Positions 1 through 64,000 of a DNA stretch of 64,000 bases are shown piece after piece. The DNA is from Myxococcales bacterium. GTDB lineage: Bacteria; Myxococcota_A; Polyangia; Polyangiales; Polyangiaceae. The stretch is from NCBI GenBank assembly GCA_025355005.1, contig JANXLV010000045.1, positions 1-64,000 of the forward strand. Reading direction: 5' to 3'. Each line of letters opens with the position of its first letter. Positions within the stretch are counted from its first letter, which is position 1. The position numbers were made by a program, and so were the translations under genes. The notes under the pieces were generated by a model that made no database searches, was not told where the DNA came from, and saw nothing but the letters and a program-made list of their open reading frames with translations.

Positions 1-485
1 GCGCCGTCGCGCGCGATCTCGGCGTTGGTCTTGTCGCGGAAGGCCGCGCTCTCGAGCTCGACGTAGTCCTCCGCGAGGCGACGCGCGAGCGTCGGGCGGT
101 CGGTCGCGCCGCGGCCGGTCGTGCCGAACAGGTTCTCGAGTCCCTGGATCTCGGTGACGAGGAGGCCCTTCTGGCGCGCCTTCAGGCGGCTCGTGCGGTC
201 GTCGCGAGGGATGTCCATCACCGGCGCGCCCGGCTTCTTCTGGTCCTCCTTCTTCTTGAGGTCCGCGGGCGGCGCGACGGAGTGGAAGTTCACCTGCGGT
301 GACTTGCCGTGCTTGCCGACGTCGAACTCCTTTGGTCCGCCAGCGGCGCACGCATTGAGCGCGGTCTTGGCCTTCTCGTCGATGCAGACGCCCTGAGCGT
401 GCGCTGTCGCGCTCGTGAGGAGAACGGCACCGGTCACGGCTGCGCCGATGGAGAGAGACGCCACAAAAGAAAGGACGCGTTTCAT
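1..485 (-). CDS. Exported protein, C-terminus cut by window edge (gliding-machinery TPR-like?)
   Basis: Reading on the minus strand from the ATG at 485, an open frame runs off the left edge. It starts with a signal peptide (MKRVLSFVASLSIGAAVTGA, then a cleavage-type TAHAQ), followed by a Cys pair, a Lys/Pro-rich stretch and a helical region containing LLVTEIQGLENLF and ARRLAEDYVELE. The start is well supported: GGAGG lies 7 nt upstream, inside the last codons of the 490-2280 gene, whose stop is 4 nt away, so the two are probably translationally coupled. The RRLAEDYVELE-type segment resembles, from memory, myxobacterial TPR proteins of the AglT/GltE gliding group. That is a hypothesis only, because the TPR part would lie outside the window. 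Confidence 0.7.
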   Translation of the reverse strand, partial: MKRVLSFVASLSIGAAVTGAVLLTSATAHAQGVCIDEKAKTALNACAAGGPKEFDVGKHGKSPQVNFHSVAPPADLKKKEDQKKPGAPVMDIPRDDRTSRLKARQKGLLVTEIQGLENLFGTTGRGATDRPTLARRLAEDYVELESAAFRDKTNAEIARDG

Positions 486-489
486 ATAC

Positions 490-2280
490 CTACCTCCCAC
501 ACTTCGAGGTGATGGTCTGACGATAGAACCCGAGCTCATCGCGCCAGTACTCGCCGTCGAACGGCCAGATGACGTGCTCGTCGTCTGCTTTGACGATGTT
601 GCGCTGGGATTCTTGGACTGACACCTGGCTACCCTGGATGGCCTGGTCCAGCTGGTTACGCTGGGCGGCCGTGATATCGATGAGGATCTTCGCGCTGTCA
701 CGAAGGTGCTCGTTGAGCTCTGCGAGGTTTCGCTCGTAGCGCTCCTTCGCGAGCTGACCGGCGTTACGGACCGCGATGTCGCGGGCGAGCTGGAGCGCGT
801 CCTTGACGTCATTGCCGAGCGGCGAGTTCTGGAAGCTGCCGGGCGCCTTCTTGAAGCGGTTGCCCTCGTCGTCCAGCACCTGCACGTACTGGAGGTGACG
901 GAGGAGCGAGCGGTCGGACAGCGCGTTCTCGACGACGGTCTTCGTGCGCGGCGGAAGATCCGCCTTGCCGTCACGAACGTCCTTCAAGAACTTGTAGAAC
1001 GGCTCTTCCTGGTTCTCGCCCTTGAACTTGCCGAGCACCTTGTTGAGCTCGTCGTAGAGCGGCTGGTAGCGCTGCTGGAACTTCGCGACGATGATCGTCG
1101 CGTCCTCGTACTGGCAGTTCGAGAAGTAGATGACCGCCTTCAGGATCTCCGCTTCCGGGTAGTACGAGTTCGGGAAGTACGGCGCCTGGATCGTGTGGAT
1201 GTTGCCGAGCGAGTGCGCGTAGTCACCGGCCATGAAGTAGGCCCACGACTCCTCGAAGAGACCGTCGAGCCAGTACTCCGACGCGACGTCGACCTTGTTC
1301 CAGTAGATGACGGCCTGCGAGAGGTGGTCCTGGCTGATCTTCGGAGCGCCCGAGGCCTCGTCGATGGAGACGGACTTCGAGTACATCGTGCGGGCGATGG
1401 AGAGGAGCGCGAGATCGCGCATGCGGCCCTCGTCCTCGAGCCCTTCGACGCCCTCTTCGATCGCGCCGACGATGCGGCGGAACGACTCGACCGCGGGCAC
1501 GCTCTTGCGGAGCTGCACGTTCGAGATGCCGCTGAAGAACTGCGCCTTGATGTAGTACTTCGACTCGCGCGCGACCTTGCCGAACAGGCGGAGCGCCTCC
1601 TCGTACTGGCGGTTCTTGTACTTGTAGCGACCGAGCAGATAGTTGAGGTGCCAGAAGAGCTCGCGCTGGTTCGAGTTGTCGAACTTGCTGACCTGCGCAT
1701 CGCTGTACTTGCCGACGCGCTCGACGATGTCGGCGGGCTCCGGCAAGTCCGTCGCGAGCTTCGACAGCCACAGCAAGGTCTCGTTGAACTTGAGGTGGTT
1801 CGGCTTGTCCGCGATCTCGGAGAAGATGCCGTACGCAGCCTGGTAGAACTTCAAGCGGTAGAGCGCGATCGCGAGGTGGTATTGCGCGAGCTGCTTGTTG
1901 CCTTCGTCGTCGCCGGTCTCACCCTTGTACACGCGGTAGAGCGCGAGCGACGCGTCCGCCCACTTCTCGCCGTCGAAGAGGCGCTTCGCCTGCGCGGCCT
2001 GCTCCGTCATCTGTCCGGCTTGCGGAGGCGGCGCGTTGTCCGTCGCCTTCGCGGCTCCTCCACCACCACCAGCGGGGGGCGTGTTCGGATCATCGATCTC
2101 GATGTCCGCACCACCACCACCCGTGGGCGGCTTCGCGCCACCCTTCGGCGGCTTCGCTGGCTGGCCCGCGGTTGGTTTCTTTGGCTTCTGTGCCTGCGCC
2201 GGATTGGCAGCGAGCGCGATCGCAAGAACCGGCGCCAGAAAAAGGGAGCGGGCGCGGGCCTTTTCGAGAAGCTTTCGCAT
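490..2280 (-). CDS. Exported TPR protein with Pro/Gly-rich linker (GltC-like candidate)
   Basis: About 596 aa. I use the ATG at 2280 because it has GAGGAAA 6 nt upstream and begins a clean signal peptide (MRKLLEKARARSLFLAPVLA, ending NPAQAQ); the longer frame starts 54 nt earlier. After the signal comes a low-complexity Lys/Pro/Gly linker with the acidic motif ADIEIDDPN, then TPR-like helices from about residue 95 to 330 (YHLAIALYRLKFYQAAYGIF, LLGRYKYKNRQYEEALRLFG) and a long helical C-terminus. Likely periplasmic or outer-membrane associated scaffold. The same DIEIDDPN motif occurs in the barrel protein at 9913-10956. In Myxococcus the Glt gliding complex combines a TPR protein (GltC) with paired barrels (GltA, GltB); this gene may be the GltC counterpart, but the name is not proven. 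Confidence 0.8.
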   Translation of the reverse strand: MRKLLEKARARSLFLAPVLAIALAANPAQAQKPKKPTAGQPAKPPKGGAKPPTGGGGADIEIDDPNTPPAGGGGGAAKATDNAPPPQAGQMTEQAAQAKRLFDGEKWADASLALYRVYKGETGDDEGNKQLAQYHLAIALYRLKFYQAAYGIFSEIADKPNHLKFNETLLWLSKLATDLPEPADIVERVGKYSDAQVSKFDNSNQRELFWHLNYLLGRYKYKNRQYEEALRLFGKVARESKYYIKAQFFSGISNVQLRKSVPAVESFRRIVGAIEEGVEGLEDEGRMRDLALLSIARTMYSKSVSIDEASGAPKISQDHLSQAVIYWNKVDVASEYWLDGLFEESWAYFMAGDYAHSLGNIHTIQAPYFPNSYYPEAEILKAVIYFSNCQYEDATIIVAKFQQRYQPLYDELNKVLGKFKGENQEEPFYKFLKDVRDGKADLPPRTKTVVENALSDRSLLRHLQYVQVLDDEGNRFKKAPGSFQNSPLGNDVKDALQLARDIAVRNAGQLAKERYERNLAELNEHLRDSAKILIDITAAQRNQLDQAIQGSQVSVQESQRNIVKADDEHVIWPFDGEYWRDELGFYRQTITSKCGR

Positions 2281-2722
2281 CGTCGTTTCCTCGGGGAAAA
2301 TTCGGGGGGTTGCCAGAACGGAGGTCAAAAACACGTGTCAGAAACGGACGGCCAAAACGTGAACGATGTTGGCCAGATACTAAGAATCGCGGCGGCGATG
2401 CTATTGAGACCGTCGGGGAACGTCAAGGGCTAGCCCCCGTCTCACAAGCGTTTTTCCGGGTGTAGCGCGGCTCTGCGAGCCGCCTTCCGCCACATGCAAC
2501 GCCACATGCAACGAATCGGCGATGAATGGAACCCGCTCAGGCCATGGTCCTTGGTGTGGCGCGGGGTCTGCGAAGAAGCCCGTCTCAAGAGCGCGACGCT
2601 TGCGACGCGCGTCTCACACCGTCTCCGCCCCAGATCGCGAGCGCCTTTCGCTTGACGCCTTTCACTTCAACGGTTTAGGTTTCCCGCGGCACCGCATTCT
2701 AACTGCGTAGGAGTGCTCGTTC
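2281..2722. other. Divergent intergenic region, 442 bp, with a 12-bp tandem pair
   Basis: This is the only stretch over 300 bp without a gene. It separates the minus-strand TPR operon from the plus-strand lipoprotein gene. It carries the minus-strand promoter at 2398-2426, a perfect two-copy tandem of GCCACATGCAAC at 2489-2512, and a weak plus-strand promoter candidate (TTGACG at 2652-2657, then TTTAGG about 16 nt later) that could serve the gene at 2723. I see no RNA gene or small ORF with a convincing ribosome binding site. Confidence 0.5.
2398..2426 (-). promoter_or_regulatory. Sigma70-type promoter for the 490-2280 operon
   Basis: On the minus strand, TTGACG (2426-2421), a spacer of exactly 17 nt and TAGCAT (2403-2398) match the -35/-10 consensus at 5/6 and 4/6. 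The predicted transcription start near 2391 leaves a leader of about 110 nt before the ATG at 2280. It points toward the TPR-protein gene and the coupled gene at the window edge. Confidence 0.5.
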
Positions 2723-3340
2723 ATGATGAATCGTTCGCTGTCGAGTGCAGGCGCCCTTGGGATCCTTGCAGTTGCGTCCCTGGTGATGGTCGCGGTGTTC
2801 CCGGGATGCGGGAGCACCGGCATCGGTGACCCGTGCACTCCGGAGCAGGAGTACAACACCGACTTCAACGGCTTCGACTACAAGCAGGTCAGCGTCGAGT
2901 CGAAGAGCTTCCAGTGCCAGACGCGTCTGTGCCTCGTGAATCACTTCCAGGGCCGCGTGTCGTGCGCCTACGGACAGGACGCCACGGGCGCCGCGCTCTC
3001 GGGTGACAAGGCGTGCAAGGTCCCCGGAACGGACTCGAACGTCTCTGGCAACCCGACCGACAAGAACACGCTCGCCGCGGTCCAGCCGCAGTGCACCGAC
3101 CGCACGTCCGACAAGGCCGTGTACTGCTCGTGCCGCTGCCAGAACGTCGACGGCAAGACGGATGACGGCGCCGTGTACTGCGCGTGCCCGGATGGCTTCA
3201 AGTGCAACCAGCTCGTCGCCGCGACCGGCATCGGCAACGAAGGTCTCACGGGCGGCTACTGCGTGAAGAACGGCACTGCCTACAACGCGAGCAAGGTCTG
3301 CGACTCGATCTGCGACTCGAACACGCACAAGTGTAACTGA
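2723..3340 (+). CDS. Cys-rich secreted lipoprotein, unknown function
   Basis: 205 aa. AGGAG at 2709-2713 lies 9 nt before the ATG and fixes the start. The N-terminus is a hydrophobic signal peptide ending in a lipobox-like VFPGC, so the mature protein is probably lipid-anchored at Cys29. The mature part is very Cys-rich for a bacterial protein, with clusters such as YCSCRCQ, YCACPDGFKC and VCDSICDS. The spacing resembles disulfide-rich, EGF-like modules, but no named domain is certain. It stands 29 nt before the yraN gene and may be co-transcribed with it. The function is not recognised. Confidence 0.8.
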   Translation: MMNRSLSSAGALGILAVASLVMVAVFPGCGSTGIGDPCTPEQEYNTDFNGFDYKQVSVESKSFQCQTRLCLVNHFQGRVSCAYGQDATGAALSGDKACKVPGTDSNVSGNPTDKNTLAAVQPQCTDRTSDKAVYCSCRCQNVDGKTDDGAVYCACPDGFKCNQLVAATGIGNEGLTGGYCVKNGTAYNASKVCDSICDSNTHKCN

Positions 3341-3369
3341 CCGGCGATCACGAGCCGGGCTTCAGGGGC

Positions 3370-3741
3370 ATGGGCGACAAGAGGCATGAGCGTGGGCGCG
3401 CGGCCGAGCAGGCCGTTTGCGACTACCTCGCAGTTCGCGGCTTCCGCGTGACCGCGCGGAATCGCCGGCTCGGGCCGCTGGAGATCGACATCATCGCGGA
3501 GAAGGGCCCTCTGCTCGTGGTCGTGGAGGTGCGCACGCGCGCGGCCTCCTCCTACGACACAGGGCTCTCGTCGATCAGGGCCGAGAAGCGGCGCAATCTG
3601 CTCCGCGCGACGCGGCGGCTCTGGAGCTCCGAGCTGCGAACGCGACGCGAGATCGAACGCGTGAGAATAGACGTGGCCGCCGTCACCATGAACGAGAACG
3701 GCGTCACGATCACGTACGTAGAAGGCGCGATCGTCGGCTAG
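3370..3741 (+). CDS. yraN: YraN family protein (UPF0102)
   Basis: 123 aa, the usual length for the family. YraN proteins have a restriction-endonuclease-like fold; their cellular role is unsettled. Family features are visible in order: the N-terminal GRAAEQAVCDYLAVRGF helix, NRRLGPLEIDII with the acidic active-site-type Asp/Glu, and VVVEVRTR, equivalent to the usual VEVKxR. The start ATG gives the expected MGDKRHERGRAAE N-terminus. In many bacteria yraN lies beside rsmI or rnhB; here its neighbours are lipoprotein genes. Confidence 0.9.
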   Translation: MGDKRHERGRAAEQAVCDYLAVRGFRVTARNRRLGPLEIDIIAEKGPLLVVVEVRTRAASSYDTGLSSIRAEKRRNLLRATRRLWSSELRTRREIERVRIDVAAVTMNENGVTITYVEGAIVG

Positions 3742-3772
3742 GGCTTACGTCCGTCGGCTCTGGTGGTGCTAC

Positions 3773-4618
3773 ATGCAGGGGATGACCAAGGCGACACGGC
3801 GCTCGCTCGCTACCACCCTCTGCGCGCTTGCCATCGCTTGCGGATCGAGGAGCACGCAAAGCGTGGACGACGCGGGTGTCGTCGTGGATGCGGGTCACGT
3901 CGTGGATGCGACGCCGGAGGCCGCAGTGGAGACGCCCGACGCGGACACGTGCCTGCCGCATCGTCCGCCGATCATGGCGGCGACGAGCGTCACCATCGCA
4001 TTGCATGGCGTGAACTTCGGTGACCATTTCCCCGACGGCGGGCTCTACGCGAACGAATGGATGGACCTCGGGTACAACCTCGACGGGCTCTGCACCCACA
4101 CCACCGATACGAACGTGTGCACGCCTGCGCAGAATGGCTCCCGCGTCGTGCAGCTGGATGGCGTGAATGGCACGGACAACGCGTTCGGCCACGTGGTGCT
4201 CGCGCCCATCAAGCAGCTCGTCTCGCCGACCTTCTTCGCGACATCGGCGGTGTTCGTCGACATCACCGACGGCAAAGGCATTATCTACATCGGCGGCGCT
4301 CAGCAGGGTCTTTCGATCCCCGTGGCAGAGGCCGCCGTGTCCAGCTCCGCCGGTGGAGGCGGAACGTTCTCGGGCATCATCCAGACTGCGGCGTTCATCG
4401 AGGAGGTGCGCGCCACCGCGGGGCGCGTGAACGGCAACCTGTGCACGGGCATGGGGATCGACGAGCTGCTCACGACGATGCTGCAGTCATCGGATATCGG
4501 CGCGGACGGCGCCCAGATCGTGGGGGCCGCCTGCAGTGGGATCTCGATCGGGCTGACGTTCGTGACGTCGGAGGCTGGGTCGCCACCGAGCCCGCTACCG
4601 AATCCGTGTAGTCAGTAG
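3773..4618 (+). CDS. Secreted lipoprotein, unknown function
   Basis: Up to 281 aa; an ATG 12 nt further in (3785, MTKATRRSLATTLCALAIAC) is an equally good start. The signal peptide ends in LAIAC, a lipobox. A flexible Val/Asp/Ala-rich linker (VDDAGVVVDAGHVVDATPEA) typical of myxobacterial surface lipoproteins follows. The remaining 230 residues look like a beta-rich globular domain with a few Cys (CTHTTDTNVC, NLCTGMG, GAACSG). No family is recognised. The stop at 4616-4618 runs directly into a hexanucleotide repeat tract. Confidence 0.75.
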   Translation: MQGMTKATRRSLATTLCALAIACGSRSTQSVDDAGVVVDAGHVVDATPEAAVETPDADTCLPHRPPIMAATSVTIALHGVNFGDHFPDGGLYANEWMDLGYNLDGLCTHTTDTNVCTPAQNGSRVVQLDGVNGTDNAFGHVVLAPIKQLVSPTFFATSAVFVDITDGKGIIYIGGAQQGLSIPVAEAAVSSSAGGGGTFSGIIQTAAFIEEVRATAGRVNGNLCTGMGIDELLTTMLQSSDIGADGAQIVGAACSGISIGLTFVTSEAGSPPSPLPNPCSQ

Positions 4619-4620
4619 CC

Positions 4621-4698
4621 TAGACCTAGACCTAGACCTAGACCTCGACCTCGACCCCGACCTCGACCTCGACCTCGACCTCGACCTCGACCCCGACC
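4621..4698 (+). repeat. Hexanucleotide microsatellite (TAGACC/TCGACC), 13 units
   Basis: Four units of TAGACC are followed by nine units of TCGACC or CCGACC without interruption, beginning 3 nt after the stop codon of the preceding lipoprotein gene. The same unit in inverse orientation to its gene occurs at 41649-41707. It lies outside any supported gene, in the leader region of the small secreted protein at 4755. Confidence 0.9.
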
Positions 4699-4754
4699 TC
4701 CACGACCGTTCACGTTCACCGGGAGAGGTGCTAGTGGCTGGGTACGAGGTCGGG

Positions 4755-5117
4755 ATGTCGTTGCGGGGGTTGTGCATTGCTGGAGTGTTGGCGGCTGTGA
4801 CGACCGTGTCGGTCGCTTCTGCTTCCGCTTCCATTTCCCCTCGGCACGGGCGTTTTCCGATGCCGGCTGCGGAGTATTCACACAAGGTCGACGAGCGCGT
4901 GCTGCACGCTCGCGAGCGGATGGAGACTCGCATCGTCCGGCGCAAGCTGTCTTCGGAGCGAGCACGCGAGGTGCGCGGCCGGTTCGAGATGAGCGTGAGC
5001 GAGGTCAAGAAGGTCCTCGCGGACGCCGCATCGGACGGCGTGATCACGCGCGAAGAATGGCGCCGCGTCAACCAGAGCACTCGGACGCTATCGAGAGCAG
5101 CTGCCCGCGCGCGCTAG
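4755..5117 (+). CDS. Small secreted protein with one EF-hand-like loop
   Basis: 120 aa from the ATG at 4755, preferred over a GTG at 4728 because it directly begins a signal peptide (MSLRGLCIAGVLAAVTTVSV, then ASASAS) and has GAGG a few bases upstream. The mature part is helical and basic/acidic (HKVDERVLHARERMETRIVR). It ends with DAASDGVITREE, which fits a 12-residue EF-hand loop at positions 1 (D), 5 (D), 6 (G), 8 (I) and 12 (E) but has Ala at position 3. Calcium binding is therefore possible but unproven. Function unknown. Confidence 0.65.
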   Translation: MSLRGLCIAGVLAAVTTVSVASASASISPRHGRFPMPAAEYSHKVDERVLHARERMETRIVRRKLSSERAREVRGRFEMSVSEVKKVLADAASDGVITREEWRRVNQSTRTLSRAAARAR

Positions 5118-5197
5118 TGTGACCACAAAAAGCTTGCGCAGTCCCGTTGCGCTAGTAAGTTCCCGTCGTGCCTTCGCCCGTCTGGTCGAAGACTCTT

Positions 5198-5270
5198 GTG
5201 GCCGTAGCTCAGTTGGTAGAGCGCCGGACTGTGGCTCCGGCTGTCGCGGGTTCAAACCCCGTCGGTCACC
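5198..5270 (+). tRNA. tRNA-His (anticodon GTG)
   Basis: A complete cloverleaf can be folded: acceptor GTGGCCG with CGGTCAC, D-arm GCTC/GAGC, anticodon stem CCGGA/TCCGG with anticodon GTG at 5231-5233, and T-arm GCGGG-TTCAAAC-CCCGT. C73 is present at 5270. The CCA end is not encoded (CTA follows). The base before the acceptor stem, 5197, is T rather than the G-1 usually encoded in bacterial tRNA-His genes. The 3' end lies 14 nt from the convergent deacetylase gene. Confidence 0.95.
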
Positions 5271-5284
5271 CTACTTCTCCAGAA

Positions 5285-6316
5285 CTAGAGCGCCTGCGCC
5301 CAGGCGCGGCGCGCGGTCGCTTCGGCGCGATCGAGATCGTCGTGGTCGACCTCGCGCAGGATCTCCTCCGCGTCGTGGTTGACCATGCCGTGGATCGCCG
5401 AGAGCAGACCGCCTTCGAGCGCGACCAGATCGTAGCCGCCCTCGAGGACCATGCCGATGCGTCCTTCCGAGTGCTTGTCCGCGACGTTCCGGAGCGCGCG
5501 TGATATCCACCCGAAAGCGGCTGCGCCGAGCGTCATCTCCGCGAGCGGATCGCGCAGGCTCGCATCGAAGCCCGCGCTGACCAGGATGATGCTCGGCGCG
5601 AACGCGTCCAGCACGGGAAGGATCACGCGCTCGAACGCGCCGCGATACACCGCGTCGCCGCCGCCCGCGGTCATGGGGACGTTGAGCGTGAAGCCCTTGC
5701 CCTCACCGGTGCCCGTCTCGTCGAGCGCGCCGGTGCCTGGGTAGAAAGGAAACTGGTGGGTGGAGACGTAGAGGACACCGGGATCCGCATAGAACATCTC
5801 CTGCGTTCCGTTGCCGTGGTGCACGTCGAAGTCCACGATCGCTACACGTGGCAGACCGAGCGCGCGTGCCTCAGCAGCGGCGACAGCCACGTTGTTGAAG
5901 AGGCAGAAGCCCATGGCCTGCGACTCGCGCGCATGATGACCCGGCGGCCTGACCAGCGCGACGCCACGCTTCACTGGGCCGCTGACGATCTGCGCGACCA
6001 TCGCTGCGACGCTGCCAGCGGCGAGGCGCGCGACCTCGATGCTCGACTCGTTCACGTAGGTGTCCGGGTCGATGTAGCCCTTCTTACCGTTCATCCGCTC
6101 GAGCTCGGCCAGGTAGGAGGCGCTGTGCACGCGGACCAGCGCGTCGTCCGTGGCCCGGCTGGGCGCGATCGCGGTCCACGCAACGTTCGCGCGGGCGACC
6201 GCCGCCCGTGCGGCGATGAGCCGCTCCGGACGCTCTGGATGGTAGGCCGGCGGCGCGTGGTCCGAAAATCGAGGGTCATCGACGAGGAGCGCGGCCTCGG
6301 CGGCGGGAGACGACAT
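5285..6316 (-). CDS. Histone deacetylase family (arginase/deacetylase fold) zinc hydrolase
   Basis: 343 aa from the ATG at 6316 (MSSPAAEAALL). The frame stays open far upstream but the upstream part has no family match. Class II HDAC/acetylpolyamine amidohydrolase features are complete: HPERPERL near 26-33, RPPGHHA at 123-129 with the tandem His, VDFDVHHGNGTQ at 161-172 with zinc ligands Asp164 and His166, SAGFDA with Asp251, and EGGYDL with the catalytic Tyr. It should be a cytoplasmic metal-dependent amidohydrolase acting on acetylated lysine, polyamine or a related small molecule; the substrate cannot be read from the sequence. It converges on tRNA-His and diverges from the sensor gene at 6566. 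Confidence 0.92.
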   Translation of the reverse strand: MSSPAAEAALLVDDPRFSDHAPPAYHPERPERLIAARAAVARANVAWTAIAPSRATDDALVRVHSASYLAELERMNGKKGYIDPDTYVNESSIEVARLAAGSVAAMVAQIVSGPVKRGVALVRPPGHHARESQAMGFCLFNNVAVAAAEARALGLPRVAIVDFDVHHGNGTQEMFYADPGVLYVSTHQFPFYPGTGALDETGTGEGKGFTLNVPMTAGGGDAVYRGAFERVILPVLDAFAPSIILVSAGFDASLRDPLAEMTLGAAAFGWISRALRNVADKHSEGRIGMVLEGGYDLVALEGGLLSAIHGMVNHDAEEILREVDHDDLDRAEATARRAWAQAL

Positions 6317-6565
6317 GTCTTTCCACCATACGCGGCAGCACGCGGCGCGGGAAGGGGGAGCGGACTCCGAATCGCGACATCTGGTACGTGCACGCGCAAC
6401 GCGGAACACCCGCAATGCGTTGTTGCCGCGCGAAAGCGGGCGGTGATAGCTTGGGCGTGCTCGGCGCATGCGCGCCCTGGGCGAAACGTGGCTGGTCTCA
6501 GTTCTGAGCCTGGCCCAACCTGCGGCACACGGGGACGTGGCCGCGCAGTCGGAGGCGTTCGGGGA

Positions 6566-7993
6566 ATGCGAAACAAGATCATCGCAGTCAATGCGGTCAT
6601 CGTCCTGATCACGGGGCTCCTTGCCTTCGCGATCGTGAGGCAGACGTTGGTGACCGCCGCGTCGAACCCCGCAGCGCTCACCGAGCGCGCCAAACGTGAT
6701 GCCCAGAGCGCAGCTGCGAAGCTCCAGCTCGACGGCCTTCGCGCCGAGCGCTGGCTTGCCGGCAAGGCCCAGGAGCCCGCCGCAGCGGACGCGCTCACGC
6801 GCTCCACTGCAAACGCGCGCGCCGATGCGGCCGTCGCGCTCGCGGACCGCGTACTGTCTGCGGCCAAGCAGACGTTCTCCGGAAACCCGCCGTCGCTCGT
6901 CATGGTGATCGACGCGCAAGGGAAGGCCGTCGGCCAGAACGGCTCGGCGCTCTCCGCCGGTCAGGACGTCGCTGCGGCGCACCCGCTCCTCAAGGAGACC
7001 ATCACGAAGGGCCAGTCTGGCTCTGACGTGTGGGTCAGCCAGACGGGCCAGTACATGGTCGCGTACGTCCAGGTGACGAACGACTCGAAGCCGGTCGGCG
7101 CGCTGGTCATGGGCGTTCCGCTCGGTGACGAGCTCGGCGTTGGCGAGAACAACACGGGCCGCGGCGTCATGCTCGCGATCGCAAACGGCGCGGATGTGTC
7201 GCTTGCCGCAAGCTCGATCGGTGCAACCGACGACCTGAAGGCCGCCGCGAACGCCACGCTGAAGGCGGAGCTCAAGACCGCGCTCTCCAGCGGCCACGTG
7301 GAGACGGCGCAGTCCGGGGACGTGTTCCTCGCGGCAGCGCCCCTCGACAACTTCGGCGATGGCAAGCACGCGGCGGTCATCGTCGCGTCGCCCACCACGC
7401 TGCTCGCGGATGCCAAGAACATCCCGCTCTATGTGCTCATGTCGTCGCTCCTCGGGCTCATCCTCGTCGTCATCGGCGGCTGGTTCCTCGGCGACTACAT
7501 CTCGAAGCCCATCGGCGTTCTCGAGGAGGGCCTCCTGGCTATTCTCAACGGTCAAACCGACAAGCGCTTCGAGCTCGAGCACCCGGATCTCGGCGGCCTC
7601 GGCTTCCGGATCGATCAGCTCTTGAATCAGCTGATGGGCATCGAGGAAGACACCACGGACGATCAGGGCCGCGTCTCCAAGGCGCCGTCCGCGGCGAACT
7701 TCTCCGACGCCATGTCCGTCGACAAGAGCGGCACCGCAGGCAGCGGCGAGTCCGTCGATGCATCTGCGCTGAAGCAGGAGGCCGCGGACGCCTACTACGG
7801 GCGCATCTTCGCGGAGTACATCGCCGCGAAGAAGGGCCTCGGCGAGGCAACGGAGCACATCACCCCGGACACCTTCAAGACGCGCATCCAGGGCATGGAG
7901 CAGGACGCGCACCAGAAGCATGGGCGTCCGGTTCGCTACAAGGTCCAGACAGTCGACGGGCAGGTAAACTTCCTGGCCGTCCCGCTGCCTTGA
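6566..7993 (+). CDS. Membrane sensor-like protein with periplasmic domain and HAMP-type region
   Basis: 475 aa from ATG 6566 (MRNKIIAVNAVIVLITGLLA); the frame is open upstream but those codons overlap the divergent gene. One N-terminal membrane helix, a periplasmic Cache/dCache-like region of about 270 residues (VMVIDAQGKAVGQNG is typical), then a second helix (IPLYVLMSSLLGLILVVIGG) and a HAMP-like segment beginning SKPIGVLEEGLL. Unlike a chemoreceptor it has no methyl-accepting signalling hairpin. It ends in a compact domain with ADAYYGRIFAEYIAAKKGLGE and FLAVPLP, which I remember from uncharacterised myxobacterial proteins. Probably a ligand-sensing membrane protein acting through a partner; function unknown. 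Confidence 0.8.
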   Translation: MRNKIIAVNAVIVLITGLLAFAIVRQTLVTAASNPAALTERAKRDAQSAAAKLQLDGLRAERWLAGKAQEPAAADALTRSTANARADAAVALADRVLSAAKQTFSGNPPSLVMVIDAQGKAVGQNGSALSAGQDVAAAHPLLKETITKGQSGSDVWVSQTGQYMVAYVQVTNDSKPVGALVMGVPLGDELGVGENNTGRGVMLAIANGADVSLAASSIGATDDLKAAANATLKAELKTALSSGHVETAQSGDVFLAAAPLDNFGDGKHAAVIVASPTTLLADAKNIPLYVLMSSLLGLILVVIGGWFLGDYISKPIGVLEEGLLAILNGQTDKRFELEHPDLGGLGFRIDQLLNQLMGIEEDTTDDQGRVSKAPSAANFSDAMSVDKSGTAGSGESVDASALKQEAADAYYGRIFAEYIAAKKGLGEATEHITPDTFKTRIQGMEQDAHQKHGRPVRYKVQTVDGQVNFLAVPLP

Positions 7994-8082
7994 CGAGTTG
8001 CTTCTGGCAATTGACCCACGCCACTTCGTGAGCACATTCATAGACTCGCTGAGCGACCAGCGGGAGCGAAATAACTAGGAGA

Positions 8083-8112
8083 ATGCAGAGCGACCGCAGG
8101 GAGCGGCTGCAT
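8083..8112 (+). terminator. GC-rich hairpin between sensor and HEAT genes
   Basis: ATGCAG (8083-8088) pairs with CTGCAT (8107-8112), and an inner CCGC/GCGG stem closes over AGGGA. There is no clear run of T after it, so it could be a weak terminator, an attenuator or only a structured leader for the gene starting at 8123. Confidence 0.3.
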
Positions 8113-8122
8113 TTGGTATCCC

Positions 8123-8863
8123 ATGGGTCTATTCGATTTGTTCCGCGGAAAAGAAAAGGGCGGGGAAAAGCCGAAGAGCAACCCCGCCGCGAAATGGGCG
8201 GAGGCAGCGGGCAACAAGCGGGCGCAGAACTACGACCGTCAGGAGGCGCTGCAGGAGCTCTCCGCCATGGGAACGGCGGAGGCGGCAGAGGCGCTGCTTC
8301 GGCGCTTCAACTTCACCTCTGATCCCTCCATCACGGATCAGGAAGAGAAGGACCTCGCATACCAGGGCATCCTGAAGGCGGGCGCGGATGCGATCGTCCC
8401 GGTGCGCGCGTATGCCGCGAAGGCAGAGAGTCTCGCGTGGCCGATGCGCATCCTGAAGGAGATCCTGGAGGAGGACGCGCTCGTGAAGGAGCTGCTCGTG
8501 TGGCTCACGAGATGGGACACGGAGTACTCCAAGTTCATCGATCCGAAGCTGCAGCTCCTGGTCGCGCTGGAGGACTACAAGGCCCCGGAGATCGTCGACG
8601 CGGTCATCCCGTTCCTCGAGGACGTGAACGAGCCCGCGCGCTTCCACGCAGCCGTCACGCTGCTCGTGCAGCAGGACCCGCGCGTGGAGGAGCCGCTCCG
8701 CAAGATGTTCCCCGAAGAGGAGAGCGTCCGCGTCCGCAACAAGATCGCAGAAGCGTTCGCAGAGCGAGCGTTCGTCATCCCCGAAGAAGAGCGCGCCGCC
8801 ATGCGCAAAGCCCTACCCCCCGCCTACAGCATCGACGGCGAAGGCAAGCTCACGAAACGCTGA
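8123..8863 (+). CDS. HEAT-repeat protein, cytoplasmic
   Basis: 246 aa with no signal peptide (MGLFDLFRGKEK). From about residue 40 onward it is built of paired amphipathic helices of the HEAT/PBS-lyase type, such as RQEALQELSAMGTAEAAEALLRRF cut by a loop, AYQGILKAGADAIVPVR, EIVDAVIPFLEDVNEPARFHAA and VRVRNKIAEAFAERA. Such repeats usually act as protein-binding scaffolds. There is no enzymatic motif. Homologous cytoplasmic HEAT proteins are widespread in myxobacteria, without an assigned role that I know of. The gene stands alone between a sensor gene and the convergent barrel genes. Confidence 0.85.
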   Translation: MGLFDLFRGKEKGGEKPKSNPAAKWAEAAGNKRAQNYDRQEALQELSAMGTAEAAEALLRRFNFTSDPSITDQEEKDLAYQGILKAGADAIVPVRAYAAKAESLAWPMRILKEILEEDALVKELLVWLTRWDTEYSKFIDPKLQLLVALEDYKAPEIVDAVIPFLEDVNEPARFHAAVTLLVQQDPRVEEPLRKMFPEEESVRVRNKIAEAFAERAFVIPEEERAAMRKALPPAYSIDGEGKLTKR

Positions 8864-8905
8864 GCCCGGCTCTGGGCTCCTCCGGGGCGCCGTTACTAGG
8901 AGCCG

Positions 8906-9823
8906 TTACTCGGAGACCTTGGTTTCCCAGGGGAACGCGACGACCACGCCGATGGTCACGAACTGGTTCCACTTGAAGGTTTGATCCTTCCCGTCGACGA
9001 CGGCGGTGCCCGTGGCCTGGAGGTTCGGGAACTTGCCGTCCGTACCGGCGCCGCGCGAGTCGAACCCGGGGCGGTTCCAGGAGAACGGGAGCGCGCGGTA
9101 CTCGGCGCGGAAGCCGATCCCCTTGTTCGTATAGAACGAGAGGCCGAGGCCGCCGGTCCCCGTGATCGCGGTGCGACCTTGGAGCTTGAACGAGTCCGGA
9201 TCGGTGCAGCTCTTCTGCGGAGCCGCACCACCACAGTCGCCGCGCTCCGACAAGCCGACGAACGCGATGCCACCATGAATGTACAAATCGGTGTCGACGA
9301 AGAGCTTCTGGAACAAAGCGATCTTGCCGCGGAACGGCGCGAACTGCGCTTGTGGACCGGCGAAGAACGAGATCTTCGTGGTCTGGTCGGCGAAGCTGGC
9401 CTTCGTGAACGGATCGGCACCCGTGCCGGCGCCGCGGTGATTGACGTTCGGCGCGGTGCGCGAGTTGCGGTCGGCGACCTTGTCGATCTGATCGGTGAGG
9501 TCTGTCGTGGGGTTGAACAGCGCGAAGAAGCCGAACACACCGACGGAGAGATAGTCCTTGATGTTGTAGTGCAGCGTGGTGCCAAGCGCGTGCGTCTGCC
9601 TGTACTCATCGAGCAGGGAGAACGCGAACTGCGGCGCGAGCTCGAAGCGTCCGTCACGGTGGAGGCGCTCCTTGCGAACGGCGGGGGCGCCCGCGAGAGG
9701 ACCCGTGATCTGGATCTCTTGTGCGGCGGCGGGTGTGGCGTACGCGGTCGCGCCAAGAACGACCGCGGCGGCGCTCACTCTCAGCAACGCGCCGGAGAAG
9801 AAACGCGTTTGGCGGGTCTGCAT
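8906..9823 (-). CDS. Outer-membrane beta-barrel protein (GltA/GltB-like candidate)
   Basis: 305 aa from ATG 9823, chosen because GAGGA lies 5 nt upstream and the signal peptide (MQTRQTRFFSGALLRVSAAA, ending ATPAAAQ) begins there; the open frame reaches 9916 but its first 31 residues look non-coding. The mature part alternates polar and hydrophobic residues as in a barrel (FELAPQFAFSLLDEY, LGTTLHYNIKDYLSVGVFG) and finishes with strand VTIGVVVAFPWETKVSE. It lies 90 nt downstream of a second barrel gene and is probably in the same operon. A tandem pair of barrels recalls GltA-GltB of the Myxococcus gliding apparatus; this assignment is inference. Confidence 0.75.
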   Translation of the reverse strand: MQTRQTRFFSGALLRVSAAAVVLGATAYATPAAAQEIQITGPLAGAPAVRKERLHRDGRFELAPQFAFSLLDEYRQTHALGTTLHYNIKDYLSVGVFGFFALFNPTTDLTDQIDKVADRNSRTAPNVNHRGAGTGADPFTKASFADQTTKISFFAGPQAQFAPFRGKIALFQKLFVDTDLYIHGGIAFVGLSERGDCGGAAPQKSCTDPDSFKLQGRTAITGTGGLGLSFYTNKGIGFRAEYRALPFSWNRPGFDSRGAGTDGKFPNLQATGTAVVDGKDQTFKWNQFVTIGVVVAFPWETKVSE

Positions 9824-9912
9824 GCTCGTCCTCGTTCGGCTCGAGAGTCGGCTGGTGTTGCCTTGGGCGATGGCTTTGCGCGATCTGCTGGACATGGGCT
9901 TCTCGTTCCGCC

Positions 9913-10956
9913 TCATTTCGGCAACCGGTATTCCCAGCTGAAGGGCAAGAACACGCTGACGCCAAGCTGGGCCTGGACGTTGTTGGTGAGCTTGCTCTCG
10001 CCGAACCAGGTACCCTTGTCTTGCTGCTGCACCTGGGTCGCCGCGATCGTGAGCGACTCCAGCTTCTCGTTGTAGATGTAGTCGCGGATCTCGAGGTCAG
10101 CGGCGAACCAGCGATTGAAGAAGATGCGGAGACCGAGGCCGGCGTTGAACGCGAGCTTGGCCTCGAAGGCGAAGTTGCGGTTGTCAGGGTCGATGACAGG
10201 GATGGGGCGCGTGGAGAGCATGCCCAAGCCGGCGACCGTGTAGAGATCGTAGTGGAAGATGAAGTCCGAGAACCCGGCGAACTTGCCGTAGATCGGCACG
10301 TACGTCACGTTCAGGTTTGCGTTCCACTGGTACTCGTTGAGCGGCACCGCGACGCGGGTCGCGCGACGGTTCTGGAAGTTGAACTCCGAGTCCGCGTTCA
10401 GGCCTTGATAGAAGGTGCCCGAGATGCCGACCGCGAGGACGTTCGTGATGTAGAAGTTCGCGCCGAGGCCAGGGCCCGGGTGGTTGACGAACTGGTCGTT
10501 CAAGGTCAGCGACCAGTAGGGCATGAGCTCGAAGCGGTGGTAGCGGAGCGCGTAGATCTGCTGGACCGCGTAGACCTCAGCCGCGACGTCCTTGCCAGCG
10601 GCAGACTTGAGGTCCGTTCCGCCCTTGGGACACGCAGAGGGGTCGATCTCGCAGATGCCACCGCCGGCGCCGCCGGTCCCACCGGTTCCGCCACCACGTG
10701 CCGGGTCCGTACCACCAGCCGGGGGCGTGGTCCCTCCAGCGGGGTCGGTCGGGGTCTTGGGGGCGTTCGGATCGTCGATCTCGATATCGCTACCGCCCGC
10801 GCCAGCCGGCGTCGGGGGGGTCGGAGGTGCCGCTGTTGGTGCCGTGCCACCGCCGGGCTTCTTTTTCTGAGCAAATGCCGGCGCGGACATCAGCAGGGTT
10901 GCTGCCATTGCCGCCGAGATCACCCCGAGAAGAAGCCCCTTCGTCGCCTGCTTCAT
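9913..10956 (-). CDS. Outer-membrane beta-barrel protein with DIEIDDPN linker
   Basis: 347 aa from ATG 10956 (AAGGGG 6 nt upstream; signal peptide MKQATKGLLLGVISAAMAAT, ending APAFAQ). A Pro/Gly-rich linker contains SDIEIDDPNAP, almost identical to the motif in the TPR protein at 490-2280, and a short Cys-containing segment (GGICEIDPSACPKGG). The last 240 residues form a barrel-like domain (YHRFELMPYWSLTLNDQF, GANFYITNVLAVGISGTFYQ) that aligns by eye with the neighbour at 8906-9823, including ...PFSWE near the end. Likely outer membrane, possibly in one complex with the TPR protein. Confidence 0.78.
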   Translation of the reverse strand: MKQATKGLLLGVISAAMAATLLMSAPAFAQKKKPGGGTAPTAAPPTPPTPAGAGGSDIEIDDPNAPKTPTDPAGGTTPPAGGTDPARGGGTGGTGGAGGGICEIDPSACPKGGTDLKSAAGKDVAAEVYAVQQIYALRYHRFELMPYWSLTLNDQFVNHPGPGLGANFYITNVLAVGISGTFYQGLNADSEFNFQNRRATRVAVPLNEYQWNANLNVTYVPIYGKFAGFSDFIFHYDLYTVAGLGMLSTRPIPVIDPDNRNFAFEAKLAFNAGLGLRIFFNRWFAADLEIRDYIYNEKLESLTIAATQVQQQDKGTWFGESKLTNNVQAQLGVSVFLPFSWEYRLPK

Positions 10957-11112
10957 CGCTGCCCCTTCCGCATCCAGATCGCGCACGTAACTCGTTATTA
11001 AAATTGGGGAAATCAGCTAACCGCGAAAGCGCTGCGCACTCTAACATGCAGAACCGCAGGTAAACAATGAAAATACCTGTGGGACGCGAATTGGAGGTTT
11101 GGCGCGGTGTCG

Positions 11113-11144
11113 CTTGCTTCGTTGCTCCGTTGCTTCGTTGCTTC
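11113..11144 (+). repeat. 8-bp tandem repeat (TTGCTTCG), 4 copies
   Basis: Four consecutive copies, the second with one substitution (TTGCTCCG), lie 20 bp beyond the ftsY stop codon in the ftsY-barrel intergenic region (10957-11164). That intergenic region is noticeably AT-richer than its surroundings around 10990-11080 and probably holds the barrel-operon promoter. Confidence 0.85.
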
Positions 11145-11164
11145 GTTACAGAATCGCGCCCGCG

Positions 11165-12439
11165 TCAGGCCGCGTGCTGTTCGTCGTCATCACCACCGAA
11201 GAGCGCCTCCACGAAATCCTCGGCGGAGAACTCACGGAGGTCCTCTGCGCGCTCACCGAGACCGATGTAACGGACGGGGATCTTGAGCTCGTCGGCGATG
11301 GCGAGCACGATGCCGCCCTTGGCCGTACCATCCAGCTTGGTGAGGACGATGCCGGTGAGGTCGATCGCGTCCTTGAACATCTGAGCCTGCGTCAGCGCGT
11401 TCTGACCCGTCGTCGCGTCGAGCACGAGGAGCGTCTCGTGGGGCGCGCTGTCGAAGGCCTTGTTGATGGTCTTCTTGATCTTCTTGATCTCGTCCATCAG
11501 CGGGACCTTCGTGTGGAGGCGGCCGGCCGTGTCGACGAACAGCGTGTCAGCGCCTGCTTCGCGCGCCTTCGTGGTGGCCTCGTAGGCGACCGCGCCAGGG
11601 TCCGCGCCCTCCTTGCCCTTCACGACCTCGGCGCTGACGCGCTTGCCCCAGACCTCGAGCTGCTGCACGGCGGCAGCGCGGAAGGTGTCGCCCGCGGCGA
11701 GCATCACCTTCTTGCCATCCGCGGTGAAGCGCGTCGCGAGCTTGCCAATGGTCGTGGTCTTCCCGACACCATTCACGCCGACCATGAGCACGACGAGCGG
11801 GCGCTGCGAGCCGACCGAGAGCGGGCCCTTGTCGCGTTGACCATCGATCGAGAGAATGCGCAGCGCCTCGCGCCGTAGCGCGTTTCGCACGGCGGCGTCG
11901 TCCGCGAGCTCGTTCTTCTGGAGGCTCTCGCGGAGCCGCTCGATGATCGCCTGGGTCGTCTTCACGCCGACGTCAGACGTCAGCATGACCTCCTCGATTT
12001 GCTCGAGGATCGCGGGGTCGATCTCCTTCTTGCCGCTGAAGATGGCGGTGAGCTTCGCGATGAAGCCCGTCCGCGACGCAGCCAGGCCCTTTCGGAGGCC
12101 CGCGATGTCCTTCTTCGCGCGCTTGGAGGGCGTCGGCTGGCTGGGCTCCGACTGGAGATTCGACGAGGAGAGCGCCTCTGCCGGCGGAACGAACTTCTTC
12201 GGCGGTACGAGCGACTCCGTGTCGACACGGATGTCCTCGATGGCCTTGCCGTCGCCCTTCTTTGGGGCTTCGCCCTTCTTCGAGTCGGGCTTCGCATCGG
12301 CCTTGGCGTCCTTCTGGTCGGGCTTGCCGGCTCCATCGGCCTTCTCCGGCAGCGCGTCCGGCGCCTTCTTCAGGACGAAGAAGTACACCAGCGCTGCGAT
12401 GACCAGGCCGACCACGACGATAATCCCAAGTGAACCCAT
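11165..12439 (-). CDS. ftsY: Signal recognition particle receptor FtsY
   Basis: 424 aa. FtsY is the GTPase that docks SRP-ribosome complexes at the inner membrane for co-translational insertion. Order of parts: an N-terminal membrane helix (residues about 3-21, GIIVVVGLVIAALVYFF), an acidic/basic Lys-Asp-rich A region (25-105), the N helical domain (110-200), then the G domain with GVNGVGKT at 221-228, DTAGR at 303-307 and TKLDG at 367-371, and the C-terminal EFVEALF-type helix. A real transmembrane anchor, rather than the amphipathic helix of E. coli FtsY, is known for other high-GC lineages and many deltaproteobacteria. Confidence 0.97.
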   Translation of the reverse strand: MGSLGIIVVVGLVIAALVYFFVLKKAPDALPEKADGAGKPDQKDAKADAKPDSKKGEAPKKGDGKAIEDIRVDTESLVPPKKFVPPAEALSSSNLQSEPSQPTPSKRAKKDIAGLRKGLAASRTGFIAKLTAIFSGKKEIDPAILEQIEEVMLTSDVGVKTTQAIIERLRESLQKNELADDAAVRNALRREALRILSIDGQRDKGPLSVGSQRPLVVLMVGVNGVGKTTTIGKLATRFTADGKKVMLAAGDTFRAAAVQQLEVWGKRVSAEVVKGKEGADPGAVAYEATTKAREAGADTLFVDTAGRLHTKVPLMDEIKKIKKTINKAFDSAPHETLLVLDATTGQNALTQAQMFKDAIDLTGIVLTKLDGTAKGGIVLAIADELKIPVRYIGLGERAEDLREFSAEDFVEALFGGDDDEQHAA

Positions 12440-12597
12440 TTCTACCCGCCTCCGAAGCGCGTTCGGCGCGGCCCGTTATACGCGATCTAGAAGACCGGTG
12501 TCGACCAGCACCTACCGAGGAGAAGGAATCGACAGGAAGTACGGAAGAACGGATGGTTTTGGTGGACTTGCGCCTTACCCACGCAACCTATGCACCG

Positions 12598-14382
12598 TCA
12601 CTGGGGTTCGGTTTGCTCGCCGACCTTCACGCTTGGCTCCGGCGCGTCGGGGCGGAGGGCTTCGATCTCGCGCTCCTTCGCGCGGTCCACCGTGACGGAG
12701 TCGAAGGCGCCGCGCTCCACCGCGTCGGCCCAGCGGGCGGTGCGGTAGTCGTGCGATGCGAGGCGACGCACGAGGCCCGGCGTGGGCTCTGGCTTTCCGT
12801 CGTAGGCGCCGCCGCGGGCCCGCGCCCACTTCACGAGCGACGTCAGGATGGCACGCTTTCGGAGCACCAGCGCGATCCGCAGCTCCCCTTCTGCCGGCAC
12901 GGTGGTCGGCAGCTCCGAGTGGAGCGGGCCCGACACGACGAGCTGGTCCCCGGGCAGCGTCTCCACATGTGACAGCTTGAAGCGCCCTGCCCCATCCGCC
13001 CGCGTCTGCGCCAGCGGCATGCGGGCATGGAACGACGAGCGCTCGATGCGAACCTCTGCGCCCGACACCGGCGTGCCCTCGTGCGCGTCGACGACCTCTC
13101 CGGTCCAGCCACTGCGTGCATACTGCACGGGTTTCACGACGTCGACGCGCGCGTGACCGATGGCCCCGAGCTCCTCTTTCTTCGCGTTGACGACCTTCGG
13201 CGCCTGGCGCTGCTGCCGACGAAACAGCACCAGGAAGCCGGCGACGACCACCGCGAGCAGCGCCAGCGGTGCACGACGCCACAGGCTGCCGCTGCCGGGC
13301 GTGACCTTGACGATGAGCCGGGACTGCGCGCGGTAGAACGGCGACACCGGGACGTACCGCATGTGAACTTCGACGGGGGAAGAGCCGTGCGACGCGAACG
13401 TGAGCAGGACGCGCGCGCGACCCGACGTGACGGGAGCCATGCCCACGACGACGTCCCCGAGGCGTGCCTCGACGCTGCCTTCGGGCACGGGTCCAGACGC
13501 CGCGGTGCTCACGTCGATGACGGCGGGCACGCCCTCGTCCGTGGCGCCTTCCGGGATGGGCGACGCGAGCGAGAGCTCCACTGGCGCGATGCGATCGACC
13601 TCCGCCCTTGCGTCCGCCGGCGAGGTGTCGCTGTCGCCGACGAACATGAGGCGCAGCTCTCCCTTGCCTGGCGGTCCGAGGCGCGCGGTCGGAACGACGA
13701 AGCGCGCGCGGCCTGACGTGTTCGTGGACTCGCGCGCGAGCTCGGTGCCCGTCTCGGAAGAGAGCGCGATGCTCTTGTTGGGCGCAGGCTCGAGGATGCC
13801 GTTCTCGTCGGTGGTGGCAGTGGCCTCGAGGGTGACCGTCTTCGCCTCGAGGGCGACCGTGTGGAGCTCCGGATCGAACGCCAAACGCAGGCGCGCGCGC
13901 CGGAGGTCGATGGGAAGGTCGAGCTTCACGCCGTCGGTGAGCTTGTCGCCCGCGTACGATGCGCGAAGCCGGTAGGCATCGGCGGAGAGCATGAGCGTCA
14001 CGCAGAAGCGTCCCGCGTCGTCCGTGCGCGGCACCATCGAGTCGTCGTCGAGCGGAACGAGCTCGTTGCCGCTGCATCGCTTCGCGTCGCGCATCGCCTT
14101 GCGGACGGTCGCATCCGCGGGGTCGGACTCGCGCTGCACGGACACGGACACGCGCTCGCCCGCGAGCGGCGCTCCTGTGTCGTCGCGGAGGAGCCCCGTG
14201 ATCGTCGTCGGCGCGCCGCGCAGCACCTCCACGGTGAGCTTGGCGGTGCCGTGAACGCGAACACGCGCAGCCTCCGCTGGTCGCGGCGCGAAGCACACGA
14301 GCACGCCGAGCACGACCGCCCACATCGACGTGCGGACGAAGCGGACGAAGCTTCTCTGCAGGGTGGTGCGACTGCTGCTCAA
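12598..14382 (-). CDS. Membrane-anchored protein with Ig/carboxypeptidase-regulatory-like domains
   Basis: 594 aa with an N-terminal signal (SMWAVVLGVLVCFAPRPAEA). The ectodomain consists of repeated beta-sandwich units: VEVLRGAPTTITGLLRDDTG with GAPLAGERVSV near 50-80, several further units, and a membrane helix at about residues 370-390 (LALLAVVVAGFLVLF) followed by basic RRQQRQ. The cytoplasmic or distal part contains a carboxypeptidase-regulatory-like sandwich (GWTGEVVDAHEGTPVSGAEV, RADGAGRFKLSHV). No enzyme motif is visible. It lies upstream of ftsY on the same strand with a 158-bp gap in which I see nothing specific. Function unknown; surface or periplasmic structural role is a guess. 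Confidence 0.78.
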   Translation of the reverse strand: MSSSRTTLQRSFVRFVRTSMWAVVLGVLVCFAPRPAEAARVRVHGTAKLTVEVLRGAPTTITGLLRDDTGAPLAGERVSVSVQRESDPADATVRKAMRDAKRCSGNELVPLDDDSMVPRTDDAGRFCVTLMLSADAYRLRASYAGDKLTDGVKLDLPIDLRRARLRLAFDPELHTVALEAKTVTLEATATTDENGILEPAPNKSIALSSETGTELARESTNTSGRARFVVPTARLGPPGKGELRLMFVGDSDTSPADARAEVDRIAPVELSLASPIPEGATDEGVPAVIDVSTAASGPVPEGSVEARLGDVVVGMAPVTSGRARVLLTFASHGSSPVEVHMRYVPVSPFYRAQSRLIVKVTPGSGSLWRRAPLALLAVVVAGFLVLFRRQQRQAPKVVNAKKEELGAIGHARVDVVKPVQYARSGWTGEVVDAHEGTPVSGAEVRIERSSFHARMPLAQTRADGAGRFKLSHVETLPGDQLVVSGPLHSELPTTVPAEGELRIALVLRKRAILTSLVKWARARGGAYDGKPEPTPGLVRRLASHDYRTARWADAVERGAFDSVTVDRAKEREIEALRPDAPEPSVKVGEQTEPQ

Positions 14383-14576
14383 GCCTCTGGGAGCATACGC
14401 GAACCACGAGGCCAGGGCGTGGCGCGCCCGCGCGCCCGTGGCTGCAGGTGTGGGTCGAGGTCGGAGCCGTGCCGTCTATGCGTGGTGCTGCCTGATTGAA
14501 GCTGTGGCGACTCGCTTCGTCCTACAGACTCGTCGGTAGGAAATTGAGAGATGCGCGTGATACCGTGAAGAGAAGC

Positions 14577-15461
14577 ATGTCGAGAGGACATTCGTTCGTT
14601 CTGGTCCTCGCCATCGCGCTGCTCGCGATGTTCGGTGGCGCTACGACCGACGCTCGCGCGGACGACGGGCCCTCCGTCGAGTTCCTCCAGTCGAAGCTCA
14701 AGTCGGACGACTTCCGCGTTCGCTTCAATGCCGCGCTCGCCCTTGGCGGGAAGTCCGGCAACGACGACCACCCGAAGGCGGTCGCGTCGCTGTGTGAAGC
14801 CTTCCCTGACGAGAAGGAGGCCGTACGCACCGCCATCGCGAGCGCGCTCAAGCGCCTCAACAAGCCATCTGCGCTCAACTGTCTGCGCAATCGCCTCGCG
14901 TCGGAGCCCAGCAACGACGTGAAGCTCGGCATCACGCGCGCCATCGAGTCCATCGAGGCAGGCAGTAGTGGTGGCGGTGGCGGCGGCGCCGACCCTGGCG
15001 GCAGCGCGCCGCCCGCGGAGAACAATCCGAACGCCAAGTACTACGTCGCCTACACCATCGCGAACAACACCGCGCGCGGCGCCAACGAGCTCGAGGGTCT
15101 GGTCATCAAGCCCATGCGCGCGAAGCTCGACGGCGCAGGCACGTTCCAGTTCGCGCCCGCCGGGGAGTCCGCCGATAGCGCGCGCGGAGTGATGCAGAAG
15201 CGGAAGCTGACGGGCTTCTACATCTCCGTGCAGGTGAACATGTCCTACGTCGACGACCCCACGAACGGCCTCATGCTGAAGGTCCGGCTGAGCGTGGCCG
15301 TGTCGAGCTACCCCGGCAAGGCGCTGAAGGGCAGCTTCGACAAGGGTGTCTCCCAGGCGGTCGGGCGGAGAGGCGACAAGGCGTCGGAGGACAACTTGCT
15401 CAACACCGCTGCCTCGCTCGCATTCGATCAGTTCGCCCAGAACGCCCAGATGTTCCTGTGA
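14577..15461 (+). CDS. Exported HEAT-repeat protein
   Basis: 294 aa from ATG 14577 (MSRGHSFVLVLAIALLAMFG signal, then DARADDG); the frame opens earlier at 14496 but without a signal. Residues 30-130 are HEAT repeats (VEFLQSKLKSDDFRVRFNAA, VRTAIASALKRLNKPSALNC). A Gly-rich linker (SSGGGGGGADPGGSAPP) leads to a C-terminal alpha/beta domain of about 150 residues. Probably periplasmic and protein-binding. It is divergent from the 12598-14382 gene and 106 nt upstream of the HAMP protein gene, possibly one operon. No specific function recognised. Confidence 0.8.
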   Translation: MSRGHSFVLVLAIALLAMFGGATTDARADDGPSVEFLQSKLKSDDFRVRFNAALALGGKSGNDDHPKAVASLCEAFPDEKEAVRTAIASALKRLNKPSALNCLRNRLASEPSNDVKLGITRAIESIEAGSSGGGGGGADPGGSAPPAENNPNAKYYVAYTIANNTARGANELEGLVIKPMRAKLDGAGTFQFAPAGESADSARGVMQKRKLTGFYISVQVNMSYVDDPTNGLMLKVRLSVAVSSYPGKALKGSFDKGVSQAVGRRGDKASEDNLLNTAASLAFDQFAQNAQMFL

Positions 15462-15567
15462 AGATTCCCATGAAGCTCGCCATCAACATTTCCAGCCGCA
15501 CTTCGATAAGAGCTTCTTTTTCCCATTCTTTTTCGCGCCGCCTGTGCGGCAGGGGTACAATTTACAC

Positions 15568-16272
15568 ATGACGACTTCGGCAAACGCGGGCGCGCCGCCC
15601 CGCTACAAGCGTAGCGTCAAGAACTACCTGATCGACTCGCGCTTCCAGCTCAAGTACACGAGCTTCATCCTCATCGTGTCGATGATGGTCGCGGTCCCAC
15701 TCGGAGCCTTCCTGTTCGTCACGAGCAAGGCGGTCGTCGCCGAGGGCGCGAAGGTCGTGGAAGAGAGCAAGAAGGTCTCCGACGTCGTGAAGATGTCGAT
15801 CAAGAACGATCCCATCTATGGATCGGACCCCGAGCTCGCGAAGGCCTTCTCCGAGGCAGCCGGCGGCAACGACGACAAGATCATCGCCCAGCAGAAGGCG
15901 CTCGAGGGTCAGCAGAGGACGCTGCTCATGGCGCTCGTCGGCGGCCTCACGCTGATGGTCGTGCTCATCGGCGTGCTTGGCATCTACTTCACGCACAAGG
16001 TCGCCGGGCCGATCTACATGATGAAGAGCCTGCTGAGGCAGGTCGGCGAAGGTCGGCTCAACTTCAACAGGCGGCCGCGCAAGGGCGACGAGCTCCAGGA
16101 CTTCTTCGAGGCATTCACGGCCATGGTCGCCCAGCTGAAGGAGCGGCAGGAGCTCGAGGTCAAACAGCTCACCGACGCCATCGCCGAAGCCAAGGCCTCT
16201 GGCGCCAGCGAGGATGCCGTCGCCAAGATCATGGGCGTGCGCGACACGATGCGAGCCGCACTCGACAAGTGA
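15568..16272 (+). CDS. HAMP-domain membrane signalling protein
   Basis: 234 aa from ATG 15568. Topology: a short basic cytoplasmic N-terminus (RYKRSVKNYLIDSRFQLKYT), first membrane helix (FILIVSMMVAVPLGAFLFV), a small periplasmic loop of about 80 residues, second helix (LLMALVGGLTLMVVLIGVLG), then a HAMP domain starting THKVAGPIYMMKSLLRQV and a coiled-coil tail rich in Glu, Gln and Ala. There is no kinase, cyclase or methyl-accepting output domain, so it probably passes a signal to a separate partner. The N-terminal NYLIDSRFQLKY motif recurs in deltaproteobacterial signal proteins of this size. Confidence 0.85.
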   Translation: MTTSANAGAPPRYKRSVKNYLIDSRFQLKYTSFILIVSMMVAVPLGAFLFVTSKAVVAEGAKVVEESKKVSDVVKMSIKNDPIYGSDPELAKAFSEAAGGNDDKIIAQQKALEGQQRTLLMALVGGLTLMVVLIGVLGIYFTHKVAGPIYMMKSLLRQVGEGRLNFNRRPRKGDELQDFFEAFTAMVAQLKERQELEVKQLTDAIAEAKASGASEDAVAKIMGVRDTMRAALDK

Positions 16273-16290
16273 GCGCGCGACAAGTGAGCC

Positions 16291-16665
16291 TTACTTGGTG
16301 CGGTACGCGGTTCCGGTGACCACGACGACCGTCATGCCCACCTCCCACGCGACCCTTGCATTGACGTTGTCGATGCGGACAATCGTGCCGTTTTTCGCTG
16401 CCGTCGCGTTGCGCAGCGCATTCCGCGCCGCGTTGAGCGCGTCGTGCTTCTCCACTGCCATCGCGCGGCCGGAGACCTCACCGATCTCGATGTAGATGTC
16501 CGAGTTCGGCGGCTCGGAGACGAGCTCGACCTGTTCCCCCACGGACGTGAGGACGATCTTCTGCGGTACGGCCTCTTCGCAGCCGACGACGACGCTCGCA
16601 GAAGCGGAAACGAAGAGGATGACCGACAAGAGGGACGGCAATCGCCGAATGCCCATAGCCAGCAT
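16291..16665 (-). CDS. Small lipoprotein, DUF4156/YbjQ-like fold
   Basis: 124 aa; the start could also be the ATG 9 nt later (MGIRRLPSLLSVILFVSASA). The signal ends in VVVGC, a lipobox. The mature domain has the pattern VELVSEPP..., EIGEVSG, a long helix (DALNAARNALRNATAAKNGT) and strands VRIDNVNAR and TVVVVTGTAYR, which resembles DUF4156 lipoproteins. Two further lipoproteins with the same pattern lie at 45377-45760 and 45757-46320. It converges on the HAMP gene with an 18-bp gap and lies downstream of the phospholipase-D-like gene on the same strand. Confidence 0.75.
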   Translation of the reverse strand: MLAMGIRRLPSLLSVILFVSASASVVVGCEEAVPQKIVLTSVGEQVELVSEPPNSDIYIEIGEVSGRAMAVEKHDALNAARNALRNATAAKNGTIVRIDNVNARVAWEVGMTVVVVTGTAYRTK

Positions 16666-16701
16666 CCTTCCGCGAACACACGGAATTGTCGAGCGCCGAT
16701 T

Positions 16702-17847
16702 TTAGAGGGCGGTTCCGGCGGCGAAGTCGCTGGCGAAGGAGGTCGAGATCTTGGCGATCTCCGTCGCGTTGCCGATCAGGACGCCCAGCTCGCGGTTGTT
16801 GTTCAGCGAGGTGATGGTGAAGTTCTGCGAGCCGACATAGGCGCGAATCCCGTCCGCCACGATCGCCTTGGCGTGCATGTCGGGGTTGGTGAGTGACTTC
16901 ACCGGGACGCCCGCGGCCTTGAGCGACGCCACGGCGGTCATCTGAGAAGGCGACGCCGTTCCGCTGCCGGAGATGACGACGCGCACGGGAATGCCCGCCT
17001 TCTTCCTCGCGACCAGAGCGTTCACGATGCCCGTGTCGGCCAGCTCTTCCCCCATGAGGTCGAGCGTCTTCGTGGCGCCGTTGATGACGGCGAGCATCCG
17101 CGTGCGCGCGTCGATGGCAGAGTTTCCCTGCGGTGAGACGACGAGCTTGGTGACGAGCATCAGCTGCTGATTCACGCTGTCGGCGGCGAAGATCTTCTCT
17201 GCGTCGGACACGTCCTGTGGATCTCTGTCCCGCACGAGAAACTCGCGGTTCGTGGAGGCCGACGACTGCGTCGTGTTCATCGTCATGATCCACGCCTCCG
17301 TGGCGTCGATGAGGACGGTCTTCGCGTGGGTGAACGTGAACGCGGTAGGGGCATACTTGACCGGGACGCCCTTGCCCGAGAAGTACGCGAACGCGGACGA
17401 GTTGAGGTTGCCCTGCCCGCTGGGGAAGTTCTGGTTCAGGAGCACCTGCACGTCGTGCCCCGCGGTGTGCTGCGCGACGATCGCCGCCTCGATCGAGCTG
17501 TCGGTCATCAGATACATCTCGATGTGGACGCTCTTCTTCGCGGCCTTGATCGCCGCTTCGAGCGCGGCACCGTTGTCACTCGGCTCCACGTAGACGGTCA
17601 CGTCGTTGGTGAACGCGATGGCGCCGCCCTCGACGACCAGCACGCCCGAGTCGGGCTCACTGACCGGGCCGCCGTCGCTTCCGGGTGTGCCTCCACCATC
17701 GGAGGCGCTGCCTCCGCCGTCACTGTCGCCGCCGCCGCCGACCGTCTTCGTGTCTGCGGAAGCGCACGCACCGAGGGCGCTCCCGGCGATGCAAGCGGCA
17801 AGCAACGTCGTGGTGCACGCAAGCCAGGTCAAATGACGCGAGAGCAT
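16702..17847 (-). CDS. Phospholipase D-like lipoprotein
   Basis: 381 aa from ATG 17847 (MLSRHLTWLACTTTLLAACI, then GSALGAC lipobox); an upstream in-frame ATG at 17907 adds 20 unlikely residues. A Gly/Ser/Asp linker (residues 36-66) tethers a two-domain PLD-fold enzyme. HKD motif 1 is HAKTVLID at 174-181 and motif 2 is HAKAIVAD at 325-332 with GSQN at 339-342; after motif 1 the usual GSxN is MTMN. Both catalytic His and Lys residues are present, so phosphodiesterase activity is likely; substrate (lipid, DNA or other) is not determined. Located outside the inner membrane. Confidence 0.88.
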   Translation of the reverse strand: MLSRHLTWLACTTTLLAACIAGSALGACASADTKTVGGGGDSDGGGSASDGGGTPGSDGGPVSEPDSGVLVVEGGAIAFTNDVTVYVEPSDNGAALEAAIKAAKKSVHIEMYLMTDSSIEAAIVAQHTAGHDVQVLLNQNFPSGQGNLNSSAFAYFSGKGVPVKYAPTAFTFTHAKTVLIDATEAWIMTMNTTQSSASTNREFLVRDRDPQDVSDAEKIFAADSVNQQLMLVTKLVVSPQGNSAIDARTRMLAVINGATKTLDLMGEELADTGIVNALVARKKAGIPVRVVISGSGTASPSQMTAVASLKAAGVPVKSLTNPDMHAKAIVADGIRAYVGSQNFTITSLNNNRELGVLIGNATEIAKISTSFASDFAAGTAL

Positions 17848-17928
17848 GGATTCATAACGCTTACCGCGGTTTCGGGAATCGGCCACCCGAAACGCGCGAA
17901 ATGCCACGAACTGGAACAGGCGGCCAAC

Positions 17929-18753
17929 GTGCGCTCAGATGTAAGGGTGAGGCCGGAGGAGCTACTGGGGTGCACCCTGGTGCAAGTCGTCGCGAAGAGC
18001 GCGTTCCACACGCTCGCGTGCGTGGAGCGCGAAGGCGTCCGCTACGGTCTGCGGCGGCTCACATCGCGCGGTCGTGACGAGCTGCTGGCGCAGGTGCGCA
18101 TGGCCAGGGAGGGGCTCGTGCTCGAGCTTCTCGGTGGGCGTGGCGCACCGAAGCTTTTCGAGCAAGGCGAGGACGCATTCGGGCTCTACGTCATGTACGG
18201 CTGGGTCAGCGGAGCACCTGCGTCCGCCCCGGAAGGCGCGCGCGGAGACGGGCTCGCGTTCGCGAAGCGGGCGTTCGCAGCGCTCGCGGCCGTTCACGAC
18301 GCGGCGGACGAGAAGGGCGCGCCGCTCGGCATCGTGCACGGCGACATCCGCCCGGAGAACGTGGTGCTCCGCCCGAACGACGCAGTGCTCGTGGACTTCG
18401 CGCTTGCTCGCGTGGGCGGCGAGCACGGGACCGGCGAGTTCTCGGGAACGGCGCTCTACACCGCACCAGAGGTCGCGCGCGGCGATGCCGACAACGCGAC
18501 GCACGCGCAGGCCGCGGACGTGTTCGCCATGGCCATGTGCACTCTACATGTATCGACCGGACTGCCGCCACGGGCGGGGCGCTCGCTGCCGGAGCTCTTG
18601 CTGGAGGCCGGAACGGAGACGCCCTCCGCACCAGAGCCGCGCTCGCAGGGGGAGGCCGCGCTCTATCGCACGCTCGAGTCGTGCCTGGACGCGGTGCCTG
18701 CGCGGCGCCCGTTCGCGCGCGAGGTCGCGGAACTTTTGCGGACCGTGTGCTAG
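17929..18753 (+). CDS. Degenerate Ser/Thr protein kinase-like protein
   Basis: About 274 aa from a GTG at 17929. The frame extends to an ATG at 17833 but those codons are lower in GC and overlap the divergent gene's start, so the true start is uncertain (another GTG is at 17947). The kinase fold is recognisable: VHGDIRPENVVL in place of HRDxKPxN, VDFALA in place of DFG, GTALYTAPEVARG as the activation-segment APE, and QAADVFAMAMC as the D-x-W-x-G helix. The catalytic-loop Lys is Arg and the DFG Gly is Ala; the beta3 Lys position appears to be Arg in YGLRRL. Probably a pseudokinase or very weak kinase. It ends 10 nt before the cystathionine gene. Confidence 0.75.
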   Translation: MRSDVRVRPEELLGCTLVQVVAKSAFHTLACVEREGVRYGLRRLTSRGRDELLAQVRMAREGLVLELLGGRGAPKLFEQGEDAFGLYVMYGWVSGAPASAPEGARGDGLAFAKRAFAALAAVHDAADEKGAPLGIVHGDIRPENVVLRPNDAVLVDFALARVGGEHGTGEFSGTALYTAPEVARGDADNATHAQAADVFAMAMCTLHVSTGLPPRAGRSLPELLLEAGTETPSAPEPRSQGEAALYRTLESCLDAVPARRPFAREVAELLRTVC

Positions 18754-18763
18754 ACAAAACGTC

Positions 18764-19921
18764 ATGCATCAGGGTCGTTTCGACACGCTCGCCATCCATG
18801 CTGGTCAGTCCCCCGACATCGCCTCCGGCGCCGTGATGACGCCGATCGTCCTGTCGTCCACGTTCGCGCAGGACGGCCCCGGCGTGCACAAGGGCTACGA
18901 CTACTCGCGCGCCGGAAACCCCACGCGCACCGCGCTCGAAGGCTGCCTTGCCGCGCTCGAAGGCGCGTCGGATGCGATCGCGTTCTCCAGCGGCTGCGCG
19001 GCGACGACCGCCATCCTCATGATGCTGAAGTCGGGCGACCACGTCCTCTCCGGAGACGACGTCTACGGCGGCACGTTCCGTATCTTCGACAAGGTGATGA
19101 AGCAGTTCGGCGTCACCGCGGACCTCATCGATATGGCGGACCCGGCGAAGGTCGAGGCCGCGCTCAAGCCGAACACGAAGATGATCTGGCTCGAGACACC
19201 GTCGAACCCGATGCTCAAGATCTTCGACATCGAGCGCATCGCGGCGCTCGCGAAGAAGCGCGGCATCCTGTGCGTGGTCGACAACACGTTCGCCACGCCG
19301 TACCTCCAGAGCCCGCTCGCGCTCGGCGCGGACCTCGTCGTGCACTCCGCCACGAAGTACCTGAACGGTCACTCCGACGTGGTCGGGGGGTGCGTGATGA
19401 CGTCGAACAAGGAGCTCGGAGAGACGCTCCACTTCCTGCAGAAGGCCGTGGGATCGGTGCCTAGCCCCTTCGACTGCTACCTCGTCCTGCGCGGCCTGAA
19501 GACCCTGGGCGTGCGGATGCGCCAACACGTGCAGTCTGCACGTACCTTGGCGGAGTACCTCGAAGGCCACGCGCAGGTCGCGCGCGTCATCTACCCGGGC
19601 CTCGCCTCCCACCCGGGGCACGCGGTGGCTCAGAAGCAGATGCGCGGCTTTGGCGGGATGATCAGCTTCGACGTGAAGGGCGGGCTCCCCGCAGCCACGA
19701 AGTTCCTCAAGTCGCTGCAGGTCTTCGCGTGCGCCGAGAGCCTGGGCGGCGTTGAATCCCTCGCCGAGCATCCGGCCATCATGACCCACGCCAGCCTGAC
19801 CGCGGAGGGGCGCGCGGCCCTCGGGATCGGCGACGGATTGCTTCGTTTGAGCGTCGGTATCGAGGACGTGTCGGATTTGCGCGAGGATCTCGACCGCGGG
19901 TTCAGAGCCGCGCTATCCTGA
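18764..19921 (+). CDS. Cystathionine gamma-synthase / gamma-lyase (PLP enzyme)
   Basis: 385 aa, the usual length for the Cys/Met metabolism PLP family. Visible features: YDYSRAGNPTR at 45-55, the PLP-phosphate-binding SSGCAATTA region at 75-83, LETPSNPM at 143-150, VVDNTFATPYLQSPL at 171-185 with the ring-binding Asp, and the Schiff-base lysine Lys198 in VHSATKYLNGHSD. The family includes cystathionine gamma-synthase (transsulfuration toward methionine), gamma-lyase and methionine gamma-lyase; sequence alone does not separate them here. The ESLGGVESL...MTHAS region suits gamma-synthase or lyase. Cytoplasmic. It directly follows the degenerate kinase gene and precedes a lipoprotein gene by 13 nt. 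Confidence 0.93.
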   Translation: MHQGRFDTLAIHAGQSPDIASGAVMTPIVLSSTFAQDGPGVHKGYDYSRAGNPTRTALEGCLAALEGASDAIAFSSGCAATTAILMMLKSGDHVLSGDDVYGGTFRIFDKVMKQFGVTADLIDMADPAKVEAALKPNTKMIWLETPSNPMLKIFDIERIAALAKKRGILCVVDNTFATPYLQSPLALGADLVVHSATKYLNGHSDVVGGCVMTSNKELGETLHFLQKAVGSVPSPFDCYLVLRGLKTLGVRMRQHVQSARTLAEYLEGHAQVARVIYPGLASHPGHAVAQKQMRGFGGMISFDVKGGLPAATKFLKSLQVFACAESLGGVESLAEHPAIMTHASLTAEGRAALGIGDGLLRLSVGIEDVSDLREDLDRGFRAALS

Positions 19922-19934
19922 TCGAGAGGTCCCC

Positions 19935-20513
19935 ATGATCCGTTCCTTGGCTTTCGTCCTACCCGTGAGCATCGCCGTCCTCTGCGCGCCGGGCTGCTCT
20001 GATCCCGCGCCCCCGGGGCGTCGCGTCATTCTGGAGGCGACGTTCAGCCCGGGCGCACACACCTCCGTCGAGTGCCCCATCGCATCCACGGACTGGGTGG
20101 ATATCGGCGCGTTCGGCAATCCGCCGCTCGTCCCGGTGCGCCCGGTGAACACCGGCGACGACAACGGCAACGGCCCCGTCGACATCACGTGCAGCGTGAA
20201 GGGCAACGACGCCGCGGGCTACGACATCGCCGTGAGCGCCACGCTCTCGGGCCTGTCCGGCGGCACCGTCAGCATCACCGGTCACATGTCCACCACGGGG
20301 GAGCAGACCGGCCTCATCGGCGTGTTCCAGCGCTCCGACTACGGGCAGTTCCGCCAGAGCGACTGCACCGCCACGTTCACCGAGAACCAGAACATGGGTG
20401 TTGCGCCGGGGCGCGTGTGGGGAACACTTCACTGTCCAAGCGTGAAGCGCTCGGATCAGAACCGCACCTGCGATGGTGAGGCCCAGTTCCGCTTCGAGAA
20501 CTGCGATCAGTAG
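19935..20513 (+). CDS. Secreted lipoprotein, unknown function
   Basis: 192 aa, with AGAGG at 19925-19929 ahead of the ATG. The signal peptide ends in LCAPGC (lipobox). The mature domain is beta-rich with six Cys (VECPIAS, DITCSVKG, SDCTATF, LHCPSV, RTCDGEA, ENCDQ), probably forming disulfides in the periplasm or at the surface. No family recognised. The last 137 bp overlap the 3' end of the convergent MMPL gene as that frame literally reads. Confidence 0.78.
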   Translation: MIRSLAFVLPVSIAVLCAPGCSDPAPPGRRVILEATFSPGAHTSVECPIASTDWVDIGAFGNPPLVPVRPVNTGDDNGNGPVDITCSVKGNDAAGYDIAVSATLSGLSGGTVSITGHMSTTGEQTGLIGVFQRSDYGQFRQSDCTATFTENQNMGVAPGRVWGTLHCPSVKRSDQNRTCDGEAQFRFENCDQ

Positions 20514-23067
20514 CGTCTGACGCTTCTGCTCTCTTCTCCTCGTTGCGCTCGCCGCGCGGCAGTACCTGGAAGAGCGACGGCACGACGAAGATCGCGGAGA
20601 ATATACACGCGATCTCGCCGACCACCGCCAGCTCTCCGAAGGACGCGAGGGCCTGGAAGTCCGACAGCACGAGCGAGCCGTAGCCCGCGATCGTGGTGAA
20701 GCTGCAGAGCATGACTGCGCCCGCTCCGCGCCGCACTGCCATGGGCGCGTTCCAGTCGAGCATGCGCGTGCGGTCCGCGATGTTGAACGGATACTCGCAG
20801 CCAATGCCCAGCGTGATGGGCAGCGCGATGAAGTTCACGTAGTTCACACGGAAGTCGAACCACGCGGCCACGCCGAGCAGCCACGACACGCCCAGCAGCA
20901 GCGAGACCGCCACCACGGCGAGCTGCCGTGTGCCTCGCGATGCGGCGCGCACCACCACGAGCACCAGGACGAGCGCGACGATGGAAGCGAGGGGGCCGTC
21001 CCGTCGCATGCTCCGGATCATCTCCGCGAAGATGGTGGAGCGGCTCGCCGTCATCACCACGGTGCCGTCCGGCAAGCGCACGTTGTCCGTCGTGTGCGAG
21101 AGACGCAGATGGTTGTGCGCGTCCGCGAAGACGATGTCGTTCTTCGGCTTGACGTAGAGGATGGTCCCGGTGCGGCCGTCGTTCTCCATGAAGCGGCGCG
21201 CGAGCAGCGGAGGCAGGTCCACGGGCCGGAGCACATGAAGTGACTCCGGCGGGCGCATGCCCAGCAGGGTCTTCTGCTCTTCGGGGTCCGAGTCCGCGAG
21301 CACGCGCGGAGACAGGCGGTCGCGGATGCTGAGAATCACGGCGAGCTTCGCCTCTTGCTCTGGCTCGTTGCCGGGGAGGTAGCTCTCGATCGTGGTGATC
21401 TCCGCGATCATCGTGCCCTGCGGATCGCGCGCGTCGTTCTCCTCGATGGCCTTCTTGAGCAATGGAACCTGCTCCGGTGTGTCCGCGAGCATGAGCGCGC
21501 CGGCGATGTTCATCTTGCCGCCGAACACCACGTTCGCCTTGTTGGACCACTCCCCTGCCCCGCGCACGTCGGAGCTCTTGGACCCGAGCTTGCCGAAGTC
21601 GTACTCCCACGGATCGCGCAGGTAGCCGGGGATCTTCACGCAGGCGAGCGCCGTGAGCGAGAACCCGACAGCCAGGAACACCCACGGACGGCGCTCCGTG
21701 ACGCGCGACAACGCCGACACGAGCGCGCTGCGGCTGCCGTCTTCACGCAATTGCTCCGGCCGATCCACGAGGGCGCGCGGCAGCTTCGACTGCCAGCGCT
21801 CCACCAGCACCAAGAGCGCGGGCACGAGCGGGATGATCGACGCCCACACGAAGAGCATGCCGAAGAAGCCGATGGCGCCGAACTGGCTGAAGCCGCGGAA
21901 CTGCGTGACCAGCAGCGAACCGTAGGCGATGGACGCCACGCACGCCCCAACGAGCTCCGCGCGGAACGCGTTCCACACGGCCTCTTGCCGTGCTTGGGCA
22001 GGCTCCATGCCGCGCGCACGGAACTCCTTGTACCGGGACAGGAGCACGATAGGATAGTTGATGCCGTTGCCCAGGATGATGGCACCCAGGAACGCGCCGG
22101 ACGTGTTGATGTAGCCAAACACGAGCTCCGCGAACGCGTACGCAGCTGCGACGCCGAAGAACGCCGGCAGCGCGACGATGAACGGCGCGAAGGCGGACCG
22201 GTAGTAGGCGATGATCGCCACGAAGATGATCGAGAGCGCGAGCGCGGTCGCCCACACTGCGTCGCTCACGAGCGCCTTCTTCTCGTCGGCGGCGCTGGCC
22301 ACGTCACCCGTGTATCCTACATGCAGTTCGGGTGAGAAGCCGTTCGCTCGGAGCCGGAGCACGCGCGCATCGATCTCCGCCAGCAGCGAGTCGCCGCGCT
22401 GCTCGCCCAGGTTCGTGGAGGAGATCATGCGAAGGCCGACCAGGTGCCCGTCGTCGGACTCGAAGTAGCCAGAGGGGAACTTGTCCTTCTCGTCGGCCTT
22501 CGATCGCCACCGCGCGTCGAACGCGTCCATGCCCAGCGCGGGCTTTGGCTGCTCAGCGCCGGCGCTCTTCGGCGTGCCGCTCGAGGCGGCAGGCGCAGGC
22601 ACAGGTGCGTCGTCGGACAGATCCGAGATCAGCCCGCTCTTCAGCGCGATCTGGTGGTCCAGCGTGGAGTCTGCGTCGCGAAGGTCTTCTATCGTGGCGT
22701 AGAGCCACTTGTTGCGCTCGTAGTAGGCGCGCACGTCCTTCGTTCCGGCCTCCACGTAGCGCACGCGCGGGTCTGGTCGGGCCTCGAGATCGCGCGCGAG
22801 CTCGTCGATGAAGCGCTCGTTCTCCTTCTTGTCGGCGGACTCCGCGATGACGATGAGGGTCGCGCCTCCGCCAACGCGGCCCAGCTGATGCTCGAAGGCG
22901 CGGAAGCCTGGGCTCTCGCGCGGCAGGAGCTCCAGGAGGTCCGAGCGCACATCCAGCTTGCGGCCGAGCAGCACGCACCCAAGCATGACGACCAGTGCGG
23001 CGAAGAGGACGGTGTACGGCCGGCGCGAGGACAGCCCGACGACGCGCGCCACGCCCTCACGGAGCAT
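20377..23067 (-). CDS. RND/MMPL-family transporter
   Basis: 896 aa. Two repeats of the RND type: N-terminal helix (VLFAALVVMLGCVLLG), periplasmic domain 1 with LDVRSDLLELLPRESPGF, a helix bundle at about 260-440 (sterol-sensing-like GAIILGNGINYPIVLLSRYKEFR), helix 480 (FLAVGFSLTALACV), periplasmic domain 2, and a second bundle from about 690 (GIGCEYPFNIADRTRM). This is the MMPL/HpnN-like group, which exports lipids or hopanoids using the proton gradient. It overlaps the GT87 gene by 11 bp and is probably co-transcribed with it. The last membrane helix ends near LPRG; the remaining 55 residues are translated antisense to the convergent lipoprotein gene and look unnatural. Confidence 0.88.
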   Translation of the reverse strand: MLREGVARVVGLSSRRPYTVLFAALVVMLGCVLLGRKLDVRSDLLELLPRESPGFRAFEHQLGRVGGGATLIVIAESADKKENERFIDELARDLEARPDPRVRYVEAGTKDVRAYYERNKWLYATIEDLRDADSTLDHQIALKSGLISDLSDDAPVPAPAASSGTPKSAGAEQPKPALGMDAFDARWRSKADEKDKFPSGYFESDDGHLVGLRMISSTNLGEQRGDSLLAEIDARVLRLRANGFSPELHVGYTGDVASAADEKKALVSDAVWATALALSIIFVAIIAYYRSAFAPFIVALPAFFGVAAAYAFAELVFGYINTSGAFLGAIILGNGINYPIVLLSRYKEFRARGMEPAQARQEAVWNAFRAELVGACVASIAYGSLLVTQFRGFSQFGAIGFFGMLFVWASIIPLVPALLVLVERWQSKLPRALVDRPEQLREDGSRSALVSALSRVTERRPWVFLAVGFSLTALACVKIPGYLRDPWEYDFGKLGSKSSDVRGAGEWSNKANVVFGGKMNIAGALMLADTPEQVPLLKKAIEENDARDPQGTMIAEITTIESYLPGNEPEQEAKLAVILSIRDRLSPRVLADSDPEEQKTLLGMRPPESLHVLRPVDLPPLLARRFMENDGRTGTILYVKPKNDIVFADAHNHLRLSHTTDNVRLPDGTVVMTASRSTIFAEMIRSMRRDGPLASIVALVLVLVVVRAASRGTRQLAVVAVSLLLGVSWLLGVAAWFDFRVNYVNFIALPITLGIGCEYPFNIADRTRMLDWNAPMAVRRGAGAVMLCSFTTIAGYGSLVLSDFQALASFGELAVVGEIACIFSAIFVVPSLFQVLPRGERNEEKRAEASDATDRSSRSGTGPHHRRCGSDPSASRLDSEVFPTRAPAQHPCSGSR

Positions 23068-24286
23068 GTCGCTCCGAAAGCGGCTGCAGGGTCACGCCCT
23101 TCTGCCATTCGACAGTGACGGAGATGAAGCGCGCATAGAGGTCTCGCTGCATCCAGAGCCAGCACATGAGCGGCGGCAGCACACGCAATGGGTGAAAGAG
23201 GCGGTGCGCGCCGAGGACGGAGAAGAACCCGGTCACGCTGGGGTCCGCGCGTGTGAAGAACGGTCCCACGCATACGAACGCGAGGACCACCAGCGTGGTG
23301 CGTGCGACAGACACCTTGGCCACCGACCACCACGCGGACACGGCGCCCGCGAAGATGACGTACGTCGCGTACTCCGCGCGGTGGTTGCACAGGACGGAGA
23401 ACACGAGCACCGACGCAACGAACGTGCGTTTGAACGCGGTGTCTGCGCCGTACCGGACCGCGAACAAGAGGGGAATTGCAAGCGCGCACAGGCAGACCGC
23501 CTGCAGCGCAGTGTTGCTCGTCGAGAGGCCCGCGCCCTTCTGGAGCATGCTCATCACGCTCCATCCGACGTTGTCGTGGTCCCAGGCAAGGAGCGCGCGC
23601 CACGACCCGTAGTCGCGCAAGAGGAGGCGCGACGACGTGATGAGCAGGGGAAGCAGAACGAGCACGCCGCCCGCGACGAGGAGACGCGCCGCGTTGGCGA
23701 CCTTCCGCGGATACAGGACGATCGCAAGCGCGCACAGGAGCGGGAAGACCTTGATGGCGGCGCCTAGCGCGAGCAGCACCGCGAACGTGTTGCCGCGCCC
23801 GCGCGACAGGGCGCGCACCGCAAGCAAGCAGAGACCAAGGACCAGGAGGTTCGATTGGTCGCCATCCGTCGCGAGCAGCACGCCGAAGAGCGCGAACAGC
23901 ACGGCGCGCTCGCGCTTGCTCGGGTCGTCCACGAAGCCGTAGAGGCCCGCCCAGGCGACGCCGAAGTTGAGCGCGCCCCACGCACACGCGCACAGCCACG
24001 GCGGCAACGCGGCCAGGGGCACGAAGAGGAGCGCGAACGTCGGGCTGTACTTGAAGTAGTCGGCGGCGTGCAACACGTACAGGTCTTCGCCGGTGATCAG
24101 ATCGCGCGCCGCTTGCCTGAACACCATCAGGTTCTGCGACTGACCGAACGCGAACGAGACCAGGCCGGAGATTGCGCCCGCGCCCACCCATAGAAGCGCG
24201 GTCCAAGCGGCGTGGAGCTTCGTGGCAAGCGGTGCTGGGCGAAAGCGCGCGTCGTGTCGTTTCGAAGAAAGAAAAGAAGAGGCCAT
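23057..24286 (-). CDS. GT87 (DUF2029) polyprenyl-phosphate mannosyltransferase-like membrane protein
   Basis: 409 aa from ATG 24286, which has GGAAG just upstream; an ATG at 24319 would add 11 residues. About ten membrane helices are visible. Typical DUF2029 features are FRQAARDLITGEDLY near 80-95, YFKYSPTFALLFVPLAALP near 100-120, DGDQSNLLVLGL and GAAIKVFPLL. GT-C enzymes of this family transfer mannose or a related sugar from polyprenyl-phosphate on the outer face of the inner membrane. The 11-bp overlap with the MMPL gene suggests that the two act on the same glycolipid or lipid-linked product, which is inference. Confidence 0.85.
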   Translation of the reverse strand: MASSFLSSKRHDARFRPAPLATKLHAAWTALLWVGAGAISGLVSFAFGQSQNLMVFRQAARDLITGEDLYVLHAADYFKYSPTFALLFVPLAALPPWLCACAWGALNFGVAWAGLYGFVDDPSKRERAVLFALFGVLLATDGDQSNLLVLGLCLLAVRALSRGRGNTFAVLLALGAAIKVFPLLCALAIVLYPRKVANAARLLVAGGVLVLLPLLITSSRLLLRDYGSWRALLAWDHDNVGWSVMSMLQKGAGLSTSNTALQAVCLCALAIPLLFAVRYGADTAFKRTFVASVLVFSVLCNHRAEYATYVIFAGAVSAWWSVAKVSVARTTLVVLAFVCVGPFFTRADPSVTGFFSVLGAHRLFHPLRVLPPLMCWLWMQRDLYARFISVTVEWQKGVTLQPLSERHAP

Positions 24287-24389
24287 GAGACTTCCGTACG
24301 GCCCCACCCGCACACCCACAAATGACTGCGACTGACACGAAATGACCCGGACTCACGAGGCACCGTTTTTTTGCGGCCGACAAGCGCAT

Positions 24390-26564
24390 ATGCTCGGCTG
24401 GATGGCGGCGTCGGACACGGAGCTTTTCGGACGCGAGGCGGAGGTCAAGGCGGGCCTTGCCTTGCTTCGCGGGGGCGCGCGCGTCTTGACGATCACGGGG
24501 CCGGCGGGCTTCGGAAAGAGCGCGCTCGCACGTGAGCTCTCGCGACGCGCGACCCTTGGCGACGCGCAGCCCGCGCGTCACGTCTCGCTGGACGGCGCGA
24601 AGGACCGCGCGGGCGTGCTGCGCAGGCTGTCGCGCGCGCTGGGCAAAAACCGGGAGACCCGCGCTGACGCCATCATGGGGCAGCTCGCGAAGAGCGGCGT
24701 CACGCTTGTCGTCCTGGACGACGTGGACCCCGTGATCGCGCACGTCGCGTCGCTGTTGTCGCGGGCCCCTGGCGGAGATCCCGAAGCGCGGTCCGATCTG
24801 GGCGACGTTGCGTTCCTGGTGACGTCGCGCGAGCCGCTCGGCATCAAGGGCGAGGAGCTCTTGCCCGTGGGCCCGCTCTCCGTGGCTGCCTCCGTCGAGC
24901 TGTTCCGCGCGCGTGCGGACGCGGCCGTGACCGACGACGACGCGCGTGCCGTGGCGGAGCTGCTCGAAGGCATCCCGCTCGCGATCGAGATGGCCGCATT
25001 CCGCGCGCAGCTGCTCAGCCCAAAGGAGCTCTTGGCGCGAAAGAGCGAGCTATTGCGTGTATTGCGCACGGAACGGCGCGACGTGCCGGAGCGCCACGCC
25101 ACGCTGCGCGCGGCCCTCGGGTGGTCGCTGGAGCGGAGCACCGACGACGAGCGCCACGCCCTTGTGTGCATCGGGGCGTTTGACGGTCCCTGCACGCTCG
25201 AAGCGATCGAGGCCGTCTGCGGCACATTTCCATGCTCAGGCAAGGACCCCGACACGGACGCGCTGGATGTGGTGCAGTCGCTCCTGCGCCGCTCGTGGCT
25301 CACACTGGACCGCCGCGGCGACGTGGCTCATGTCTCCATGTACGAGACCGTGCGGGCGTACGCGCGCGACATTGCCGACGCGAAGGAGCTGGCGGCGGCG
25401 ATGGAGCGCCATGCGCAGCACTACCTCGAGCTCGCGGAGCGCGCAGCCCTCCACACTTACGGCGCGGGTGCAGAGGCGGCGCTCTCGGAGCTGGAGGAGG
25501 CGTTGCCCAACCTGCTCGCGGCGTTCGAGCGCTCGCGCGTGTCAGCACCGGAACGCGCGGCGCGCATCGCCGTTGCGCTGGCGGACGTCATCCTGTTCCG
25601 TGATGCCTGCGATCTGCGCACGCCGTTCTTCACCGAGGCCATCGCCGCTGCAGATGCGTGCGGGGAGCCGAACCTGCGCGCGCGCACGCGCCTGCTCGCC
25701 GCACGCGTTGCTCTGGAGCTCGCTTCGCCCGCGGACGCGCACGCGGCGCTCGCCGACGAGATCCCGGGAATCTCGGAGGAGACACGCGTGGAGCTCCTCC
25801 GCACGCGCGGATGGACCGCCCTCGCTCGCGGTGACGCAGCCGCGGCGACCACGGCCCTCTCGGAAGCGCGCGAACACTACGAGCGCTCACGCGAGCCGCG
25901 CGGGACAGCGGACGCGCTGGCGGCGCTGGGCGTGCTGTCGCTCGCGTCTGGCGATCTCGAGTCAGGGCAGCGTGCGCTTGCGGCCGCGTACGCGCTGCAC
26001 GTGGATGCAAAGGACGTGATCCGCAGGGGCAAGGTGAGCAGCATGGCCTCGCTCTTCGGCCTCTCGCTGGACGGCGCAAGAGTGGACAAGGCGAGCAAGC
26101 GTGAAGAGTTGCTTGCTTCGCTCGAACGACGAAAGGCGCAGGGGCGCAGCATGGGCGAGGCGATCGATCGCATTCACCTCGCCGCGCTGTCACGGGAAGA
26201 TGGCCCCGCGCCCGACGACGCGAAGGCATCCACCCGCTATTTTTGGGCGAAGGAAGCGCGCTTCTTGACGCCCGAAGGCGGCACGCGCATCGACCTCACG
26301 CGCCACGGCTCGCTTCGCCGGGTCTTGCTCGCGCTCCTCCTCGCGCACGAAGAGCACGCAGACCGCGCGCTCACCGCCGATGAGCTCCTCACCGCAGGTT
26401 GGCCCGAGGAGAAGGTCCTCTATGACGCCGGCATGCTGCGCGTGTACACCGCGGTCAAGCGCCTGCGGAGGCTGGGGCTCACCGACGTGCTGCTCCGCCG
26501 CGATGACGGCTACCTGCTGGATCCCGGAGTCCGCTTCGACCGCGACGATCACTCGAGCCAGTAG
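24390..26564 (+). CDS. STAND-class ATPase with C-terminal winged-helix domain
   Basis: 724 aa from ATG 24390. Order of parts: FGREAEVKAGLALL (13-27) as in AfsR/LuxR-type ATPases, Walker A GPAGFGKS at 37-44, Walker B VTLVVLDDV near 100, sensor FLVTSREPL near 140, the GIPLAIEMAA helix near 210, a helical winged-helix-like segment (RAALGWSLE), and a TPR-like superhelix from about 330 to 570. The C-terminus (about 630-724) carries RRVLLALLLAHEEHADRALT, TADELLTAGWPEE and VYTAVKRLRRLGLTDVLLRR, a winged helix like that of OmpR/BTAD regulators but placed last. Likely a signal-dependent transcription regulator. Its 3' end overlaps the convergent glycosyltransferase gene by 16 bp. Confidence 0.85.
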   Translation: MLGWMAASDTELFGREAEVKAGLALLRGGARVLTITGPAGFGKSALARELSRRATLGDAQPARHVSLDGAKDRAGVLRRLSRALGKNRETRADAIMGQLAKSGVTLVVLDDVDPVIAHVASLLSRAPGGDPEARSDLGDVAFLVTSREPLGIKGEELLPVGPLSVAASVELFRARADAAVTDDDARAVAELLEGIPLAIEMAAFRAQLLSPKELLARKSELLRVLRTERRDVPERHATLRAALGWSLERSTDDERHALVCIGAFDGPCTLEAIEAVCGTFPCSGKDPDTDALDVVQSLLRRSWLTLDRRGDVAHVSMYETVRAYARDIADAKELAAAMERHAQHYLELAERAALHTYGAGAEAALSELEEALPNLLAAFERSRVSAPERAARIAVALADVILFRDACDLRTPFFTEAIAAADACGEPNLRARTRLLAARVALELASPADAHAALADEIPGISEETRVELLRTRGWTALARGDAAAATTALSEAREHYERSREPRGTADALAALGVLSLASGDLESGQRALAAAYALHVDAKDVIRRGKVSSMASLFGLSLDGARVDKASKREELLASLERRKAQGRSMGEAIDRIHLAALSREDGPAPDDAKASTRYFWAKEARFLTPEGGTRIDLTRHGSLRRVLLALLLAHEEHADRALTADELLTAGWPEEKVLYDAGMLRVYTAVKRLRRLGLTDVLLRRDDGYLLDPGVRFDRDDHSSQ

Positions 26565-28567
26565 TGGTAGCTGCGCAGCGTGGCTTTACCCGCTTGCACG
26601 ATGATGCGCGTGTCCTTGCGCACGTCACCGAGCGGTATGCGAACGTCCGTGAAGTAGCCCGGCCTCTTCTGCGCGAGCGGCGCAGCGATCACGGCGCCAT
26701 TCACGAGGATCGCTGGCGCGTCGCTGTCGTCTTCGCCGTCCACGTCCCAGCGTGCGACGAGGGTGAGCCTGCCTTCGGCGTGGATGACGAACGACTCCGC
26801 TTCACCTTTGGGGATGGTGCGCCCGCCGTCGAAGCGCGCGCGATGAACCCCGTCGTCGCGGACGTCCAACGTGCTCCACCCGCCTCGCGGCGCCGGGCTG
26901 ACGTAGTCGTGCGCGCGCTCGGACATCACATCGCACACGTCGAGCTCGTCCTGCACGGCCGGCGTTCGTGGCTCGCGGCCTTCGTCCGGTGAAGCGAGCG
27001 CGGACCAGTCGGCCACGTACACTGCTTTCACCGGCCCACCCGAGATCGCCACGTCGTCCACCGTCACGCGGAAGAGCTCGTGACCGAACCTTTGCGTCAG
27101 TCCCGGGAACCAGTTCGGGAAGAGCGCCATGTGGGTGGGCCGCAGATCGAGAGGCAGCCGCTCGATCAGCTCCACGGTGGCCGCCTCGCCCTGGGTCGCG
27201 GCGAGCACGAATGGCACGCCGTGGTAGCCGCCCAGACCGATCGCATCTACGGCACGACGCCCCGACACGTACGGGATGGCGCCCGCGTCTCCGACGAGCA
27301 CGAGCGCCTCTTTTGGTAGCTCGCTTCCGACGCGAGCGCCGACCTCGACCTGTAGCCAGCGGATGTTTGCCGCACAACGTGCAAAGTACACGCTTTGCGC
27401 ACGCACGCTCGGCACCGCCATGAACGTGTAGAGACCCATCGCGATGGCGACCGGGATCCACATGCCGCGCGGGCGTGAGAGCCGCGACGCGCCGAGCAGC
27501 GCGGAAAGCACCAGCATGGAGATCGCCGGGACGTAGTAGCGGAAGTTCTGGTAGCGGGCGGCGCCGTTCCACGACACGAGCAGCGCGAACGCGAGCGCAC
27601 CCAGGAGACAGACCGACGCCGTGCTCCGCGTCTGTCGTGACAGGAGCGCGACCACGCCAAGCCCCACGAGCACGGAGGAGGCGCGGCCGAATGTCGACAG
27701 CTCCTGGCCCAGCGCGCGGGCGCCGAAGTGGAAGAGATTCAGCGCGAGCTCGCGCGCGCGGTCCACGTTCGACAGGTACGGATTCTCGGAGAGCAGCTTC
27801 AGCTTTGCCCCCGCCGCCTCCGGATACCCCGTGAAGGCCAGGTTCATCAGCGCGAAGAGCCCGAACGCGAACATGGTCGGTAGCAAGACGCGCGCGATCG
27901 CCGGCAGCGCGTGTGGACCGCGCTGCGCTCGCCCCACGCCCACGGCGAAGAGCCACGTGAGCGTCAGCGACTCGGGACGAAGCAGGAACATCGCAACGGA
28001 AAGCCACCCCAGATGGGAGAGGCGCGCCGCCCGGCTCTGGCCGCTTCTCGGATGCGGACCGACTCGCTCCCGCGTGAGCTCGTCGTACCGTGCGACTGCA
28101 TGCATCATGCATGCAAAATACAGCGCCCCTTCCATGCCCGAGAACAGGAGCCACGGCGTGACGGACGCCGAGGCCAGCAGAAGAAGCCCGACCAGCCGCG
28201 CCGGCGGACACAGGTCGCGAAGGATCCGGGCTGCGGCGCGCAACCCCGAGTACACGGACACGACCGCGACGGCACCGGCGAACCAACCGAGAGCTCCGCC
28301 GCGAAAGCCAACGAGCCAGCCCAGCGACAGCAGCCATGCGTAGAGCGGCGCCGTCTCGCCGGACGAGTACCCCTGACCGGACAGCCACGCGAACGGACTG
28401 CCCTGCGCAAGCGCGCGTGCGTAGTCGAAGTGGATGTACACGTCGTCCAGCGGCGCTGGGAACACGAAACCCGTGCGTTCGGCTGCCGGTATCCAGAAGA
28501 GCGCCGCGAGCGCGCCCGTGATGAGCGCGATCCCAAGCTTCTCTCTCGCATCGCCCGCGGGACGCAC
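26549..28567 (-). CDS. Polytopic GT-C glycosyltransferase-like protein with C-terminal ectodomain
   Basis: 672 aa from a GTG. The N-terminal half has about ten membrane helices. After the first comes APLDDVYIHFDYARALAQG with an Asp pair in the first periplasmic loop, the usual place of the GT-C catalytic acid, and QGYSSGETAPLYAW. The last 250 residues contain soluble domains ending SYHYWLE. The protein is clearly paralogous to the one at 58114-60414, which has APLDDVFIHFDYAR, GNGYSSGNT and YHAWLTE. Probably transfers sugar from a polyprenyl donor on the periplasmic side; acceptor unknown. It diverges from the TPR gene at 28646. Confidence 0.82.
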   Translation of the reverse strand: MRPAGDAREKLGIALITGALAALFWIPAAERTGFVFPAPLDDVYIHFDYARALAQGSPFAWLSGQGYSSGETAPLYAWLLSLGWLVGFRGGALGWFAGAVAVVSVYSGLRAAARILRDLCPPARLVGLLLLASASVTPWLLFSGMEGALYFACMMHAVARYDELTRERVGPHPRSGQSRAARLSHLGWLSVAMFLLRPESLTLTWLFAVGVGRAQRGPHALPAIARVLLPTMFAFGLFALMNLAFTGYPEAAGAKLKLLSENPYLSNVDRARELALNLFHFGARALGQELSTFGRASSVLVGLGVVALLSRQTRSTASVCLLGALAFALLVSWNGAARYQNFRYYVPAISMLVLSALLGASRLSRPRGMWIPVAIAMGLYTFMAVPSVRAQSVYFARCAANIRWLQVEVGARVGSELPKEALVLVGDAGAIPYVSGRRAVDAIGLGGYHGVPFVLAATQGEAATVELIERLPLDLRPTHMALFPNWFPGLTQRFGHELFRVTVDDVAISGGPVKAVYVADWSALASPDEGREPRTPAVQDELDVCDVMSERAHDYVSPAPRGGWSTLDVRDDGVHRARFDGGRTIPKGEAESFVIHAEGRLTLVARWDVDGEDDSDAPAILVNGAVIAAPLAQKRPGYFTDVRIPLGDVRKDTRIIVQAGKATLRSYHYWLE

Positions 28568-28645
28568 GGCGCGAGAGTACAGCGCACTTCGAGCGGCGAT
28601 CGTGGCGATTTCGAGCTATACAGCCGGACCAGCCCAGGTGACACA

Positions 28646-29155
28646 ATGACCGAGATCAAAGCACCCACCTTCACGGACCCGGAAGACGCCGCTCGGTGGG
28701 ACGCGGTCGAAGAGGCCGTGGAGCTCATCGTCGAAGAGCACTATCGCGACGCACTCGACGCGCTCCGCCGCGTGCTCGAGAAAGATGCGAAGAACTCCTA
28801 CGCGTACAACTGGGTCGGCGTGGCCATGTTCGAGAGCGGCGAGATGGAGCCTGCGCGTGACGCATATCGCGCTGCGCTGAAGCTCGCGCCTGGGTACGTG
28901 GGCGCGCGCGTGTCTCTGTCGCACGTGCTCCGTCAGCTGGGTGACTACCGCGAGGCGATCAAGGAGGGAATGGTCGCGCTCGAGCAGCAACCCGGCGACT
29001 CCGACGCCCTCTATGCCGTGGGCATGGCGTACTACGCGCGCGGCGACAAGGCCGCGGCCAGGCGCCACCTCGCGGCCTACCTGGAGGCCCGACCCGAGCT
29101 CGAGACCGCCGTCGAGGTGCGCGGCATCATCGACGCGATCGATCAGGGGCTCTGA
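28646..29155 (+). CDS. Small cytoplasmic TPR protein
   Basis: 169 aa from ATG 28646 (MTEIKAPTFTDPEDAARWDA); the frame is open far upstream but that part is antisense to the glycosyltransferase gene. Three to four TPR units are clear: HYRDALDALRRVLEKDAKNS, YNWVGVAMFESGEMEPARDA, LSHVLRQLGDYREAIKEGMV and LYAVGMAYYARGDKAAARRH. No signal peptide or membrane helix. It would act as a protein-interaction module. The next gene begins 15 nt downstream and may be co-transcribed. Confidence 0.82.
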   Translation: MTEIKAPTFTDPEDAARWDAVEEAVELIVEEHYRDALDALRRVLEKDAKNSYAYNWVGVAMFESGEMEPARDAYRAALKLAPGYVGARVSLSHVLRQLGDYREAIKEGMVALEQQPGDSDALYAVGMAYYARGDKAAARRHLAAYLEARPELETAVEVRGIIDAIDQGL

Positions 29156-29170
29156 GAACGTGAGGTCGTC

Positions 29171-29611
29171 ATGCCGAAGTGGTTGAAGGTCATGCTCATC
29201 GTGATCGGCGTCGGGGTGCTTGGACTTGCCCTGCTCGTGGGCGGCGTCGTGTGGTGGGCCTCCGCCAACAAGGAGAAGTTCGCGGCGACCGGCAAGAAGG
29301 CGCAGGAGGACGGCACGCGCTTCGGCGCCACGCATACGAAGGATCAGTGCGTGGACGAAGCGCTCTCGCACCTGAAGGACTGCGGCACCTTCGACTTCGT
29401 CTGTGAGGGCGGCAACAAGATCGCGCTCGCGTCGTGCATGGGCGTCGCGCGGGACGACGGGACGTGCAAGGACGTGCCCGAGCGCACCGACATCTTCAAG
29501 ATGGCCACGTGGGCGAACGACGAATGTGCACGGCGCGGTTTCCGTGGCTCGCAGCCATGCGGTCGCCTCATACAGGCGATCCCCGATGGGTGCGCGCGCG
29601 ACCCGCGCTGA
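29171..29611 (+). CDS. Single-pass membrane protein with Cys-rich ectodomain
   Basis: 146 aa. One N-terminal membrane helix (VMLIVIGVGVLGLALLVGGV) followed by about 115 residues with eight Cys (DQCVDEA, KDCGTF, FVCEGG, ASCMGV, GTCKDV, DECARRG, QPCGRL, DGCARDP), a layout that suggests four disulfides in the periplasm. The signal-anchor sequence lacks a lipobox. Lies 15 nt after the TPR gene. I do not recognise the family. About 196 bp without a supported gene follow. Confidence 0.72.
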   Translation: MPKWLKVMLIVIGVGVLGLALLVGGVVWWASANKEKFAATGKKAQEDGTRFGATHTKDQCVDEALSHLKDCGTFDFVCEGGNKIALASCMGVARDDGTCKDVPERTDIFKMATWANDECARRGFRGSQPCGRLIQAIPDGCARDPR

Positions 29612-29807
29612 CGTCTTCGAACGGCTTCGCGTTCGTCGCACACCACCTCACGCTGAACGACGGAGGCGCCGTCACGGCCCATTCGCACCGTGGGGTGATG
29701 GAGCGCGAACGCTCGATCGCAGTTGCCGCATTTCAAAGATGAAATCGCGGCCGTGGGACCAGGTCGTCTTCAAATTGGGCCACCGCGCACGGCTCGTGCT
29801 TCCTTGA

Positions 29808-30512
29808 ATGATGCTGATGCGATCGTGGACGGATTCACTGCCCCTGCCGCGCTTCCCGCACGTGACGGAGACTCTCGCGACGCTGCGCGAGGTCGTGCTG
29901 CTGCCACGGGACATCCTGCCGATCGTCCCCGATGCGCGTGACGGTGAGGACGTCGTGGTCCTCATCCATGGCTTCATGGCGAGCGCCGGCGTGTTTCGTC
30001 CGATGCGCAAGCGCCTGGAGCAAGAGGCCTTCGCGCACGTCGCCAGCTTCTCGCATACGCCGCTGCAGAGCGTGCCGCGGATCGCGAAGAGCCTGAAGAA
30101 GGTCATCGACCGGATCCACGAGGGCGCGCGCATTCACCTGGTCGGTCACAGCCTGGGCGGTCTCGTGGCGCGGTGGTACGTGCAGGAGCTCGGTGGCCAC
30201 GACCGCGTGGTGCAGACCATCTCCCTTGCAAGCCCATTCGCGGGGACCAAGCACGCGAACACCCTCCCAATCCTGATCGGCGCGGCGCTCACCACGGAGA
30301 GCCACATCCTTCGCAAGCTGCGGAGCCGGGCGCACGAGTTCGAGGTGCCGCACACGTCCATCGTCGCGGGAGAGGACGCGCTGATCGTTCCCGCAGAGAG
30401 CGCGATCTTTCCTCGCGGTGACGTCGTCACCCTTCCGGGGCGAGGGCACAACACGCTGCTCTACGATGACGTCTCGGTCCGGACCATCATCCAGCGCGTC
30501 CGCACGCGCTGA
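29808..30512 (+). CDS. Alpha/beta hydrolase (lipase-like)
   Basis: 234 aa. Alpha/beta-hydrolase signature elements: oxyanion-hole strand VVVLIHGFMAS (49-59), nucleophile elbow GHSLGG with Ser115, Asp in IVAGEDALIV and catalytic His in LPGRGHNTLL. The overall layout with LVGHSLGGLVARWYVQELGG resembles bacterial triacylglycerol lipases and PGAP1-like esterases. There is no signal peptide, so it may be intracellular or exported by another route. Two ATG codons (29808 and 29811) and one at 29817 compete as start. Substrate unknown. Confidence 0.88.
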   Translation: MMLMRSWTDSLPLPRFPHVTETLATLREVVLLPRDILPIVPDARDGEDVVVLIHGFMASAGVFRPMRKRLEQEAFAHVASFSHTPLQSVPRIAKSLKKVIDRIHEGARIHLVGHSLGGLVARWYVQELGGHDRVVQTISLASPFAGTKHANTLPILIGAALTTESHILRKLRSRAHEFEVPHTSIVAGEDALIVPAESAIFPRGDVVTLPGRGHNTLLYDDVSVRTIIQRVRTR

Positions 30513-30547
30513 CCCACGCCCTTCGCGAGGTGTGATAAACCTGGGGC

Positions 30548-31135
30548 GTGCGTTCCCTCGCTCGCCTTGCCATCTTCGTCTCCGCCATTGCTTCGCTCAC
30601 CCTGTTCGCAGGGCGCGCGCATGCCGAGCCCTCTTCCTTCCTCTCTGTCGCTGGTGGTTGGTCGCTGCAGCACGACGCGATCGCCCAGCGCGACAACAAG
30701 GCGGGCGCGATCTCCTTCGCCCTCGGCGTGGGTTCTTCCCCCGCGAACCGGCTGGTCCTTGGCGGCCTCTTTCGCCTCACCACGTACCCCACGCTCGGCA
30801 CCGACCTGGGGCTCAACATCCGGGCCGCAAGCGGCGGCTTCGCGCGCGGTGACTATGGTCTCGCGCTGGACGTAGGCCCCGGCTTCCGGGCGTGGGGCAA
30901 CGGCGACTCCGGAAAATGGCCGGTTCAAGCGCGCATCGTCGGCGGCGCTCCGTGGGGCATCGAGCTCTCCGTCGGCGGCGATTTCTACAACCTGACCGGT
31001 GACGGACCGTACACGCGCGGCATCAACATACTCGTCGGCGTCGACCTGCTCCGCCTCACGATCATGCGTCAGGGGTCGAGCGAGCGCTACTGGGAGAACC
31101 GGCACCCGGTCGGCGGACACGTCCGCCCGGAGTGA
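30548..31135 (+). CDS. Exported beta-rich protein, possibly outer-membrane barrel
   Basis: 195 aa from a GTG at 30548 with a signal peptide (MRSLARLAIFVSAIASLTLF, ending GRAHAEP). The mature part is rich in Gly and alternating hydrophobic/aromatic residues (FLSVAGGWSLQHDAI, NRLVLGGLFRLTTYPTLGT, GINILVGVDLLRLTIM), as expected for an 8-strand outer-membrane barrel. No named family. Its stop is separated from the GTG of the DUF72 gene by a single base, suggesting coupling. Confidence 0.7.
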   Translation: MRSLARLAIFVSAIASLTLFAGRAHAEPSSFLSVAGGWSLQHDAIAQRDNKAGAISFALGVGSSPANRLVLGGLFRLTTYPTLGTDLGLNIRAASGGFARGDYGLALDVGPGFRAWGNGDSGKWPVQARIVGGAPWGIELSVGGDFYNLTGDGPYTRGINILVGVDLLRLTIMRQGSSERYWENRHPVGGHVRPE

Positions 31136-31136
31136 C

Positions 31137-32138
31137 GTGGAGCGGAAGCAGCTCACGCTCTTCGAGGCGCCCGTTCTCGCGAAGCCGGAGCTCTCCGTAC
31201 AGCCGTATGTGACCGAGGCAGCGACCGCGCTCGCAGCGCGCGTCCCGCCGTGGATTCGGCTTGGTACGAGCAGCTGGACGTTCCCCGGCTGGAACAATCT
31301 GGTCTATGCGGGCGCGCCCTCGCGTGAGGCGTTGATCGCGCATGGCCTGCGCGCGTACGCCGCGCACCCGCTCCTTCGCACTGTCGGCATCGATCGCAGC
31401 TACTACGGCCCGCTGACCGCGGACGACCTCCGTGGCTACGCGGCGGACCTCGCCGACGCCCCGGGGTTCCGCCCCATCTCGAAGGTGTGGGAGGAGATCA
31501 CCACCGTCGTCTTCCCGCCTCACGCGCGCTACGGCGAGCGCGCAGGCACCGTGAACCACGGGTTCATGGATGTGGAGCGGTTCATGGTCGACGTGCTCGC
31601 GCCCTTCGACGAGGTCTTTGCGGAGCACCTTGGGCCGTTCGTGCTGGAGATCCCGCCCTTCCCTGCCGCGCGCGCGCCCTCACTCGCGCGCATCCTCGGT
31701 CGCATCGACACATTCCTGGCGGCGATGCCGAAGCATCTGCAGCTCGCGATCGAGGTGCGCAACAAGGAGCTCCTCTGCCCGGACTACTTCGCGCTGCTCC
31801 GGACGCATGGCGCGGCGCACGTGTTCAACTTCTGGACGGGCATGCCCACCGTAGGTACGCAGCTGCGCATGCGCGAATCGCTCACCGCCGACTTCGTAGT
31901 GAGCCGCCTCATGCTCCCGCCGTTCGTGCGGTACGAGGATCAGAAGGCCGCGTTCGAGCCCTTCAATCGGATCCAGACGCCGCAGCCCGGGATGCGCGCG
32001 GACGTGGTGGACCTGGTCCGCGCGGCTGCGGCAGTCGGCGCAAAGCAGGCGTTCATCATCGTGAACAACAAGGCGGAAGGCTGCTCGCCGCTCACGGTTT
32101 TCGCGCTCGCGGACCTCATTGCGCAAATACATGACTGA
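31137..32138 (+). CDS. DUF72 family protein (YecE-like)
   Basis: 333 aa from GTG 31137; a longer frame begins at 30999 but overlaps the previous gene. DUF72/YecE has a TIM-barrel fold and unknown activity. Characteristic parts: RLGTSSWTFPGWNNLVYAG near 40-60, VGIDRSYYGPLT near 85, RPISKVWEEIT, a long helix and FVLEIPPFPA, AIEVRNKELL, HVFNFWTG and a final IIVNNKAEGCSPLTV. That final N-N-K/H-A-E-G block is a hallmark of the family. It is a somewhat long member. Follows the barrel-like gene immediately. Confidence 0.88.
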   Translation: MERKQLTLFEAPVLAKPELSVQPYVTEAATALAARVPPWIRLGTSSWTFPGWNNLVYAGAPSREALIAHGLRAYAAHPLLRTVGIDRSYYGPLTADDLRGYAADLADAPGFRPISKVWEEITTVVFPPHARYGERAGTVNHGFMDVERFMVDVLAPFDEVFAEHLGPFVLEIPPFPAARAPSLARILGRIDTFLAAMPKHLQLAIEVRNKELLCPDYFALLRTHGAAHVFNFWTGMPTVGTQLRMRESLTADFVVSRLMLPPFVRYEDQKAAFEPFNRIQTPQPGMRADVVDLVRAAAAVGAKQAFIIVNNKAEGCSPLTVFALADLIAQIHD

Positions 32139-32164
32139 GATAGTCTGGATCGATCGCGGCCCCC

Positions 32165-33808
32165 GTGAGCAGACCCGACACAAAAGATCCTAACGCAACG
32201 GTGCTCGATCGGCCCATGCCGCCGATCTCGCTGGAAGGCCGCGCGACGTCCCCGGATCGCCTGGACGCGAACGACGTCGAGTCCGTCCTGAAGGAGATCC
32301 GCACGCGGCCAGAGGCGCGGCTGGTCACGGAGAAGAACATCGCCGCGGGCGGCATGGGCACCATTTTCCTGGCCACCGATCGCGCGCTCGTGCGCCACGT
32401 GGCGAAGAAGGTGCTGCACAGTCACCTCGCGAGCAATCGCAACGTCGTGCGCATGTTCCTGCGCGAGGCGCGCGTGAATGGAGTGCTCGATCACCCGAAC
32501 GTCGTTCCCGTCTACGACATCGGCGAGGACCCGGGCGGCCAGCTCTATTTCACCATGAAGATGGTGGAGGGCCTCTCCCTCCGCGACGTCATCCGCGGAC
32601 TGCCCGAGGGTCCGCTCGAGACGTCCGCGCTGTGGAACCTGCTCGACGTCGCCATCAAGGTCATGGACGCGCTCTCTTTCGCGCATAGCCGCGGCGTTCT
32701 GCACTGTGATGTGAAACCCGCGAACGTGATGGTCGGTGACTTCGGCGAGGTCTACTTGATGGACTGGGGCATCGCCCGTCTGCTCACCAGCACGGCCGGC
32801 ACCATGCCTCCACCCAGCCTTCACGGTGCGCCGCCGCTCTCCGGTCAGGCGGCCATCGAGACGAACGACGCCGTCATCGGCACGGCGAGCTACATGTCGC
32901 CCGAGCAGGCCAGCGGCAACCGCAGCTCGCTCGACGCGCGCTCGGACGTGTTCCTCGTGGGCGCAGTGCTCTACGAGATCATCGCGCGCAAGCCGCCCTT
33001 CCTCTCCACGAGCTTCGACGAGACCCTGAAGTGCGCGCTGGAGTGCAAGCCCGAGCCGCTATCGCAGGTCGCGGAGGACGTGCCCCCGGAGCTCGAGCGC
33101 ATCATCGAGCGCGCCATGAAGAAGGCCCCGGTGGACCGCTACGCATCCATGCGCGAGATGAAGGACGATATCGTCCGCTTCATGCGCGGAGGCGCGGAGT
33201 TCCCCAAGACCACGTTCCCCAAGGGTGCGTACGTCATGCGCGAGGGCGAGCGCGGCGACAGCGCGTACATCATCGTCAGCGGCAAGTGCGACGTGCTCAA
33301 GATCATCGAGGGACAGGTGAGCGTGATGCAGCGCCTGGGGCCCGGCGACGTCTTCGGAGAGACCGCCATCCTCACCGAGGGCGCGCGCACGGCGACCATC
33401 CTCTGCGTGGAGGACACCACCGTGCTCGTGGTCACGCGCAAGGTGTTCGAGGCGGAGCTCGCCCAGGTGAAGCCGTGGCTGCGCAGCGTGACCACTTTGC
33501 TGGCGCAGCGCTTCCGCGACCTCTACACGCAGAAGCGCGTCACCCACATGGGCACGGTGAACCCGGCGCGCGTCGCAAAGCAGATTTACATGCATCTTAC
33601 AGCCTTTGGCGAGCCGCGCGCGGAAGGCGGGTTCTCCACGCGATGGACGCGCGCGTGCGGTGAGATCGAAGGGCAGCTCGGCATCTCCATCGCCATGAGC
33701 ATCATGAACGTGGTCGCGAGCTATCCGATGATCCAGGTGGATTTCGCGACGGACAGCCTCATCGTCGCGGACCCCACGGGCCTGAAGATGGCGCTCCTCT
33801 CGGGCTGA
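32165..33808 (+). CDS. Ser/Thr protein kinase fused to a cyclic-nucleotide-binding domain
   Basis: 547 aa from GTG 32165 (an ATG at 32216 is an alternative). Kinase domain about 50-330: AGGMG loop (61-65), VAKK with the beta3 Lys near 81, HCDVKPAN (180-187), metal-binding MDWG in place of DFG (199-202), GTASYMSPEQASG and DARSDVFLVG. From about 340 to 430 a cNMP-binding fold follows, with GERGDSAYIIVSGKCDVLK and PGDVFGETAIL. The C-terminal 100 residues are helical. It probably phosphorylates partners in response to a nucleotide or uses the domain as an allosteric switch. No membrane helix, so cytoplasmic. HRD being HCD is tolerated in some bacterial kinases. Confidence 0.93.
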   Translation: MSRPDTKDPNATVLDRPMPPISLEGRATSPDRLDANDVESVLKEIRTRPEARLVTEKNIAAGGMGTIFLATDRALVRHVAKKVLHSHLASNRNVVRMFLREARVNGVLDHPNVVPVYDIGEDPGGQLYFTMKMVEGLSLRDVIRGLPEGPLETSALWNLLDVAIKVMDALSFAHSRGVLHCDVKPANVMVGDFGEVYLMDWGIARLLTSTAGTMPPPSLHGAPPLSGQAAIETNDAVIGTASYMSPEQASGNRSSLDARSDVFLVGAVLYEIIARKPPFLSTSFDETLKCALECKPEPLSQVAEDVPPELERIIERAMKKAPVDRYASMREMKDDIVRFMRGGAEFPKTTFPKGAYVMREGERGDSAYIIVSGKCDVLKIIEGQVSVMQRLGPGDVFGETAILTEGARTATILCVEDTTVLVVTRKVFEAELAQVKPWLRSVTTLLAQRFRDLYTQKRVTHMGTVNPARVAKQIYMHLTAFGEPRAEGGFSTRWTRACGEIEGQLGISIAMSIMNVVASYPMIQVDFATDSLIVADPTGLKMALLSG

Positions 33809-33858
33809 GGGGCTGATGTCGGGCGGGTGACGCGGCAGCTGGTGTAGACGAGGAATCG

Positions 33859-34974
33859 CTACTTCTTCTGGGAGGTGACCGGTGGCGTCTCGACGTGCTC
33901 GGGGTTCTTCGCCTCGTCTTGCTTGATCGAGTAGCGAACAATGGCCCGGAGCACCTGGTTGCGCTCCACGTTGCCGATGACGGCCTTCAGATCCTCGTAG
34001 ACGCTGGGGTCGACGAGCAGCGCACCCACGGTGCCCTTGCCTGCCTTCACGTTGGCGATGATGGTGCGGAGGTCGTCCGACATCGCGCTCACGTTGGCCA
34101 TGACGTGCTGCGTGTTCTCGTCCCCGTAGATGGTGACGTGCGCGAGCCCGTTGCCCGTGCGCACGGCGGTGAGGCTGTCGTGGACCTCCGCGAGCGTGCC
34201 AGAGACGTCCTGCGCGGTCTTGTCGTCGTAGAGCACCGTGTGAGCAAGGCCTGGTCCGTCCTTCACGCGCCCGGTGACGGCGGCCACGTTCGCCGCCGTG
34301 GCGTTCAGGTTGGCAGTGGTCGCCTCCAGGTTGCCAAGGATGCGATCGATGCGCTTCGCCTGCTCGGGGTCGAAGATGATCTTGTGCGCGGCGCCGTCCT
34401 TGTTGTTCGCGACGCCGTCCAGGATCACATGCAGGCTCTCGACTGTGGCCTTCACGTCCTCGTTCAGCTTGGGATCGCCGAGCGTGCGTGTGGCGCGCTC
34501 CAGGTTCGTGACGGTCGCCTCGGTCTTGTTCGCGATGGACTCGAACTTGGAAAGATACTTGGAAAAATCAATCGGCTCGTCCGACTTGAGGTGGCCACCG
34601 TCCGGCACGGTTGGCTGGTCGGCGGCGCCCACGGAGACCTCGACCATCTTGTCGCCGAGGAGGCCCTTGGCAACGACCTTCACGACGGAGTCGGCGCGAA
34701 TGCGTCGTGCCTCGCTGCGCGCGACGGAGATGCGCACGTGGATCTTCGGGTCGTTCGCGTCCGAGCCGTGCGAAACGGAGTCCACGCTGCCGATGTCCAG
34801 ACCGCCCATGCGCACGGGTGAGCCCGCCTTGAGGCCGACGACATCCGAGAACTCCGTGTTGTAGTAGTACTTCGGGTCCCAGACGCGCCGGGTGTCACCG
34901 ATGGTGAAGATGATCAGGGCCGAGATGAGCAGCCCGACCAACACGAACGCACCGACTCTGAGGTTCTTGCCCAT
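33859..34974 (-). CDS. MlaD-type MCE-domain lipid-transport protein
   Basis: 371 aa. N-terminal anchor (VGAFVLVGLLISALIIFTIG), then one MCE domain at about 38-115 (NTEFSDVVGLKAGSPVRMGG, GLLGDKMVEVSVG), followed by a long helical, Thr/Val-rich tail (ANVAAVTGRVKDGPGLAHTV) and a dimer/needle-like C-terminus. MCE proteins form hexameric rings that carry phospholipids between membranes. It is 31 nt downstream of the MlaF-type ATPase gene. No MlaE permease gene is adjacent. Confidence 0.9.
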   Translation of the reverse strand: MGKNLRVGAFVLVGLLISALIIFTIGDTRRVWDPKYYYNTEFSDVVGLKAGSPVRMGGLDIGSVDSVSHGSDANDPKIHVRISVARSEARRIRADSVVKVVAKGLLGDKMVEVSVGAADQPTVPDGGHLKSDEPIDFSKYLSKFESIANKTEATVTNLERATRTLGDPKLNEDVKATVESLHVILDGVANNKDGAAHKIIFDPEQAKRIDRILGNLEATTANLNATAANVAAVTGRVKDGPGLAHTVLYDDKTAQDVSGTLAEVHDSLTAVRTGNGLAHVTIYGDENTQHVMANVSAMSDDLRTIIANVKAGKGTVGALLVDPSVYEDLKAVIGNVERNQVLRAIVRYSIKQDEAKNPEHVETPPVTSQKK

Positions 34975-35005
34975 GAGAGAAAGAAGCCGCTCGTATCTGC
35001 GCGGC

Positions 35006-35788
35006 CTACGAAGAGGAGAGTAGCACGGCCACGTCTTCCACTTCAGGGGCCTTTCCGTCGATGAAATCGCGCACGTAGGGATCCGGTGTAGTGCGAAACA
35101 GGTCTGGTGGCCCCTCCATGAGGACCTTGTTCTTGCCGAGCATCACGATGCGATCCGAGACCGAGAACGCGGTGCCCATGTCGTGCGTGACCACGATGCT
35201 CGTGAGGCCCAGGCGCCGCTTGATGCTCAAGATGAGCTGATTGATGCGCGCGGTGTTGATGGGATCGAGGCCGGTCGTGGGCTCGTCGTAGAGGATGACC
35301 TCGGGCTCGAGTGCCAGCGTGCGCGCCAGGCCGACGCGCTTCTTCATTCCGCCAGACAGATCCGAAGGGCGCATCGCCTGGATGCCCGGCAAGCCGACGC
35401 TCGAGAGGGCGCTCTCCACGCGGCTGCCGATCTCTTCCTCCGACATCGTCTTGTGAAACTGCTCGCGCAAGCCGTAGGCGACGTTCTCACCGACCGTCAT
35501 CGAGTCGAACAGCGCGGCGCCTTGGAACAAATATGCGATGCGCCGGCGCACCGCGAACAGCGCGTCTGCATCCAGGCGCGTGACCTCCTGTCCGTCGAAC
35601 AAGATCTGCCCGCCGTCCGCGGGGATGAGCCCAATCAGCATCTTGAGCAGCACGCTCTTGCCGCTTCCGGATGCGCCCAGGATGGTCGTGGTGGTGCCGT
35701 GCTCGAACGCGAGCGTCAGGCCGTCGAAGATGATCTTCGGCCCGAAGCGCTTCTTGGCATCGACGAACGAGATGAGGGGGGCCGCCAT
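35006..35788 (-). CDS. MlaF-type ABC transporter ATP-binding protein
   Basis: 260 aa. Walker A GASGSGKS (38-45), Q-loop near YLFQGAALFDSMTVGENV, signature LSGGMKKRVGLAR, Walker B VILYDEPTTGLDP and switch VTHDM. The GAALFDSMTV and GGMKKR forms are typical of the MlaF/Ttg2A lipid-ABC group. It would energise lipid transport with MlaD and a permease. It begins 10 nt after the kinase gene, and so is probably co-transcribed with it. Confidence 0.93.
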   Translation of the reverse strand: MAAPLISFVDAKKRFGPKIIFDGLTLAFEHGTTTTILGASGSGKSVLLKMLIGLIPADGGQILFDGQEVTRLDADALFAVRRRIAYLFQGAALFDSMTVGENVAYGLREQFHKTMSEEEIGSRVESALSSVGLPGIQAMRPSDLSGGMKKRVGLARTLALEPEVILYDEPTTGLDPINTARINQLILSIKRRLGLTSIVVTHDMGTAFSVSDRIVMLGKNKVLMEGPPDLFRTTPDPYVRDFIDGKAPEVEDVAVLLSSS

Positions 35789-35798
35789 GTTTGCCAGG

Positions 35799-37280
35799 TC
35801 AGTGGAGGAACTGCGGCTGCGTCGGTCGCGGAGACGGGGGCGCGCTCTCTGCGGAAGGTGCGGGTTGCGCGTCCGTTGTGTCCGCGGCGCGGCGCCATAC
35901 CAGGACGGCGATCACGACGCCGACAACGCCGACGAGCGCGGCAATCCCGGCGGCGAGGAGAATGATGTTCGTGTTCGACTGGAGGGCGCTTGGGCCCTGG
36001 CTGCCATCCGCGTGAGCGCCTGGAGCGCCTGGAGTACGGAAGGTGATCGGCGGCCCGGCAGATGGCGGACCATAGCCGTAAGAACTGGACGTTGGCGGCA
36101 ACCCGAACTGCCCAGCGGACGACGGAGACGGCTCGTCCCAGCCGTACGGCGGCGGGCGATCCCGCGGAACAGACCGCGTGGAGGACGACTCCTCGACGGG
36201 AACGAAGATCTCCGTGGGCGGCTCGGACGGTGGCAACGCCTCGATGAGCCCGTCCTCGGAGCACGCAAGGCGGATGTTGTCGCGGCGCTCGTGGATCTCC
36301 CGACCACAACGGACCTCGAGCACGGCTGCGACGTCGCTCGGCCCCACCGGCGGACCGCTCCGCGCGATGAAGCCCTCCAGCGCATCACGCATGGCGAGCG
36401 CGGTCTGGAAGCGATCGCCCGGCGACAGCTGCATCGCGTGAACGATGATCTGATCGAGCTCGGGCGGCACGTTGGGCATGAACGCGCTGGCCGGCTCGAT
36501 CTGCCCCAGGATGATCTGGCTCATCACCTCGGGATCGCTCTCGCCCAGGAAGGCCTTGCGACCGGCGATGGACTCGTAGAGACACACGCCGAGCGCGAAG
36601 ATGTCAGCGCGGCGATCGAGCGGATCGCCGCACAGCTGCTCCGGCGACATGTACGAGACCTTGCCCTTGATCTGGCCGGCGAGCGTTGCGTGCGAGTTGC
36701 CGAGCGCCTTCGCCACGCCGAAGTCACTGAGCTTCACGCGCCCATCCGCGGTGATGAGGATGTTGTGCGGCGTTGCGTCGCGGTGAACGAGCTTGAGCGG
36801 CCGGCCCTGCTCGTCCACGAGCTCGTGTGCCGCATGCAGACCCGCGCACGCGTCCGAGACGATGCGCGCAGCCACCCGCGGATCGATCGGGATGCGCACG
36901 ATGCTGCCCGCGTCGTCTCCGTCGACCCGCGAACGGAGCAAGCGCAGGAGCGAGGAGCCATCCACCCACTCCATCGCGAGGTAGTGGATGCCCTTCACCT
37001 CCGAGATCTCGTAGGTCTCGCAGACGTTCGGATGGTGAAGGAGCACGCCGACGCGCGCTTCGTCCTGGAACATGGTCTGGAACCCGGCGTCCTCGGCGAG
37101 GTCCGGGAGGATCATCTTGATCGCAACGAACCGCGACGGCGTGTCGTGCCGCCGGGCAGCCCACACGCGCGCCATTCCGCCCGTCGCGATGGGCACGAGA
37201 AGCTCGTAGGGGCCGAGCGACGACCCAGGCGCGACGTCCAGGATGGTGCCTGAGTAGTTTTCCGCCGCGACGGTGCTCAT
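35799..37280 (-). CDS. Transmembrane Ser/Thr protein kinase
   Basis: 493 aa. Kinase domain 25-290: ATGGMA loop (32-37), VAIK with Lys55, HRDATPHN (166-173), DFG (186-188), KGKVSYMSPEQL. The T at the usual K position of HRDxK occurs in many myxobacterial kinases of this subfamily, where the loop reads HRDxSPxN. A Pro/Ser-rich linker of about 130 residues precedes a membrane helix near 445-467 (IILLAAGIAALVGVVGVVIA) and a short tail. So kinase inside, small tail outside. Next to the MlaF-MlaD genes, it may regulate lipid transport (inference). A TATACT -10-like box lies about 20 nt upstream, without a good -35. Confidence 0.93.
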   Translation of the reverse strand: MSTVAAENYSGTILDVAPGSSLGPYELLVPIATGGMARVWAARRHDTPSRFVAIKMILPDLAEDAGFQTMFQDEARVGVLLHHPNVCETYEISEVKGIHYLAMEWVDGSSLLRLLRSRVDGDDAGSIVRIPIDPRVAARIVSDACAGLHAAHELVDEQGRPLKLVHRDATPHNILITADGRVKLSDFGVAKALGNSHATLAGQIKGKVSYMSPEQLCGDPLDRRADIFALGVCLYESIAGRKAFLGESDPEVMSQIILGQIEPASAFMPNVPPELDQIIVHAMQLSPGDRFQTALAMRDALEGFIARSGPPVGPSDVAAVLEVRCGREIHERRDNIRLACSEDGLIEALPPSEPPTEIFVPVEESSSTRSVPRDRPPPYGWDEPSPSSAGQFGLPPTSSSYGYGPPSAGPPITFRTPGAPGAHADGSQGPSALQSNTNIILLAAGIAALVGVVGVVIAVLVWRRAADTTDAQPAPSAESAPPSPRPTQPQFLH

Positions 37281-37385
37281 CCCATCCTTCAGTATACCTG
37301 AATGGCAGGCGCCGACCTATGGCCGCTTTCAGCTGCGTTTCCGCAAGCTCGGAGCTGGGCTAGAGCCCTGGGCTAGCGTGCCTGC

Positions 37386-37703
37386 CTAGCGTGCCTGGGC
37401 GTCGATCGAGCGCCACACTTCGTCGAGGCCGATCTCGCCGCGGGCGACGTACGTTACCTCGAGCGCAGATGCCTGCACCGCGTGGCCATTCACCGTGATG
37501 CGCGTCGTCTTCGGGTCCACGGTGCCCACGACCTCCCGCTTGGAGGCGCCGGAGATGGTGACCACGGTGGGCCCCACCTGCGTGATGATCCCCTGGACGT
37601 GGCGCTCCGTCGTGAGCTGGGTGCTGCTTTCACTGCCCACAGCCGTGCTGCCCAGCACGAGAACGGCGAGAGAGGCGAGGAATGCGATGACGTGCTGGTT
37701 CAT
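37386..37703 (-). CDS. Small exported protein, unknown function
   Basis: 105 aa from ATG 37703 (MNQHVIAFLASLAVLVLGST); a frame starting at 37739 adds 12 residues. The mature part looks like a small beta barrel, as in an OB- or SH3-like fold (HVQGIITQVGPTVVTISGAS, REVVGTVDPKTTRITVNGHA). It resembles DUF5666-type small exported domains, though I cannot confirm this. Stands between the kinase and secF on the same strand. Confidence 0.62.
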   Translation of the reverse strand: MNQHVIAFLASLAVLVLGSTAVGSESSTQLTTERHVQGIITQVGPTVVTISGASKREVVGTVDPKTTRITVNGHAVQASALEVTYVARGEIGLDEVWRSIDAQAR

Positions 37704-37801
37704 GAGGACCCCGCGGTTTCGGAGGACGTCCGAAAGCAATGACGGCCCTTAGCACGGGCACTGCACACCTGCAACCACGTGGCTGAACGAGCAGTGGCGT
37801 G

Positions 37802-39019
37802 TCAGGCGGAAGGTCGAGCCTGGAGCCGGCGCTTCATGTCCGTGGGCTTCGACATGCGTGCGTCAATCCACTCCGTCAGCGGAGCAGCGACGTAGATGCT
37901 GGAGTAGGTGCCGGCGATGATGCCGACGACCATCGCGAGCGCGAAGTCCTTGATGATGCCCGTTCCCCAGATGAAGAACGCGAGGACGGACAGCATCGTG
38001 GCGCCGGACGTGAGGACCGTACGCGAGAGGGTCTCGCTGACGGAGAGGTTGATCACATCGCGGAAGGTGCGACCGCGGTACTTGCCCAGGTTCTCACGGA
38101 TGCGGTCGTAGACGACGACGGTGTCGTTCATGGAGTAGCCGACGATGGTGAGGACGGCGGCGATGGTGGAGAGCGTGATCTCCTTGTGCAGGGCGATGAA
38201 CACACCGATGACGACCATGGCGTCATGGATGCACGCAAGCACGACGCCCGGCGCAAAGCGCAGGTCGAAGCGGAACGCGAGGTAGAGCATGATGAACACG
38301 ATCGCGATGGCGACCGAGTTACGCGCGCTGTCACGCAGCTGCTTGCCGGCCTTGGGACCGACCCATTCGACGCGGAGCGCGTGCTCGGGGACGGTGTCGG
38401 CGCCGAGCTTCTGGCGCATGCCGTCCATGAGCTGGTCGCCCTTGGACTGCAGCTGCACCTCCACGCGGTGGTCGCGCGGGTTGATGACCTGCGGGTTCGT
38501 GGGGCTCACGCGTAGCTTCATGTTGGGGACGCTCTCGACCTGCTTTTTGATGGTCGCGACGTCCGGATCGGTGTCGTAGCGCGCGGAGATCTTGTCGCCG
38601 CCGGCGCTGAATTTCACCTCGGTGGCGCGCGCGTTCGCGGGGCACGCGTCGCTCGCGGCCTTGGTGGGGTCGTCCGTGAGGCACAACGACTTGCGGAGCG
38701 CGTCCTTGGACGCGTCATCGACGACGCTGACCTCTTGCACGCGGATGAGGAAGCGGTTCGGGTTCTTGTCGTCCTTCACCTCCACGACGTCGGGGTCGGA
38801 GAAGCCCGCGCCCGTGACCGCCTCGCGCACGCCGTTGGACGAGATCGCCTTGGTGAACGCGACCTCGAGCTCCGTGCCGCCGCGGAAGTCCGTGCCGTAG
38901 TTCGGCCCGGGAACCCACACGAGGATGGTGCTGATGACAACGAGCGACGCCGAGAGGATGATCCAGAAGCGGCGCATCCCCATGAAGTCGTAAACTTTGC
39001 CTGGCTTGAAGAGCTCCAT
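37802..39019 (-). CDS. secF: Protein translocase subunit SecF
   Basis: 405 aa. SecF works with SecD in the proton-driven release of translocating proteins on the periplasmic side. First helix FWIILSASLVVISTILVWVP followed by the SecF-type NYGTDFRGGTELEVAF, a periplasmic domain that is longer than usual (about residues 45-225, with insertions of charged residues and two Cys), and the five-helix bundle with AFRFDLRFAPGVVLACIHD, VGYSMNDTVVVYDRIREN and RTVLTSGATMLSVLAFF. Last gene of yajC-secD-secF, 18 nt after secD. Confidence 0.97.
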   Translation of the reverse strand: MELFKPGKVYDFMGMRRFWIILSASLVVISTILVWVPGPNYGTDFRGGTELEVAFTKAISSNGVREAVTGAGFSDPDVVEVKDDKNPNRFLIRVQEVSVVDDASKDALRKSLCLTDDPTKAASDACPANARATEVKFSAGGDKISARYDTDPDVATIKKQVESVPNMKLRVSPTNPQVINPRDHRVEVQLQSKGDQLMDGMRQKLGADTVPEHALRVEWVGPKAGKQLRDSARNSVAIAIVFIMLYLAFRFDLRFAPGVVLACIHDAMVVIGVFIALHKEITLSTIAAVLTIVGYSMNDTVVVYDRIRENLGKYRGRTFRDVINLSVSETLSRTVLTSGATMLSVLAFFIWGTGIIKDFALAMVVGIIAGTYSSIYVAAPLTEWIDARMSKPTDMKRRLQARPSA

Positions 39020-39037
39020 GTGCTTTTTCCTTGGGCC

Positions 39038-41047
39038 CTAGAACTCAGCGCCGACGCTGAGACGCGTGACCTTGGCGCCGCGCGCCCACCAATCGAAGAC
39101 GATGCGCGTGCAGAACACGCCCGTGTAGAGGCTCGCCACGATGCCGATGATGAGCGTGTAGGCGAAGCCCTTGACTGGTCCCGTGCCGTACTGCGAGAGG
39201 ATGAGGCCGGAGACGAAGACCGTGACGTGACCGTCCAGGATGGACGCGAACGCCTTGTCGTAGCCCGCCTCGACCGCGGCGCGGATGCTGCGGCCCGCAC
39301 GGAGCTCTTCACGGATGCGCTCGTTGATGAGCACGTTCGCGTCGACCGCCATACCTACCGTGAGCGCGAGACCCGCGATTCCAGGCAGGGTCATCGTGCC
39401 GCCGAGCGAGGCGAAGATCGCCATCTGCAGGAGGAGGTTGAAGAGCACGGCGCTGTCAGCGACCACACCGGCCTTCCGGTAGTAGACGATCATGAAGATG
39501 AGCACGAGGCCCATGCCGACGACGGCGCCCTTGCCGCCGTTGCTGATCGCGTCCGCACCGAGGGTGGGCCCGATGAGCGACTCGTTCGACGGCGTGATCG
39601 GCGCGGGGAGCGCTCCGGAGCGGAGCACCATCTCAAGCTTCTTCGCGTCCTTCAGCTGCTTCTCGGGATCGCCGCCGCCGAGCGTGATGCTTGCGCGACC
39701 GCCGCCGATCTTGGATTTGATGACGGGCGCCGAGTTGATCGCGTCGTCCAGGATGATCGCGAAGCGACGCTGCACGTTCGCGCCGGTGATCTCCTCGAAG
39801 CGGTCCGCGCCTGCGGGGCTGAACGTCACGGCGACGTAGAAGTTGCCCATGCCGTTCTGCGTGTCCTGGGCGACGGTGGCGTCGGTGATGTAGTCACCGG
39901 TGACCTCTGCGCGAGAGAACAAGTAGAAGGTGCGCCAGCCGACCTCGGTGGTCTTTCCCTCGTCCGCGTCGTAGTCGATGATCTCCTCGAAGCCGACCTG
40001 GTGGTCGTCCGGCACGTTCAGCGACTTCGCCCACTTCTTGAAGCGATCGCGCGCCTGGAGCATCGACTCGTTCTCGCGCTTCACGACGCGCGAGAAGTGC
40101 GTCTGCACGGACTTGCCGACGCCGCCGGGCGCCTGCTCCTGATAGATCGAGATGCCTTCGCCTTCGGGCAGGTCCGTGTCCTTGATGTTGCCGAAGAAGT
40201 CCGACTCGTCGTCGACCATCTTGAACTCGAGGCGTGCGGTCTGACGGATCGTCTCCTTGATCTCGTCGAAGGCCTTCTTGTCCTTGCCCGGAACCTCGAT
40301 GACGATGTCCTCGTCGCGGACGGTGACGGAGGCCTCGCGCAGGGCCAGCGCGTCGACGCGGCGGATGACCGTGTCCTTCGCCTGGGTGACCGCGCGCTCG
40401 CGGATCTGGGTCTCCACGTCCGTGCGGATCTTGAAGACGACCTCGCCCGGCTCCTTGCCCTTCTGCTGCGAGAGCTCGCCCGTGAACTTCTTCGAGAAGC
40501 GCTCGTCGATCTTGGAGACGTCCGCGGGGTCCTTGAAGATCACGCGCAGGATGGAGGTCTCCGCGCCGTACGCGATCTTCACCTTGCCGTCGAGCAGAGC
40601 GATCTCCTCGCGGCGGAGCAGGCCGTCACCCTTGTGGAAGTCGTACGTGATCGCGAGCTCGTGTCGCATCTCGTCGGCGAAGTGGTCGCGCTTGTCGCGG
40701 ATCGCCTCTTCGACTTCGACCGTGTACACGAGGCGAAGGCCGCCCTGCAGGTCGAGCCCCTTCGCGATACCGAAGGTGATTCGATCCTTCACGTACGCGG
40801 GGCACGGGATCTTGCCGCCCGACATGCTGTTCGCGGTCGGCCAGAGCGCCGTGAACGCGAGCAGGAACGCACACACCGCGAAGCCCAGCCTCGCGCGCCA
40901 CGCACCATCCATCACGTTGAGGAGGCCAATGGCGGACCACACGACGATGAGGATGGTGGTGACCAATCCCCAGAACGAATCGTAGTGATAAAAGAGCCCG
41001 CCCGCGCCGGCGCTGAGGGCGATGAGGATGAGGAGATTGCGTTTCAA
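39038..41047 (-). CDS. secD: Protein translocase subunit SecD
   Basis: 669 aa, within the range for SecD. First helix NLLILIALSAGAGGLFYHY, GLDLQGGLRLVYTVEVEEA (the conserved D1-D5 signature), VVRRVDALALREASVTVRDE-like strand region, the P1 head domain around 330-450, and the helix bundle with GMAVDANVLINERIREELRA, the proton-path motif, and RSIRAAVEAGYDKAFASILD. With SecF it forms the proton-coupled translocation motor at the Sec channel. 7 nt separate it from yajC. Confidence 0.97.
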   Translation of the reverse strand: MKRNLLILIALSAGAGGLFYHYDSFWGLVTTILIVVWSAIGLLNVMDGAWRARLGFAVCAFLLAFTALWPTANSMSGGKIPCPAYVKDRITFGIAKGLDLQGGLRLVYTVEVEEAIRDKRDHFADEMRHELAITYDFHKGDGLLRREEIALLDGKVKIAYGAETSILRVIFKDPADVSKIDERFSKKFTGELSQQKGKEPGEVVFKIRTDVETQIRERAVTQAKDTVIRRVDALALREASVTVRDEDIVIEVPGKDKKAFDEIKETIRQTARLEFKMVDDESDFFGNIKDTDLPEGEGISIYQEQAPGGVGKSVQTHFSRVVKRENESMLQARDRFKKWAKSLNVPDDHQVGFEEIIDYDADEGKTTEVGWRTFYLFSRAEVTGDYITDATVAQDTQNGMGNFYVAVTFSPAGADRFEEITGANVQRRFAIILDDAINSAPVIKSKIGGGRASITLGGGDPEKQLKDAKKLEMVLRSGALPAPITPSNESLIGPTLGADAISNGGKGAVVGMGLVLIFMIVYYRKAGVVADSAVLFNLLLQMAIFASLGGTMTLPGIAGLALTVGMAVDANVLINERIREELRAGRSIRAAVEAGYDKAFASILDGHVTVFVSGLILSQYGTGPVKGFAYTLIIGIVASLYTGVFCTRIVFDWWARGAKVTRLSVGAEF

Positions 41048-41054
41048 AAAAGGC

Positions 41055-41471
41055 CTACTTCTTGTCGGCGGTAGCCGCTTTGGCTTCCTTGAGATCCTTC
41101 AGATCCTTGTCGTCGGCTTTGGCGGGCTCGGCGGCGGCGAGCGGGCCGAGGCTGCTCGCGAGGACCTGTACGTTCACGCCTGGCGCGATCTTCACCTTGG
41201 CGATCTTCTCGTCCATCTCGAGGAGCTCACCGATGAGGCCGGCCTGGGTCACGACCTTGTCGCCCTTCTTCAGGCCCTTGCGCGACTCCGACTCCTTCTT
41301 CTGACGACGGAACATCAGGAACAGGAAGGGGACCATGATGAGCAGAGGCAGGAACATCGTGAGCGCGCCGCCCGGGGGCGCCGCCGCCTGAGCACCACCA
41401 CCAGCCGCGCCGCCAGCGGGGTCAACAGCTACGCCCGGGGTTCCGGCCTTGGGTCCAGCGTTTTGAAACAT
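41055..41471 (-). CDS. yajC: Preprotein translocase subunit YajC
   Basis: 138 aa, longer than the usual 85-110 because of a Gly/Ala/Pro-rich N-terminus (about 35 residues) and a Lys/Asp/Ala tail. The core is typical: a single membrane helix FLPLLIMVPFLFLMFRRQKK, then LKKGDKVVTQAGLIGELLEMD and VKIAPGVNVQVLASSL. YajC associates with SecDF; its contribution is mild. First gene of the yajC-secD-secF operon, and a GGCGGA-type ribosome binding site precedes it. Confidence 0.96.
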   Translation of the reverse strand: MFQNAGPKAGTPGVAVDPAGGAAGGGAQAAAPPGGALTMFLPLLIMVPFLFLMFRRQKKESESRKGLKKGDKVVTQAGLIGELLEMDEKIAKVKIAPGVNVQVLASSLGPLAAAEPAKADDKDLKDLKEAKAATADKK

Positions 41472-41568
41472 GAGAAATTCCGCCTTTTTTGCCTGCGCAC
41501 CGCCGACCTCACGGGCAGCCCGCGAAACCGATGGACAGGGGAACTGGGGGATAGTCGAGAGCGGGGGG

Positions 41569-42852
41569 TCAAGTCAATGCGGGGTCGTGTTTTCCGCCGT
41601 GACAGGGCGGTGAGCCAGAAGCCCGCCGGCAGCACGATTTGTTCCCCCGACCTGAACTTCGACCTGAACTTCGACCTCGACCTCGACCTCGACCTCGACT
41701 CGACCTCAGCCTCGGTACGGGCCCTGTTGCGGCGCCGCTTTTCCCGAGGCGGCTGCCGCCATCGTCGCGACGTCCGTCAGCACGGCTCGCAGCTCTGCTT
41801 CGTTGAGGCACGTTCGTGGCAGCGCGAGGCTCAGGAAACGACCGAGCACCGCGAAGCGCGCCGTACTTCTGGACCAGCGCGAGGGCGTGGGCGCGTGTCT
41901 CTGGCCGTGCGAAGAACGCGCGCACGAGCGGCGCGGGGCTTCCTTTCAGGCGGAGGGCGCGGTCGAACGCGGCGTCCCCCACCTCGATATCGGAGAAGCC
42001 GATGACGTTGGCGAAGCGCGTGAACCCCGACTCCGGCGCGACGTCCACGCTCATGCCGGTGTCCGTGGGCAGGCTCAACAAGATCTGATTCCACATCGAC
42101 GTCGGATTGCTGCGCGTGAAAACGCGCGACTCGAAACCCTGGAAATTTCCGCGTAAAGTGCGACGCGGCACGTCGAAGGCGAATCGCTCGCGCTCGGCGA
42201 AATGCGCCCACGCGTCACGAACGAGGGCCTCGTCGCGGGTCTCGCCGATCAAGAGGCGCCGCTCCCCTGCCGCGCGCGCGAGCGCGGCCGCACGGGTGAG
42301 CATTTCCTGGAGGACGCTCGGATTCGCCTCGAAGCGTGACACCGTCGTCGCGGCGAACGAATCGTACGCGTCCGGATTCATTCCGCGCTCGACGGCAGAG
42401 AGCGCGTGGTCGGCGAGCGGCGGGTCGCGACCGGGCCACACCATCGCGCAGCCGCGCTCGGGCTGAAACGTTTGCACGTAGAGCTTGTCGTCGAAGAGGG
42501 GCACGCCGATCTTCGGGACGGCGCAGAGCCAGGTCGTGCGCGACAGGTGCATTCCCAGGAAGAGCGGGGGATCGATCTGCACCATCGCGTAGGTGTAGTG
42601 CGTGTCGCTGCTCGAGCCGCCGTCGCGAAAATAGTACGTGACCATGGCGGGCATCCCGTCCACCGCACCGACCATCCAGTTGTGCTCCGAGAGCTGGGTG
42701 TGCGGCCGCAGCGAGGCGACCATCGTGTCCCAGACGGGCGGAACCGTGTTGCCGTTGGTGTCGTCGCGCAGCTCGAAGCCAAGAGCGCGCGAGGCGGTCC
42801 ACCACGCCTGCGCTTGCTTGCTCAGCTTGCCCTGCCGTCCGAAGCGCTCCAT
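41569..42852 (-). CDS. Unknown protein, last gene of a five-gene operon, with a probable frame break
   Basis: As the sequence literally reads: 427 aa from ATG 42852, whose A is shared with the stop of the SUMF1 gene (TGATG). The first 340 residues look globular (LSEHNWMVGAVDGMPAMVTY, GFTRFANVIGFSDIEVGDAA, LVRAFFARPETRAHALALVQ) and match no family I know. After KYGA near 41865 the frame turns into Arg/Gly/Ser low complexity that translates the GACCTC microsatellite. Skipping one base in the GCGCGC tract gives a normal helical end (RFAVLGRFLSLALPR, LRAVLTDVATMAAAASG) stopping at 41706, just at the repeat. So either a frameshift mutation, a base-call error or programmed frameshifting. Confidence 0.65.
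   Translation of the reverse strand: MERFGRQGKLSKQAQAWWTASRALGFELRDDTNGNTVPPVWDTMVASLRPHTQLSEHNWMVGAVDGMPAMVTYYFRDGGSSSDTHYTYAMVQIDPPLFLGMHLSRTTWLCAVPKIGVPLFDDKLYVQTFQPERGCAMVWPGRDPPLADHALSAVERGMNPDAYDSFAATTVSRFEANPSVLQEMLTRAAALARAAGERRLLIGETRDEALVRDAWAHFAERERFAFDVPRRTLRGNFQGFESRVFTRSNPTSMWNQILLSLPTDTGMSVDVAPESGFTRFANVIGFSDIEVGDAAFDRALRLKGSPAPLVRAFFARPETRAHALALVQKYGALRGARSFPEPRAATNVPQRSRAASRADGRRDDGGSRLGKSGAATGPVPRLRSSRGRGRGRGRSSGRSSGRGNKSCCRRASGSPPCHGGKHDPALT
41649..41707 (-). repeat. Hexanucleotide microsatellite (GACCTC) with GACCTGAACTTC units
   Basis: Two copies of the 12-mer GACCTGAACTTC (41649-41672) are followed by four perfect GACCTC units (41673-41696) and a degenerate copy overlapping a TCA (TGA on the minus strand) at 41706-41708. 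Same unit as the 4621-4698 tract but in the opposite orientation relative to the adjoining gene. Lies at the 3' end of the five-gene operon, in the 234-bp gap before yajC. Confidence 0.88.
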
Positions 42853-43796
42853 CAGCCCTTGTCTTTCGCGCAGCGGAAGCCGACGTTGGGGCCTGCCTCG
42901 AGCGTGGAGCCCCAGTTGCGCGACGTGGCCTTCGTCATGGACGGCGGTGAGAGCCAGCCCCCGCCGCGCAGCACGCGGCTCGCTCCAGAGCGTGGCGCGA
43001 CGCCCTCCGCGATGTGCTCGACGTAGTAGTCGCTCACCCATTCCTCGACGTTGCCGGACATGTCCATCACGCCGAACGGGCTCTGACCCGACAGGTGCGT
43101 GCCGACGCGCGACGGGCGCTTGCCGGAGCAGCTCCGGCCAGTGGACTCGTGCAGGAGCGTCGCCGCGAAATTGCAGCCACCGGGCGCGCCGCCCCACGGA
43201 AAGCGCGCGGCCGATCTGCCTCGCGCCGCGAGCTCCCACTCGGTCTCGCGCGGCAGTCGCTTCTGGACGCTGCGGCAATACGCGTCTGCATTGGACCAGT
43301 GCACGCAGCTCACGGGGAGCAGCGGGTCGCCCAGCGAATATGTGCATAGTGCACTTGTTTTGGCCGGGGCCTGGCACGCGCGCTTCTCCACGCATGCGTG
43401 GTACGCGTCGACGGTCACCTCGGTCTTGTCGATGTAGAAGGCCTCCACCACCTCGGTGTGTGACGGGCGCTCGTTCGGAGCGGAGGTCTTGTCCGCGGCA
43501 GCGGCGCCCATGACGAAGCGACCACCTGGGACGAAGACCATTCCAGGGATCTGCGCATGCGGTGGCCCGAGCGGATGTGCGCCCGACGACGCCACCGGCG
43601 CGACCTTCACACCCGCATCCCGATCGGGTTGGATGTCGCCGGACGGAACAGCTGATGCACTCGGAGCGGGCAAAGGCTTCGGATCGTCCTCGCCGTCGTC
43701 CTCTTGCATGGGCTGCATGGGCTGCGCGAGCGAGAGCGCAGGCACGAAGATCGCGGTCAGAAGAATCAGCAGCGAGCCGCGACCATGGCCCCGCAT
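42852..43796 (-). CDS. Exported SUMF1/FGE-sulfatase-domain protein
   Basis: 314 aa with a signal peptide (LLILLTAIFVPALSLAQP), an acidic/Pro linker to about residue 80, then a formylglycine-generating-enzyme-like domain: FVPGGRFVMGAAAADK, ERPSHTEVVEAFYIDKTEVT, YHACVEKRACQAP, SCVHWSNADAYCRSVQKRLP, ETEWELAARG, MDMSGNVEEWVSDYY, SRVLRGGGW and GFRCAKDKG. Most members of this superfamily in myxobacteria are not true sulfatase activators but use the fold for binding or unknown modification, so activity is not assumed. Its start directly follows the PFOR-like gene's stop (no gap). Confidence 0.88.
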   Translation of the reverse strand: MRGHGRGSLLILLTAIFVPALSLAQPMQPMQEDDGEDDPKPLPAPSASAVPSGDIQPDRDAGVKVAPVASSGAHPLGPPHAQIPGMVFVPGGRFVMGAAAADKTSAPNERPSHTEVVEAFYIDKTEVTVDAYHACVEKRACQAPAKTSALCTYSLGDPLLPVSCVHWSNADAYCRSVQKRLPRETEWELAARGRSAARFPWGGAPGGCNFAATLLHESTGRSCSGKRPSRVGTHLSGQSPFGVMDMSGNVEEWVSDYYVEHIAEGVAPRSGASRVLRGGGWLSPPSMTKATSRNWGSTLEAGPNVGFRCAKDKG

Positions 43797-45380
43797 CTAT
43801 GAAGCTCGGGTGCGCCAGCGACCGGACTCGACCGCGGCGCGCGCGAGGGTCGCATCCTCTGGGTTGCCCGACGTGGCCGCGATCTCGCTCGCGATCTGAC
43901 CGCCGTCGACCAGAGCGCGATGGGCGTGAATGATGAACGCTGCAGCAAGCGCGGCGGAGCTCGCCTCGTCGTCGCGCATGGGCATGGCCCAGTCGAAGGA
44001 GCCGCGCACGGGCTCGGCGCGGGCGAGGCCCTTGCTGGCGGAGACGTCCACGAACACCGCGCCCTCGTCACCAGCGCGAAGCGCGGCGCGCGCGCGCAGC
44101 CCGGCTGCACCCGTCATGGCGGCGAGGAGGTATCGCGCGACCTTCGCGGCGGACTCCGGGTCCTTGCAGGAGACGCGAATGCGCGGCGCGGTGGATACGT
44201 CGCGGTCAGCGTCGGTCGCCTTGCGTGGGGCGTCGGCTTCGCCGAAGACGAACGAGCGGCTTGCGGTGTCACCGTCTCGCATGTTGCAGATGGCCGCGGC
44301 AAGATCGTCCTCCGTCAGACCGCCCTGTCCGAGCACAGCGGACGTGAAGCGCGGCACGCGACCCACACCGGGATATCCCGGCGCCCAGGTGATCGCGTCC
44401 GTGAACGCGGCCTTCAGCTCACGCGCGAGCGGCATCGTCTCCGTCAAGGGATCTAGCCCTGCCTCGATGACGGTGACGCCGTGTGCGCGCGCGAGCGTCT
44501 TCACGATACGCGGACCGTCGAGCGGCCTGAGCGCAGTGATCTTCAGGGCGGCGAGAGGACGCGGACCGTTCTGTGAGCGCTCCGCGACGCCAAGCAGACA
44601 GTCACCGGTGACACCCAGACCCACGAGCACCGCGTCCGCCTCGCCGGCGCCGCCAAGAGCGCCGGGCCCCGCGCGCTCCATCACGTCGTGACGGCGATGC
44701 GCGACGGACTCGAACCCGCGCAGCGCAGACGACAACGCGAAGGATGCACGGCGAGCGAACGTGCGCTCGTCCAGCTGCACGAAGACCGGATGCGCTGGAT
44801 CGCTGAGCTTGCAGAGTCGCGCGCGCGCCTTACCGACGTAGGCGCCGAGCGCGTCCGCGTCGCGCATGGATACGACCTCGTACGACGTGAGCTCCGCGTG
44901 CTCGTGCACGACGAAGAACGGAACGCCGCAGTCCTCCGCGGCGCGGCGCGCGATGAGCGCGAGATCGAACGAGTCCTCCGGCCCGGACGAGAACAGAAGG
45001 CCAAAGCCCAGATCCAGGAGCCCGTACACCGCGCCGCGCATGGCGTGCGGATCCGCGAGGACGTGAACGCAGACTCCCAGGCGTGATGCGACGAGCGCGC
45101 GCAGTGGCCGTCGCGCCGCGAGCACCTCCGGTGCGGTGCCGATCAACGTGATGCGAACACCAGACTCCGCGGCCTCCTTCGCGAACGACACGAGCGCCGA
45201 GAAATCAGCGCCCTTGTCGAGCAGGATCTCCTCACCGAACGCGTTGGTGCGGGGAAATACAGCCGCCTTACCTGCGTGCGCCTCGCTCTCGAGCGACGCA
45301 TAGATGCGCTGCGTGACGAGGCCCTCTGCGCGCAGGACCGCATCGAACGAGGTGCTCGATCGCGCGTTGCCGATGGTCAC
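43797..45380 (-). CDS. PFOR-like protein lacking the TPP and Fe-S half
   Basis: 527 aa from GTG 45380 (AGGAG 8 nt upstream; GTGA overlap of 4 bp with the preceding gene). The N-terminal 220 residues match pyruvate:ferredoxin oxidoreductase domain I, seen in GPEDSFDLALIARRAAEDCG and VPFFVVHEHAELTSYEV (compare VPFxHFFDGFRTSHE). Residues 240-390 match domain II (ADAVLVGLGVTGDCLLGVAE, RPLDGPRIVKTLARAHGVTV) and the GVGRVPRFTS...GLTEDDL linker. The C-terminal 130 residues look like a degenerate gamma domain. The usual 4Fe-4S ferredoxin motifs and the TPP-binding GDGxxxDIG region are absent, so it cannot be a complete oxidoreductase alone. Confidence 0.78.
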   Translation of the reverse strand: MTIGNARSSTSFDAVLRAEGLVTQRIYASLESEAHAGKAAVFPRTNAFGEEILLDKGADFSALVSFAKEAAESGVRITLIGTAPEVLAARRPLRALVASRLGVCVHVLADPHAMRGAVYGLLDLGFGLLFSSGPEDSFDLALIARRAAEDCGVPFFVVHEHAELTSYEVVSMRDADALGAYVGKARARLCKLSDPAHPVFVQLDERTFARRASFALSSALRGFESVAHRRHDVMERAGPGALGGAGEADAVLVGLGVTGDCLLGVAERSQNGPRPLAALKITALRPLDGPRIVKTLARAHGVTVIEAGLDPLTETMPLARELKAAFTDAITWAPGYPGVGRVPRFTSAVLGQGGLTEDDLAAAICNMRDGDTASRSFVFGEADAPRKATDADRDVSTAPRIRVSCKDPESAAKVARYLLAAMTGAAGLRARAALRAGDEGAVFVDVSASKGLARAEPVRGSFDWAMPMRDDEASSAALAAAFIIHAHRALVDGGQIASEIAATSGNPEDATLARAAVESGRWRTRAS

Positions 45381-45760
45381 TGGGTGGCTCCTGGCTGGGT
45401 CATCGGGTCCCAGCGTACGCAAACACCGGCGGCGTGGGAACGGGTGTATCCGACGTCGATGCGCACGCGGATGACGCCATCGCAGCCGAGCGACGCGGCC
45501 TTGGTGCGGAGCTCGCGGACGACCTCTTCGGAGGCGCTGGTGTCACCGAAGCCGAACGCTTGGACGAGGCCGAGCTCCGTATAGGGACGCGTGACGGGGG
45601 TGTCGGCGGAGATGAGCTCGACGGAGGAGACGGGCGACGCGGGAGGGCGGAAGAGGGCGGCGTGGGACTCGGCGTGGGCGCAGGCGGGGAGAATGAGGGC
45701 GAGGGTGAGGAGGAGGTGAAGGTTGAGGGGGAGGTGAAGGTTGAGGGGGAGGTGTTTCAT
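45377..45760 (-). CDS. Small lipoprotein with repeat-encoded signal peptide
   Basis: 127 aa. ATG 45760 overlaps the previous stop (ATGA). The signal peptide contains two identical hexapeptides HLPLNL, encoded by a perfect 18-bp tandem repeat, then HLLLTLALILPAC with a lipobox Cys. The mature domain has VELISADTPV, YTELGLVQAFG, a helix (SEEVVRELRTKAASLGCDGV) and VRIDVGYT, the same pattern as the lipoproteins at 16291 and 45757 (DUF4156/YbjQ-like). Its stop overlaps the PFOR-like gene's GTG. Confidence 0.78.
   Translation of the reverse strand: MKHLPLNLHLPLNLHLLLTLALILPACAHAESHAALFRPPASPVSSVELISADTPVTRPYTELGLVQAFGFGDTSASEEVVRELRTKAASLGCDGVIRVRIDVGYTRSHAAGVCVRWDPMTQPGATQ
45713..45754 (-). repeat. 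18-bp in-frame tandem repeat, 2 full copies plus a partial
   Basis: GAGGTGAAGGTTGAGGGG (plus strand) is repeated at 45713-45730 and 45731-45748, with GAGGTG continuing at 45749. It lies inside the coding region for the lipoprotein signal peptide, and its length (6 codons) preserves the reading frame. Confidence 0.85.
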
Positions 45761-46320
45761 TGGATGATCACCTCGTCTGGTGGGGGGCCTCGTTCTGGTC
45801 CTCTGGAGCTTGGGACTGGGTTGGGATCGGGCACGGGCGCGGGCGCGGGCGCGGGCACGTTTACGGGCGGCGGAGGAGGAGGCGGAGCGTGGTGCGTTGT
45901 CATGGCTCGGCCGAAGATGGAGACGATCATCACTTCGTCGGTGGAGCCGTAGGCGGACTTGGTTGCGCACGGGTGGCCGCGGCCGCAGATCACGTAGCCC
46001 GTTTCGATCTGGACTCTCGGGACCATCTCGAAGCGGGCTCGGACTCCGTCGATGACTGCGGCGTCGCCTCCCAGCGCGGCCACGCGACGGACGAACATCG
46101 GGAGGAGGTCGTCCACTGTTCCCTCTTGCTGCTCGCCATGGACCTCGATCACGCCGAGGTCGACTGCATCTCTTGGTGGATTGCCCGACGCATAGATGCG
46201 CACTGGCCCCGCATACGCTGGAGCCACCACGCCGGTGCGCACGTACGAGCCTCCCTGCGACGTACACCCCGTGAGGGCACACGCCAGAATCAGTGCAGAA
46301 TACAAATGACGAAGCGCCAC
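45757..46320 (-). CDS. Lipoprotein with YbjQ-like domain and Pro-rich tail
   Basis: 187 aa, first gene of the coupled operon 46320 to 41706. Signal peptide MALRHLYSALILACALTGC ends in a lipobox. The domain reads GPVRIYASGNPPRDAVDLGV, a helix (DDLLPMFVRRVAALGGDAAV) and RVQIETGYVICGRGHPC, similar in layout to the two other small lipoproteins. The last 55 residues are Pro/Ala/Val-rich (HHAPPPPPPPVNVPAPAPAP), a possible wall-spanning spacer. ATGA overlap with the next gene. Confidence 0.75.
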   Translation of the reverse strand: MALRHLYSALILACALTGCTSQGGSYVRTGVVAPAYAGPVRIYASGNPPRDAVDLGVIEVHGEQQEGTVDDLLPMFVRRVAALGGDAAVIDGVRARFEMVPRVQIETGYVICGRGHPCATKSAYGSTDEVMIVSIFGRAMTTHHAPPPPPPPVNVPAPAPAPVPDPNPVPSSRGPERGPPPDEVIIQ

Positions 46321-46392
46321 GATCGTGAGGTGATCGTCGCGCTTCAGGTCACGTTCGGCAAGCGTCGCAGCTCAGACGCCCGACGTCTCTGC

Positions 46393-47709
46393 TCACATCG
46401 GCTGGATGACGACCGGCCAGTAGTGGATGGGACCGTTCTGCGTCACCTGCGCCTCCAGCAGGATGAGCGCGTAGCCCTGGCTCGGGTTCGACTTCAGCTT
46501 CACGGTGATCGTCGCCTTGCCGCCGACGGCGATCGCCTGCGAGGTCTGCGAGACCGTGAGCACGTCGGAGCCCTTGCCGAACTTGCTCGTGTACTCGGAT
46601 GCCAAGAAGCCCATCTCCGAGGTGGGTGCGTCGGCGATGCCTTGCACCTGGAACGTCGTGGTCTGACCGACCGGGACGCTGAAGACGTCTCCGTCACCGA
46701 CGGGCGCGACGTTGAAGTACGGCTGCGTGGCTGGCGACGGCGCAGGCACGCACGGATCGTGGCCCCCCTTGGCGGCCACGTTGTTGAAGATGCGCTGGAC
46801 CGTGTAGCTGCCAGACTTGATGAGGTCCGCGCCGCTTCCGAACATGTCGAAGCAACGGTCGCCGACCTCACCGCCGGCGAGCACGTCCCACGCGTCCTGG
46901 AAGCCGCCGTAACCGGTGTACGGGTTCTGCGGATCGGTGGAGATGAACGGGTCGGTCGCGGCCTCGGCGAGCTCGTGACTTGCGGCAGTGGTGAGCTGAT
47001 CGAGATCGCCCTGGGCCCCCTTGCCGGTCGCGCAGCGCGGCATGATCGCGTACGCGAACTGCACGCCGTTGTACTTCATCGAGTTGTGATAGCCGCCGAA
47101 CTTCTGGCAGCTCACGTCTCCATCCAGGGAGATGGTGCTCGAGGCGGGGAAGTAGATCATGTAGAGCGAGTTCGCCGTCGGCGCGGGGAACGTCGCGCTC
47201 GCGATGTAGCCGGAGATCATCGTCTGGATGGTCGATGCGCCGCCGCCCGCCGAGTCCGTGTAGTTCGCCTGGGCCGAGGCGGCCGGGAGGTGGACGTGCC
47301 CACCGCCCTTCGTCTGGCCTACGCAGTTCTTGCCATTGCCATCGCAGAAGCCCGCGCGTACGGCGTCCCACCACGCGGTGGTGCCGATGCTGTCGTCGAA
47401 CGACTCGATGGTGGTGCGGAGCGTGTCGTTGTCGAAGGTGACGCTGACGAGCGACGCAGCCGTGAGGAGCGGACCGCCGTTGTAGATGACGGGCGGGATG
47501 GGCTGCGGGTTCTGCGCCTTGGGGACGCTCGCGTCCTTCTTGCCGGCGTCCTTGCTTACGCCCCCGTCAACTACGACGTCGCCCGCGTCGGTGTCGTCGA
47601 CACCTCCATCGGAGTCCGCGGCGACGTGATTGATGATGGTGGTGCTGCTGCACGCAGCAACCGATACGAGGAAAGATAGGGGGAGGAAGATGGCGGCTGA
47701 GGAACGCAT
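46393..47709 (-). CDS. Lipoprotein with HELAEAATDP motif (EXORDIUM/metallopeptidase-like)
   Basis: 438 aa. Lipobox at VSVAAC (Cys20), then an Asp/Gly/Val linker (VDDTDAGDVVVDGGVSKDAG). A domain from about 72 to 340 starts PPVIYNGGPLLTAASLVSVT and contains YFPASSTISLDG, CQKFGGYHNSM and AASHELAEAATDPF at 242-255. The SHELAEAxTDP block is shared with plant EXORDIUM/PHI-1-like and related secreted proteins and could bind a metal through His245 and Glu246/Glu249. A beta-sandwich C-terminus follows (FQVQGIADAP, ATITVKLKSNPS). Whether it is a peptidase is unknown. Separate from the operon at 46320. Confidence 0.8.
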   Translation of the reverse strand: MRSSAAIFLPLSFLVSVAACSSTTIINHVAADSDGGVDDTDAGDVVVDGGVSKDAGKKDASVPKAQNPQPIPPVIYNGGPLLTAASLVSVTFDNDTLRTTIESFDDSIGTTAWWDAVRAGFCDGNGKNCVGQTKGGGHVHLPAASAQANYTDSAGGGASTIQTMISGYIASATFPAPTANSLYMIYFPASSTISLDGDVSCQKFGGYHNSMKYNGVQFAYAIMPRCATGKGAQGDLDQLTTAASHELAEAATDPFISTDPQNPYTGYGGFQDAWDVLAGGEVGDRCFDMFGSGADLIKSGSYTVQRIFNNVAAKGGHDPCVPAPSPATQPYFNVAPVGDGDVFSVPVGQTTTFQVQGIADAPTSEMGFLASEYTSKFGKGSDVLTVSQTSQAIAVGGKATITVKLKSNPSQGYALILLEAQVTQNGPIHYWPVVIQPM

Positions 47710-47845
47710 TCGCCCACTATACGAGCAAACCTCAACCGGTCTCCCTGTCGTCTCATCCTTTAATATTTCTTGAAGGACAATGTGGGATGTACTCGGCCGT
47801 TCCCGCGTAAATCCATTCAGGTTTTCGATAAACCCCCGCTCAGCG

Positions 47846-47865
47846 CTGTGAATTCCTCTTCACAG
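47846..47865. terminator. Inverted repeat across the PhoH-gene stop
   Basis: CTGTGAA (47846-47852) and TTCACAG (47859-47865) pair over a 6-nt loop. The stem includes the stop codon at 47860-47862 of the minus-strand gene. No T-run follows on the minus strand, so this is at best a weak terminator or 3' end stabiliser. Confidence 0.3.
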
Positions 47866-49167
47866 GAGATTTGCGGCGATCTCGGCGAGCTCGCTGCGCT
47901 CTCCCTTCGAGAGCACGATATTCGCGGCGCATTTCTCTCCCCGGAACTTGTCCGCGGCGATCGTCAGGCCGTTCGACGCGCTGTCGACGTACGGGTTGTC
48001 GATCTGGTGCGGATCGCCCGTGAGGACGATCTTCGTGCCGTCGCCGGAGCGCGTGATGATCGTCTTCACCTCGTGCGGCGTGAGGTTCTGCGCCTCGTCG
48101 ACGATCATGTACTGGCTCGGCAGTGAGCGACCGCGGATGTACGTGAGCGGCTCGACCTGCAGCTGCCCGCTCTCGAGCAGCTCTGCGTACGCGCGCGGGC
48201 CCTTCTTCGTCCCGCTCGAAAACAGGAACTCGAGGTTGTCGAAGATGGGCTGCATCCACGGGTTCAGCTTCTCGTCCACGTCGCCCGGCAAGAAGCCGAT
48301 GTCGCGGCCGAGCGGCATGACGGGACGCGACACGAGCATGCGCGAGTACACGCCGTCTTCCACCGTTCGCTTCAGGCCCGCCGCGAGCGCGAGCAACGTC
48401 TTGCCCGTGCCGGCCTTGCCGACGAGCGTGACGAGGCGAATGTTCTCGTCGAGCAAGAGGTCGAGCGCGTGGCTCTGTTCCTTGTTGCGCGGACGCACGC
48501 CCATCACGCCTTCGCGCGGCGTGCGCAGCGCGACGATCTCCTTCTTCGTCGGATCGAAGCGACCCAGCGCCGTGTGCGACGGGTTCGCGCGATCACGGAG
48601 GAGCACGCAGATGTTCGGCGAGAGCTCGTTCTTGGGCTTGATGCGCCCTTCCTGGAAGAACCTGTCGATCTCCTCTCCGTCGAGCTCGATCTCGATGATG
48701 CCCGTGTCCAGGCGCTCGGCCTCGACGCGCTGGTTCTCGTAGTTCTGCGACACCATGCCGAGCGCGTCCGCGCGAATGCGGAGGTTCGTGTCCATGGTCA
48801 CGAAGATGGTGGGCCTGCCGCCGTCCTCTTCGCGCACCTCGAACGCGGTCTGCAGGATGGCGTTGTCCATCGCAGCCTTGTCGATCGCGCTCGGGAGCTC
48901 GGGACGCTTGGTCGGGACCGCCACCTTGAGGTGGCCGCCGTTCTCGAGGGTCACGCCCTTGGAGAGCGAGCCGCCGGTCTCGCGAAGCTCGTCCAGGAGC
49001 CGCGCGATCGTGCGTGCGTTGCGCCCGCGCTCGGACCCCTCACGCTTGAAATTGTCGACCTCTTCGATGCAGTAGATCGGGATGACGACGTTGTTGTCGT
49101 CGAAGCGAAAGATCGCGCGCGGATCGTGAAGAAGGATGTTCGTGTCGAGAACGTAGTTTTTCTTCAA
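47860..49167 (-). CDS. PhoH-family ATPase with N-terminal PIN domain
   Basis: 435 aa. PIN-like RNase domain at 1-150: YVLDTNILLHDP with Asp8, an acidic EEVDNFKREGSERGRNAR helix and TMDTNLRIRA with Asp126, enough acidic residues for metal binding. PhoH ATPase domain at 220-435: Walker A GKAGTGKT at 250-257, SRPVMPLGRDIGFLPGDVDE, Walker B YMIVDEAQN and LTGDPHQIDNPY. PIN-PhoH proteins (PhoH2 type) are RNA helicase/RNase enzymes. A stem-loop lies in the leader upstream. Cytoplasmic. Confidence 0.93.
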   Translation of the reverse strand: MKKNYVLDTNILLHDPRAIFRFDDNNVVIPIYCIEEVDNFKREGSERGRNARTIARLLDELRETGGSLSKGVTLENGGHLKVAVPTKRPELPSAIDKAAMDNAILQTAFEVREEDGGRPTIFVTMDTNLRIRADALGMVSQNYENQRVEAERLDTGIIEIELDGEEIDRFFQEGRIKPKNELSPNICVLLRDRANPSHTALGRFDPTKKEIVALRTPREGVMGVRPRNKEQSHALDLLLDENIRLVTLVGKAGTGKTLLALAAGLKRTVEDGVYSRMLVSRPVMPLGRDIGFLPGDVDEKLNPWMQPIFDNLEFLFSSGTKKGPRAYAELLESGQLQVEPLTYIRGRSLPSQYMIVDEAQNLTPHEVKTIITRSGDGTKIVLTGDPHQIDNPYVDSASNGLTIAADKFRGEKCAANIVLSKGERSELAEIAANLL

Positions 49168-49202
49168 AGCATCACTCCTGGCACGCCAACTACAACTGGC
49201 CC

Positions 49203-49222
49203 CCGGATCGAGGACGATCCGG
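49203..49222. promoter_or_regulatory. Stem-loop in the 5' leader of the PIN-PhoH gene
   Basis: CCGGATCG (49203-49210) and CGATCCGG (49215-49222) form a perfect 8-bp stem with an AGGA loop. A TATAGT -10-like box on the minus strand (49235-49230) would start transcription close to 49223, so the mRNA could begin with this hairpin. No convincing -35 is seen. Confidence 0.4.
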
Positions 49223-49282
49223 TGCGCGCACTATAGACGATTGAACGATTGCTGGGCGGCCGATTGAGGTAGTCTCGACGAT

Positions 49283-50404
49283 GTGAAAAAGCGCGTCGTC
49301 GCGATTCGCAAGAACACCCAGGCGGACCTCAGGGCTCCCTTCCTTCGCGCAGACAAGGTGCTCTCGGAGGCGATGGGCGCGATCCGGCTCCTCGGAGCGG
49401 CAACCCCGCGGAATGCAGCGCAGGAACGCGCCAGGTTGCTCTCGGCGTTCACCACCGGCTCGGAGGTCGCGCCTCGCTGGTCGTACGCACGCACGGATCA
49501 CTCGCAGCTGGTGAAGGCGCTCGAGCGCATGGCGGCCCGCTTCGTCGAGGAAGGGTCGCCCGTGCACGGCGTGTACGCGGCACGAGCGAGCGAGCTCGCG
49601 CTGGAGGCGCGCATCGCGGAGTCGGTCGGCACGGACACACTGGGCGCGCTCGCACGTGAGCGCTACGCCGCGGCCGGACAGAAGAAGGGCACCCTCGAGA
49701 CGCGCGCGGACGAGCTCGGACGCGAGTGGGCGGCGCTCACGCCGGATGACGCCGTTGAAGAGACCACGCAGAGCGACGCGCGTGTGCCTGGCTCGCTGCT
49801 CGTGCGCATGGAGGACGCGATCGCGCAGCTCCGCTTGCCCTTCACCGTCGTGGTGCAGCCGCAGCTGGCGGCCCTCGCGGCCGTGGGTGAGCATCATGTC
49901 TTCATCGCCACGGGACGGATGCTGTCGCGCGAGGACGTCGACCGCACCGTGCTGCACGAGATCGAGGCCCACGCCATCCCGCGCGGGCGCGCTGCCCACG
50001 CCAAGCTCGGCATCTTCCAGATCGGCACTGCGCGCGGCGTGGACGACCAGGAGGGCTTCGCGCTCCTCCTCGAAGAGCGGCATGGCTTCCTGAAGCCGCC
50101 TCGCAAGCGCGAGCTCGGCACGCGCCACGTGGCCGCCATGGCCATGACCGACGGCGCAGACTTCGTGACCGTGGTGAGGCTCCTCCGTGATCGCTACGGC
50201 GTGGGATGGGAACGCGCCATCACGACTGCAGAGCGAACCTTTCGCGGCAGCAACGGCGTGGCCGCAGGCCTCGGCCGCGAGCGCGTGTACCTGGAGGCGT
50301 TCGGACGCGTGAGAGCGCACCTGGCCGGCCGCCCCGAGGACGAGGCAGTCCTGTCCGCCGGCCAGATCGCAGTCGACGCCGTCAAGACGCTCAGCGTGCT
50401 GTGA
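49283..50404 (+). CDS. DUF1704/MATCAP-like metallopeptidase (QEGLA-motif protein)
   Basis: 373 aa from a GTG. The family was first labelled flavohemoglobin-expression-modulating QEGLA protein; related eukaryotic MATCAP proteins are tyrosine carboxypeptidases. HEIEAH at 225-230 fits the HExxxH zinc motif of that group, and DQEGFALLLEE at 255-265 supplies the QEG(L/F)A motif with a likely third ligand Glu. Upstream IATGRMLSREDVDRTVLHE is also typical. Cytoplasmic. What a bacterial enzyme of this group cleaves is unknown. It is divergent from the PIN-PhoH gene. Confidence 0.88.
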   Translation: MKKRVVAIRKNTQADLRAPFLRADKVLSEAMGAIRLLGAATPRNAAQERARLLSAFTTGSEVAPRWSYARTDHSQLVKALERMAARFVEEGSPVHGVYAARASELALEARIAESVGTDTLGALARERYAAAGQKKGTLETRADELGREWAALTPDDAVEETTQSDARVPGSLLVRMEDAIAQLRLPFTVVVQPQLAALAAVGEHHVFIATGRMLSREDVDRTVLHEIEAHAIPRGRAAHAKLGIFQIGTARGVDDQEGFALLLEERHGFLKPPRKRELGTRHVAAMAMTDGADFVTVVRLLRDRYGVGWERAITTAERTFRGSNGVAAGLGRERVYLEAFGRVRAHLAGRPEDEAVLSAGQIAVDAVKTLSVL

Positions 50405-50428
50405 CGTCTCACCGCAGCTCGGTGCAGC

Positions 50429-51949
50429 TCAGTACTCGCCGATGCCCTCGATCCAGTCCTGCACCGGCGGCGTGCCGGGAGGCCGCTCTCGCTCGGGACC
50501 GGTGAAGACCCAGCCAAGATAGGAGCGCGCGTCGTCCTTGGCACGGGTCTCGGGCACCCTCTTCAGAGAGGAGAGCGCGAACGCCGCGACCGCATGCACG
50601 AGCGCGTCCTCGATGGGCCTTGTGGCGATCTTCTTCACGTACGGATGAAAGCGGACGACCGCGCGCGCGTAGTCGGTGGCGCGACCGTGCTCCCTCGCCC
50701 ACGCGAGCTCGTGCGCGAGCTCCTTCACCAGGAAGCCTCGCAGCGTGTGAATGGCCATTCCTCCGAGCCCGCCGTCCATGACCGCATCAGCCTTCTGGAG
50801 CGAGACGATGGCGAGATCGACGTCGCCCCGCGCGAGCGCCGCAGTCGCCGCCTCGACATGGGGAGTGTACGTCGCCACGATCTCCTGCATGCGAAAAGGC
50901 CACACGTCGTTGCGGAGGCCCTGGAAGACGAAGTAGGGCCGAGCCGGGCCGTGCGCCGGCGACTGGAGGTCGGGCTCCGCGTCGAACGACCAGAGCGCGA
51001 AGCACGTGGGCCCGACTTCCTCCGCGATCAGGAGCTCGTCACGGAGCGCCTTTGCAGCCGCATGGCCGGTGCGCGTGATGGGCGCACGGTTCCAAGCCGG
51101 GTGCTCGGGCACGACGAAGAACGGCAGGTTCCCGCCCTCGCGCCGCTCGAACGGCATGATGCGCTGCTCGGCTTCGCTGATGAGGCACCCGTAGTAGCGG
51201 CCGTCGCGGGCGTCATATGCGGGCCCAGGAAACGGCTGCGCGCGCAGTGACCACTCGGCCCCCGTTACCTCGCGCTTGTCCATGAGCTCGGGCACCGCCA
51301 GCACGTCGAACCCCGCGGCCGTGCGAAAGGTCAGCGCGAAGCTGAACGGGTTGCGGACCGACACGTGGTGGTCCACGGAGAACGCGACGTACATCACCAC
51401 CTGCGAGCGGACCCTCGCGGGCTGCACGAACTTGCGCGCGCAGGCCACCGGTGAGCTCGCCGCCATGCAGTCGACCACAACGGCGCCGTACGGCGCCTTC
51501 TCGTCTCGGCAAGGAGCGATCGGCGGCAGTGGGCCGTCGGCGCTCAGGATGCCTTCCGGAACGTGGTCGCACCGGGACAGCTTCGTCTTCGCGGACTCCT
51601 CCGCGGCAGCGAAGCGAGCATCGTCTTCCTCCACGACGTCGATCGTGTGGCCGCGCGCGAGGAGCGCCTTGACGAGCTCCGCGCTGGACACACCAACGAG
51701 GAGGACGCGCGTGGGCGTCGGGCGATCGATCGCGAGGCTCTTGAGGAGCGCGGCGACCGGCACGGGACGCGGCGCCCGCGAAGGTGAGCTGGGCGGCGGC
51801 GCGGCCGACACGGGCACCTGCACGGAGGAGGAGGTTACGATCGCGGCGATCGGCGGATGCGCTGTCGGTCGCGGAGCGGCACCGCACGCGACGACAAGGC
51901 CGGAGAGCGAAGCCACAGCAACCGCGGAGACGAGAGAGCGAGTCTTCAT
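50429..51949 (-). CDS. Lipoprotein with Rossmann-like segment, unknown function
   Basis: 506 aa from ATG 51949 (overlapping the previous stop by 4 bp, ATGA). Signal with lipobox LVVACG, a Ser/Pro/Ala linker to about 70, then TRVLLVGVSSAELVKALLAR, GHTIDVVEEDDARFAAAEES and APYGAVVVDCMA, which look like the nucleotide-binding start of a spermidine-synthase-type methyltransferase fold although the Gly-rich loop is eroded. The central part is beta-rich (FALTFRTAAGFDVLAVPELM) and the C-terminus helical, TPR-like. An exported protein with a SAM-binding-like fold would be unusual; the fold assignment is tentative. Confidence 0.7.
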   Translation of the reverse strand: MKTRSLVSAVAVASLSGLVVACGAAPRPTAHPPIAAIVTSSSVQVPVSAAPPPSSPSRAPRPVPVAALLKSLAIDRPTPTRVLLVGVSSAELVKALLARGHTIDVVEEDDARFAAAEESAKTKLSRCDHVPEGILSADGPLPPIAPCRDEKAPYGAVVVDCMAASSPVACARKFVQPARVRSQVVMYVAFSVDHHVSVRNPFSFALTFRTAAGFDVLAVPELMDKREVTGAEWSLRAQPFPGPAYDARDGRYYGCLISEAEQRIMPFERREGGNLPFFVVPEHPAWNRAPITRTGHAAAKALRDELLIAEEVGPTCFALWSFDAEPDLQSPAHGPARPYFVFQGLRNDVWPFRMQEIVATYTPHVEAATAALARGDVDLAIVSLQKADAVMDGGLGGMAIHTLRGFLVKELAHELAWAREHGRATDYARAVVRFHPYVKKIATRPIEDALVHAVAAFALSSLKRVPETRAKDDARSYLGWVFTGPERERPPGTPPVQDWIEGIGEY

Positions 51950-53370
51950 GGCCTGCCTCGGGAGAAAAGTGTTTCGGTTCGTCGGGTGTCGAGAGCGAGA
52001 AGCTCGGTCAGGTTGCGCTGAGCCCCGAGCAGCGAGGCCGGCGGCGTCGCAGTGGCGGCAACGGAGTCGTCGATCTCCTTCTTGCATGCGAGGGCGCCCT
52101 CGTACGTTATCGCCGAGAAGTCGCGAGCCGGAAGGCCAGCCTCGTGGAGCGCCGCGCTCGTCTCCTTGCCGTGGGACGCGGCGAACCGATCGCGGACGCC
52201 GTCGTGATGATCGAACGTGAAGACACCGGCGATCGTGGCCGCCTCTGACACGAACCGCTCGTGTAGCTCCGCCGGGAGATCGGCGCGAGCGGCGGCGTTC
52301 TGCAGCGCGCGATAGTCGCCTTCGAGCTGTCCGTGGTGCTCGGCCGTCGGGTAGGTTCCCGTTCGATATCCCTCGGTGCGCGACGAGACGACCGCGTTGG
52401 TAGCCCGCGCGAGCGCGTCGCGCTGCGCGATCGGATCACGCGCGAGCCTGGAGTCGTAGCCATGCTGGACCGTCCACACCGCCACGTGCGCCGCGCGCTC
52501 GCTCGGCGTGGTGCGGAGCTCCGACCCGCCGTGCGTCCTCTGCTCCCACGCGGCGGCGTAGTCCGCGCCCCCCGATGCCGCGAGAGGACACGTGCCCTCG
52601 TAGCCCCACATCGAGGTGAGGCCCGGAAACGCGCTCTGCCATTGGGCCCGGTTCACATCGAGCTCGCGCGCGCTCGAGCACGCAGAGAACTGGATCGATT
52701 CGACGAGCGCTGCGCCCTTCGGAAAGACCTTCGCGACGTCCTGGATCGTGCTGAATCCAAGGGCACGAGCGCCGTAGGGCCCCTCGCCGTAGTTGTGGCC
52801 AGAGAGGACGAGCCTGGAGGGCACAAGACCCTTGCCGTTTTCCGCGCGCGCGAGCATGACAGCGAGGTGGGCCGTCTCGGACTTCGCCATCGTCCCGGAG
52901 AGCACCGCGCTCAGGGTCCGCGCGCGAGCCGGGTCGCTGACCAGCGCAGACGCGAACGCATCGCGCGCATCGGGCTTTTGCAGATCGTAGGTGTGACCGT
53001 CGAGCAGCGCGGCGTCGTCGTGGCGCGCGACGTGCACGCCCGTGCCTCGCGCGAGAGCGACCCCCTCCGTTCCCTCGCCGCCGTTCATGCCGATGTATGT
53101 GACGTCCTTGCTCGACAGACCCTTGGCCCCCTGCGAATCACGCACGGTGGCGGCGCCGGAGACCTCCTTGGCCCCCATCCGCGAACGGGCCCACTGACCC
53201 AGCGCGGCGTCGGCGAGCGGGCTCGTCGATATGGCGTGTGGGTCGATCTCGCGCGACCCGGCGCGCCCTGCACGGGCAGCGTCCGGGAGCGTGGCCAGGC
53301 TGTCCTCTATCGGGTCGGTCTCGCGTCTACGTGCGCCGTCGATGGTGGTCATGGAAGCCCCATCGGCCAT
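51946..53370 (-). CDS. Myxobacterial protein with putative caspase-like (clan CD) His/Cys pair
   Basis: 474 aa (an ATG seven codons in is an alternative start). Residues 88-100 read KDVTYIGMNGGEG. Residues 187-200 read RLVLSGHNYGEGPY and 224-236 ESIQFSACSSARE, giving hydrophobic strand-His192 and hydrophobic strand-Ala-Cys231, the arrangement of clan CD peptidases and CHAT domains, followed by SAFPGLTSMWGYEGTCP. I remember this family from uncharacterised myxobacterial proteins; peptidase activity is not established. No signal peptide is visible, although its neighbours are exported. Overlaps the next gene by 4 bp. Confidence 0.72.
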   Translation of the reverse strand: MADGASMTTIDGARRRETDPIEDSLATLPDAARAGRAGSREIDPHAISTSPLADAALGQWARSRMGAKEVSGAATVRDSQGAKGLSSKDVTYIGMNGGEGTEGVALARGTGVHVARHDDAALLDGHTYDLQKPDARDAFASALVSDPARARTLSAVLSGTMAKSETAHLAVMLARAENGKGLVPSRLVLSGHNYGEGPYGARALGFSTIQDVAKVFPKGAALVESIQFSACSSARELDVNRAQWQSAFPGLTSMWGYEGTCPLAASGGADYAAAWEQRTHGGSELRTTPSERAAHVAVWTVQHGYDSRLARDPIAQRDALARATNAVVSSRTEGYRTGTYPTAEHHGQLEGDYRALQNAAARADLPAELHERFVSEAATIAGVFTFDHHDGVRDRFAASHGKETSAALHEAGLPARDFSAITYEGALACKKEIDDSVAATATPPASLLGAQRNLTELLALDTRRTETLFSRGRP

Positions 53371-53430
53371 CGCGCGTCAGGGTTGCGACGATTTCCAAGA
53401 TCATTGCACGCGAGCAGGTGATCCGGCGCT

Positions 53431-54159
53431 TCAGCCGCCTGGATCGAAGTAGGAGAGCGCCGTCGCGTAGAGCGTGTAGATCGTGAAGTACGCTTGGTTG
53501 CCGCTCGACGTGTCTCCCAGGACGGGCAGGTACTGGTAGAGCGCTGCGGTGGCGTTGGACTGCGGCGTGACGAACGCGCCGTCGACCGTCTTGGTCGCCG
53601 CGCCGATGGCCCATCCGCCGTCGGTCGCCTGGTTCGGCCCCGTGAGCTGATCGAGGTTCGTGCGCAGCGCTCGCCCAAGACAGTCGACCTGCTTGTCGAA
53701 CCCGCCCACCGCACGGTCGCACGTGCCCGGCGCCGTGCATCCGCACTGGAACACGAACTCCACGCGCGTCGATGGGAACGGATACGCACGCGAGCCGATG
53801 AGCCCCTGCGCGCGCTCCGCATGCGCGAGGAAGATGATCGGATTGAGCTTGTATTTACGCGATGCGCGCACGATCGCCAGCGGCGCCGTCACCCCGTTGG
53901 ATGCGTACGTCGCGAGGAAGCTGGGCTGGTCGTAGGGCGTCTTCTGAAGAAACTGAAGGAGCGCCGCGACATCCGCTGGGGTCGTGTCCACGAAGGACGA
54001 GTCCGTCATCAAGCTGGTCGGGTCGAAGATCACCCCGTCGGGGAGCTTCTTGTCCTGCGCACGAAGCACGCTGGTGTCGGAGCTCGGCGCGCACGCGGAG
54101 AGCGCGATCCCGGCAAGGATGATCACGCCGATGATGGTGGCGAGCGTTCTCTTCTCCAC
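53431..54159 (-). CDS. Lipoprotein, lysozyme/glucosaminidase-like helical domain
   Basis: 242 aa from GTG 54159, whose G is the last base of the preceding TAG stop; this start directly begins EKRTLATIIGVIILAGIALS with lipobox ALSAC. An ATG at 54189 would overlap the upstream gene by 31 bp. The domain includes VAALLQFLQKTPYDQPSFLA, IVRASRKYKLNPIIFLAHAE and WAIGAATKTVDG, typical of lysozyme-like peptidoglycan hydrolases; Glu in LAHAERAQGL is a candidate catalytic acid. It has a Cys-rich loop (FQCGCTAPGTC). Third gene of the TonB-receptor operon. Confidence 0.72.
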   Translation of the reverse strand: MEKRTLATIIGVIILAGIALSACAPSSDTSVLRAQDKKLPDGVIFDPTSLMTDSSFVDTTPADVAALLQFLQKTPYDQPSFLATYASNGVTAPLAIVRASRKYKLNPIIFLAHAERAQGLIGSRAYPFPSTRVEFVFQCGCTAPGTCDRAVGGFDKQVDCLGRALRTNLDQLTGPNQATDGGWAIGAATKTVDGAFVTPQSNATAALYQYLPVLGDTSSGNQAYFTIYTLYATALSYFDPGG

Positions 54160-55301
54160 TACTTCACATGTAGCGGAACCACGAGCCATTCGACACCGCC
54201 GCGGTTGTCGTGGACAACCACGTACAGGGTGCCCTCCCCCGGATCGCTCGGCGGCTGGAACTCCACCTCGGGCTTCTTGATCTTGCCAGCACCCACGTCA
54301 TAGAGGAGACGCGCGTCGTCGCCGAGGTCACCAATGGTCGAGTAGTAGTCGACCCAGATCTCCTCGTGCTGGATGTTGCCCTGCCCGTCGTTCGAGTCCG
54401 GGTTCTGCTCCCACGACGCCTCCGGGACCACCGGCGTGAGCTTTATCTTCTTGCAGTCGCGGCGTCGCGATTCGGTGCAGTGGTCGAGCGTGATGCCCGC
54501 CTTGAGATCGACCGCTACGTCGTCCTGCGTGAGGCTGTCGATCACGGGATTGGCGTTGCTGACGTCCGCGTAGCTGTACACGCGGAGCAAGCCGAAGACG
54601 CCGTCGTCCACCTTCACCTCTGCGCCGAAGTCGTCGTAGCAGCCGATCGGGATCTGCAGCGGGTTGCCCGAGCCATCGAAAGGAACGAGCTCGAGGTGGC
54701 CTGCGCATGCGTAGTTGAAGAGGATGGCCAGACCATACGGGCGCGCGGCGCCGGGCGTCACCACGTGGGAGGACACGATGTCCGCGGGCACCTTGAACGA
54801 GTAGGTGTTGCCCTGCGGAAGGAACGGCGTCAGGTTGGTGTGCGGCGGAATCTTGGCGATGATCGAGGCGAGCGCGCCGGCGCCCGAGTTCGCGGCGGGA
54901 GCTTGCGGTCCCGCATCACCCGCGTCGCCACCGGCGGACGTGCCGCCCTCGGAGAGCGCGAGGCTCGCGTCGGACGCGCCGCCATCGGACGCGTACTGCG
55001 GCGCGAAGCACGCATAATACAGGTCCAACTTGGGGTTCGTGCATACTGCAGGTATCCACGACACGGTGACCGGGCGCGTCTTGTCCGCGCGGCCGTCAGC
55101 GACGAGCATCTCGAGGTTCACGGTGTCGCCGGGGTGCGCGAACGGCTTGTCGGCCTTCGTGGCCAGGATGCGGACGCCCTGGAGCTTGCTCACGGAGTCG
55201 AAGCCGGTGCCGCACGCCGACGTGCCGACCACCGAGCCGAGCGCGGCGCCCGCGAGCACGGAAGCGAACGCGACCTTCGTCAGAGCTCTCGTGATCCTCA
55301 T
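54159..55301 (-). CDS. Lipoprotein partner of TonB-dependent receptor
   Basis: 380 aa from ATG 55301, sharing one base with the receptor's stop (TGATG). A much longer open frame exists but its upstream part is antisense-like and Arg-rich. Signal MRITRALTKVAFASVLAGAA with VVGTSAC lipobox. The mature protein begins with an Ig-like strand region (VRILATKADKPFAHPGDTVN, LEMLVADGRA), carries a Gly/Ala/Ser insert and ends in a further sandwich domain (GEGTLYVVVHDNRGGVEWLV). This build is common in myxobacterial surface lipoproteins found beside TonB receptors and may capture substrate; that role is inferred from position. Confidence 0.82.
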   Translation of the reverse strand: MRITRALTKVAFASVLAGAALGSVVGTSACGTGFDSVSKLQGVRILATKADKPFAHPGDTVNLEMLVADGRADKTRPVTVSWIPAVCTNPKLDLYYACFAPQYASDGGASDASLALSEGGTSAGGDAGDAGPQAPAANSGAGALASIIAKIPPHTNLTPFLPQGNTYSFKVPADIVSSHVVTPGAARPYGLAILFNYACAGHLELVPFDGSGNPLQIPIGCYDDFGAEVKVDDGVFGLLRVYSYADVSNANPVIDSLTQDDVAVDLKAGITLDHCTESRRRDCKKIKLTPVVPEASWEQNPDSNDGQGNIQHEEIWVDYYSTIGDLGDDARLLYDVGAGKIKKPEVEFQPPSDPGEGTLYVVVHDNRGGVEWLVVPLHVK

Positions 55302-58009
55302 CACAGTTCTCCCCGGACGCCGATGCTGGGCAGGATGGGGATGCCCGTCGCGTAGACGCTCTGCGTGCTGTTGAAGTTGTAGCTCACGCCCTCCACGTTG
55401 CCGTGGTTGTAGACGTTCTGGATGTCCGCATAGACGGAGAACTTCGAGTTCGGCGCGGTCCACACCTTGTCGACGCGCAGGTCCAGCTGGTGGAACATGG
55501 GCAGGCGCGTGTTGTTCGGAGGGTAGGACGTGAGCGGGAGATATGCGCCCACGCCTTCGTCGTAGATCGACCCGTTGGCGGGCGTGTAGAGGTTGCCCGA
55601 GACCAGGCGGAAGCGCGCGCCGAACTCGAAGCCCCAGCCCAGGCGATAGCTGCCGAGCACCGTGAGGACGTGGGTCTGGTCGTACTGCGTCTCGCGCAGC
55701 GGTTGCCCGGGGCCGTCGCGCCGCTCGCTCCGGCCGATCGTGTAGGCGAGCCATCCGAAGAAGCGCTTGTCGGGCTTCCAGCGAATCAGGGTCTCGATGC
55801 CGTATGCCCTGCCGGTGCCCACGTTGCCCAGCCCCTGGACGATCAGGTAATCCAGTTGCTTGTAGTATACATCCGTTGCGATCTCGACGGGCCGCGTGAT
55901 CTCCTGCTCGACACCGACGTCGTACTGGGTGGAGCGGTTCGAGCGGACGCTCGGGTTTCCGAAGACCGAGTCCGATTGCTGCGGGCTCGGCGGCTGGCTG
56001 TAGACGCCGGCGCCGCCCTTGACGGTGGTGCGCGGGAAGCCGGTGGTCAGATCCTGGCGCACCACGAAGCGGGGCTGCAGGTCCCACGACTTGCTGTTCT
56101 TCGCGTAGTCCACGCGCATGCCGGGCACGATGCGGTTGCCACGCCACGGCGTGAGCTCCAGCTCGTCGTAGAATGCAGGGGTGTAGGTTGCATCCTTCAC
56201 GTGCGTCTCGAGCGGCGGCCGCGTGAGGAACGGACCGCCCGGTGGCTCGCCCGGTCTCGAGGGCGGCGGGAAGCGCACCGCAACGTCGTAGGGCGCGTAG
56301 AGCCAGTCGATACCGAAGTTCATCGTCACGCCTTGCGCGAGCTTCTGTGCGAGCTCGATGCGCGTGGAGATCGGAACCGACGCGACCCGCAGGTAGTTGT
56401 CGCCGAGGTTGAAGTCGATCGTGTCCTGACCGACGGCGCCCGTGACGCGGAGCTCGGTCGCGTCGTTGATCCTGTTCTTGTAGCGGGCCTGGAGGCGCCA
56501 GAACGCCGTGTGCAGTCCGATGCCGCCGCCGAGCTGCGGGTCGCTTCCGTTGACGGTGCTCGTCAAGATCTTCAGATTGTCGTCCGAGCCGAAGAGCATG
56601 AGGCGCAGGCTCTGGCGGGACGAGAAGTCCTTCTGCACGAGCGCCTGGTAGTCGTAATAGACCGGCGCGGCAGAGACGCCAGCACCCGTGGCCTCGAGCG
56701 TTGGCTTGAGCCACACGTCGAAGTAGCTGCGGCGACCGGCGACGAGGAACTTGAGGCCCGTGTCACCGATGGGGCCCTGTGCCAGCATGCGCGCGTCGAT
56801 CAGATCTGCCTGCGCGAGGCCGTGGATCTTCTTGTCCTTCGCCTCTGGGTCCTTGATGCCCACGTCCACGATGCCGCCCATCGCGCGGCCGTACTGGGAG
56901 CTGAAGTTGCCCGGATAGAAGTCGATGCGATCGAGCGACTCCGTGGGCACGACGCTGGAGAGACCGCCGAAGTGGTAGACGAGCGGGATCGCCGTGCCGT
57001 CGATGAAGACCTGCGTGTCTTGCGGCGCGGAGCCGCGGACGATGAGCAGACCGCCGAGCCCGGGTGAGCGAGCGACGCCAGGAAGGTTCTGGAGCGACTT
57101 GAGCGCGTCACCGCCGGTGCCGGGGATGCGGCTGATCTCGCGCTGGTCGAGCGTGCGCTTGACGACCTCGCGCGGGGGGCGATCGACCTTGACCTCCACC
57201 TGCTCGAGCGGGTCGTCGCCGGGCTGCGCGACGGGCTTCTGATTCGGGCGCGTGAGTCGCAGCGTGAGGTCGATCTCCGTGCCGGGGTCGACCTCCTCGT
57301 CGGACTCTCGCGTGGCGTAGCCCTGCGCCTGCACGGTGACGTGATACGTGCCGGCTGTCAGCCCCTCGACCTTCCACGCGCCGCTGTCGTCGGTGGTGAT
57401 GGTGCGCTTCTCGCCAGGCTTGCCGTTCGCGGTGACCGTGACGATGGCGCGCGCGATCCCCTTATCCTTCGAGTCCGAGGCGACCTTGCCGACGATGCGC
57501 GAAGGCGGCGGCGCGAAGGAATACTTGTGCCGGATCTTGGCGGCGATCGGCTTGCCGTTCCTGGTCGCGGGCTCGAACACGAGCTTCTGCGCGGCGGCAA
57601 CTGCTGCCTCGTCGAAGCCGTGACCTGCGGCTGCCTCCACCGTGACCTTCTTCACGACGCCCGTCGCGTCGACCTCCAGGATGAGGCCAACGATCACGCC
57701 CTCCTTGATCTTGTCGACGATCGCCTGGTGCGGATACTCCGCGCCATCATCGCGCTTCAGCGTGGGCGGGATGACCACCACTGGGGCCGGCGGCGGCGGC
57801 GGTGGCTGGTCCTTCGGCGCGGTGATGATCGAGCCAGACGCGCCGCGGGGCACAGCGGTGGTGCCAGGATTGTCATCCGGCGCCGTCGGTGCTGGGCTCG
57901 GAGCTTGCGCGCGCGTCACCGCTGGCGCCATCGAGATCGCCACGAAGACAAGCGAGAAAGCTACCGATCGGCCACGCCACAGAACCATCGACGGGTGGGA
58001 CCCTAGCAT
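55301..58009 (-). CDS. TonB-dependent receptor with N-terminal TonB C-terminal-like domain
   Basis: 902 aa (start at 58009, or the ATG at 57988, MVLWRGRSVAF). Domain order: signal peptide, Pro-rich segment 36-80 (QPPPPPPAPVVVIPP), a TonB_C-like domain 88-166 (EYPHQAIVDKIKEGVIVGLI, FDEAAVAAAQKLVFEPATRN), a carboxypeptidase-regulatory sandwich 170-253 (RIVGKVASDSKDKGIARAIV), plug 280-390 (GTGGDALKSLQNLPGVARSP, LLIVRGSAPQDTQVFIDG) and a barrel of about 500 residues ending FNSTQSVYATGIPI. It sits in the outer membrane. The fused TonB-type domain is known from other myxobacterial proteins. Substrate unknown. First gene of an operon. Confidence 0.9.
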   Translation of the reverse strand: MLGSHPSMVLWRGRSVAFSLVFVAISMAPAVTRAQAPSPAPTAPDDNPGTTAVPRGASGSIITAPKDQPPPPPPAPVVVIPPTLKRDDGAEYPHQAIVDKIKEGVIVGLILEVDATGVVKKVTVEAAAGHGFDEAAVAAAQKLVFEPATRNGKPIAAKIRHKYSFAPPPSRIVGKVASDSKDKGIARAIVTVTANGKPGEKRTITTDDSGAWKVEGLTAGTYHVTVQAQGYATRESDEEVDPGTEIDLTLRLTRPNQKPVAQPGDDPLEQVEVKVDRPPREVVKRTLDQREISRIPGTGGDALKSLQNLPGVARSPGLGGLLIVRGSAPQDTQVFIDGTAIPLVYHFGGLSSVVPTESLDRIDFYPGNFSSQYGRAMGGIVDVGIKDPEAKDKKIHGLAQADLIDARMLAQGPIGDTGLKFLVAGRRSYFDVWLKPTLEATGAGVSAAPVYYDYQALVQKDFSSRQSLRLMLFGSDDNLKILTSTVNGSDPQLGGGIGLHTAFWRLQARYKNRINDATELRVTGAVGQDTIDFNLGDNYLRVASVPISTRIELAQKLAQGVTMNFGIDWLYAPYDVAVRFPPPSRPGEPPGGPFLTRPPLETHVKDATYTPAFYDELELTPWRGNRIVPGMRVDYAKNSKSWDLQPRFVVRQDLTTGFPRTTVKGGAGVYSQPPSPQQSDSVFGNPSVRSNRSTQYDVGVEQEITRPVEIATDVYYKQLDYLIVQGLGNVGTGRAYGIETLIRWKPDKRFFGWLAYTIGRSERRDGPGQPLRETQYDQTHVLTVLGSYRLGWGFEFGARFRLVSGNLYTPANGSIYDEGVGAYLPLTSYPPNNTRLPMFHQLDLRVDKVWTAPNSKFSVYADIQNVYNHGNVEGVSYNFNSTQSVYATGIPILPSIGVRGEL

Positions 58010-58113
58010 GTGGACGGGAGCCAGAGAACCGCAGAACCAGGCGGGAGCAAGCCCAGCCGAAGGGTCCGCGTGCAGGTTCCCTCCAGGGTCGGCCCCGTAC
58101 TACTAAGGGAGCC

Positions 58114-60414
58114 GTGAGCCTCCTGGGTCGCCCGAGAATCATCGCGTGGACGAACAGGCTCGCGCCGTTCACTCCGGTGCTGGCGCGGCTCGACCGCGGC
58201 GCGTACGTGCTGTGGTCCGCGCTCTCGACGATCCTCTGCGCGCGCGCGTTCTACGGCTACATGCTGAAGCAGACGGGCGGCGAATGGAGCGCGCCTCTCG
58301 ACGACGTCTTCATCCACTTCGACTACGCCCGCTCGACCGCGCTCGGCCACCCGTTCGAGTGGGTCGTCGGGAACGGCTACTCGTCCGGCAACACGAGCCT
58401 CCTCTATCCGTTCGTGCTCGCGCTCGGCTGGCTCGTGGGCTTCCGCGAGCAGCGCCTCATGATCTGGGCCGCGCTGCTTGCGATGGTGTGCGTGTTCGGA
58501 ACGCTGCTGGTCGTGCGCCGGCTCTTCCTGACGATGAGCTCGAAGGACGACGCGTGGGCGCGCGCATCGTCGTACCTCGCGGCGCCATTCCTGCTGGGCG
58601 TGGGCGCGCTGAACTGGTCCTTCTGGAGCGGGATGGAGGTCGCGATCTTCGTCGCGACGTGGGCGGTGGCGCTCGCCGCGTGGCTCGACACGGATCGCCT
58701 CGTCGCGAAAAATGGCCCGGCGAACGCGCGACGGATCAAGCGCAGCAGCTGGCTGCTCGGCCTGGCGGGCGCGCTGATGATCGTGACGCGGCCAGAGGCC
58801 ACGGGCACCATCGCCGTCTTCGGGCTGGCCATCGCGCTCCGCATCTTCTCGCGCGGACGGCTCTCCGCGGTGCTGTCGCTCGTGCGGATCGGCCTTCCGG
58901 GCGGGCTCATCGTCGTGGCGCAGGCGATCCTGAATCGTGCGCTCACCGGCGAGTTCAGCGCGAACGGCGCCATCGTGAAGCTGGCGATGAACAGCCCGTT
59001 CCTCACGTCGGAGGAGAAGCTCGCGGACTACCTCTTCAACCTCCGCTACGCCGTCCTTCGCAACGTCGAGTACCACTTCGCCGATCAGTCGGGCTACGGC
59101 ATCATCATCCCCGCCCTCGCGCTGCTCGCCGTGGCCATGCCGGAGACGCGCAGGTACGCGCTCATCCTCTGGGCGCAGATCGGGATGTGGCTCGTGCTCG
59201 TCGCGTTCAACGGACAGGTCCGCTGGCAGAACGAGCGCTACACGATGCCCGCGGTCGCGTGGCTCCTCATCTGCGCCGCTCTCGGCGTATCTGGCCTCAT
59301 GCGCGGGGTGCGTGGGCGGCCGAACGTCGCGGCCGTCACGGTGGTCGGCGCGCTTGCGTTCCAGGTGATCGGTATCGCTACACGCCAGGCGAACACCGCG
59401 CCCGAGTTCCGCTTCTCGTGGGCGCTCGCAGTGCTGGTCGGCATCGCGTGTGCGGCGTTTTTCTTCATTCGCCCACTGCGCACGCTCGCCTGCATGGCCC
59501 TCGTGTTCGTGGCCTACGATCACCAGGCCCCGAAGATGCGCGATCAAAGATGGTTCTTCGGCCGCGCGTGCCGGAACATCCGCGATCAGCATCTGGTGAT
59601 GGGCCGCTGGCTCAAGACGCAGAGCCCTCATCGCGTGCTCGTGGGTGACGCCGGCGCCATCCTCTACGCGTCCGACGCGCCCGGCCTCGACATCATCGGC
59701 CTCGGCGGATACCACGAGCTGCCATTCGCGCGCGCCGGCGTGCAAGGGCTGCCCGCGACGCTGGAGCTCATCGAGCGCATGCCCGCGGCCGACCGCCCGG
59801 ACATCCTCGCGATCTTTCCCACATGGTGGGGCGTCTTGCCCACGTGGTTCTCGAGCGGCGTGATGGAGCGCTTCCCCGTGGAGGGCAACGTCATCTGCGG
59901 CGGCTACGAGCACGTCGCGTATCGCGCAGACTGGCATGTGCTCGGCGTGGGTGATCACATCCGTGCGCTGCCCGACGACGACGTGCAGGTGATCGACGAG
60001 GTGGACGTCGCCGATCTCGTGAGCGAGAAGGCACACGGCTACCAGTTCCCACGTCCCGCGGGCGGGTGGACGGACATGCACATCCTGCCGGACCCCGCGA
60101 ACCCGCACATCGACATGTTCGACGCGGGCCGCAGGCTAGCGGGCGGTCGCAGCGAGTACTTCACGATGCGCAACCTGGTCCCAGGCAAGCGCGCACACCT
60201 CGTATTTCGCACGGCGCCGGAAGGCAAATCGAAGATCACCGTGTTGCTCGCGGGTCACGTGGTTGGCGCGCTCGCGTTCGAGCACGCGGAGGGCTGGCGC
60301 GAGGTGCCCATCCTCATCGATCCGTCGCTCATCACGGCCGGGGACCTCTCGTTCGAGGTGAAGAACGACGGCCCGGAGGACTTCGTCGACTATCACGCGT
60401 GGCTGACGGAATGA
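58114..60414 (+). CDS. Polytopic GT-C glycosyltransferase-like protein, paralog of 26549-28567
   Basis: 766 aa from GTG 58114 with AAGGGAG close upstream; the frame is open earlier but that part is antisense to the receptor gene. About eleven membrane helices, with SAPLDDVFIHFDYARSTALG in the first outer loop and GNGYSSGNTSLLYPFVLALG after it. The soluble C-terminal region (from about 560) ends with a sandwich-like domain and YHAWLTE. Same architecture as the 26549-28567 protein. Probable polyprenyl-phosphate-sugar-dependent transferase on the periplasmic side. Overlaps the next gene by 4 bp (ATGA). Confidence 0.83.
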   Translation: MSLLGRPRIIAWTNRLAPFTPVLARLDRGAYVLWSALSTILCARAFYGYMLKQTGGEWSAPLDDVFIHFDYARSTALGHPFEWVVGNGYSSGNTSLLYPFVLALGWLVGFREQRLMIWAALLAMVCVFGTLLVVRRLFLTMSSKDDAWARASSYLAAPFLLGVGALNWSFWSGMEVAIFVATWAVALAAWLDTDRLVAKNGPANARRIKRSSWLLGLAGALMIVTRPEATGTIAVFGLAIALRIFSRGRLSAVLSLVRIGLPGGLIVVAQAILNRALTGEFSANGAIVKLAMNSPFLTSEEKLADYLFNLRYAVLRNVEYHFADQSGYGIIIPALALLAVAMPETRRYALILWAQIGMWLVLVAFNGQVRWQNERYTMPAVAWLLICAALGVSGLMRGVRGRPNVAAVTVVGALAFQVIGIATRQANTAPEFRFSWALAVLVGIACAAFFFIRPLRTLACMALVFVAYDHQAPKMRDQRWFFGRACRNIRDQHLVMGRWLKTQSPHRVLVGDAGAILYASDAPGLDIIGLGGYHELPFARAGVQGLPATLELIERMPAADRPDILAIFPTWWGVLPTWFSSGVMERFPVEGNVICGGYEHVAYRADWHVLGVGDHIRALPDDDVQVIDEVDVADLVSEKAHGYQFPRPAGGWTDMHILPDPANPHIDMFDAGRRLAGGRSEYFTMRNLVPGKRAHLVFRTAPEGKSKITVLLAGHVVGALAFEHAEGWREVPILIDPSLITAGDLSFEVKNDGPEDFVDYHAWLTE

Positions 60415-62627
60415 CTCCGTGGCTCGGCAACCTGGTCGGCCACTGGGGCGCGCCAGGGGACGCCGTCGCGTGGGCCACGTTCGCGATGGGGCTCGGCGCC
60501 CTGGTGCTTGCGGGCGCGAAGGCAGAGGGGCTCATCTTCCTGCCGAACGTGAGCGAGCGCGCGTGGCTCTCCGCATGCGCGTTCGTGGCTGCGTTCCTCT
60601 CGCTCGGCTATGTGGCGTTCTACCTTCGCGGCGGACCGCGCATCATCGACGCGACTGCGTATCTGCACCAGGCGCGCGCGCTCGCCTCCGGACACTTCGG
60701 GACGCACGTACCCGTGCCGAGCGAGAGCTTCCGCGGGCGGTTCCTGCTCTACGACGACACCGAGGGCACCATCGCAGGGCTCTTCCCTCCGGGCTACCCG
60801 GTGGTGCTCTCGCTCGGGGTGCGGCTGGGCGCGCCCATGGTCGTGGGTCCGGTGATCGCGTTTGCGCTCGTCTTCGCGACGGCGCGCCTCGCGCGTGAGA
60901 TGTGTGAGCGCACCACGCTGGACGCCGCGGCGAAGCGCCAGGTCGTTCGGGTCGCAGCTCTCGCGCAGGTGCTGTGCGCGACCATGCGGTACCACACGGC
61001 AGACACCATGTCGCACGGGCTCGCGGCGCTGCTGGTCGCCACCGCGCTGTCCTTCGCGCTGACGGCCGCACGCCGAGAAGAGTCACCGGGCGCGTCCGGC
61101 TTCCTCGTCCACGCGCTGGTCTCGGGGCTGTGCATCGGCATGCTCGGCGCGACACGCCTTGCGTCGGCGCCGCCGATCGCGCTCGTCGCGATCGTGCTTC
61201 TCTTCCGCGCGAAGCGACGCGCATCCCTGTTCGACTTCGCGCTGGGCCTCTTGCCCGGGCTCACGCTGCTCCTTGCGTCACAGGACGCAGTCGCCGGCTC
61301 GCCGTGGGCTTCTGCCCAACAGTTGTACTATGCACGTAGTGACGGCCCTGCCACCTGCTTTCGCTACGGGTTCGGCGCAGACGTCGGATGCATGTTCGAG
61401 CACGGCGACTTCGTGCGCGCGCGGCTGTCCGGTGGTTACGGCGTGGTCTCGGCGCTGGGTGTCACGCTGCGGAGGCTGCGCTCGCATCTGACCGACGTGC
61501 AGAACGTGGAGCCGCTCGCGCTCGTCTTGCTGGTGTGGACGCCGCGCACGCGGGCCGCGGCGCGCCTCGGCGTCGCCATCTTCTTCCTGTTCGTGCTGGC
61601 CTACGCGCCCTTCTACTTCGACGGCAATTACCCGGGCGGCGGCGCCCGCTTCTACGCAGACGTGCTTCCGCTGTCGCACGTGCTCTTCGCGCTGGGCGCC
61701 CACGCGCTCATGGAGCGCCTGAAGCGTGCATCCTACACGCGTGTCGCCGCCGCGCTGCTCGGCGTGGGCCTCGTGGGGTTCGCCGTTCACGCGTCCCACG
61801 ATCATCGGCTGCTCGCAGACCGCGAAGGCGGGCGCCCCATGTTCGAGCGGGACGTGCTCGCCGCCGCTTCCGTCACGCACGGCCTGGTCTTCGTAGACAC
61901 GGACCACGGCTTCCTGCTGGGCCACGATCCGGCGGTCGAGGCGGACGCGAATGGCGCCAAGACTGGCGTCGTCGTGGCGCGCCTCCGCGGTGACGCCTCC
62001 GATCGCCTGCTCTACGACGCGCTCGGCTCGCCCCCCACGTTTCGCTACGAGCGCGGAGAGTCCGGCGCAGCGCCCCGACTAACGCCCTTCAACGTGCCGC
62101 CCGCGCGTGCGGACGGAGCTTCGGGCTACCGGTTCGAGTCAGAGAACGAGTGGCCTGCGCTTTCCCAGGCGCTCCTCCCCGCGAATGACGCCTACGCATT
62201 CCCGGCGTGGGCGTCGGGTGGGTGCGCATCGAACGGGCGCGTGCTCCGGATCACGGCGGCAGAGGTCGGAGTGTCGGGCGTGACGATCACGCTGCCCATT
62301 CCCGAGCCAGGCCCGCTCTGGCTCTCGGTCCGGATCCGTGGAGGTGGCACCCGAGGCAGGATGACGGTGCAGGTGCCCACCGCGGAAGGCCCCGTCAGTC
62401 TCACCGCGCCGGATCCGAAAGAGGGAACGTGTGTGGATCTGCCACCCGTGCAGGTCGTTCTCAGCCCGTGGCCGCGCACGCAGCGTCGCGAGGTTCGCCA
62501 GGCCGGCCAGAGCCGCGAGGCCCACGTGGCGGTGACCGTGGCGAGGCCTTCACCCGAGGACACACTGCGAGCGAGCGCTGCCCCGCACCTGACCATGGAC
62601 CTCGATGCCCTGACCCTGCGGCCCTGA
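60411..62627 (+). CDS. Polytopic membrane protein, GT39-like glycosyltransferase
   Basis: 738 aa, ATG 60411 overlapping the previous stop. About ten membrane helices in the first 500 residues, an Asp in the first large loop (RIIDATAYLHQARALASG), DDTEGTIAGLFPPGYPVVLS, MRYHTADTMSHGLAA and YPGGGARFYADVLPL. The soluble C-terminus from about 510 has Cys and beta-strand-rich segments (TVQVPTAEGPVSLTAP). Resembles ArnT/PMT-type GT-C proteins. The coupling to the preceding gene suggests a shared pathway for lipid-linked sugars. Followed by an 8-bp tandem repeat. Confidence 0.8.
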   Translation: MTPWLGNLVGHWGAPGDAVAWATFAMGLGALVLAGAKAEGLIFLPNVSERAWLSACAFVAAFLSLGYVAFYLRGGPRIIDATAYLHQARALASGHFGTHVPVPSESFRGRFLLYDDTEGTIAGLFPPGYPVVLSLGVRLGAPMVVGPVIAFALVFATARLAREMCERTTLDAAAKRQVVRVAALAQVLCATMRYHTADTMSHGLAALLVATALSFALTAARREESPGASGFLVHALVSGLCIGMLGATRLASAPPIALVAIVLLFRAKRRASLFDFALGLLPGLTLLLASQDAVAGSPWASAQQLYYARSDGPATCFRYGFGADVGCMFEHGDFVRARLSGGYGVVSALGVTLRRLRSHLTDVQNVEPLALVLLVWTPRTRAAARLGVAIFFLFVLAYAPFYFDGNYPGGGARFYADVLPLSHVLFALGAHALMERLKRASYTRVAAALLGVGLVGFAVHASHDHRLLADREGGRPMFERDVLAAASVTHGLVFVDTDHGFLLGHDPAVEADANGAKTGVVVARLRGDASDRLLYDALGSPPTFRYERGESGAAPRLTPFNVPPARADGASGYRFESENEWPALSQALLPANDAYAFPAWASGGCASNGRVLRITAAEVGVSGVTITLPIPEPGPLWLSVRIRGGGTRGRMTVQVPTAEGPVSLTAPDPKEGTCVDLPPVQVVLSPWPRTQRREVRQAGQSREAHVAVTVARPSPEDTLRASAAPHLTMDLDALTLRP

Positions 62628-62628
62628 G

Positions 62629-62652
62629 ATGCGGACATGCGGACATGCGGAG
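62629..62652 (+). repeat. 8-bp tandem repeat (ATGCGGAC), 3 copies
   Basis: Three consecutive copies (the third ATGCGGAG) begin two bases after the stop codon of the preceding gene, upstream of the ihf-type promoter. Confidence 0.8.
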
Positions 62653-62670
62653 ATGCGCCTGCGGAAGAGG

Positions 62671-62699
62671 TTGACGTTCCAGGGCAAATTCGATGTAGT
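62671..62699 (+). promoter_or_regulatory. Sigma70-type promoter for the IHF/HU gene
   Basis: TTGACG at 62671-62676, a 17-nt spacer and TGTAGT at 62694-62699. The expected start lies near 62707, giving a 48-nt leader before the ATG at 62755. The -35 hexamer is identical to that proposed at 2421-2426. Confidence 0.5.
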
Positions 62700-62754
62700 G
62701 GAAGATTGAAAGCGCTGCGCGCGCTTGTTTTTGCTGGGAAGGCGGGAGAACAGC

Positions 62755-63075
62755 ATGACGAAGAGTGAACTCATCGACGCGATGGCGGAACGGGGCAAGC
62801 TCACCAAGGCCCGCGCCGAGCTCGTCGTGAACTGCGTCTTCGAAGCGATGACCGAGGCGCTCCAGCAGGGCGAAGGCATCGAGATTCGAGGCTTCGGCTC
62901 CTTCACGGTTCGTCCCTACAAGGCGTACTCCGGGCGAAACCCGCGCACCGGCGCGCCGGTTCCGGTGCCGCCGAAGCGACTCCCCTTCTTCAAGGTCGGC
63001 AAAGATCTGAAGGAGCTCGTGAACAACAGCCGCCACCTAGCCATCACCGGCGGTGATGACGGCGACGACGATTGA
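62755..63075 (+). CDS. IHF/HU family DNA-bending protein
   Basis: 106 aa from ATG 62755. Typical DNABII dimer: MTKSELIDAMAERGKLTKAR helix 1, IEIRGFGSFTVRPYKAYSGRNPRTG (43-66, split by a short turn) and the final PFFKVGKDLKELVN. The GRNPRTGAPV arm bears the intercalating Pro. Sequence features (GSFTVRPYKAYSGRNPRTG, VPPKRLPFFKVGKDLK) are closest to IHF beta (HimD/IhfB) but myxobacterial HU/IHF proteins overlap these labels. The last residues GGDDGDDD are an unusual acidic tail. Its stop is within a hairpin repeat, and tyrS follows. Confidence 0.95.
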   Translation: MTKSELIDAMAERGKLTKARAELVVNCVFEAMTEALQQGEGIEIRGFGSFTVRPYKAYSGRNPRTGAPVPVPPKRLPFFKVGKDLKELVNNSRHLAITGGDDGDDD

Positions 63076-63167
63076 AAGCTTCGACGGCACGTCGAACTTT
63101 CAATAATCCGGGAGCGTCGAGGGTGTCCCTCGACAATGCGAAAGCTTCGACGGCACGTCGAACTTTC
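63071..63167. repeat. Duplicated hairpin element flanking a second stem-loop
   Basis: Copy 1 (63071-63104) is a 15-bp palindrome with one bulged C and a GCA loop; copy 2 (63140-63167) repeats its core GAAAGCTTCGACG-GCA-CGTCGAACTTTC exactly. Between them GTCGAGGG (63116-63123) and CCCTCGAC (63127-63134) form an 8-bp hairpin. Copy 1 starts inside the stop codon of the IHF-type gene. Could act as bidirectional terminator or as a REP/BIME-type element. Confidence 0.88.
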
Positions 63168-63213
63168 AATCATGCTTTTGAAGTTCTCTCGCTTCTACTA
63201 AGACGCGAGCCCG

Positions 63214-64000
63214 ATGAGCTTCGCACCCGTCGACGAACAGATGGCGACTGTCACTCGTGGCGTCGTGGACCTCGTGGTCCGCGGTGAGCTCGAGGCACGT
63301 CTGCGAGAATCACACACCTCGGGCAAGCCGCTGCGCGTGAAGGCGGGCTTCGATCCCACGCGCCCTGACCTCCATCTGGGCCACGCCGTGCTTCTCCAGA
63401 AGATGCGCCAGTTCCAGGACCTGGGCCACACGGCGATCCTGCTGGTGGGCGAGTTCACCGCCATGGTGGGCGATCCCACCGGCCAGAACGATCTGCGACC
63501 ACGCCTCTCCCGCGACGACGTGCGCGCCGCCGCCAAGACCTACACCGAGCAAGCCTTCAAGATCCTGGACCCCGCCCGCACCGAGCTCCGGAGCAACGCG
63601 GAGTGGATCGACAAGCTGACACCGGGTGAGATGGTGGAGCTCATGGCGAAGATGACCGTCTCGCGCATGCTGGAGCGCAACGACTTTGGTCAGCGCTTCG
63701 CGGACGAGAAGCCGATCTACCAGCACGAGTTCCTCTACCCGCTGCTCCAGGGGTACGACTCCGTCGCGCTCGACTGCGACATCGAGCTCGGCGGCACCGA
63801 TCAGCTGTTCAACCTGCTCGTGGGTCGCGACCTCATGCCGAAGTATGGCCTGCGCCCGCAGATGGTGATGACCACTCCCATCCTCGAGGGCACCGACGCC
63901 AAGCTCGTGAACGGCAAGGTCGCCGGCAAGAAGATGAGCAAGAGCGCGGACAACTACATCGGTCTCATGGAGGAGCCGCTGTCGATGCATCGCAAGATCA
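63214..64000 (+). CDS. tyrS: Tyrosyl-tRNA synthetase (partial, cut by window end)
   Basis: 262 codons from ATG 63214, running off the right edge. Class I synthetase that charges tRNA-Tyr. [20 protein letters not shown] holds the HIGH motif as HLGH at 54-57. Also present are [46 protein letters not shown] and KKMSKS near 244-248 (KMSKS signature). The distinct spacing and YPLLQGYD are those of the TyrRS subgroup common in Deltaproteobacteria and many other bacteria. The C-terminal tRNA-binding domain lies outside the window. Confidence 0.96.

Follow-up and report, generated by a model that had tools for sequence, protein, structure and literature searches.

The DNA analysed here, referred to as the window, is a stretch of 64,000 nucleotides from a Myxococcales bacterium, and it appears to encode outer-membrane proteins of GltC, GltB, and GltA type that form one module of an envelope machine of the Agl-Glt kind. 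The reverse strand at 490..2280 encodes a GltC-like TPR protein of 596 amino acids with a signal peptide (P0001). This protein matches profile NF033756 (gliding_GltC) over its full length (311.7 bits, E 1.2e-92; residues 24-594 of 596, profile positions 58-619 of 622) and is the top NF033756 match in the genome, where the runner-up scores 58 bits. Because its score lies below the 450 bits set as the curated threshold for an equivalog, a value that only one of 235 genomes of the phylum exceeds, it is named a GltC homologue rather than an NF033756 equivalog. The predicted model is built of TPR helices (mean pLDDT 81.8). Its C-terminal tail (residues 568-596; 493..579, reverse strand) is modelled with pLDDT below 50 despite many invariant residues: E568, W572, G576, E577, W579, D581, E582, L583, G584, Y586, and C594 are invariant in the group designated A1, and also in A3 except for G576, which is nearly so.

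Divergent from this gene, on the forward strand at 2723..3340, is the gene for a Cys-rich predicted lipoprotein, for which neither Pfam nor NCBIfam gave a match. A homologue lies just upstream of GltC on the opposite strand in all 80 named loci from relatives (alignment gap 228-1322 nt), and the protein could, at a guess, be a counterpart of GltK/CglC.

Two barrel genes follow on the reverse strand. The one at 9913..10956 encodes a GltB-like outer-membrane beta-barrel of 347 amino acids with a disordered N-terminal linker (P0002). It scores 106.3 bits against TIGR04565 (OMP_myx_plus; cut-off 60), and its model has eight strands of at least three residues and matches OmpA, OprF, and OmpW in Foldseek. 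The view of the first-pass annotation that the TPR and barrel proteins differ in fold is thus borne out by the predicted models, with TPR helices in one and an OmpA-like barrel in the other. The second gene, at 8906..9916, encodes a GltA-like outer-membrane barrel (P0003), which falls just under the same TIGR04565 cut-off (52.6 bits, E 5e-14) and is placed by gene order in relatives as well. Both barrels are of TIGR04565 type, one placed as GltB-like and the other as GltA-like. PDB sequence searches returned weak matches only (best E 0.059). The upstream neighbour of the GltB-like gene encodes FtsY (11165..12439, reverse strand; SRP54 domain, E 8.3e-76). Profile searches found GltB near GltC in 59 of the 80 named loci, and the row FtsY-GltB-GltA is present in 58 of these; at the remaining locus, GltB sits at the very edge and no GltA was found.

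Other parts of a comparable machine are encoded elsewhere in the genome. They comprise a GltJ-like gene (NF033761, 114.9 bits, with an NF033768 tail), GltG-like genes (NF033760, 86.7 and 76.4 bits), and a GltE-like gene (63.4 bits), all matching below their equivalog cut-offs. The TonB-like tail itself (NF033768, cut-off 40) is found in three proteins, at 58.1, 98.2, and 55.4 bits. Together with the full-length GltC homology, the two TIGR04565-type barrels, and the occurrence of FtsY-GltB-GltA near GltC in relatives, these genes support the earlier impression that the locus recalls the outer-membrane part of the Myxococcus Glt machinery. A role in gliding, as opposed to an Nfs-like or other role, is putative.

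The GltC-like and GltB-like proteins share the octapeptide DIEIDDPN, as the first-pass annotation had noted from their translations. It occupies residues 59-66 of the TPR protein (2083..2106, reverse strand) and residues 57-64 of the barrel protein (10765..10788, reverse strand), in each case within a linker that follows the signal peptide. Both copies are predicted to be disordered: the motif stretch of the GltC-like model is undocked, with a block pLDDT of 34, and residues 51-67 of the GltB-like model have pLDDT below 50. When both strands of the whole draft genome (8.68 Mb, 93.67% complete, 4.71% contamination) were searched with a degenerate DNA pattern for the motif, two matches were obtained, compared with none for a reversed-pattern control. 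The looser pattern IE[ILMF]D[DE]P found exactly the same two places, again with no control matches. The motif is thus confined to these two genes, which rules it out as a widespread trait of this genome's exported proteins, and its sharing is more than chance. At the DNA level, 22 of the 24 bases are identical and both differences are synonymous, while the 30-nt blocks flanking the two copies share 12, 15, 8, and 8 of 30 positions.

Verbatim conservation of the motif across the phylum was considered and rejected, since the pattern D[IV]E[IV]DDPN, which did not cover the valine codon GTG, has no match in the other 234 of the 235 genomes. DIEIDDPN is also present in GltB of named loci L099-L101. 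By sequence comparison, the conserved element is a looser pattern, in which an acidic residue is followed by a hydrophobic-x-hydrophobic core and then by further acidic residues. In many relatives, the linkers of GltC and GltB change in parallel from one lineage to another. The lineage types include [DE][IV]x[LI]D[DE], DMxFx(hydrophobic)[DE][DE], and, in both proteins of one genome, VEDLGGD. Matched pairs (GltC/GltB) are exemplified by DMSFGVDEVHPD/DMSFDLDEVHPD (L055), VEDLGGDE/VEDLGGDD (L166), PVDMDAD/PVDADAD (L114), and KEINLDDE/KEINLDEP (L123). Searching eight related genomes with DMxFx(hydrophobic)[DE][DE] gave 10 matches (reversed control, 2), eight of which lie in GltC/GltB linkers after signal peptides, in six of the eight genomes. 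A further search gave 39 matches; among the 30 with loci, 10 are GltC linkers and 20 lie elsewhere.

Over 36 GltC/GltB pairs, the observed mean score was 19.8, compared with 11.0 +/- 1.3 for permuted pairs (maximum 16.8 of 20,000 permutations); pairs L095, L096, and L098 score below zero. Pairing within the same genome was better than pairing with the nearest other genome in 21 cases and worse in 14, with one tie (Wilcoxon p 0.037, sign test p 0.155). Much of the co-variation signal is consequently phylogenetic, as this advantage is modest. The first co-variation test was confounded by low-complexity linkers and was redone with motif windows. Among 32 dereplicated pairs, such windows are present in 26 GltC and 11 GltB linkers, compared with 17% and 14% of shuffled linkers, and matched pairs score above permuted ones (p 0.0014, n = 11). 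Some of the 11 GltB windows look like chance (L154, L162, L163). A strict count found the motif in 59 of 67 GltC and 28 of 67 GltB linkers, so that more than half of the GltB proteins are without it. These 67 pairs omit 18 of 84, namely 14 own-family loci, which in part come from genomes that also supply named loci, and the four most distant loci (L073, L074, L089, L090), where GltC and GltB have no matching motif. In some cases, such as L053 in the strict count, automatic trimming of the signal peptide put the linker in the wrong place. Where both proteins carry the motif, comparison of their sequences indicates that it varies by lineage in both.

The predicted mature N terminus of the GltA-like barrel, QEIQITGP (9698-9721), resembles the motif as well. 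The form [QE][ED]-hydrophobic-x-hydrophobic-x-GPL is found in 77 of 79 GltA loci, a count in which some genomes appear twice, and stays constant whatever the motif type of GltC and GltB. Because it does not follow the lineage type, it is not counted as a third copy.

The matching lineage tags suggest that GltC and GltB have a common docking partner. The co-variation lends indirect weight to the putative shared binding partner first proposed for the two linkers. In the preferred reading, tentative and a little short of an even prospect, the motif serves as a docking peptide and acts by beta-strand addition on one shared periplasmic partner, for which the leading candidate is the TonB-like tail at the C terminus of an inner-membrane protein of GltG or GltJ type. 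Both linkers would offer their motif to this partner, and its hydrophobic-x-hydrophobic pattern points to pairing along the exposed edge of a beta-strand in the manner of a TonB box. A proton-driven AglRQS-type motor could thereby grip the barrel in the outer membrane and the TPR protein in the periplasm by flexibly tethered tags of equivalent kind. Speaking for this reading are the GltC and barrel homology, the GltG/J/E-like genes, the confinement of the motif to two genes, the matched pairs, and the disorder of both linkers. Speaking against it are the many GltB proteins without the motif, the phylogenetic share of the co-variation, the pairs that score below zero or look like chance, the distant loci with no matching motif, the constant N terminus of GltA, and an acidity of the motif greater than that of familiar TonB boxes. 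More speculative, and rather unlikely as a whole, is the extension of this docking scheme to a system akin to a TonB box but divided between a barrel and a soluble TPR adaptor, whose lineage-matched tags would be gripped by proton-driven, TonB-like GltG/GltJ arms and would co-evolve with their receptor across the Myxococcota.

Part of this idea is already in print as a suggestion. A mini-review gives GltG and GltJ TonBC motifs and states that GltAB 'contain possible TonB boxes' (PMC5349195). Another paper reports TonB-box likeness for GltF, not GltC (PMC9389320), which counts against the docking scheme. No earlier description of the shared GltC/GltB motif was found in searches of open-access literature, and its co-variation is the new part.

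Other explanations of the shared motif compete with this one. The motif might bind within the GltA/B/C module itself, with the TPR groove of GltC accepting either the motif of GltB (in trans) or that of GltC (in cis), so that two copies would compete for one groove and bring about switching or autoinhibition. TPR grooves can bind short peptides. Among 12 genomes whose GltC carries two copies of the motif, 11 have a GltB without it, whereas elsewhere the figure is 28 of 55 (Fisher p 0.010, with no correction for phylogeny). This arrangement also agrees with the direct GltB-GltC interaction described for M. xanthus (PMC4488436). It is nevertheless improbable enough to rank well below docking to a shared periplasmic partner, and in the GltC model the protein's own motif is not docked (pLDDT of about 34). 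Somewhat less probable again is that the linkers are alike through copying, by short gene conversion, or through shared compositional drift. Several high-scoring pairs of the first co-variation test are indeed low-complexity (DDDD, KPAP), and co-variation largely tracks clades. However, DNA identity ends at the motif and its internal differences are synonymous, GltC motif windows are far above shuffled linkers, and quite different lineage types recur in both proteins. The position of the segment after the signal peptides of exported proteins would also fit a function in export, maturation, or outer-membrane delivery (Sec, a periplasmic chaperone, or BAM) rather than in the machine. This is the least credible explanation: the motif is found nowhere else in this genome, and, from what is reported for M. 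xanthus, barrel assembly would not need the segment there.

To our knowledge, it is not settled how the Agl motor of the inner membrane is coupled, through the peptidoglycan layer, to the Glt complex of the outer membrane. The shared, co-varying GltB/GltC motif is a candidate for the site of contact that is short and open to mutation, and a third protein that changes in step with it could prove to be the receptor.

The module resembles GltA-GltB-GltC of the M. xanthus Agl-Glt system (MXAN_2539-2541), which likewise combines, within one region, a TPR protein and two OmpA-like barrels that all bear signal peptides; the GltG/J/E-like genes at other sites of the source genome, each under its equivalog cut-off, add to the likeness. 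M. xanthus has a single gltK-B-A-C cluster, whereas in the window FtsY-GltB-GltA lies 6.6 kb from GltC on the same strand, and in the named relatives it lies on the strand opposite GltC. The GltC-like protein scores under the GltC equivalog cut-off, and the comparison with M. xanthus is by published description. GltA-H are paralogues of NfsA-H (PMC4488436), among them the sporulation proteins NfsA-NfsB-NfsC, and a Glt rather than an Nfs role for the module is putative. A loose analogy is offered by SUMO-interaction motifs, in which a hydrophobic core next to acidic residues extends a beta sheet by one strand; these motifs are eukaryotic and intracellular, and there is no SUMO here. With the TonB system the module shares a short motif close to where a mature outer-membrane protein begins and, on the GltG/J-like proteins, TonB-like tails. 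Unlike in TonB-dependent transporters, there is neither a plug domain nor a 22-strand barrel here, and the motif, whose binding is putative, differs from TonB boxes in its acidic consensus and its presence on a soluble TPR protein as well.

The octapeptide DIEIDDPN is shared by the GltC-like TPR protein P0001 (596 aa; 490-2280, reverse strand) and the GltB-like barrel P0002 (347 aa; 9913-10956, reverse strand). Translation places it at residues 59-66 of the former (2083-2106, reverse strand) and residues 57-64 of the latter (10765-10788, reverse strand), bearing out the placement of both proteins and the motif in the first-pass annotation. A degenerate DNA pattern for the motif has two matches in the 8.68-Mb genome (completeness 93.67%, contamination 4.71%) and none with a reversed control, and the shorter, looser IE[ILMF]D[DE]P finds only the same two sites. 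The concern that the motif might recur in other exported proteins is thereby answered, as both patterns are restricted genome-wide to these two. The copies agree at 22 of 24 bases and both mismatches are synonymous, whereas their flanks are identical at only 8 to 15 of 30 bases. This combination favours retention at the protein level over a recent long copied tract; a very short gene-conversion tract is a possible source.

P0001 matches the NCBIfam GltC model NF033756 over nearly its full length at 311.7 bits (E 1.2e-92), short of the 450-bit equivalog cut-off. Across 235 genomes of the phylum, this model has a match at E ≤0.001 in 191 and exceeds the cut-off in only one. We describe P0001 as a GltC homologue, and no other protein of its genome matches the model strongly, the next matches being partial (58 and 56.5 bits). 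P0002 scores 106.3 bits against the barrel family TIGR04565 (cut-off 60), the adjacent GltA-like outer-membrane barrel P0003 (8906-9916, reverse strand) falls under that cut-off at 52.6 bits, and one more match in the genome, on contig C339, reaches 89.9 bits. The Myxococcus xanthus homologues of the two motif bearers, GltB and GltC, are reported to interact (PMC4488436).

Out of 373 confirmed stretches, the best 80 served to represent relatives. They are named loci in which GltC is aligned, drawn from metagenome-assembled genomes (Polyangiaceae, Myxococcales, Deltaproteobacteria and others) and from Sorangium, Polyangium and Minicystis genomes; many of the genomes in the analysis are drafts. 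In relatives, the P0002-like and P0003-like genes form a row behind FtsY (here 11165-12439, reverse strand). GltB was found in range by profile at 59 of the 80 loci, and at 58 of these the FtsY-GltB-GltA row lies on the strand opposite GltC; at the exception, L152, no GltA was found and GltB sits at the locus edge. A Cys-rich predicted lipoprotein (2723-3340, forward strand), without a family match in Pfam or NCBIfam, has a homologue directly upstream of GltC on the opposite strand at all 80 loci, separated from the GltC alignment by 228-1322 nt (median 642); as a guess, it may be the GltK/CglC counterpart. Relative to GltC, the block at about 5200-14400 (genes 5285-8041 to 12598-14382) is inverted against block-holding relatives such as L104 and L097, with a tRNA-His (5198-5271) near one end, and reflects either misassembly or a local inversion.

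A DNA pattern for D[IV]E[IV]DDPN, which leaves out the V codon GTG, has no match in the phylum sample outside this genome (234 others); DIEIDDPN itself is present in GltB at named loci L099-L101. Many relatives carry a related pattern in the post-signal-peptide linkers of both GltC and GltB, and it varies by lineage in both. Pairs (GltC first) include IELDDPPP and IELDDPKP (L097), KEINLDDE and KEINLDEP (L123), PVDMDAD and PVDADAD (L114), VEDLGGDE and VEDLGGDD (L166), DMSFGVDEVHPD and DMSFDLDEVHPD (L055), and DMDFSIDE and QMDFSLDE (L056). A DNA pattern for DMxFx(hydrophobic)[DE][DE] has 10 matches in eight related genomes: eight lie inside GltC or GltB linkers, in six of the genomes, and two lie elsewhere, with two matches for the reversed control. 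The looser [x]ID[LF]D[DE] gives 39 matches in eight own-family genomes, GltC linkers accounting for 10 of the 30 inspected. In one relative (G102:C1, around 1363379), a predicted lipoprotein has a C-terminal PEVIDLDEEK, with the same core as EVIDLDEE of that genome's GltC; it is either a third motif bearer or a chance match.

After dereplication at 80% GltC identity (n=32), the motif window was detected in 26 GltC and 11 GltB linkers, compared with 17% and 14% of shuffled linkers. True pairs score above permuted ones (p 0.0014, n=11), three of the 11 GltB windows (L154, L162, L163) being chance-like. A looser window was applied to 67 pairs, namely our own and 66 of the 84 available, with 14 own-family loci (partly the same genomes as named loci) and four distant loci (L073, L074, L089, L090; linkers without a matching motif) excluded. 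Both members are positive in 36 pairs, which are statistically non-independent and average 19.8, against 11.0 ± 1.3 when permuted (maximum 16.8 in 20,000 permutations). Own-genome pairs score higher than pairings with the nearest other genome in 21 cases, lower in 14 and equal in one (p 0.037 by Wilcoxon test, 0.155 by sign test), and own-partner scores fall below zero at L095, L096 and L098. Co-variation is thus clear at the level of lineages, and matching at that of genomes is only suggestive. By strict count, the motif occurs in 59 of 67 GltC and only 28 of 67 GltB; the eight negative GltC include two variants missed by the pattern (L138, L166) and one mis-trimmed sequence (L053). Where GltC carries two motif copies, GltB is motif-free in 11 of 12 genomes, compared with 28 of 55 others (p 0.010, uncorrected for phylogeny).

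AlphaFold models, built from alignments made in this analysis, give GltC TPR-like helices (mean pLDDT 81.8; residues 14-76, including the motif, below 50) and GltB an eight-strand barrel with a low-confidence linker. Foldseek relates GltB to OmpA, OprF and OmpW, and GltC to TPR proteins. The GltC C-terminal tail (residues 568-596; 493-579, reverse strand) is among the most conserved parts of the alignment, yet has pLDDT below 50, and is likely a second contact site.

The motif is common to two disordered linkers and lineage-matched in many relatives. It would serve as a docking peptide through which GltC and GltB bind the same periplasmic partner, a common partner having been suggested in the first-pass annotation; its alternating hydrophobic residues make strand addition the probable mode. 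The main rival receptor is the TPR groove of GltC itself, against which the GltC model, with its own motif undocked on its own TPR domain, would speak. The predicted mature N terminus of GltA is conserved, typically as QEIQLTGPLAGAPAV; the pattern occurs at 77 of the 79 loci with GltA, a count in which some genomes appear twice. Here it reads QEIQITGP (9698-9721, reverse strand), which we take to be rather TonB-box-like. It does not change with GltC/GltB motif type, and may serve another purpose. One review assigns TonB-box likeness to GltF (PMC9389320).

Elsewhere in the genome, a GltJ-like protein combines an MJ0042 zinc ribbon, an N-terminal GltJ match (114.9 bits) and an AgmX/PglI tail (47.5 bits; cut-off 40). 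Three further proteins carry this tail (58.1, 98.2 and 55.4 bits) and score 86.7, 76.4 and 35.5 bits against the GltG model; a GltE-like TPR protein (63.4 bits) is encoded upstream of the one with the 98.2-bit tail. Given these GltJ-, GltG- and GltE-like homologues, an Agl-Glt-type machine is likely, whether for gliding, a spore-related function or another role. The proposed likeness to the Glt outer-membrane machinery holds up, supported by GltC homology, TIGR04565 barrels and GltJ/GltG/GltE-like genes; every GltC, GltG, GltJ and GltE match is below its equivalog cut-off. On C339 (24000-42407), the 89.9-bit TIGR04565 barrel occurs with a GltE-like TPR protein and a GltG-type-tail protein, adjoined by long TPR-like and FtsE/FtsX-like genes (named by eye), and this region recalls the M. 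xanthus G1 cluster.

Follow-up and report, generated by a model that had tools for sequence, protein, structure and literature searches.

Five genes on the minus strand of a Polyangiales-type (Myxococcota) genome are packed so closely that their ends overlap or abut, raising the question whether they form one functional unit. They lie in a stretch of 64,000 nucleotides, which we call the window, from an assembly of 8.68 Mb in 380 contigs that is 93.7% complete. Of the named relatives found, a Labilithrix MAG (L009) is the closest. From the sequence alone, the genes, here numbered g1 to g5 in the direction of transcription, had been read as a five-gene operon whose strict coupling suggests a stoichiometric complex or a fixed pathway (the original prediction). 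All four of its junctions are found as described, on the minus strand: an ATGA overlap of 4 bp between g1 and g2 (45757–45760), a GTGA overlap of 4 bp between g2 and g3, a 0-bp junction at which g3 and g4 abut, and a 1-bp TGATG overlap that places the start of g5 at 42852. Isolated short overlaps are commonplace in operons. In relatives, the spacing is +15 to +80 bp between g2 and g3 and +9 to +36 bp between g3 and g4; the g1–g2 overlap is the only conserved one, and the tight g2–g3, g3–g4 and g4–g5 junctions are not kept. A consensus scan for promoters and terminators gave no signal above chance.

The fifth gene (41706–42852, minus strand), characterized by frame analysis and by its homologues, stands apart from the other four. 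It was predicted to end at 41706 as one open frame. The frame of its ATG, however, stays open to 41569, and the stop at 41706–41708 lies in a different frame, which carries the family C-terminus ...GPYR, as in the homologues L019 and L020. Codon scores switch frame between approximately 41880 and 41840. The gene thus contains an apparent one-base frameshift near 41850–41880, either real or an assembly error. It is a member of a scattered Polyangia family of unknown function, and its relatives are located elsewhere, at 24–30% identity. Because g5 is missing from all syntenic g1–g4 loci, it is an unrelated local addition outside the conserved cluster. A stoichiometric complex of all five products was rejected on the same grounds, together with the apparent frameshift and the loss of the overlaps other than g1–g2. 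The analysis thereby parts a real conserved cluster, g1–g4, from an accidental fifth gene.

The four genes belong to a larger setting that was overlooked when five genes were taken as the unit. Loci were found through phoH and secD searches in 98 genomes of one Polyangiales family (f1, hereafter the family), and the fetched loci were scored with profiles of g1–g5. The conserved order in related Polyangia is phoH, g1, g2, (g3), g4, yajC, secD, secF. In the window, all of these are on the minus strand: phoH (47860–49167, with PIN_4 and PhoH domain matches) is the upstream neighbor, kept in nearer relatives, and yajC (41055–41471; PF02699, E 9e-14) is the downstream neighbor, followed by the conserved secD (39038–41047) and secF (37802–39019), both assigned by similarity; synteny agrees in each case. 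Genes g1–g4 thus recur in order in several genera, and they evolve under purifying selection, with dN/dS values of 0.18–0.22 between L009 and L060. The scattering in relatives that was to refute the original prediction is accordingly not seen for g1–g4, but it is for g5. Full sets that include g3 are present in L009, L012, L060 and G172 (L010/L073), and partial contigs of g3-bearing sets in L074, L078 and L081. g3 is missing from the sets of the three complete genomes of genus g121 (L057–L059), of L068 and of L070/L079. Only g4 is present among the four genes in L067 and L069, and none in L071.

The first two genes encode lipoproteins. Both were predicted to be YbjQ-like, which for g2 (45377–45760, minus strand) has some basis in sequence: it matches the YbjQ family PF01906 with an E-value of 0.0036 and 18.3 bits, below the gathering cut-off of 23. 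For g1 (45757–46320, minus strand, GTG start) the likeness is recognizable from the predicted fold only; Pfam and NCBIfam, run on all five genes, gave no match for g1 or g5. The AF2 model of g1 (pLDDT 75) contains a domain at approximately residues 38–143 that aligns with RcsF (2y1b) at a VIA-align Z-score of 10.1, over 78 residues and at 2.2 Å, and with 1vr4 at 9.7. YbjQ and DUF74 structures score 9–10 and unrelated rows about 4–5. The predicted fold of g1 is thus of the RcsF/YbjQ type, at about 15% sequence identity to RcsF. Searching PDB sequences with the g1 and g2 profiles returned only antibody, stathmin and dehydrogenase noise. When compared with each other in hhalign, the two profiles give a probability of 93.9 over a region that includes the signal peptides; judged by sequence, the two lipoproteins are distant relatives. 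Alignments show a lipobox cysteine (Cys19), invariant Cys112 and Cys118, and a proline-rich tail in g1, and a lipobox cysteine (Cys27) with invariant Cys93 and Cys114 in g2. A lipobox and conserved cysteines are likewise features of RcsF and YbjQ/UPF0145 proteins; g1 and g2 differ from these in being an overlapping pair of distant homologues with proline-rich tails. Neither lipobox has Asp at position +2, consistent with sorting to the outer membrane.

The pair is nearly always intact. With few exceptions g1 and g2 occur together and side by side; G171 and G209 (contig edge) have g2 without g1. They are also present as a pair outside the secDF locus (L116–L120). In all 17 of the pairs examined, 12 at the secDF locus and 5 elsewhere, the same 4-bp overlap is possible, as ATGA or GTGA, indicating that the g1–g2 coupling is conserved. 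This is the best evidence in our analysis for a co-translated heteromer, and it leads to a simple prediction: g1 and g2 would be made by coupled translation and would most likely form a hetero-oligomer of outer-membrane-anchored, disulfide-containing lipoproteins of RcsF/YbjQ fold in the periplasm. Of the strict coupling, and the complex thought to follow from it, only this part is supported. g3 and g4 occur independently of the pair, as seen in loci that have g1, g2 and g4 but no g3, in loci with g4 alone, and in loci with g3 alone upstream of yajC.

The resemblance of g1 to RcsF, its closest fold, raises the possibility that the pair is an envelope-stress sensor that tunes Sec export, with g4 as its periplasmic partner and g3 as a cytosolic reader. 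The invariant cysteines, the lipobox and the adjoining SecDF and PhoH genes would fit such a role. However, the fold is common to YbjQ, DUF74 and DUF1471 proteins, a kinship described previously (PMC4092069), and these have other roles; no signaling gene is linked, with no Rcs genes noticed at the loci, and the chain of contacts is conjecture. We regard a sensor function as quite improbable.

The g4 product (42852–43796, minus strand) is, as predicted, an exported SUMF1-domain protein, with an apparent Sec signal peptide and an FGE-sulfatase domain that matches PF03781 at 169.3 bits (cut-off 23.3), although its catalytic cysteine pair is missing: the FGE motif RGGSYLCHDSYC is replaced by RGGGWLSxPS in all seven g4 sequences aligned. 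Its best NCBIfam match is GldK, at 92 bits, well short of the equivalog cut-off of 350. PorK is a non-catalytic FGE fold that serves as a structural hub (PMC12421860), and g4 shares with PorK/GldK an FGE domain in which both catalytic cysteines are missing. It differs in its apparent Sec signal peptide and in being linked to YajC-SecDF rather than to type IX secretion genes. By analogy with PorK/GldK, the dead FGE fold of the exported g4 would serve as a scaffold for binding.

The third gene (43797–45380, minus strand) was correctly identified as a partial PFOR, as it contains domains I–III only. A profile of 12 g3 sequences matches PFOR structures with an E-value of 4e-28 over residues 47–546 of 1232. 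The AF2 model (pLDDT 79, pTM 0.84) covers residues 2–619 of 7plm, corresponding to domains I–III, with a Z-score of 37.5 and 492 aligned residues; the g3 copy in the window has a shortened domain III. The protein ends after domain III and has neither the Fe-S domain nor the ThDP-binding domain VI. Within the PYR domain, the catalytic residues Thr31 and Glu64, kept in NifJ and in a split relative, are missing in 11 of 11 aligned g3 sequences, and at the position of Arg114 the profile consensus, aligned to 7plm, has Asp. The family carries a signature of its own in domain II, K[AS]AF[AT]DA[LI]TWxPx[FY]PG[IV]GR[IV]P, which in the form K[AS]AF[AT]DA[LI]TW...PG[IV]G[RS][IV]P is present in each of the 16 copies examined, long or short. 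Compared with NifJ/PFOR (7plm, 1b0p; TIGR02176), g3 is therefore alike in the fold of domains I–III but about half as long, with a distinct domain II signature and no partner subunit gene nearby. The signature is absent from NifJ and from the Rnf-linked PFOR. By sequence alignment, we consider g3 a non-catalytic PFOR half.

Could g3 instead be the active alpha (alpha-gamma) subunit of a 2-oxoacid oxidoreductase, in a five-gene redox or metal pathway with the YbjQ-like protein as metal binder and SUMF1 as maturase? The PFOR fold of domains I–III is compatible with this idea, and a catalytic split relative does exist: in G351 (L094), a 770-aa alpha/gamma subunit is encoded beside a 564-aa beta subunit. 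It is the best-scoring catalytic relative seen for the g3 profile (250 bits) and carries part of the signature, sharing KAAFADAL. In contrast to g3, however, this relative retains YPITPS and the catalytic Glu. It also has CBS domains, and its Fe-S/ThDP subunit is encoded next to it. No gene for an Fe-S or ThDP domain or a beta subunit is found near g3, and g3 is the sole POR_N match in the source genome, and no TIGR02176 PFOR was found, although at 93.7% completeness a gap is possible. Given also the missing residues of g3 and the lack of FGE cysteines in g4, an active oxidoreductase is very improbable. The fixed pathway proposed for the five genes is not supported, and a metabolic pathway more generally was rejected, because both g3 and g4 are without catalytic residues.

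Loss of catalysis has not been followed by decay. The examined copies retain long open frames, and the dN/dS of g3 is 0.20 between L009 and L060, compared with 0.16 for secD; a decaying pseudogene was rejected on these grounds. A derivation from degenerate Rnf-linked giants was also discarded, as g3 forms a single, fully supported group of its own in the tree, separate from these giants. We suggest that g3 is a cytosolic pseudoenzyme, an alpha-like half of PFOR (also gamma-like in the long forms), which would have kept the fold, gained a conserved new motif and lost ThDP catalysis.

The most constant neighbors of g3 are yajC and secD-secF. Among the 98 family genomes, 19 have g3; in 16 of these it is upstream of secD on the same contig and strand, and in the other three (G111, G207 and G242) it lies at a contig edge. 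Loci L011, L061, L062 and L091 entered into this comparison. Distant relatives, most with genomes of 9–16 Mb (L109–L115), have only a short g3 of approximately 360–385 aa, comprising domains I–II, directly upstream of yajC. From this distribution, the g3-yajC-secD association appears to be older and g1-g2-g4 a later addition. Away from the family, G170 and G179 (f6) have g3 at a distance from secDF. Most family genomes are without g1–g3, and these genes are thus dispensable for SecDF.

Shared neighborhood is no proof of joint function for g1–g4. The main alternative is that separate small modules (g1–g2, g3, g4 and g5), each useful by itself and none working with the others, gathered at phoH/secDF by chance and that the overlaps reflect only genome compaction. 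The modules do come and go separately: G055 is without any of g1–g4, G166 and G243 have g4 only, and genus g121 and the large-genome relatives have the incomplete sets described above. The existence of g1–g2 at other loci, and the conservation of their overlap alone, point the same way. On the other hand, gene order and orientation persist across several genera, and wherever a family genome allows a judgment, g3 is linked to yajC-secD. A chance gathering is possible but, on balance, somewhat doubtful. Our preferred reading, held tentatively and at a little under an even chance, is that g1–g4 are accessory envelope-biogenesis genes kept beside yajC-secD-secF in one Polyangiales family. The products of g1–g4 are most likely accessory proteins of the envelope and of Sec export rather than members of a metabolic pathway.

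The predicted folds, the catalytic losses, the synteny, the g1–g2 overlap and the purifying selection are computed results; localization, oligomerization, contact with Sec and biological role we infer. g3 probably works by binding a partner, and a link to YajC-SecDF export is plausible because these are its most constant neighbors. A more specific version of the accessory reading, in which the cytosolic pseudo-PFOR acts with YajC-SecDF while the co-translated RcsF-fold pair and the dead FGE scaffold act in the periplasm, all serving export or envelope quality control, is unlikely.

Every fold in g1–g4 is already known; neither their combination nor a conserved PFOR half that has lost catalysis and is linked to SecDF was found in the searchable literature of a limited library. 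No paper was found there for SecDF with Labilithrix, and those on PFOR with myxobacteria or Rnf hold nothing concerning the g1–g4 cluster. A conserved dead PFOR beside SecDF would place the fold of a central metabolic enzyme in non-metabolic use, and would hint that bacteria with very large secretomes have Sec translocon helpers particular to their lineage.

Several loci depart locally from the conserved order. In G172, 8 kb is inserted between g3 and g4, with a further insert before yajC, and in L075 g4 is inverted. The window has a gene for a 438-aa secreted protein between phoH and g1, which is seen in no other examined locus.

On the far side of phoH, the upstream neighbour of g1, a gene for a MATCAP (PF08014) peptidase-like protein lies divergent to phoH (49283-50404), an arrangement common to the window, the Labilithrix MAG locus (L009) and the loci L010 and L012 of two other relatives. 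Between phoH and g1 lies a gene for a predicted lipoprotein or secreted protein of 438 aa (46393-47709), found in the window only among the loci compared. Two repeats were also observed: a direct repeat, MKHLPLNLHLPLNLHLLLTL (45700-45760), which codes for the g2 signal peptide, and a hexamer-type repeat (GACCTC/GACCTGAACTTC; 41640-41705) directly past the g5 stop, ahead of yajC. The SUMF1-domain gene g4 is inverted relative to yajC in the genome G212 (L075, 940-1821), whereas in its sister G230 the orientation is the usual one.

Giant PFOR-like proteins of approximately 1400-1680 aa are found within Myxococcota Rnf clusters (L095, L096, L098, L099, L100, L104, L105 and L106), with RnfB upstream and RnfC downstream where the contig allows. 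The YPITPS motif and catalytic Glu of PFOR are retained in some of these giants, and both are gone in L095, L096, L104 and L106. At another locus, L094, PFOR is split (2193-6196): a 770-aa alpha/gamma subunit containing CBS domains and an Fe-S/ThDP subunit of 564 aa are encoded side by side, and NADH dehydrogenase genes adjoin them.
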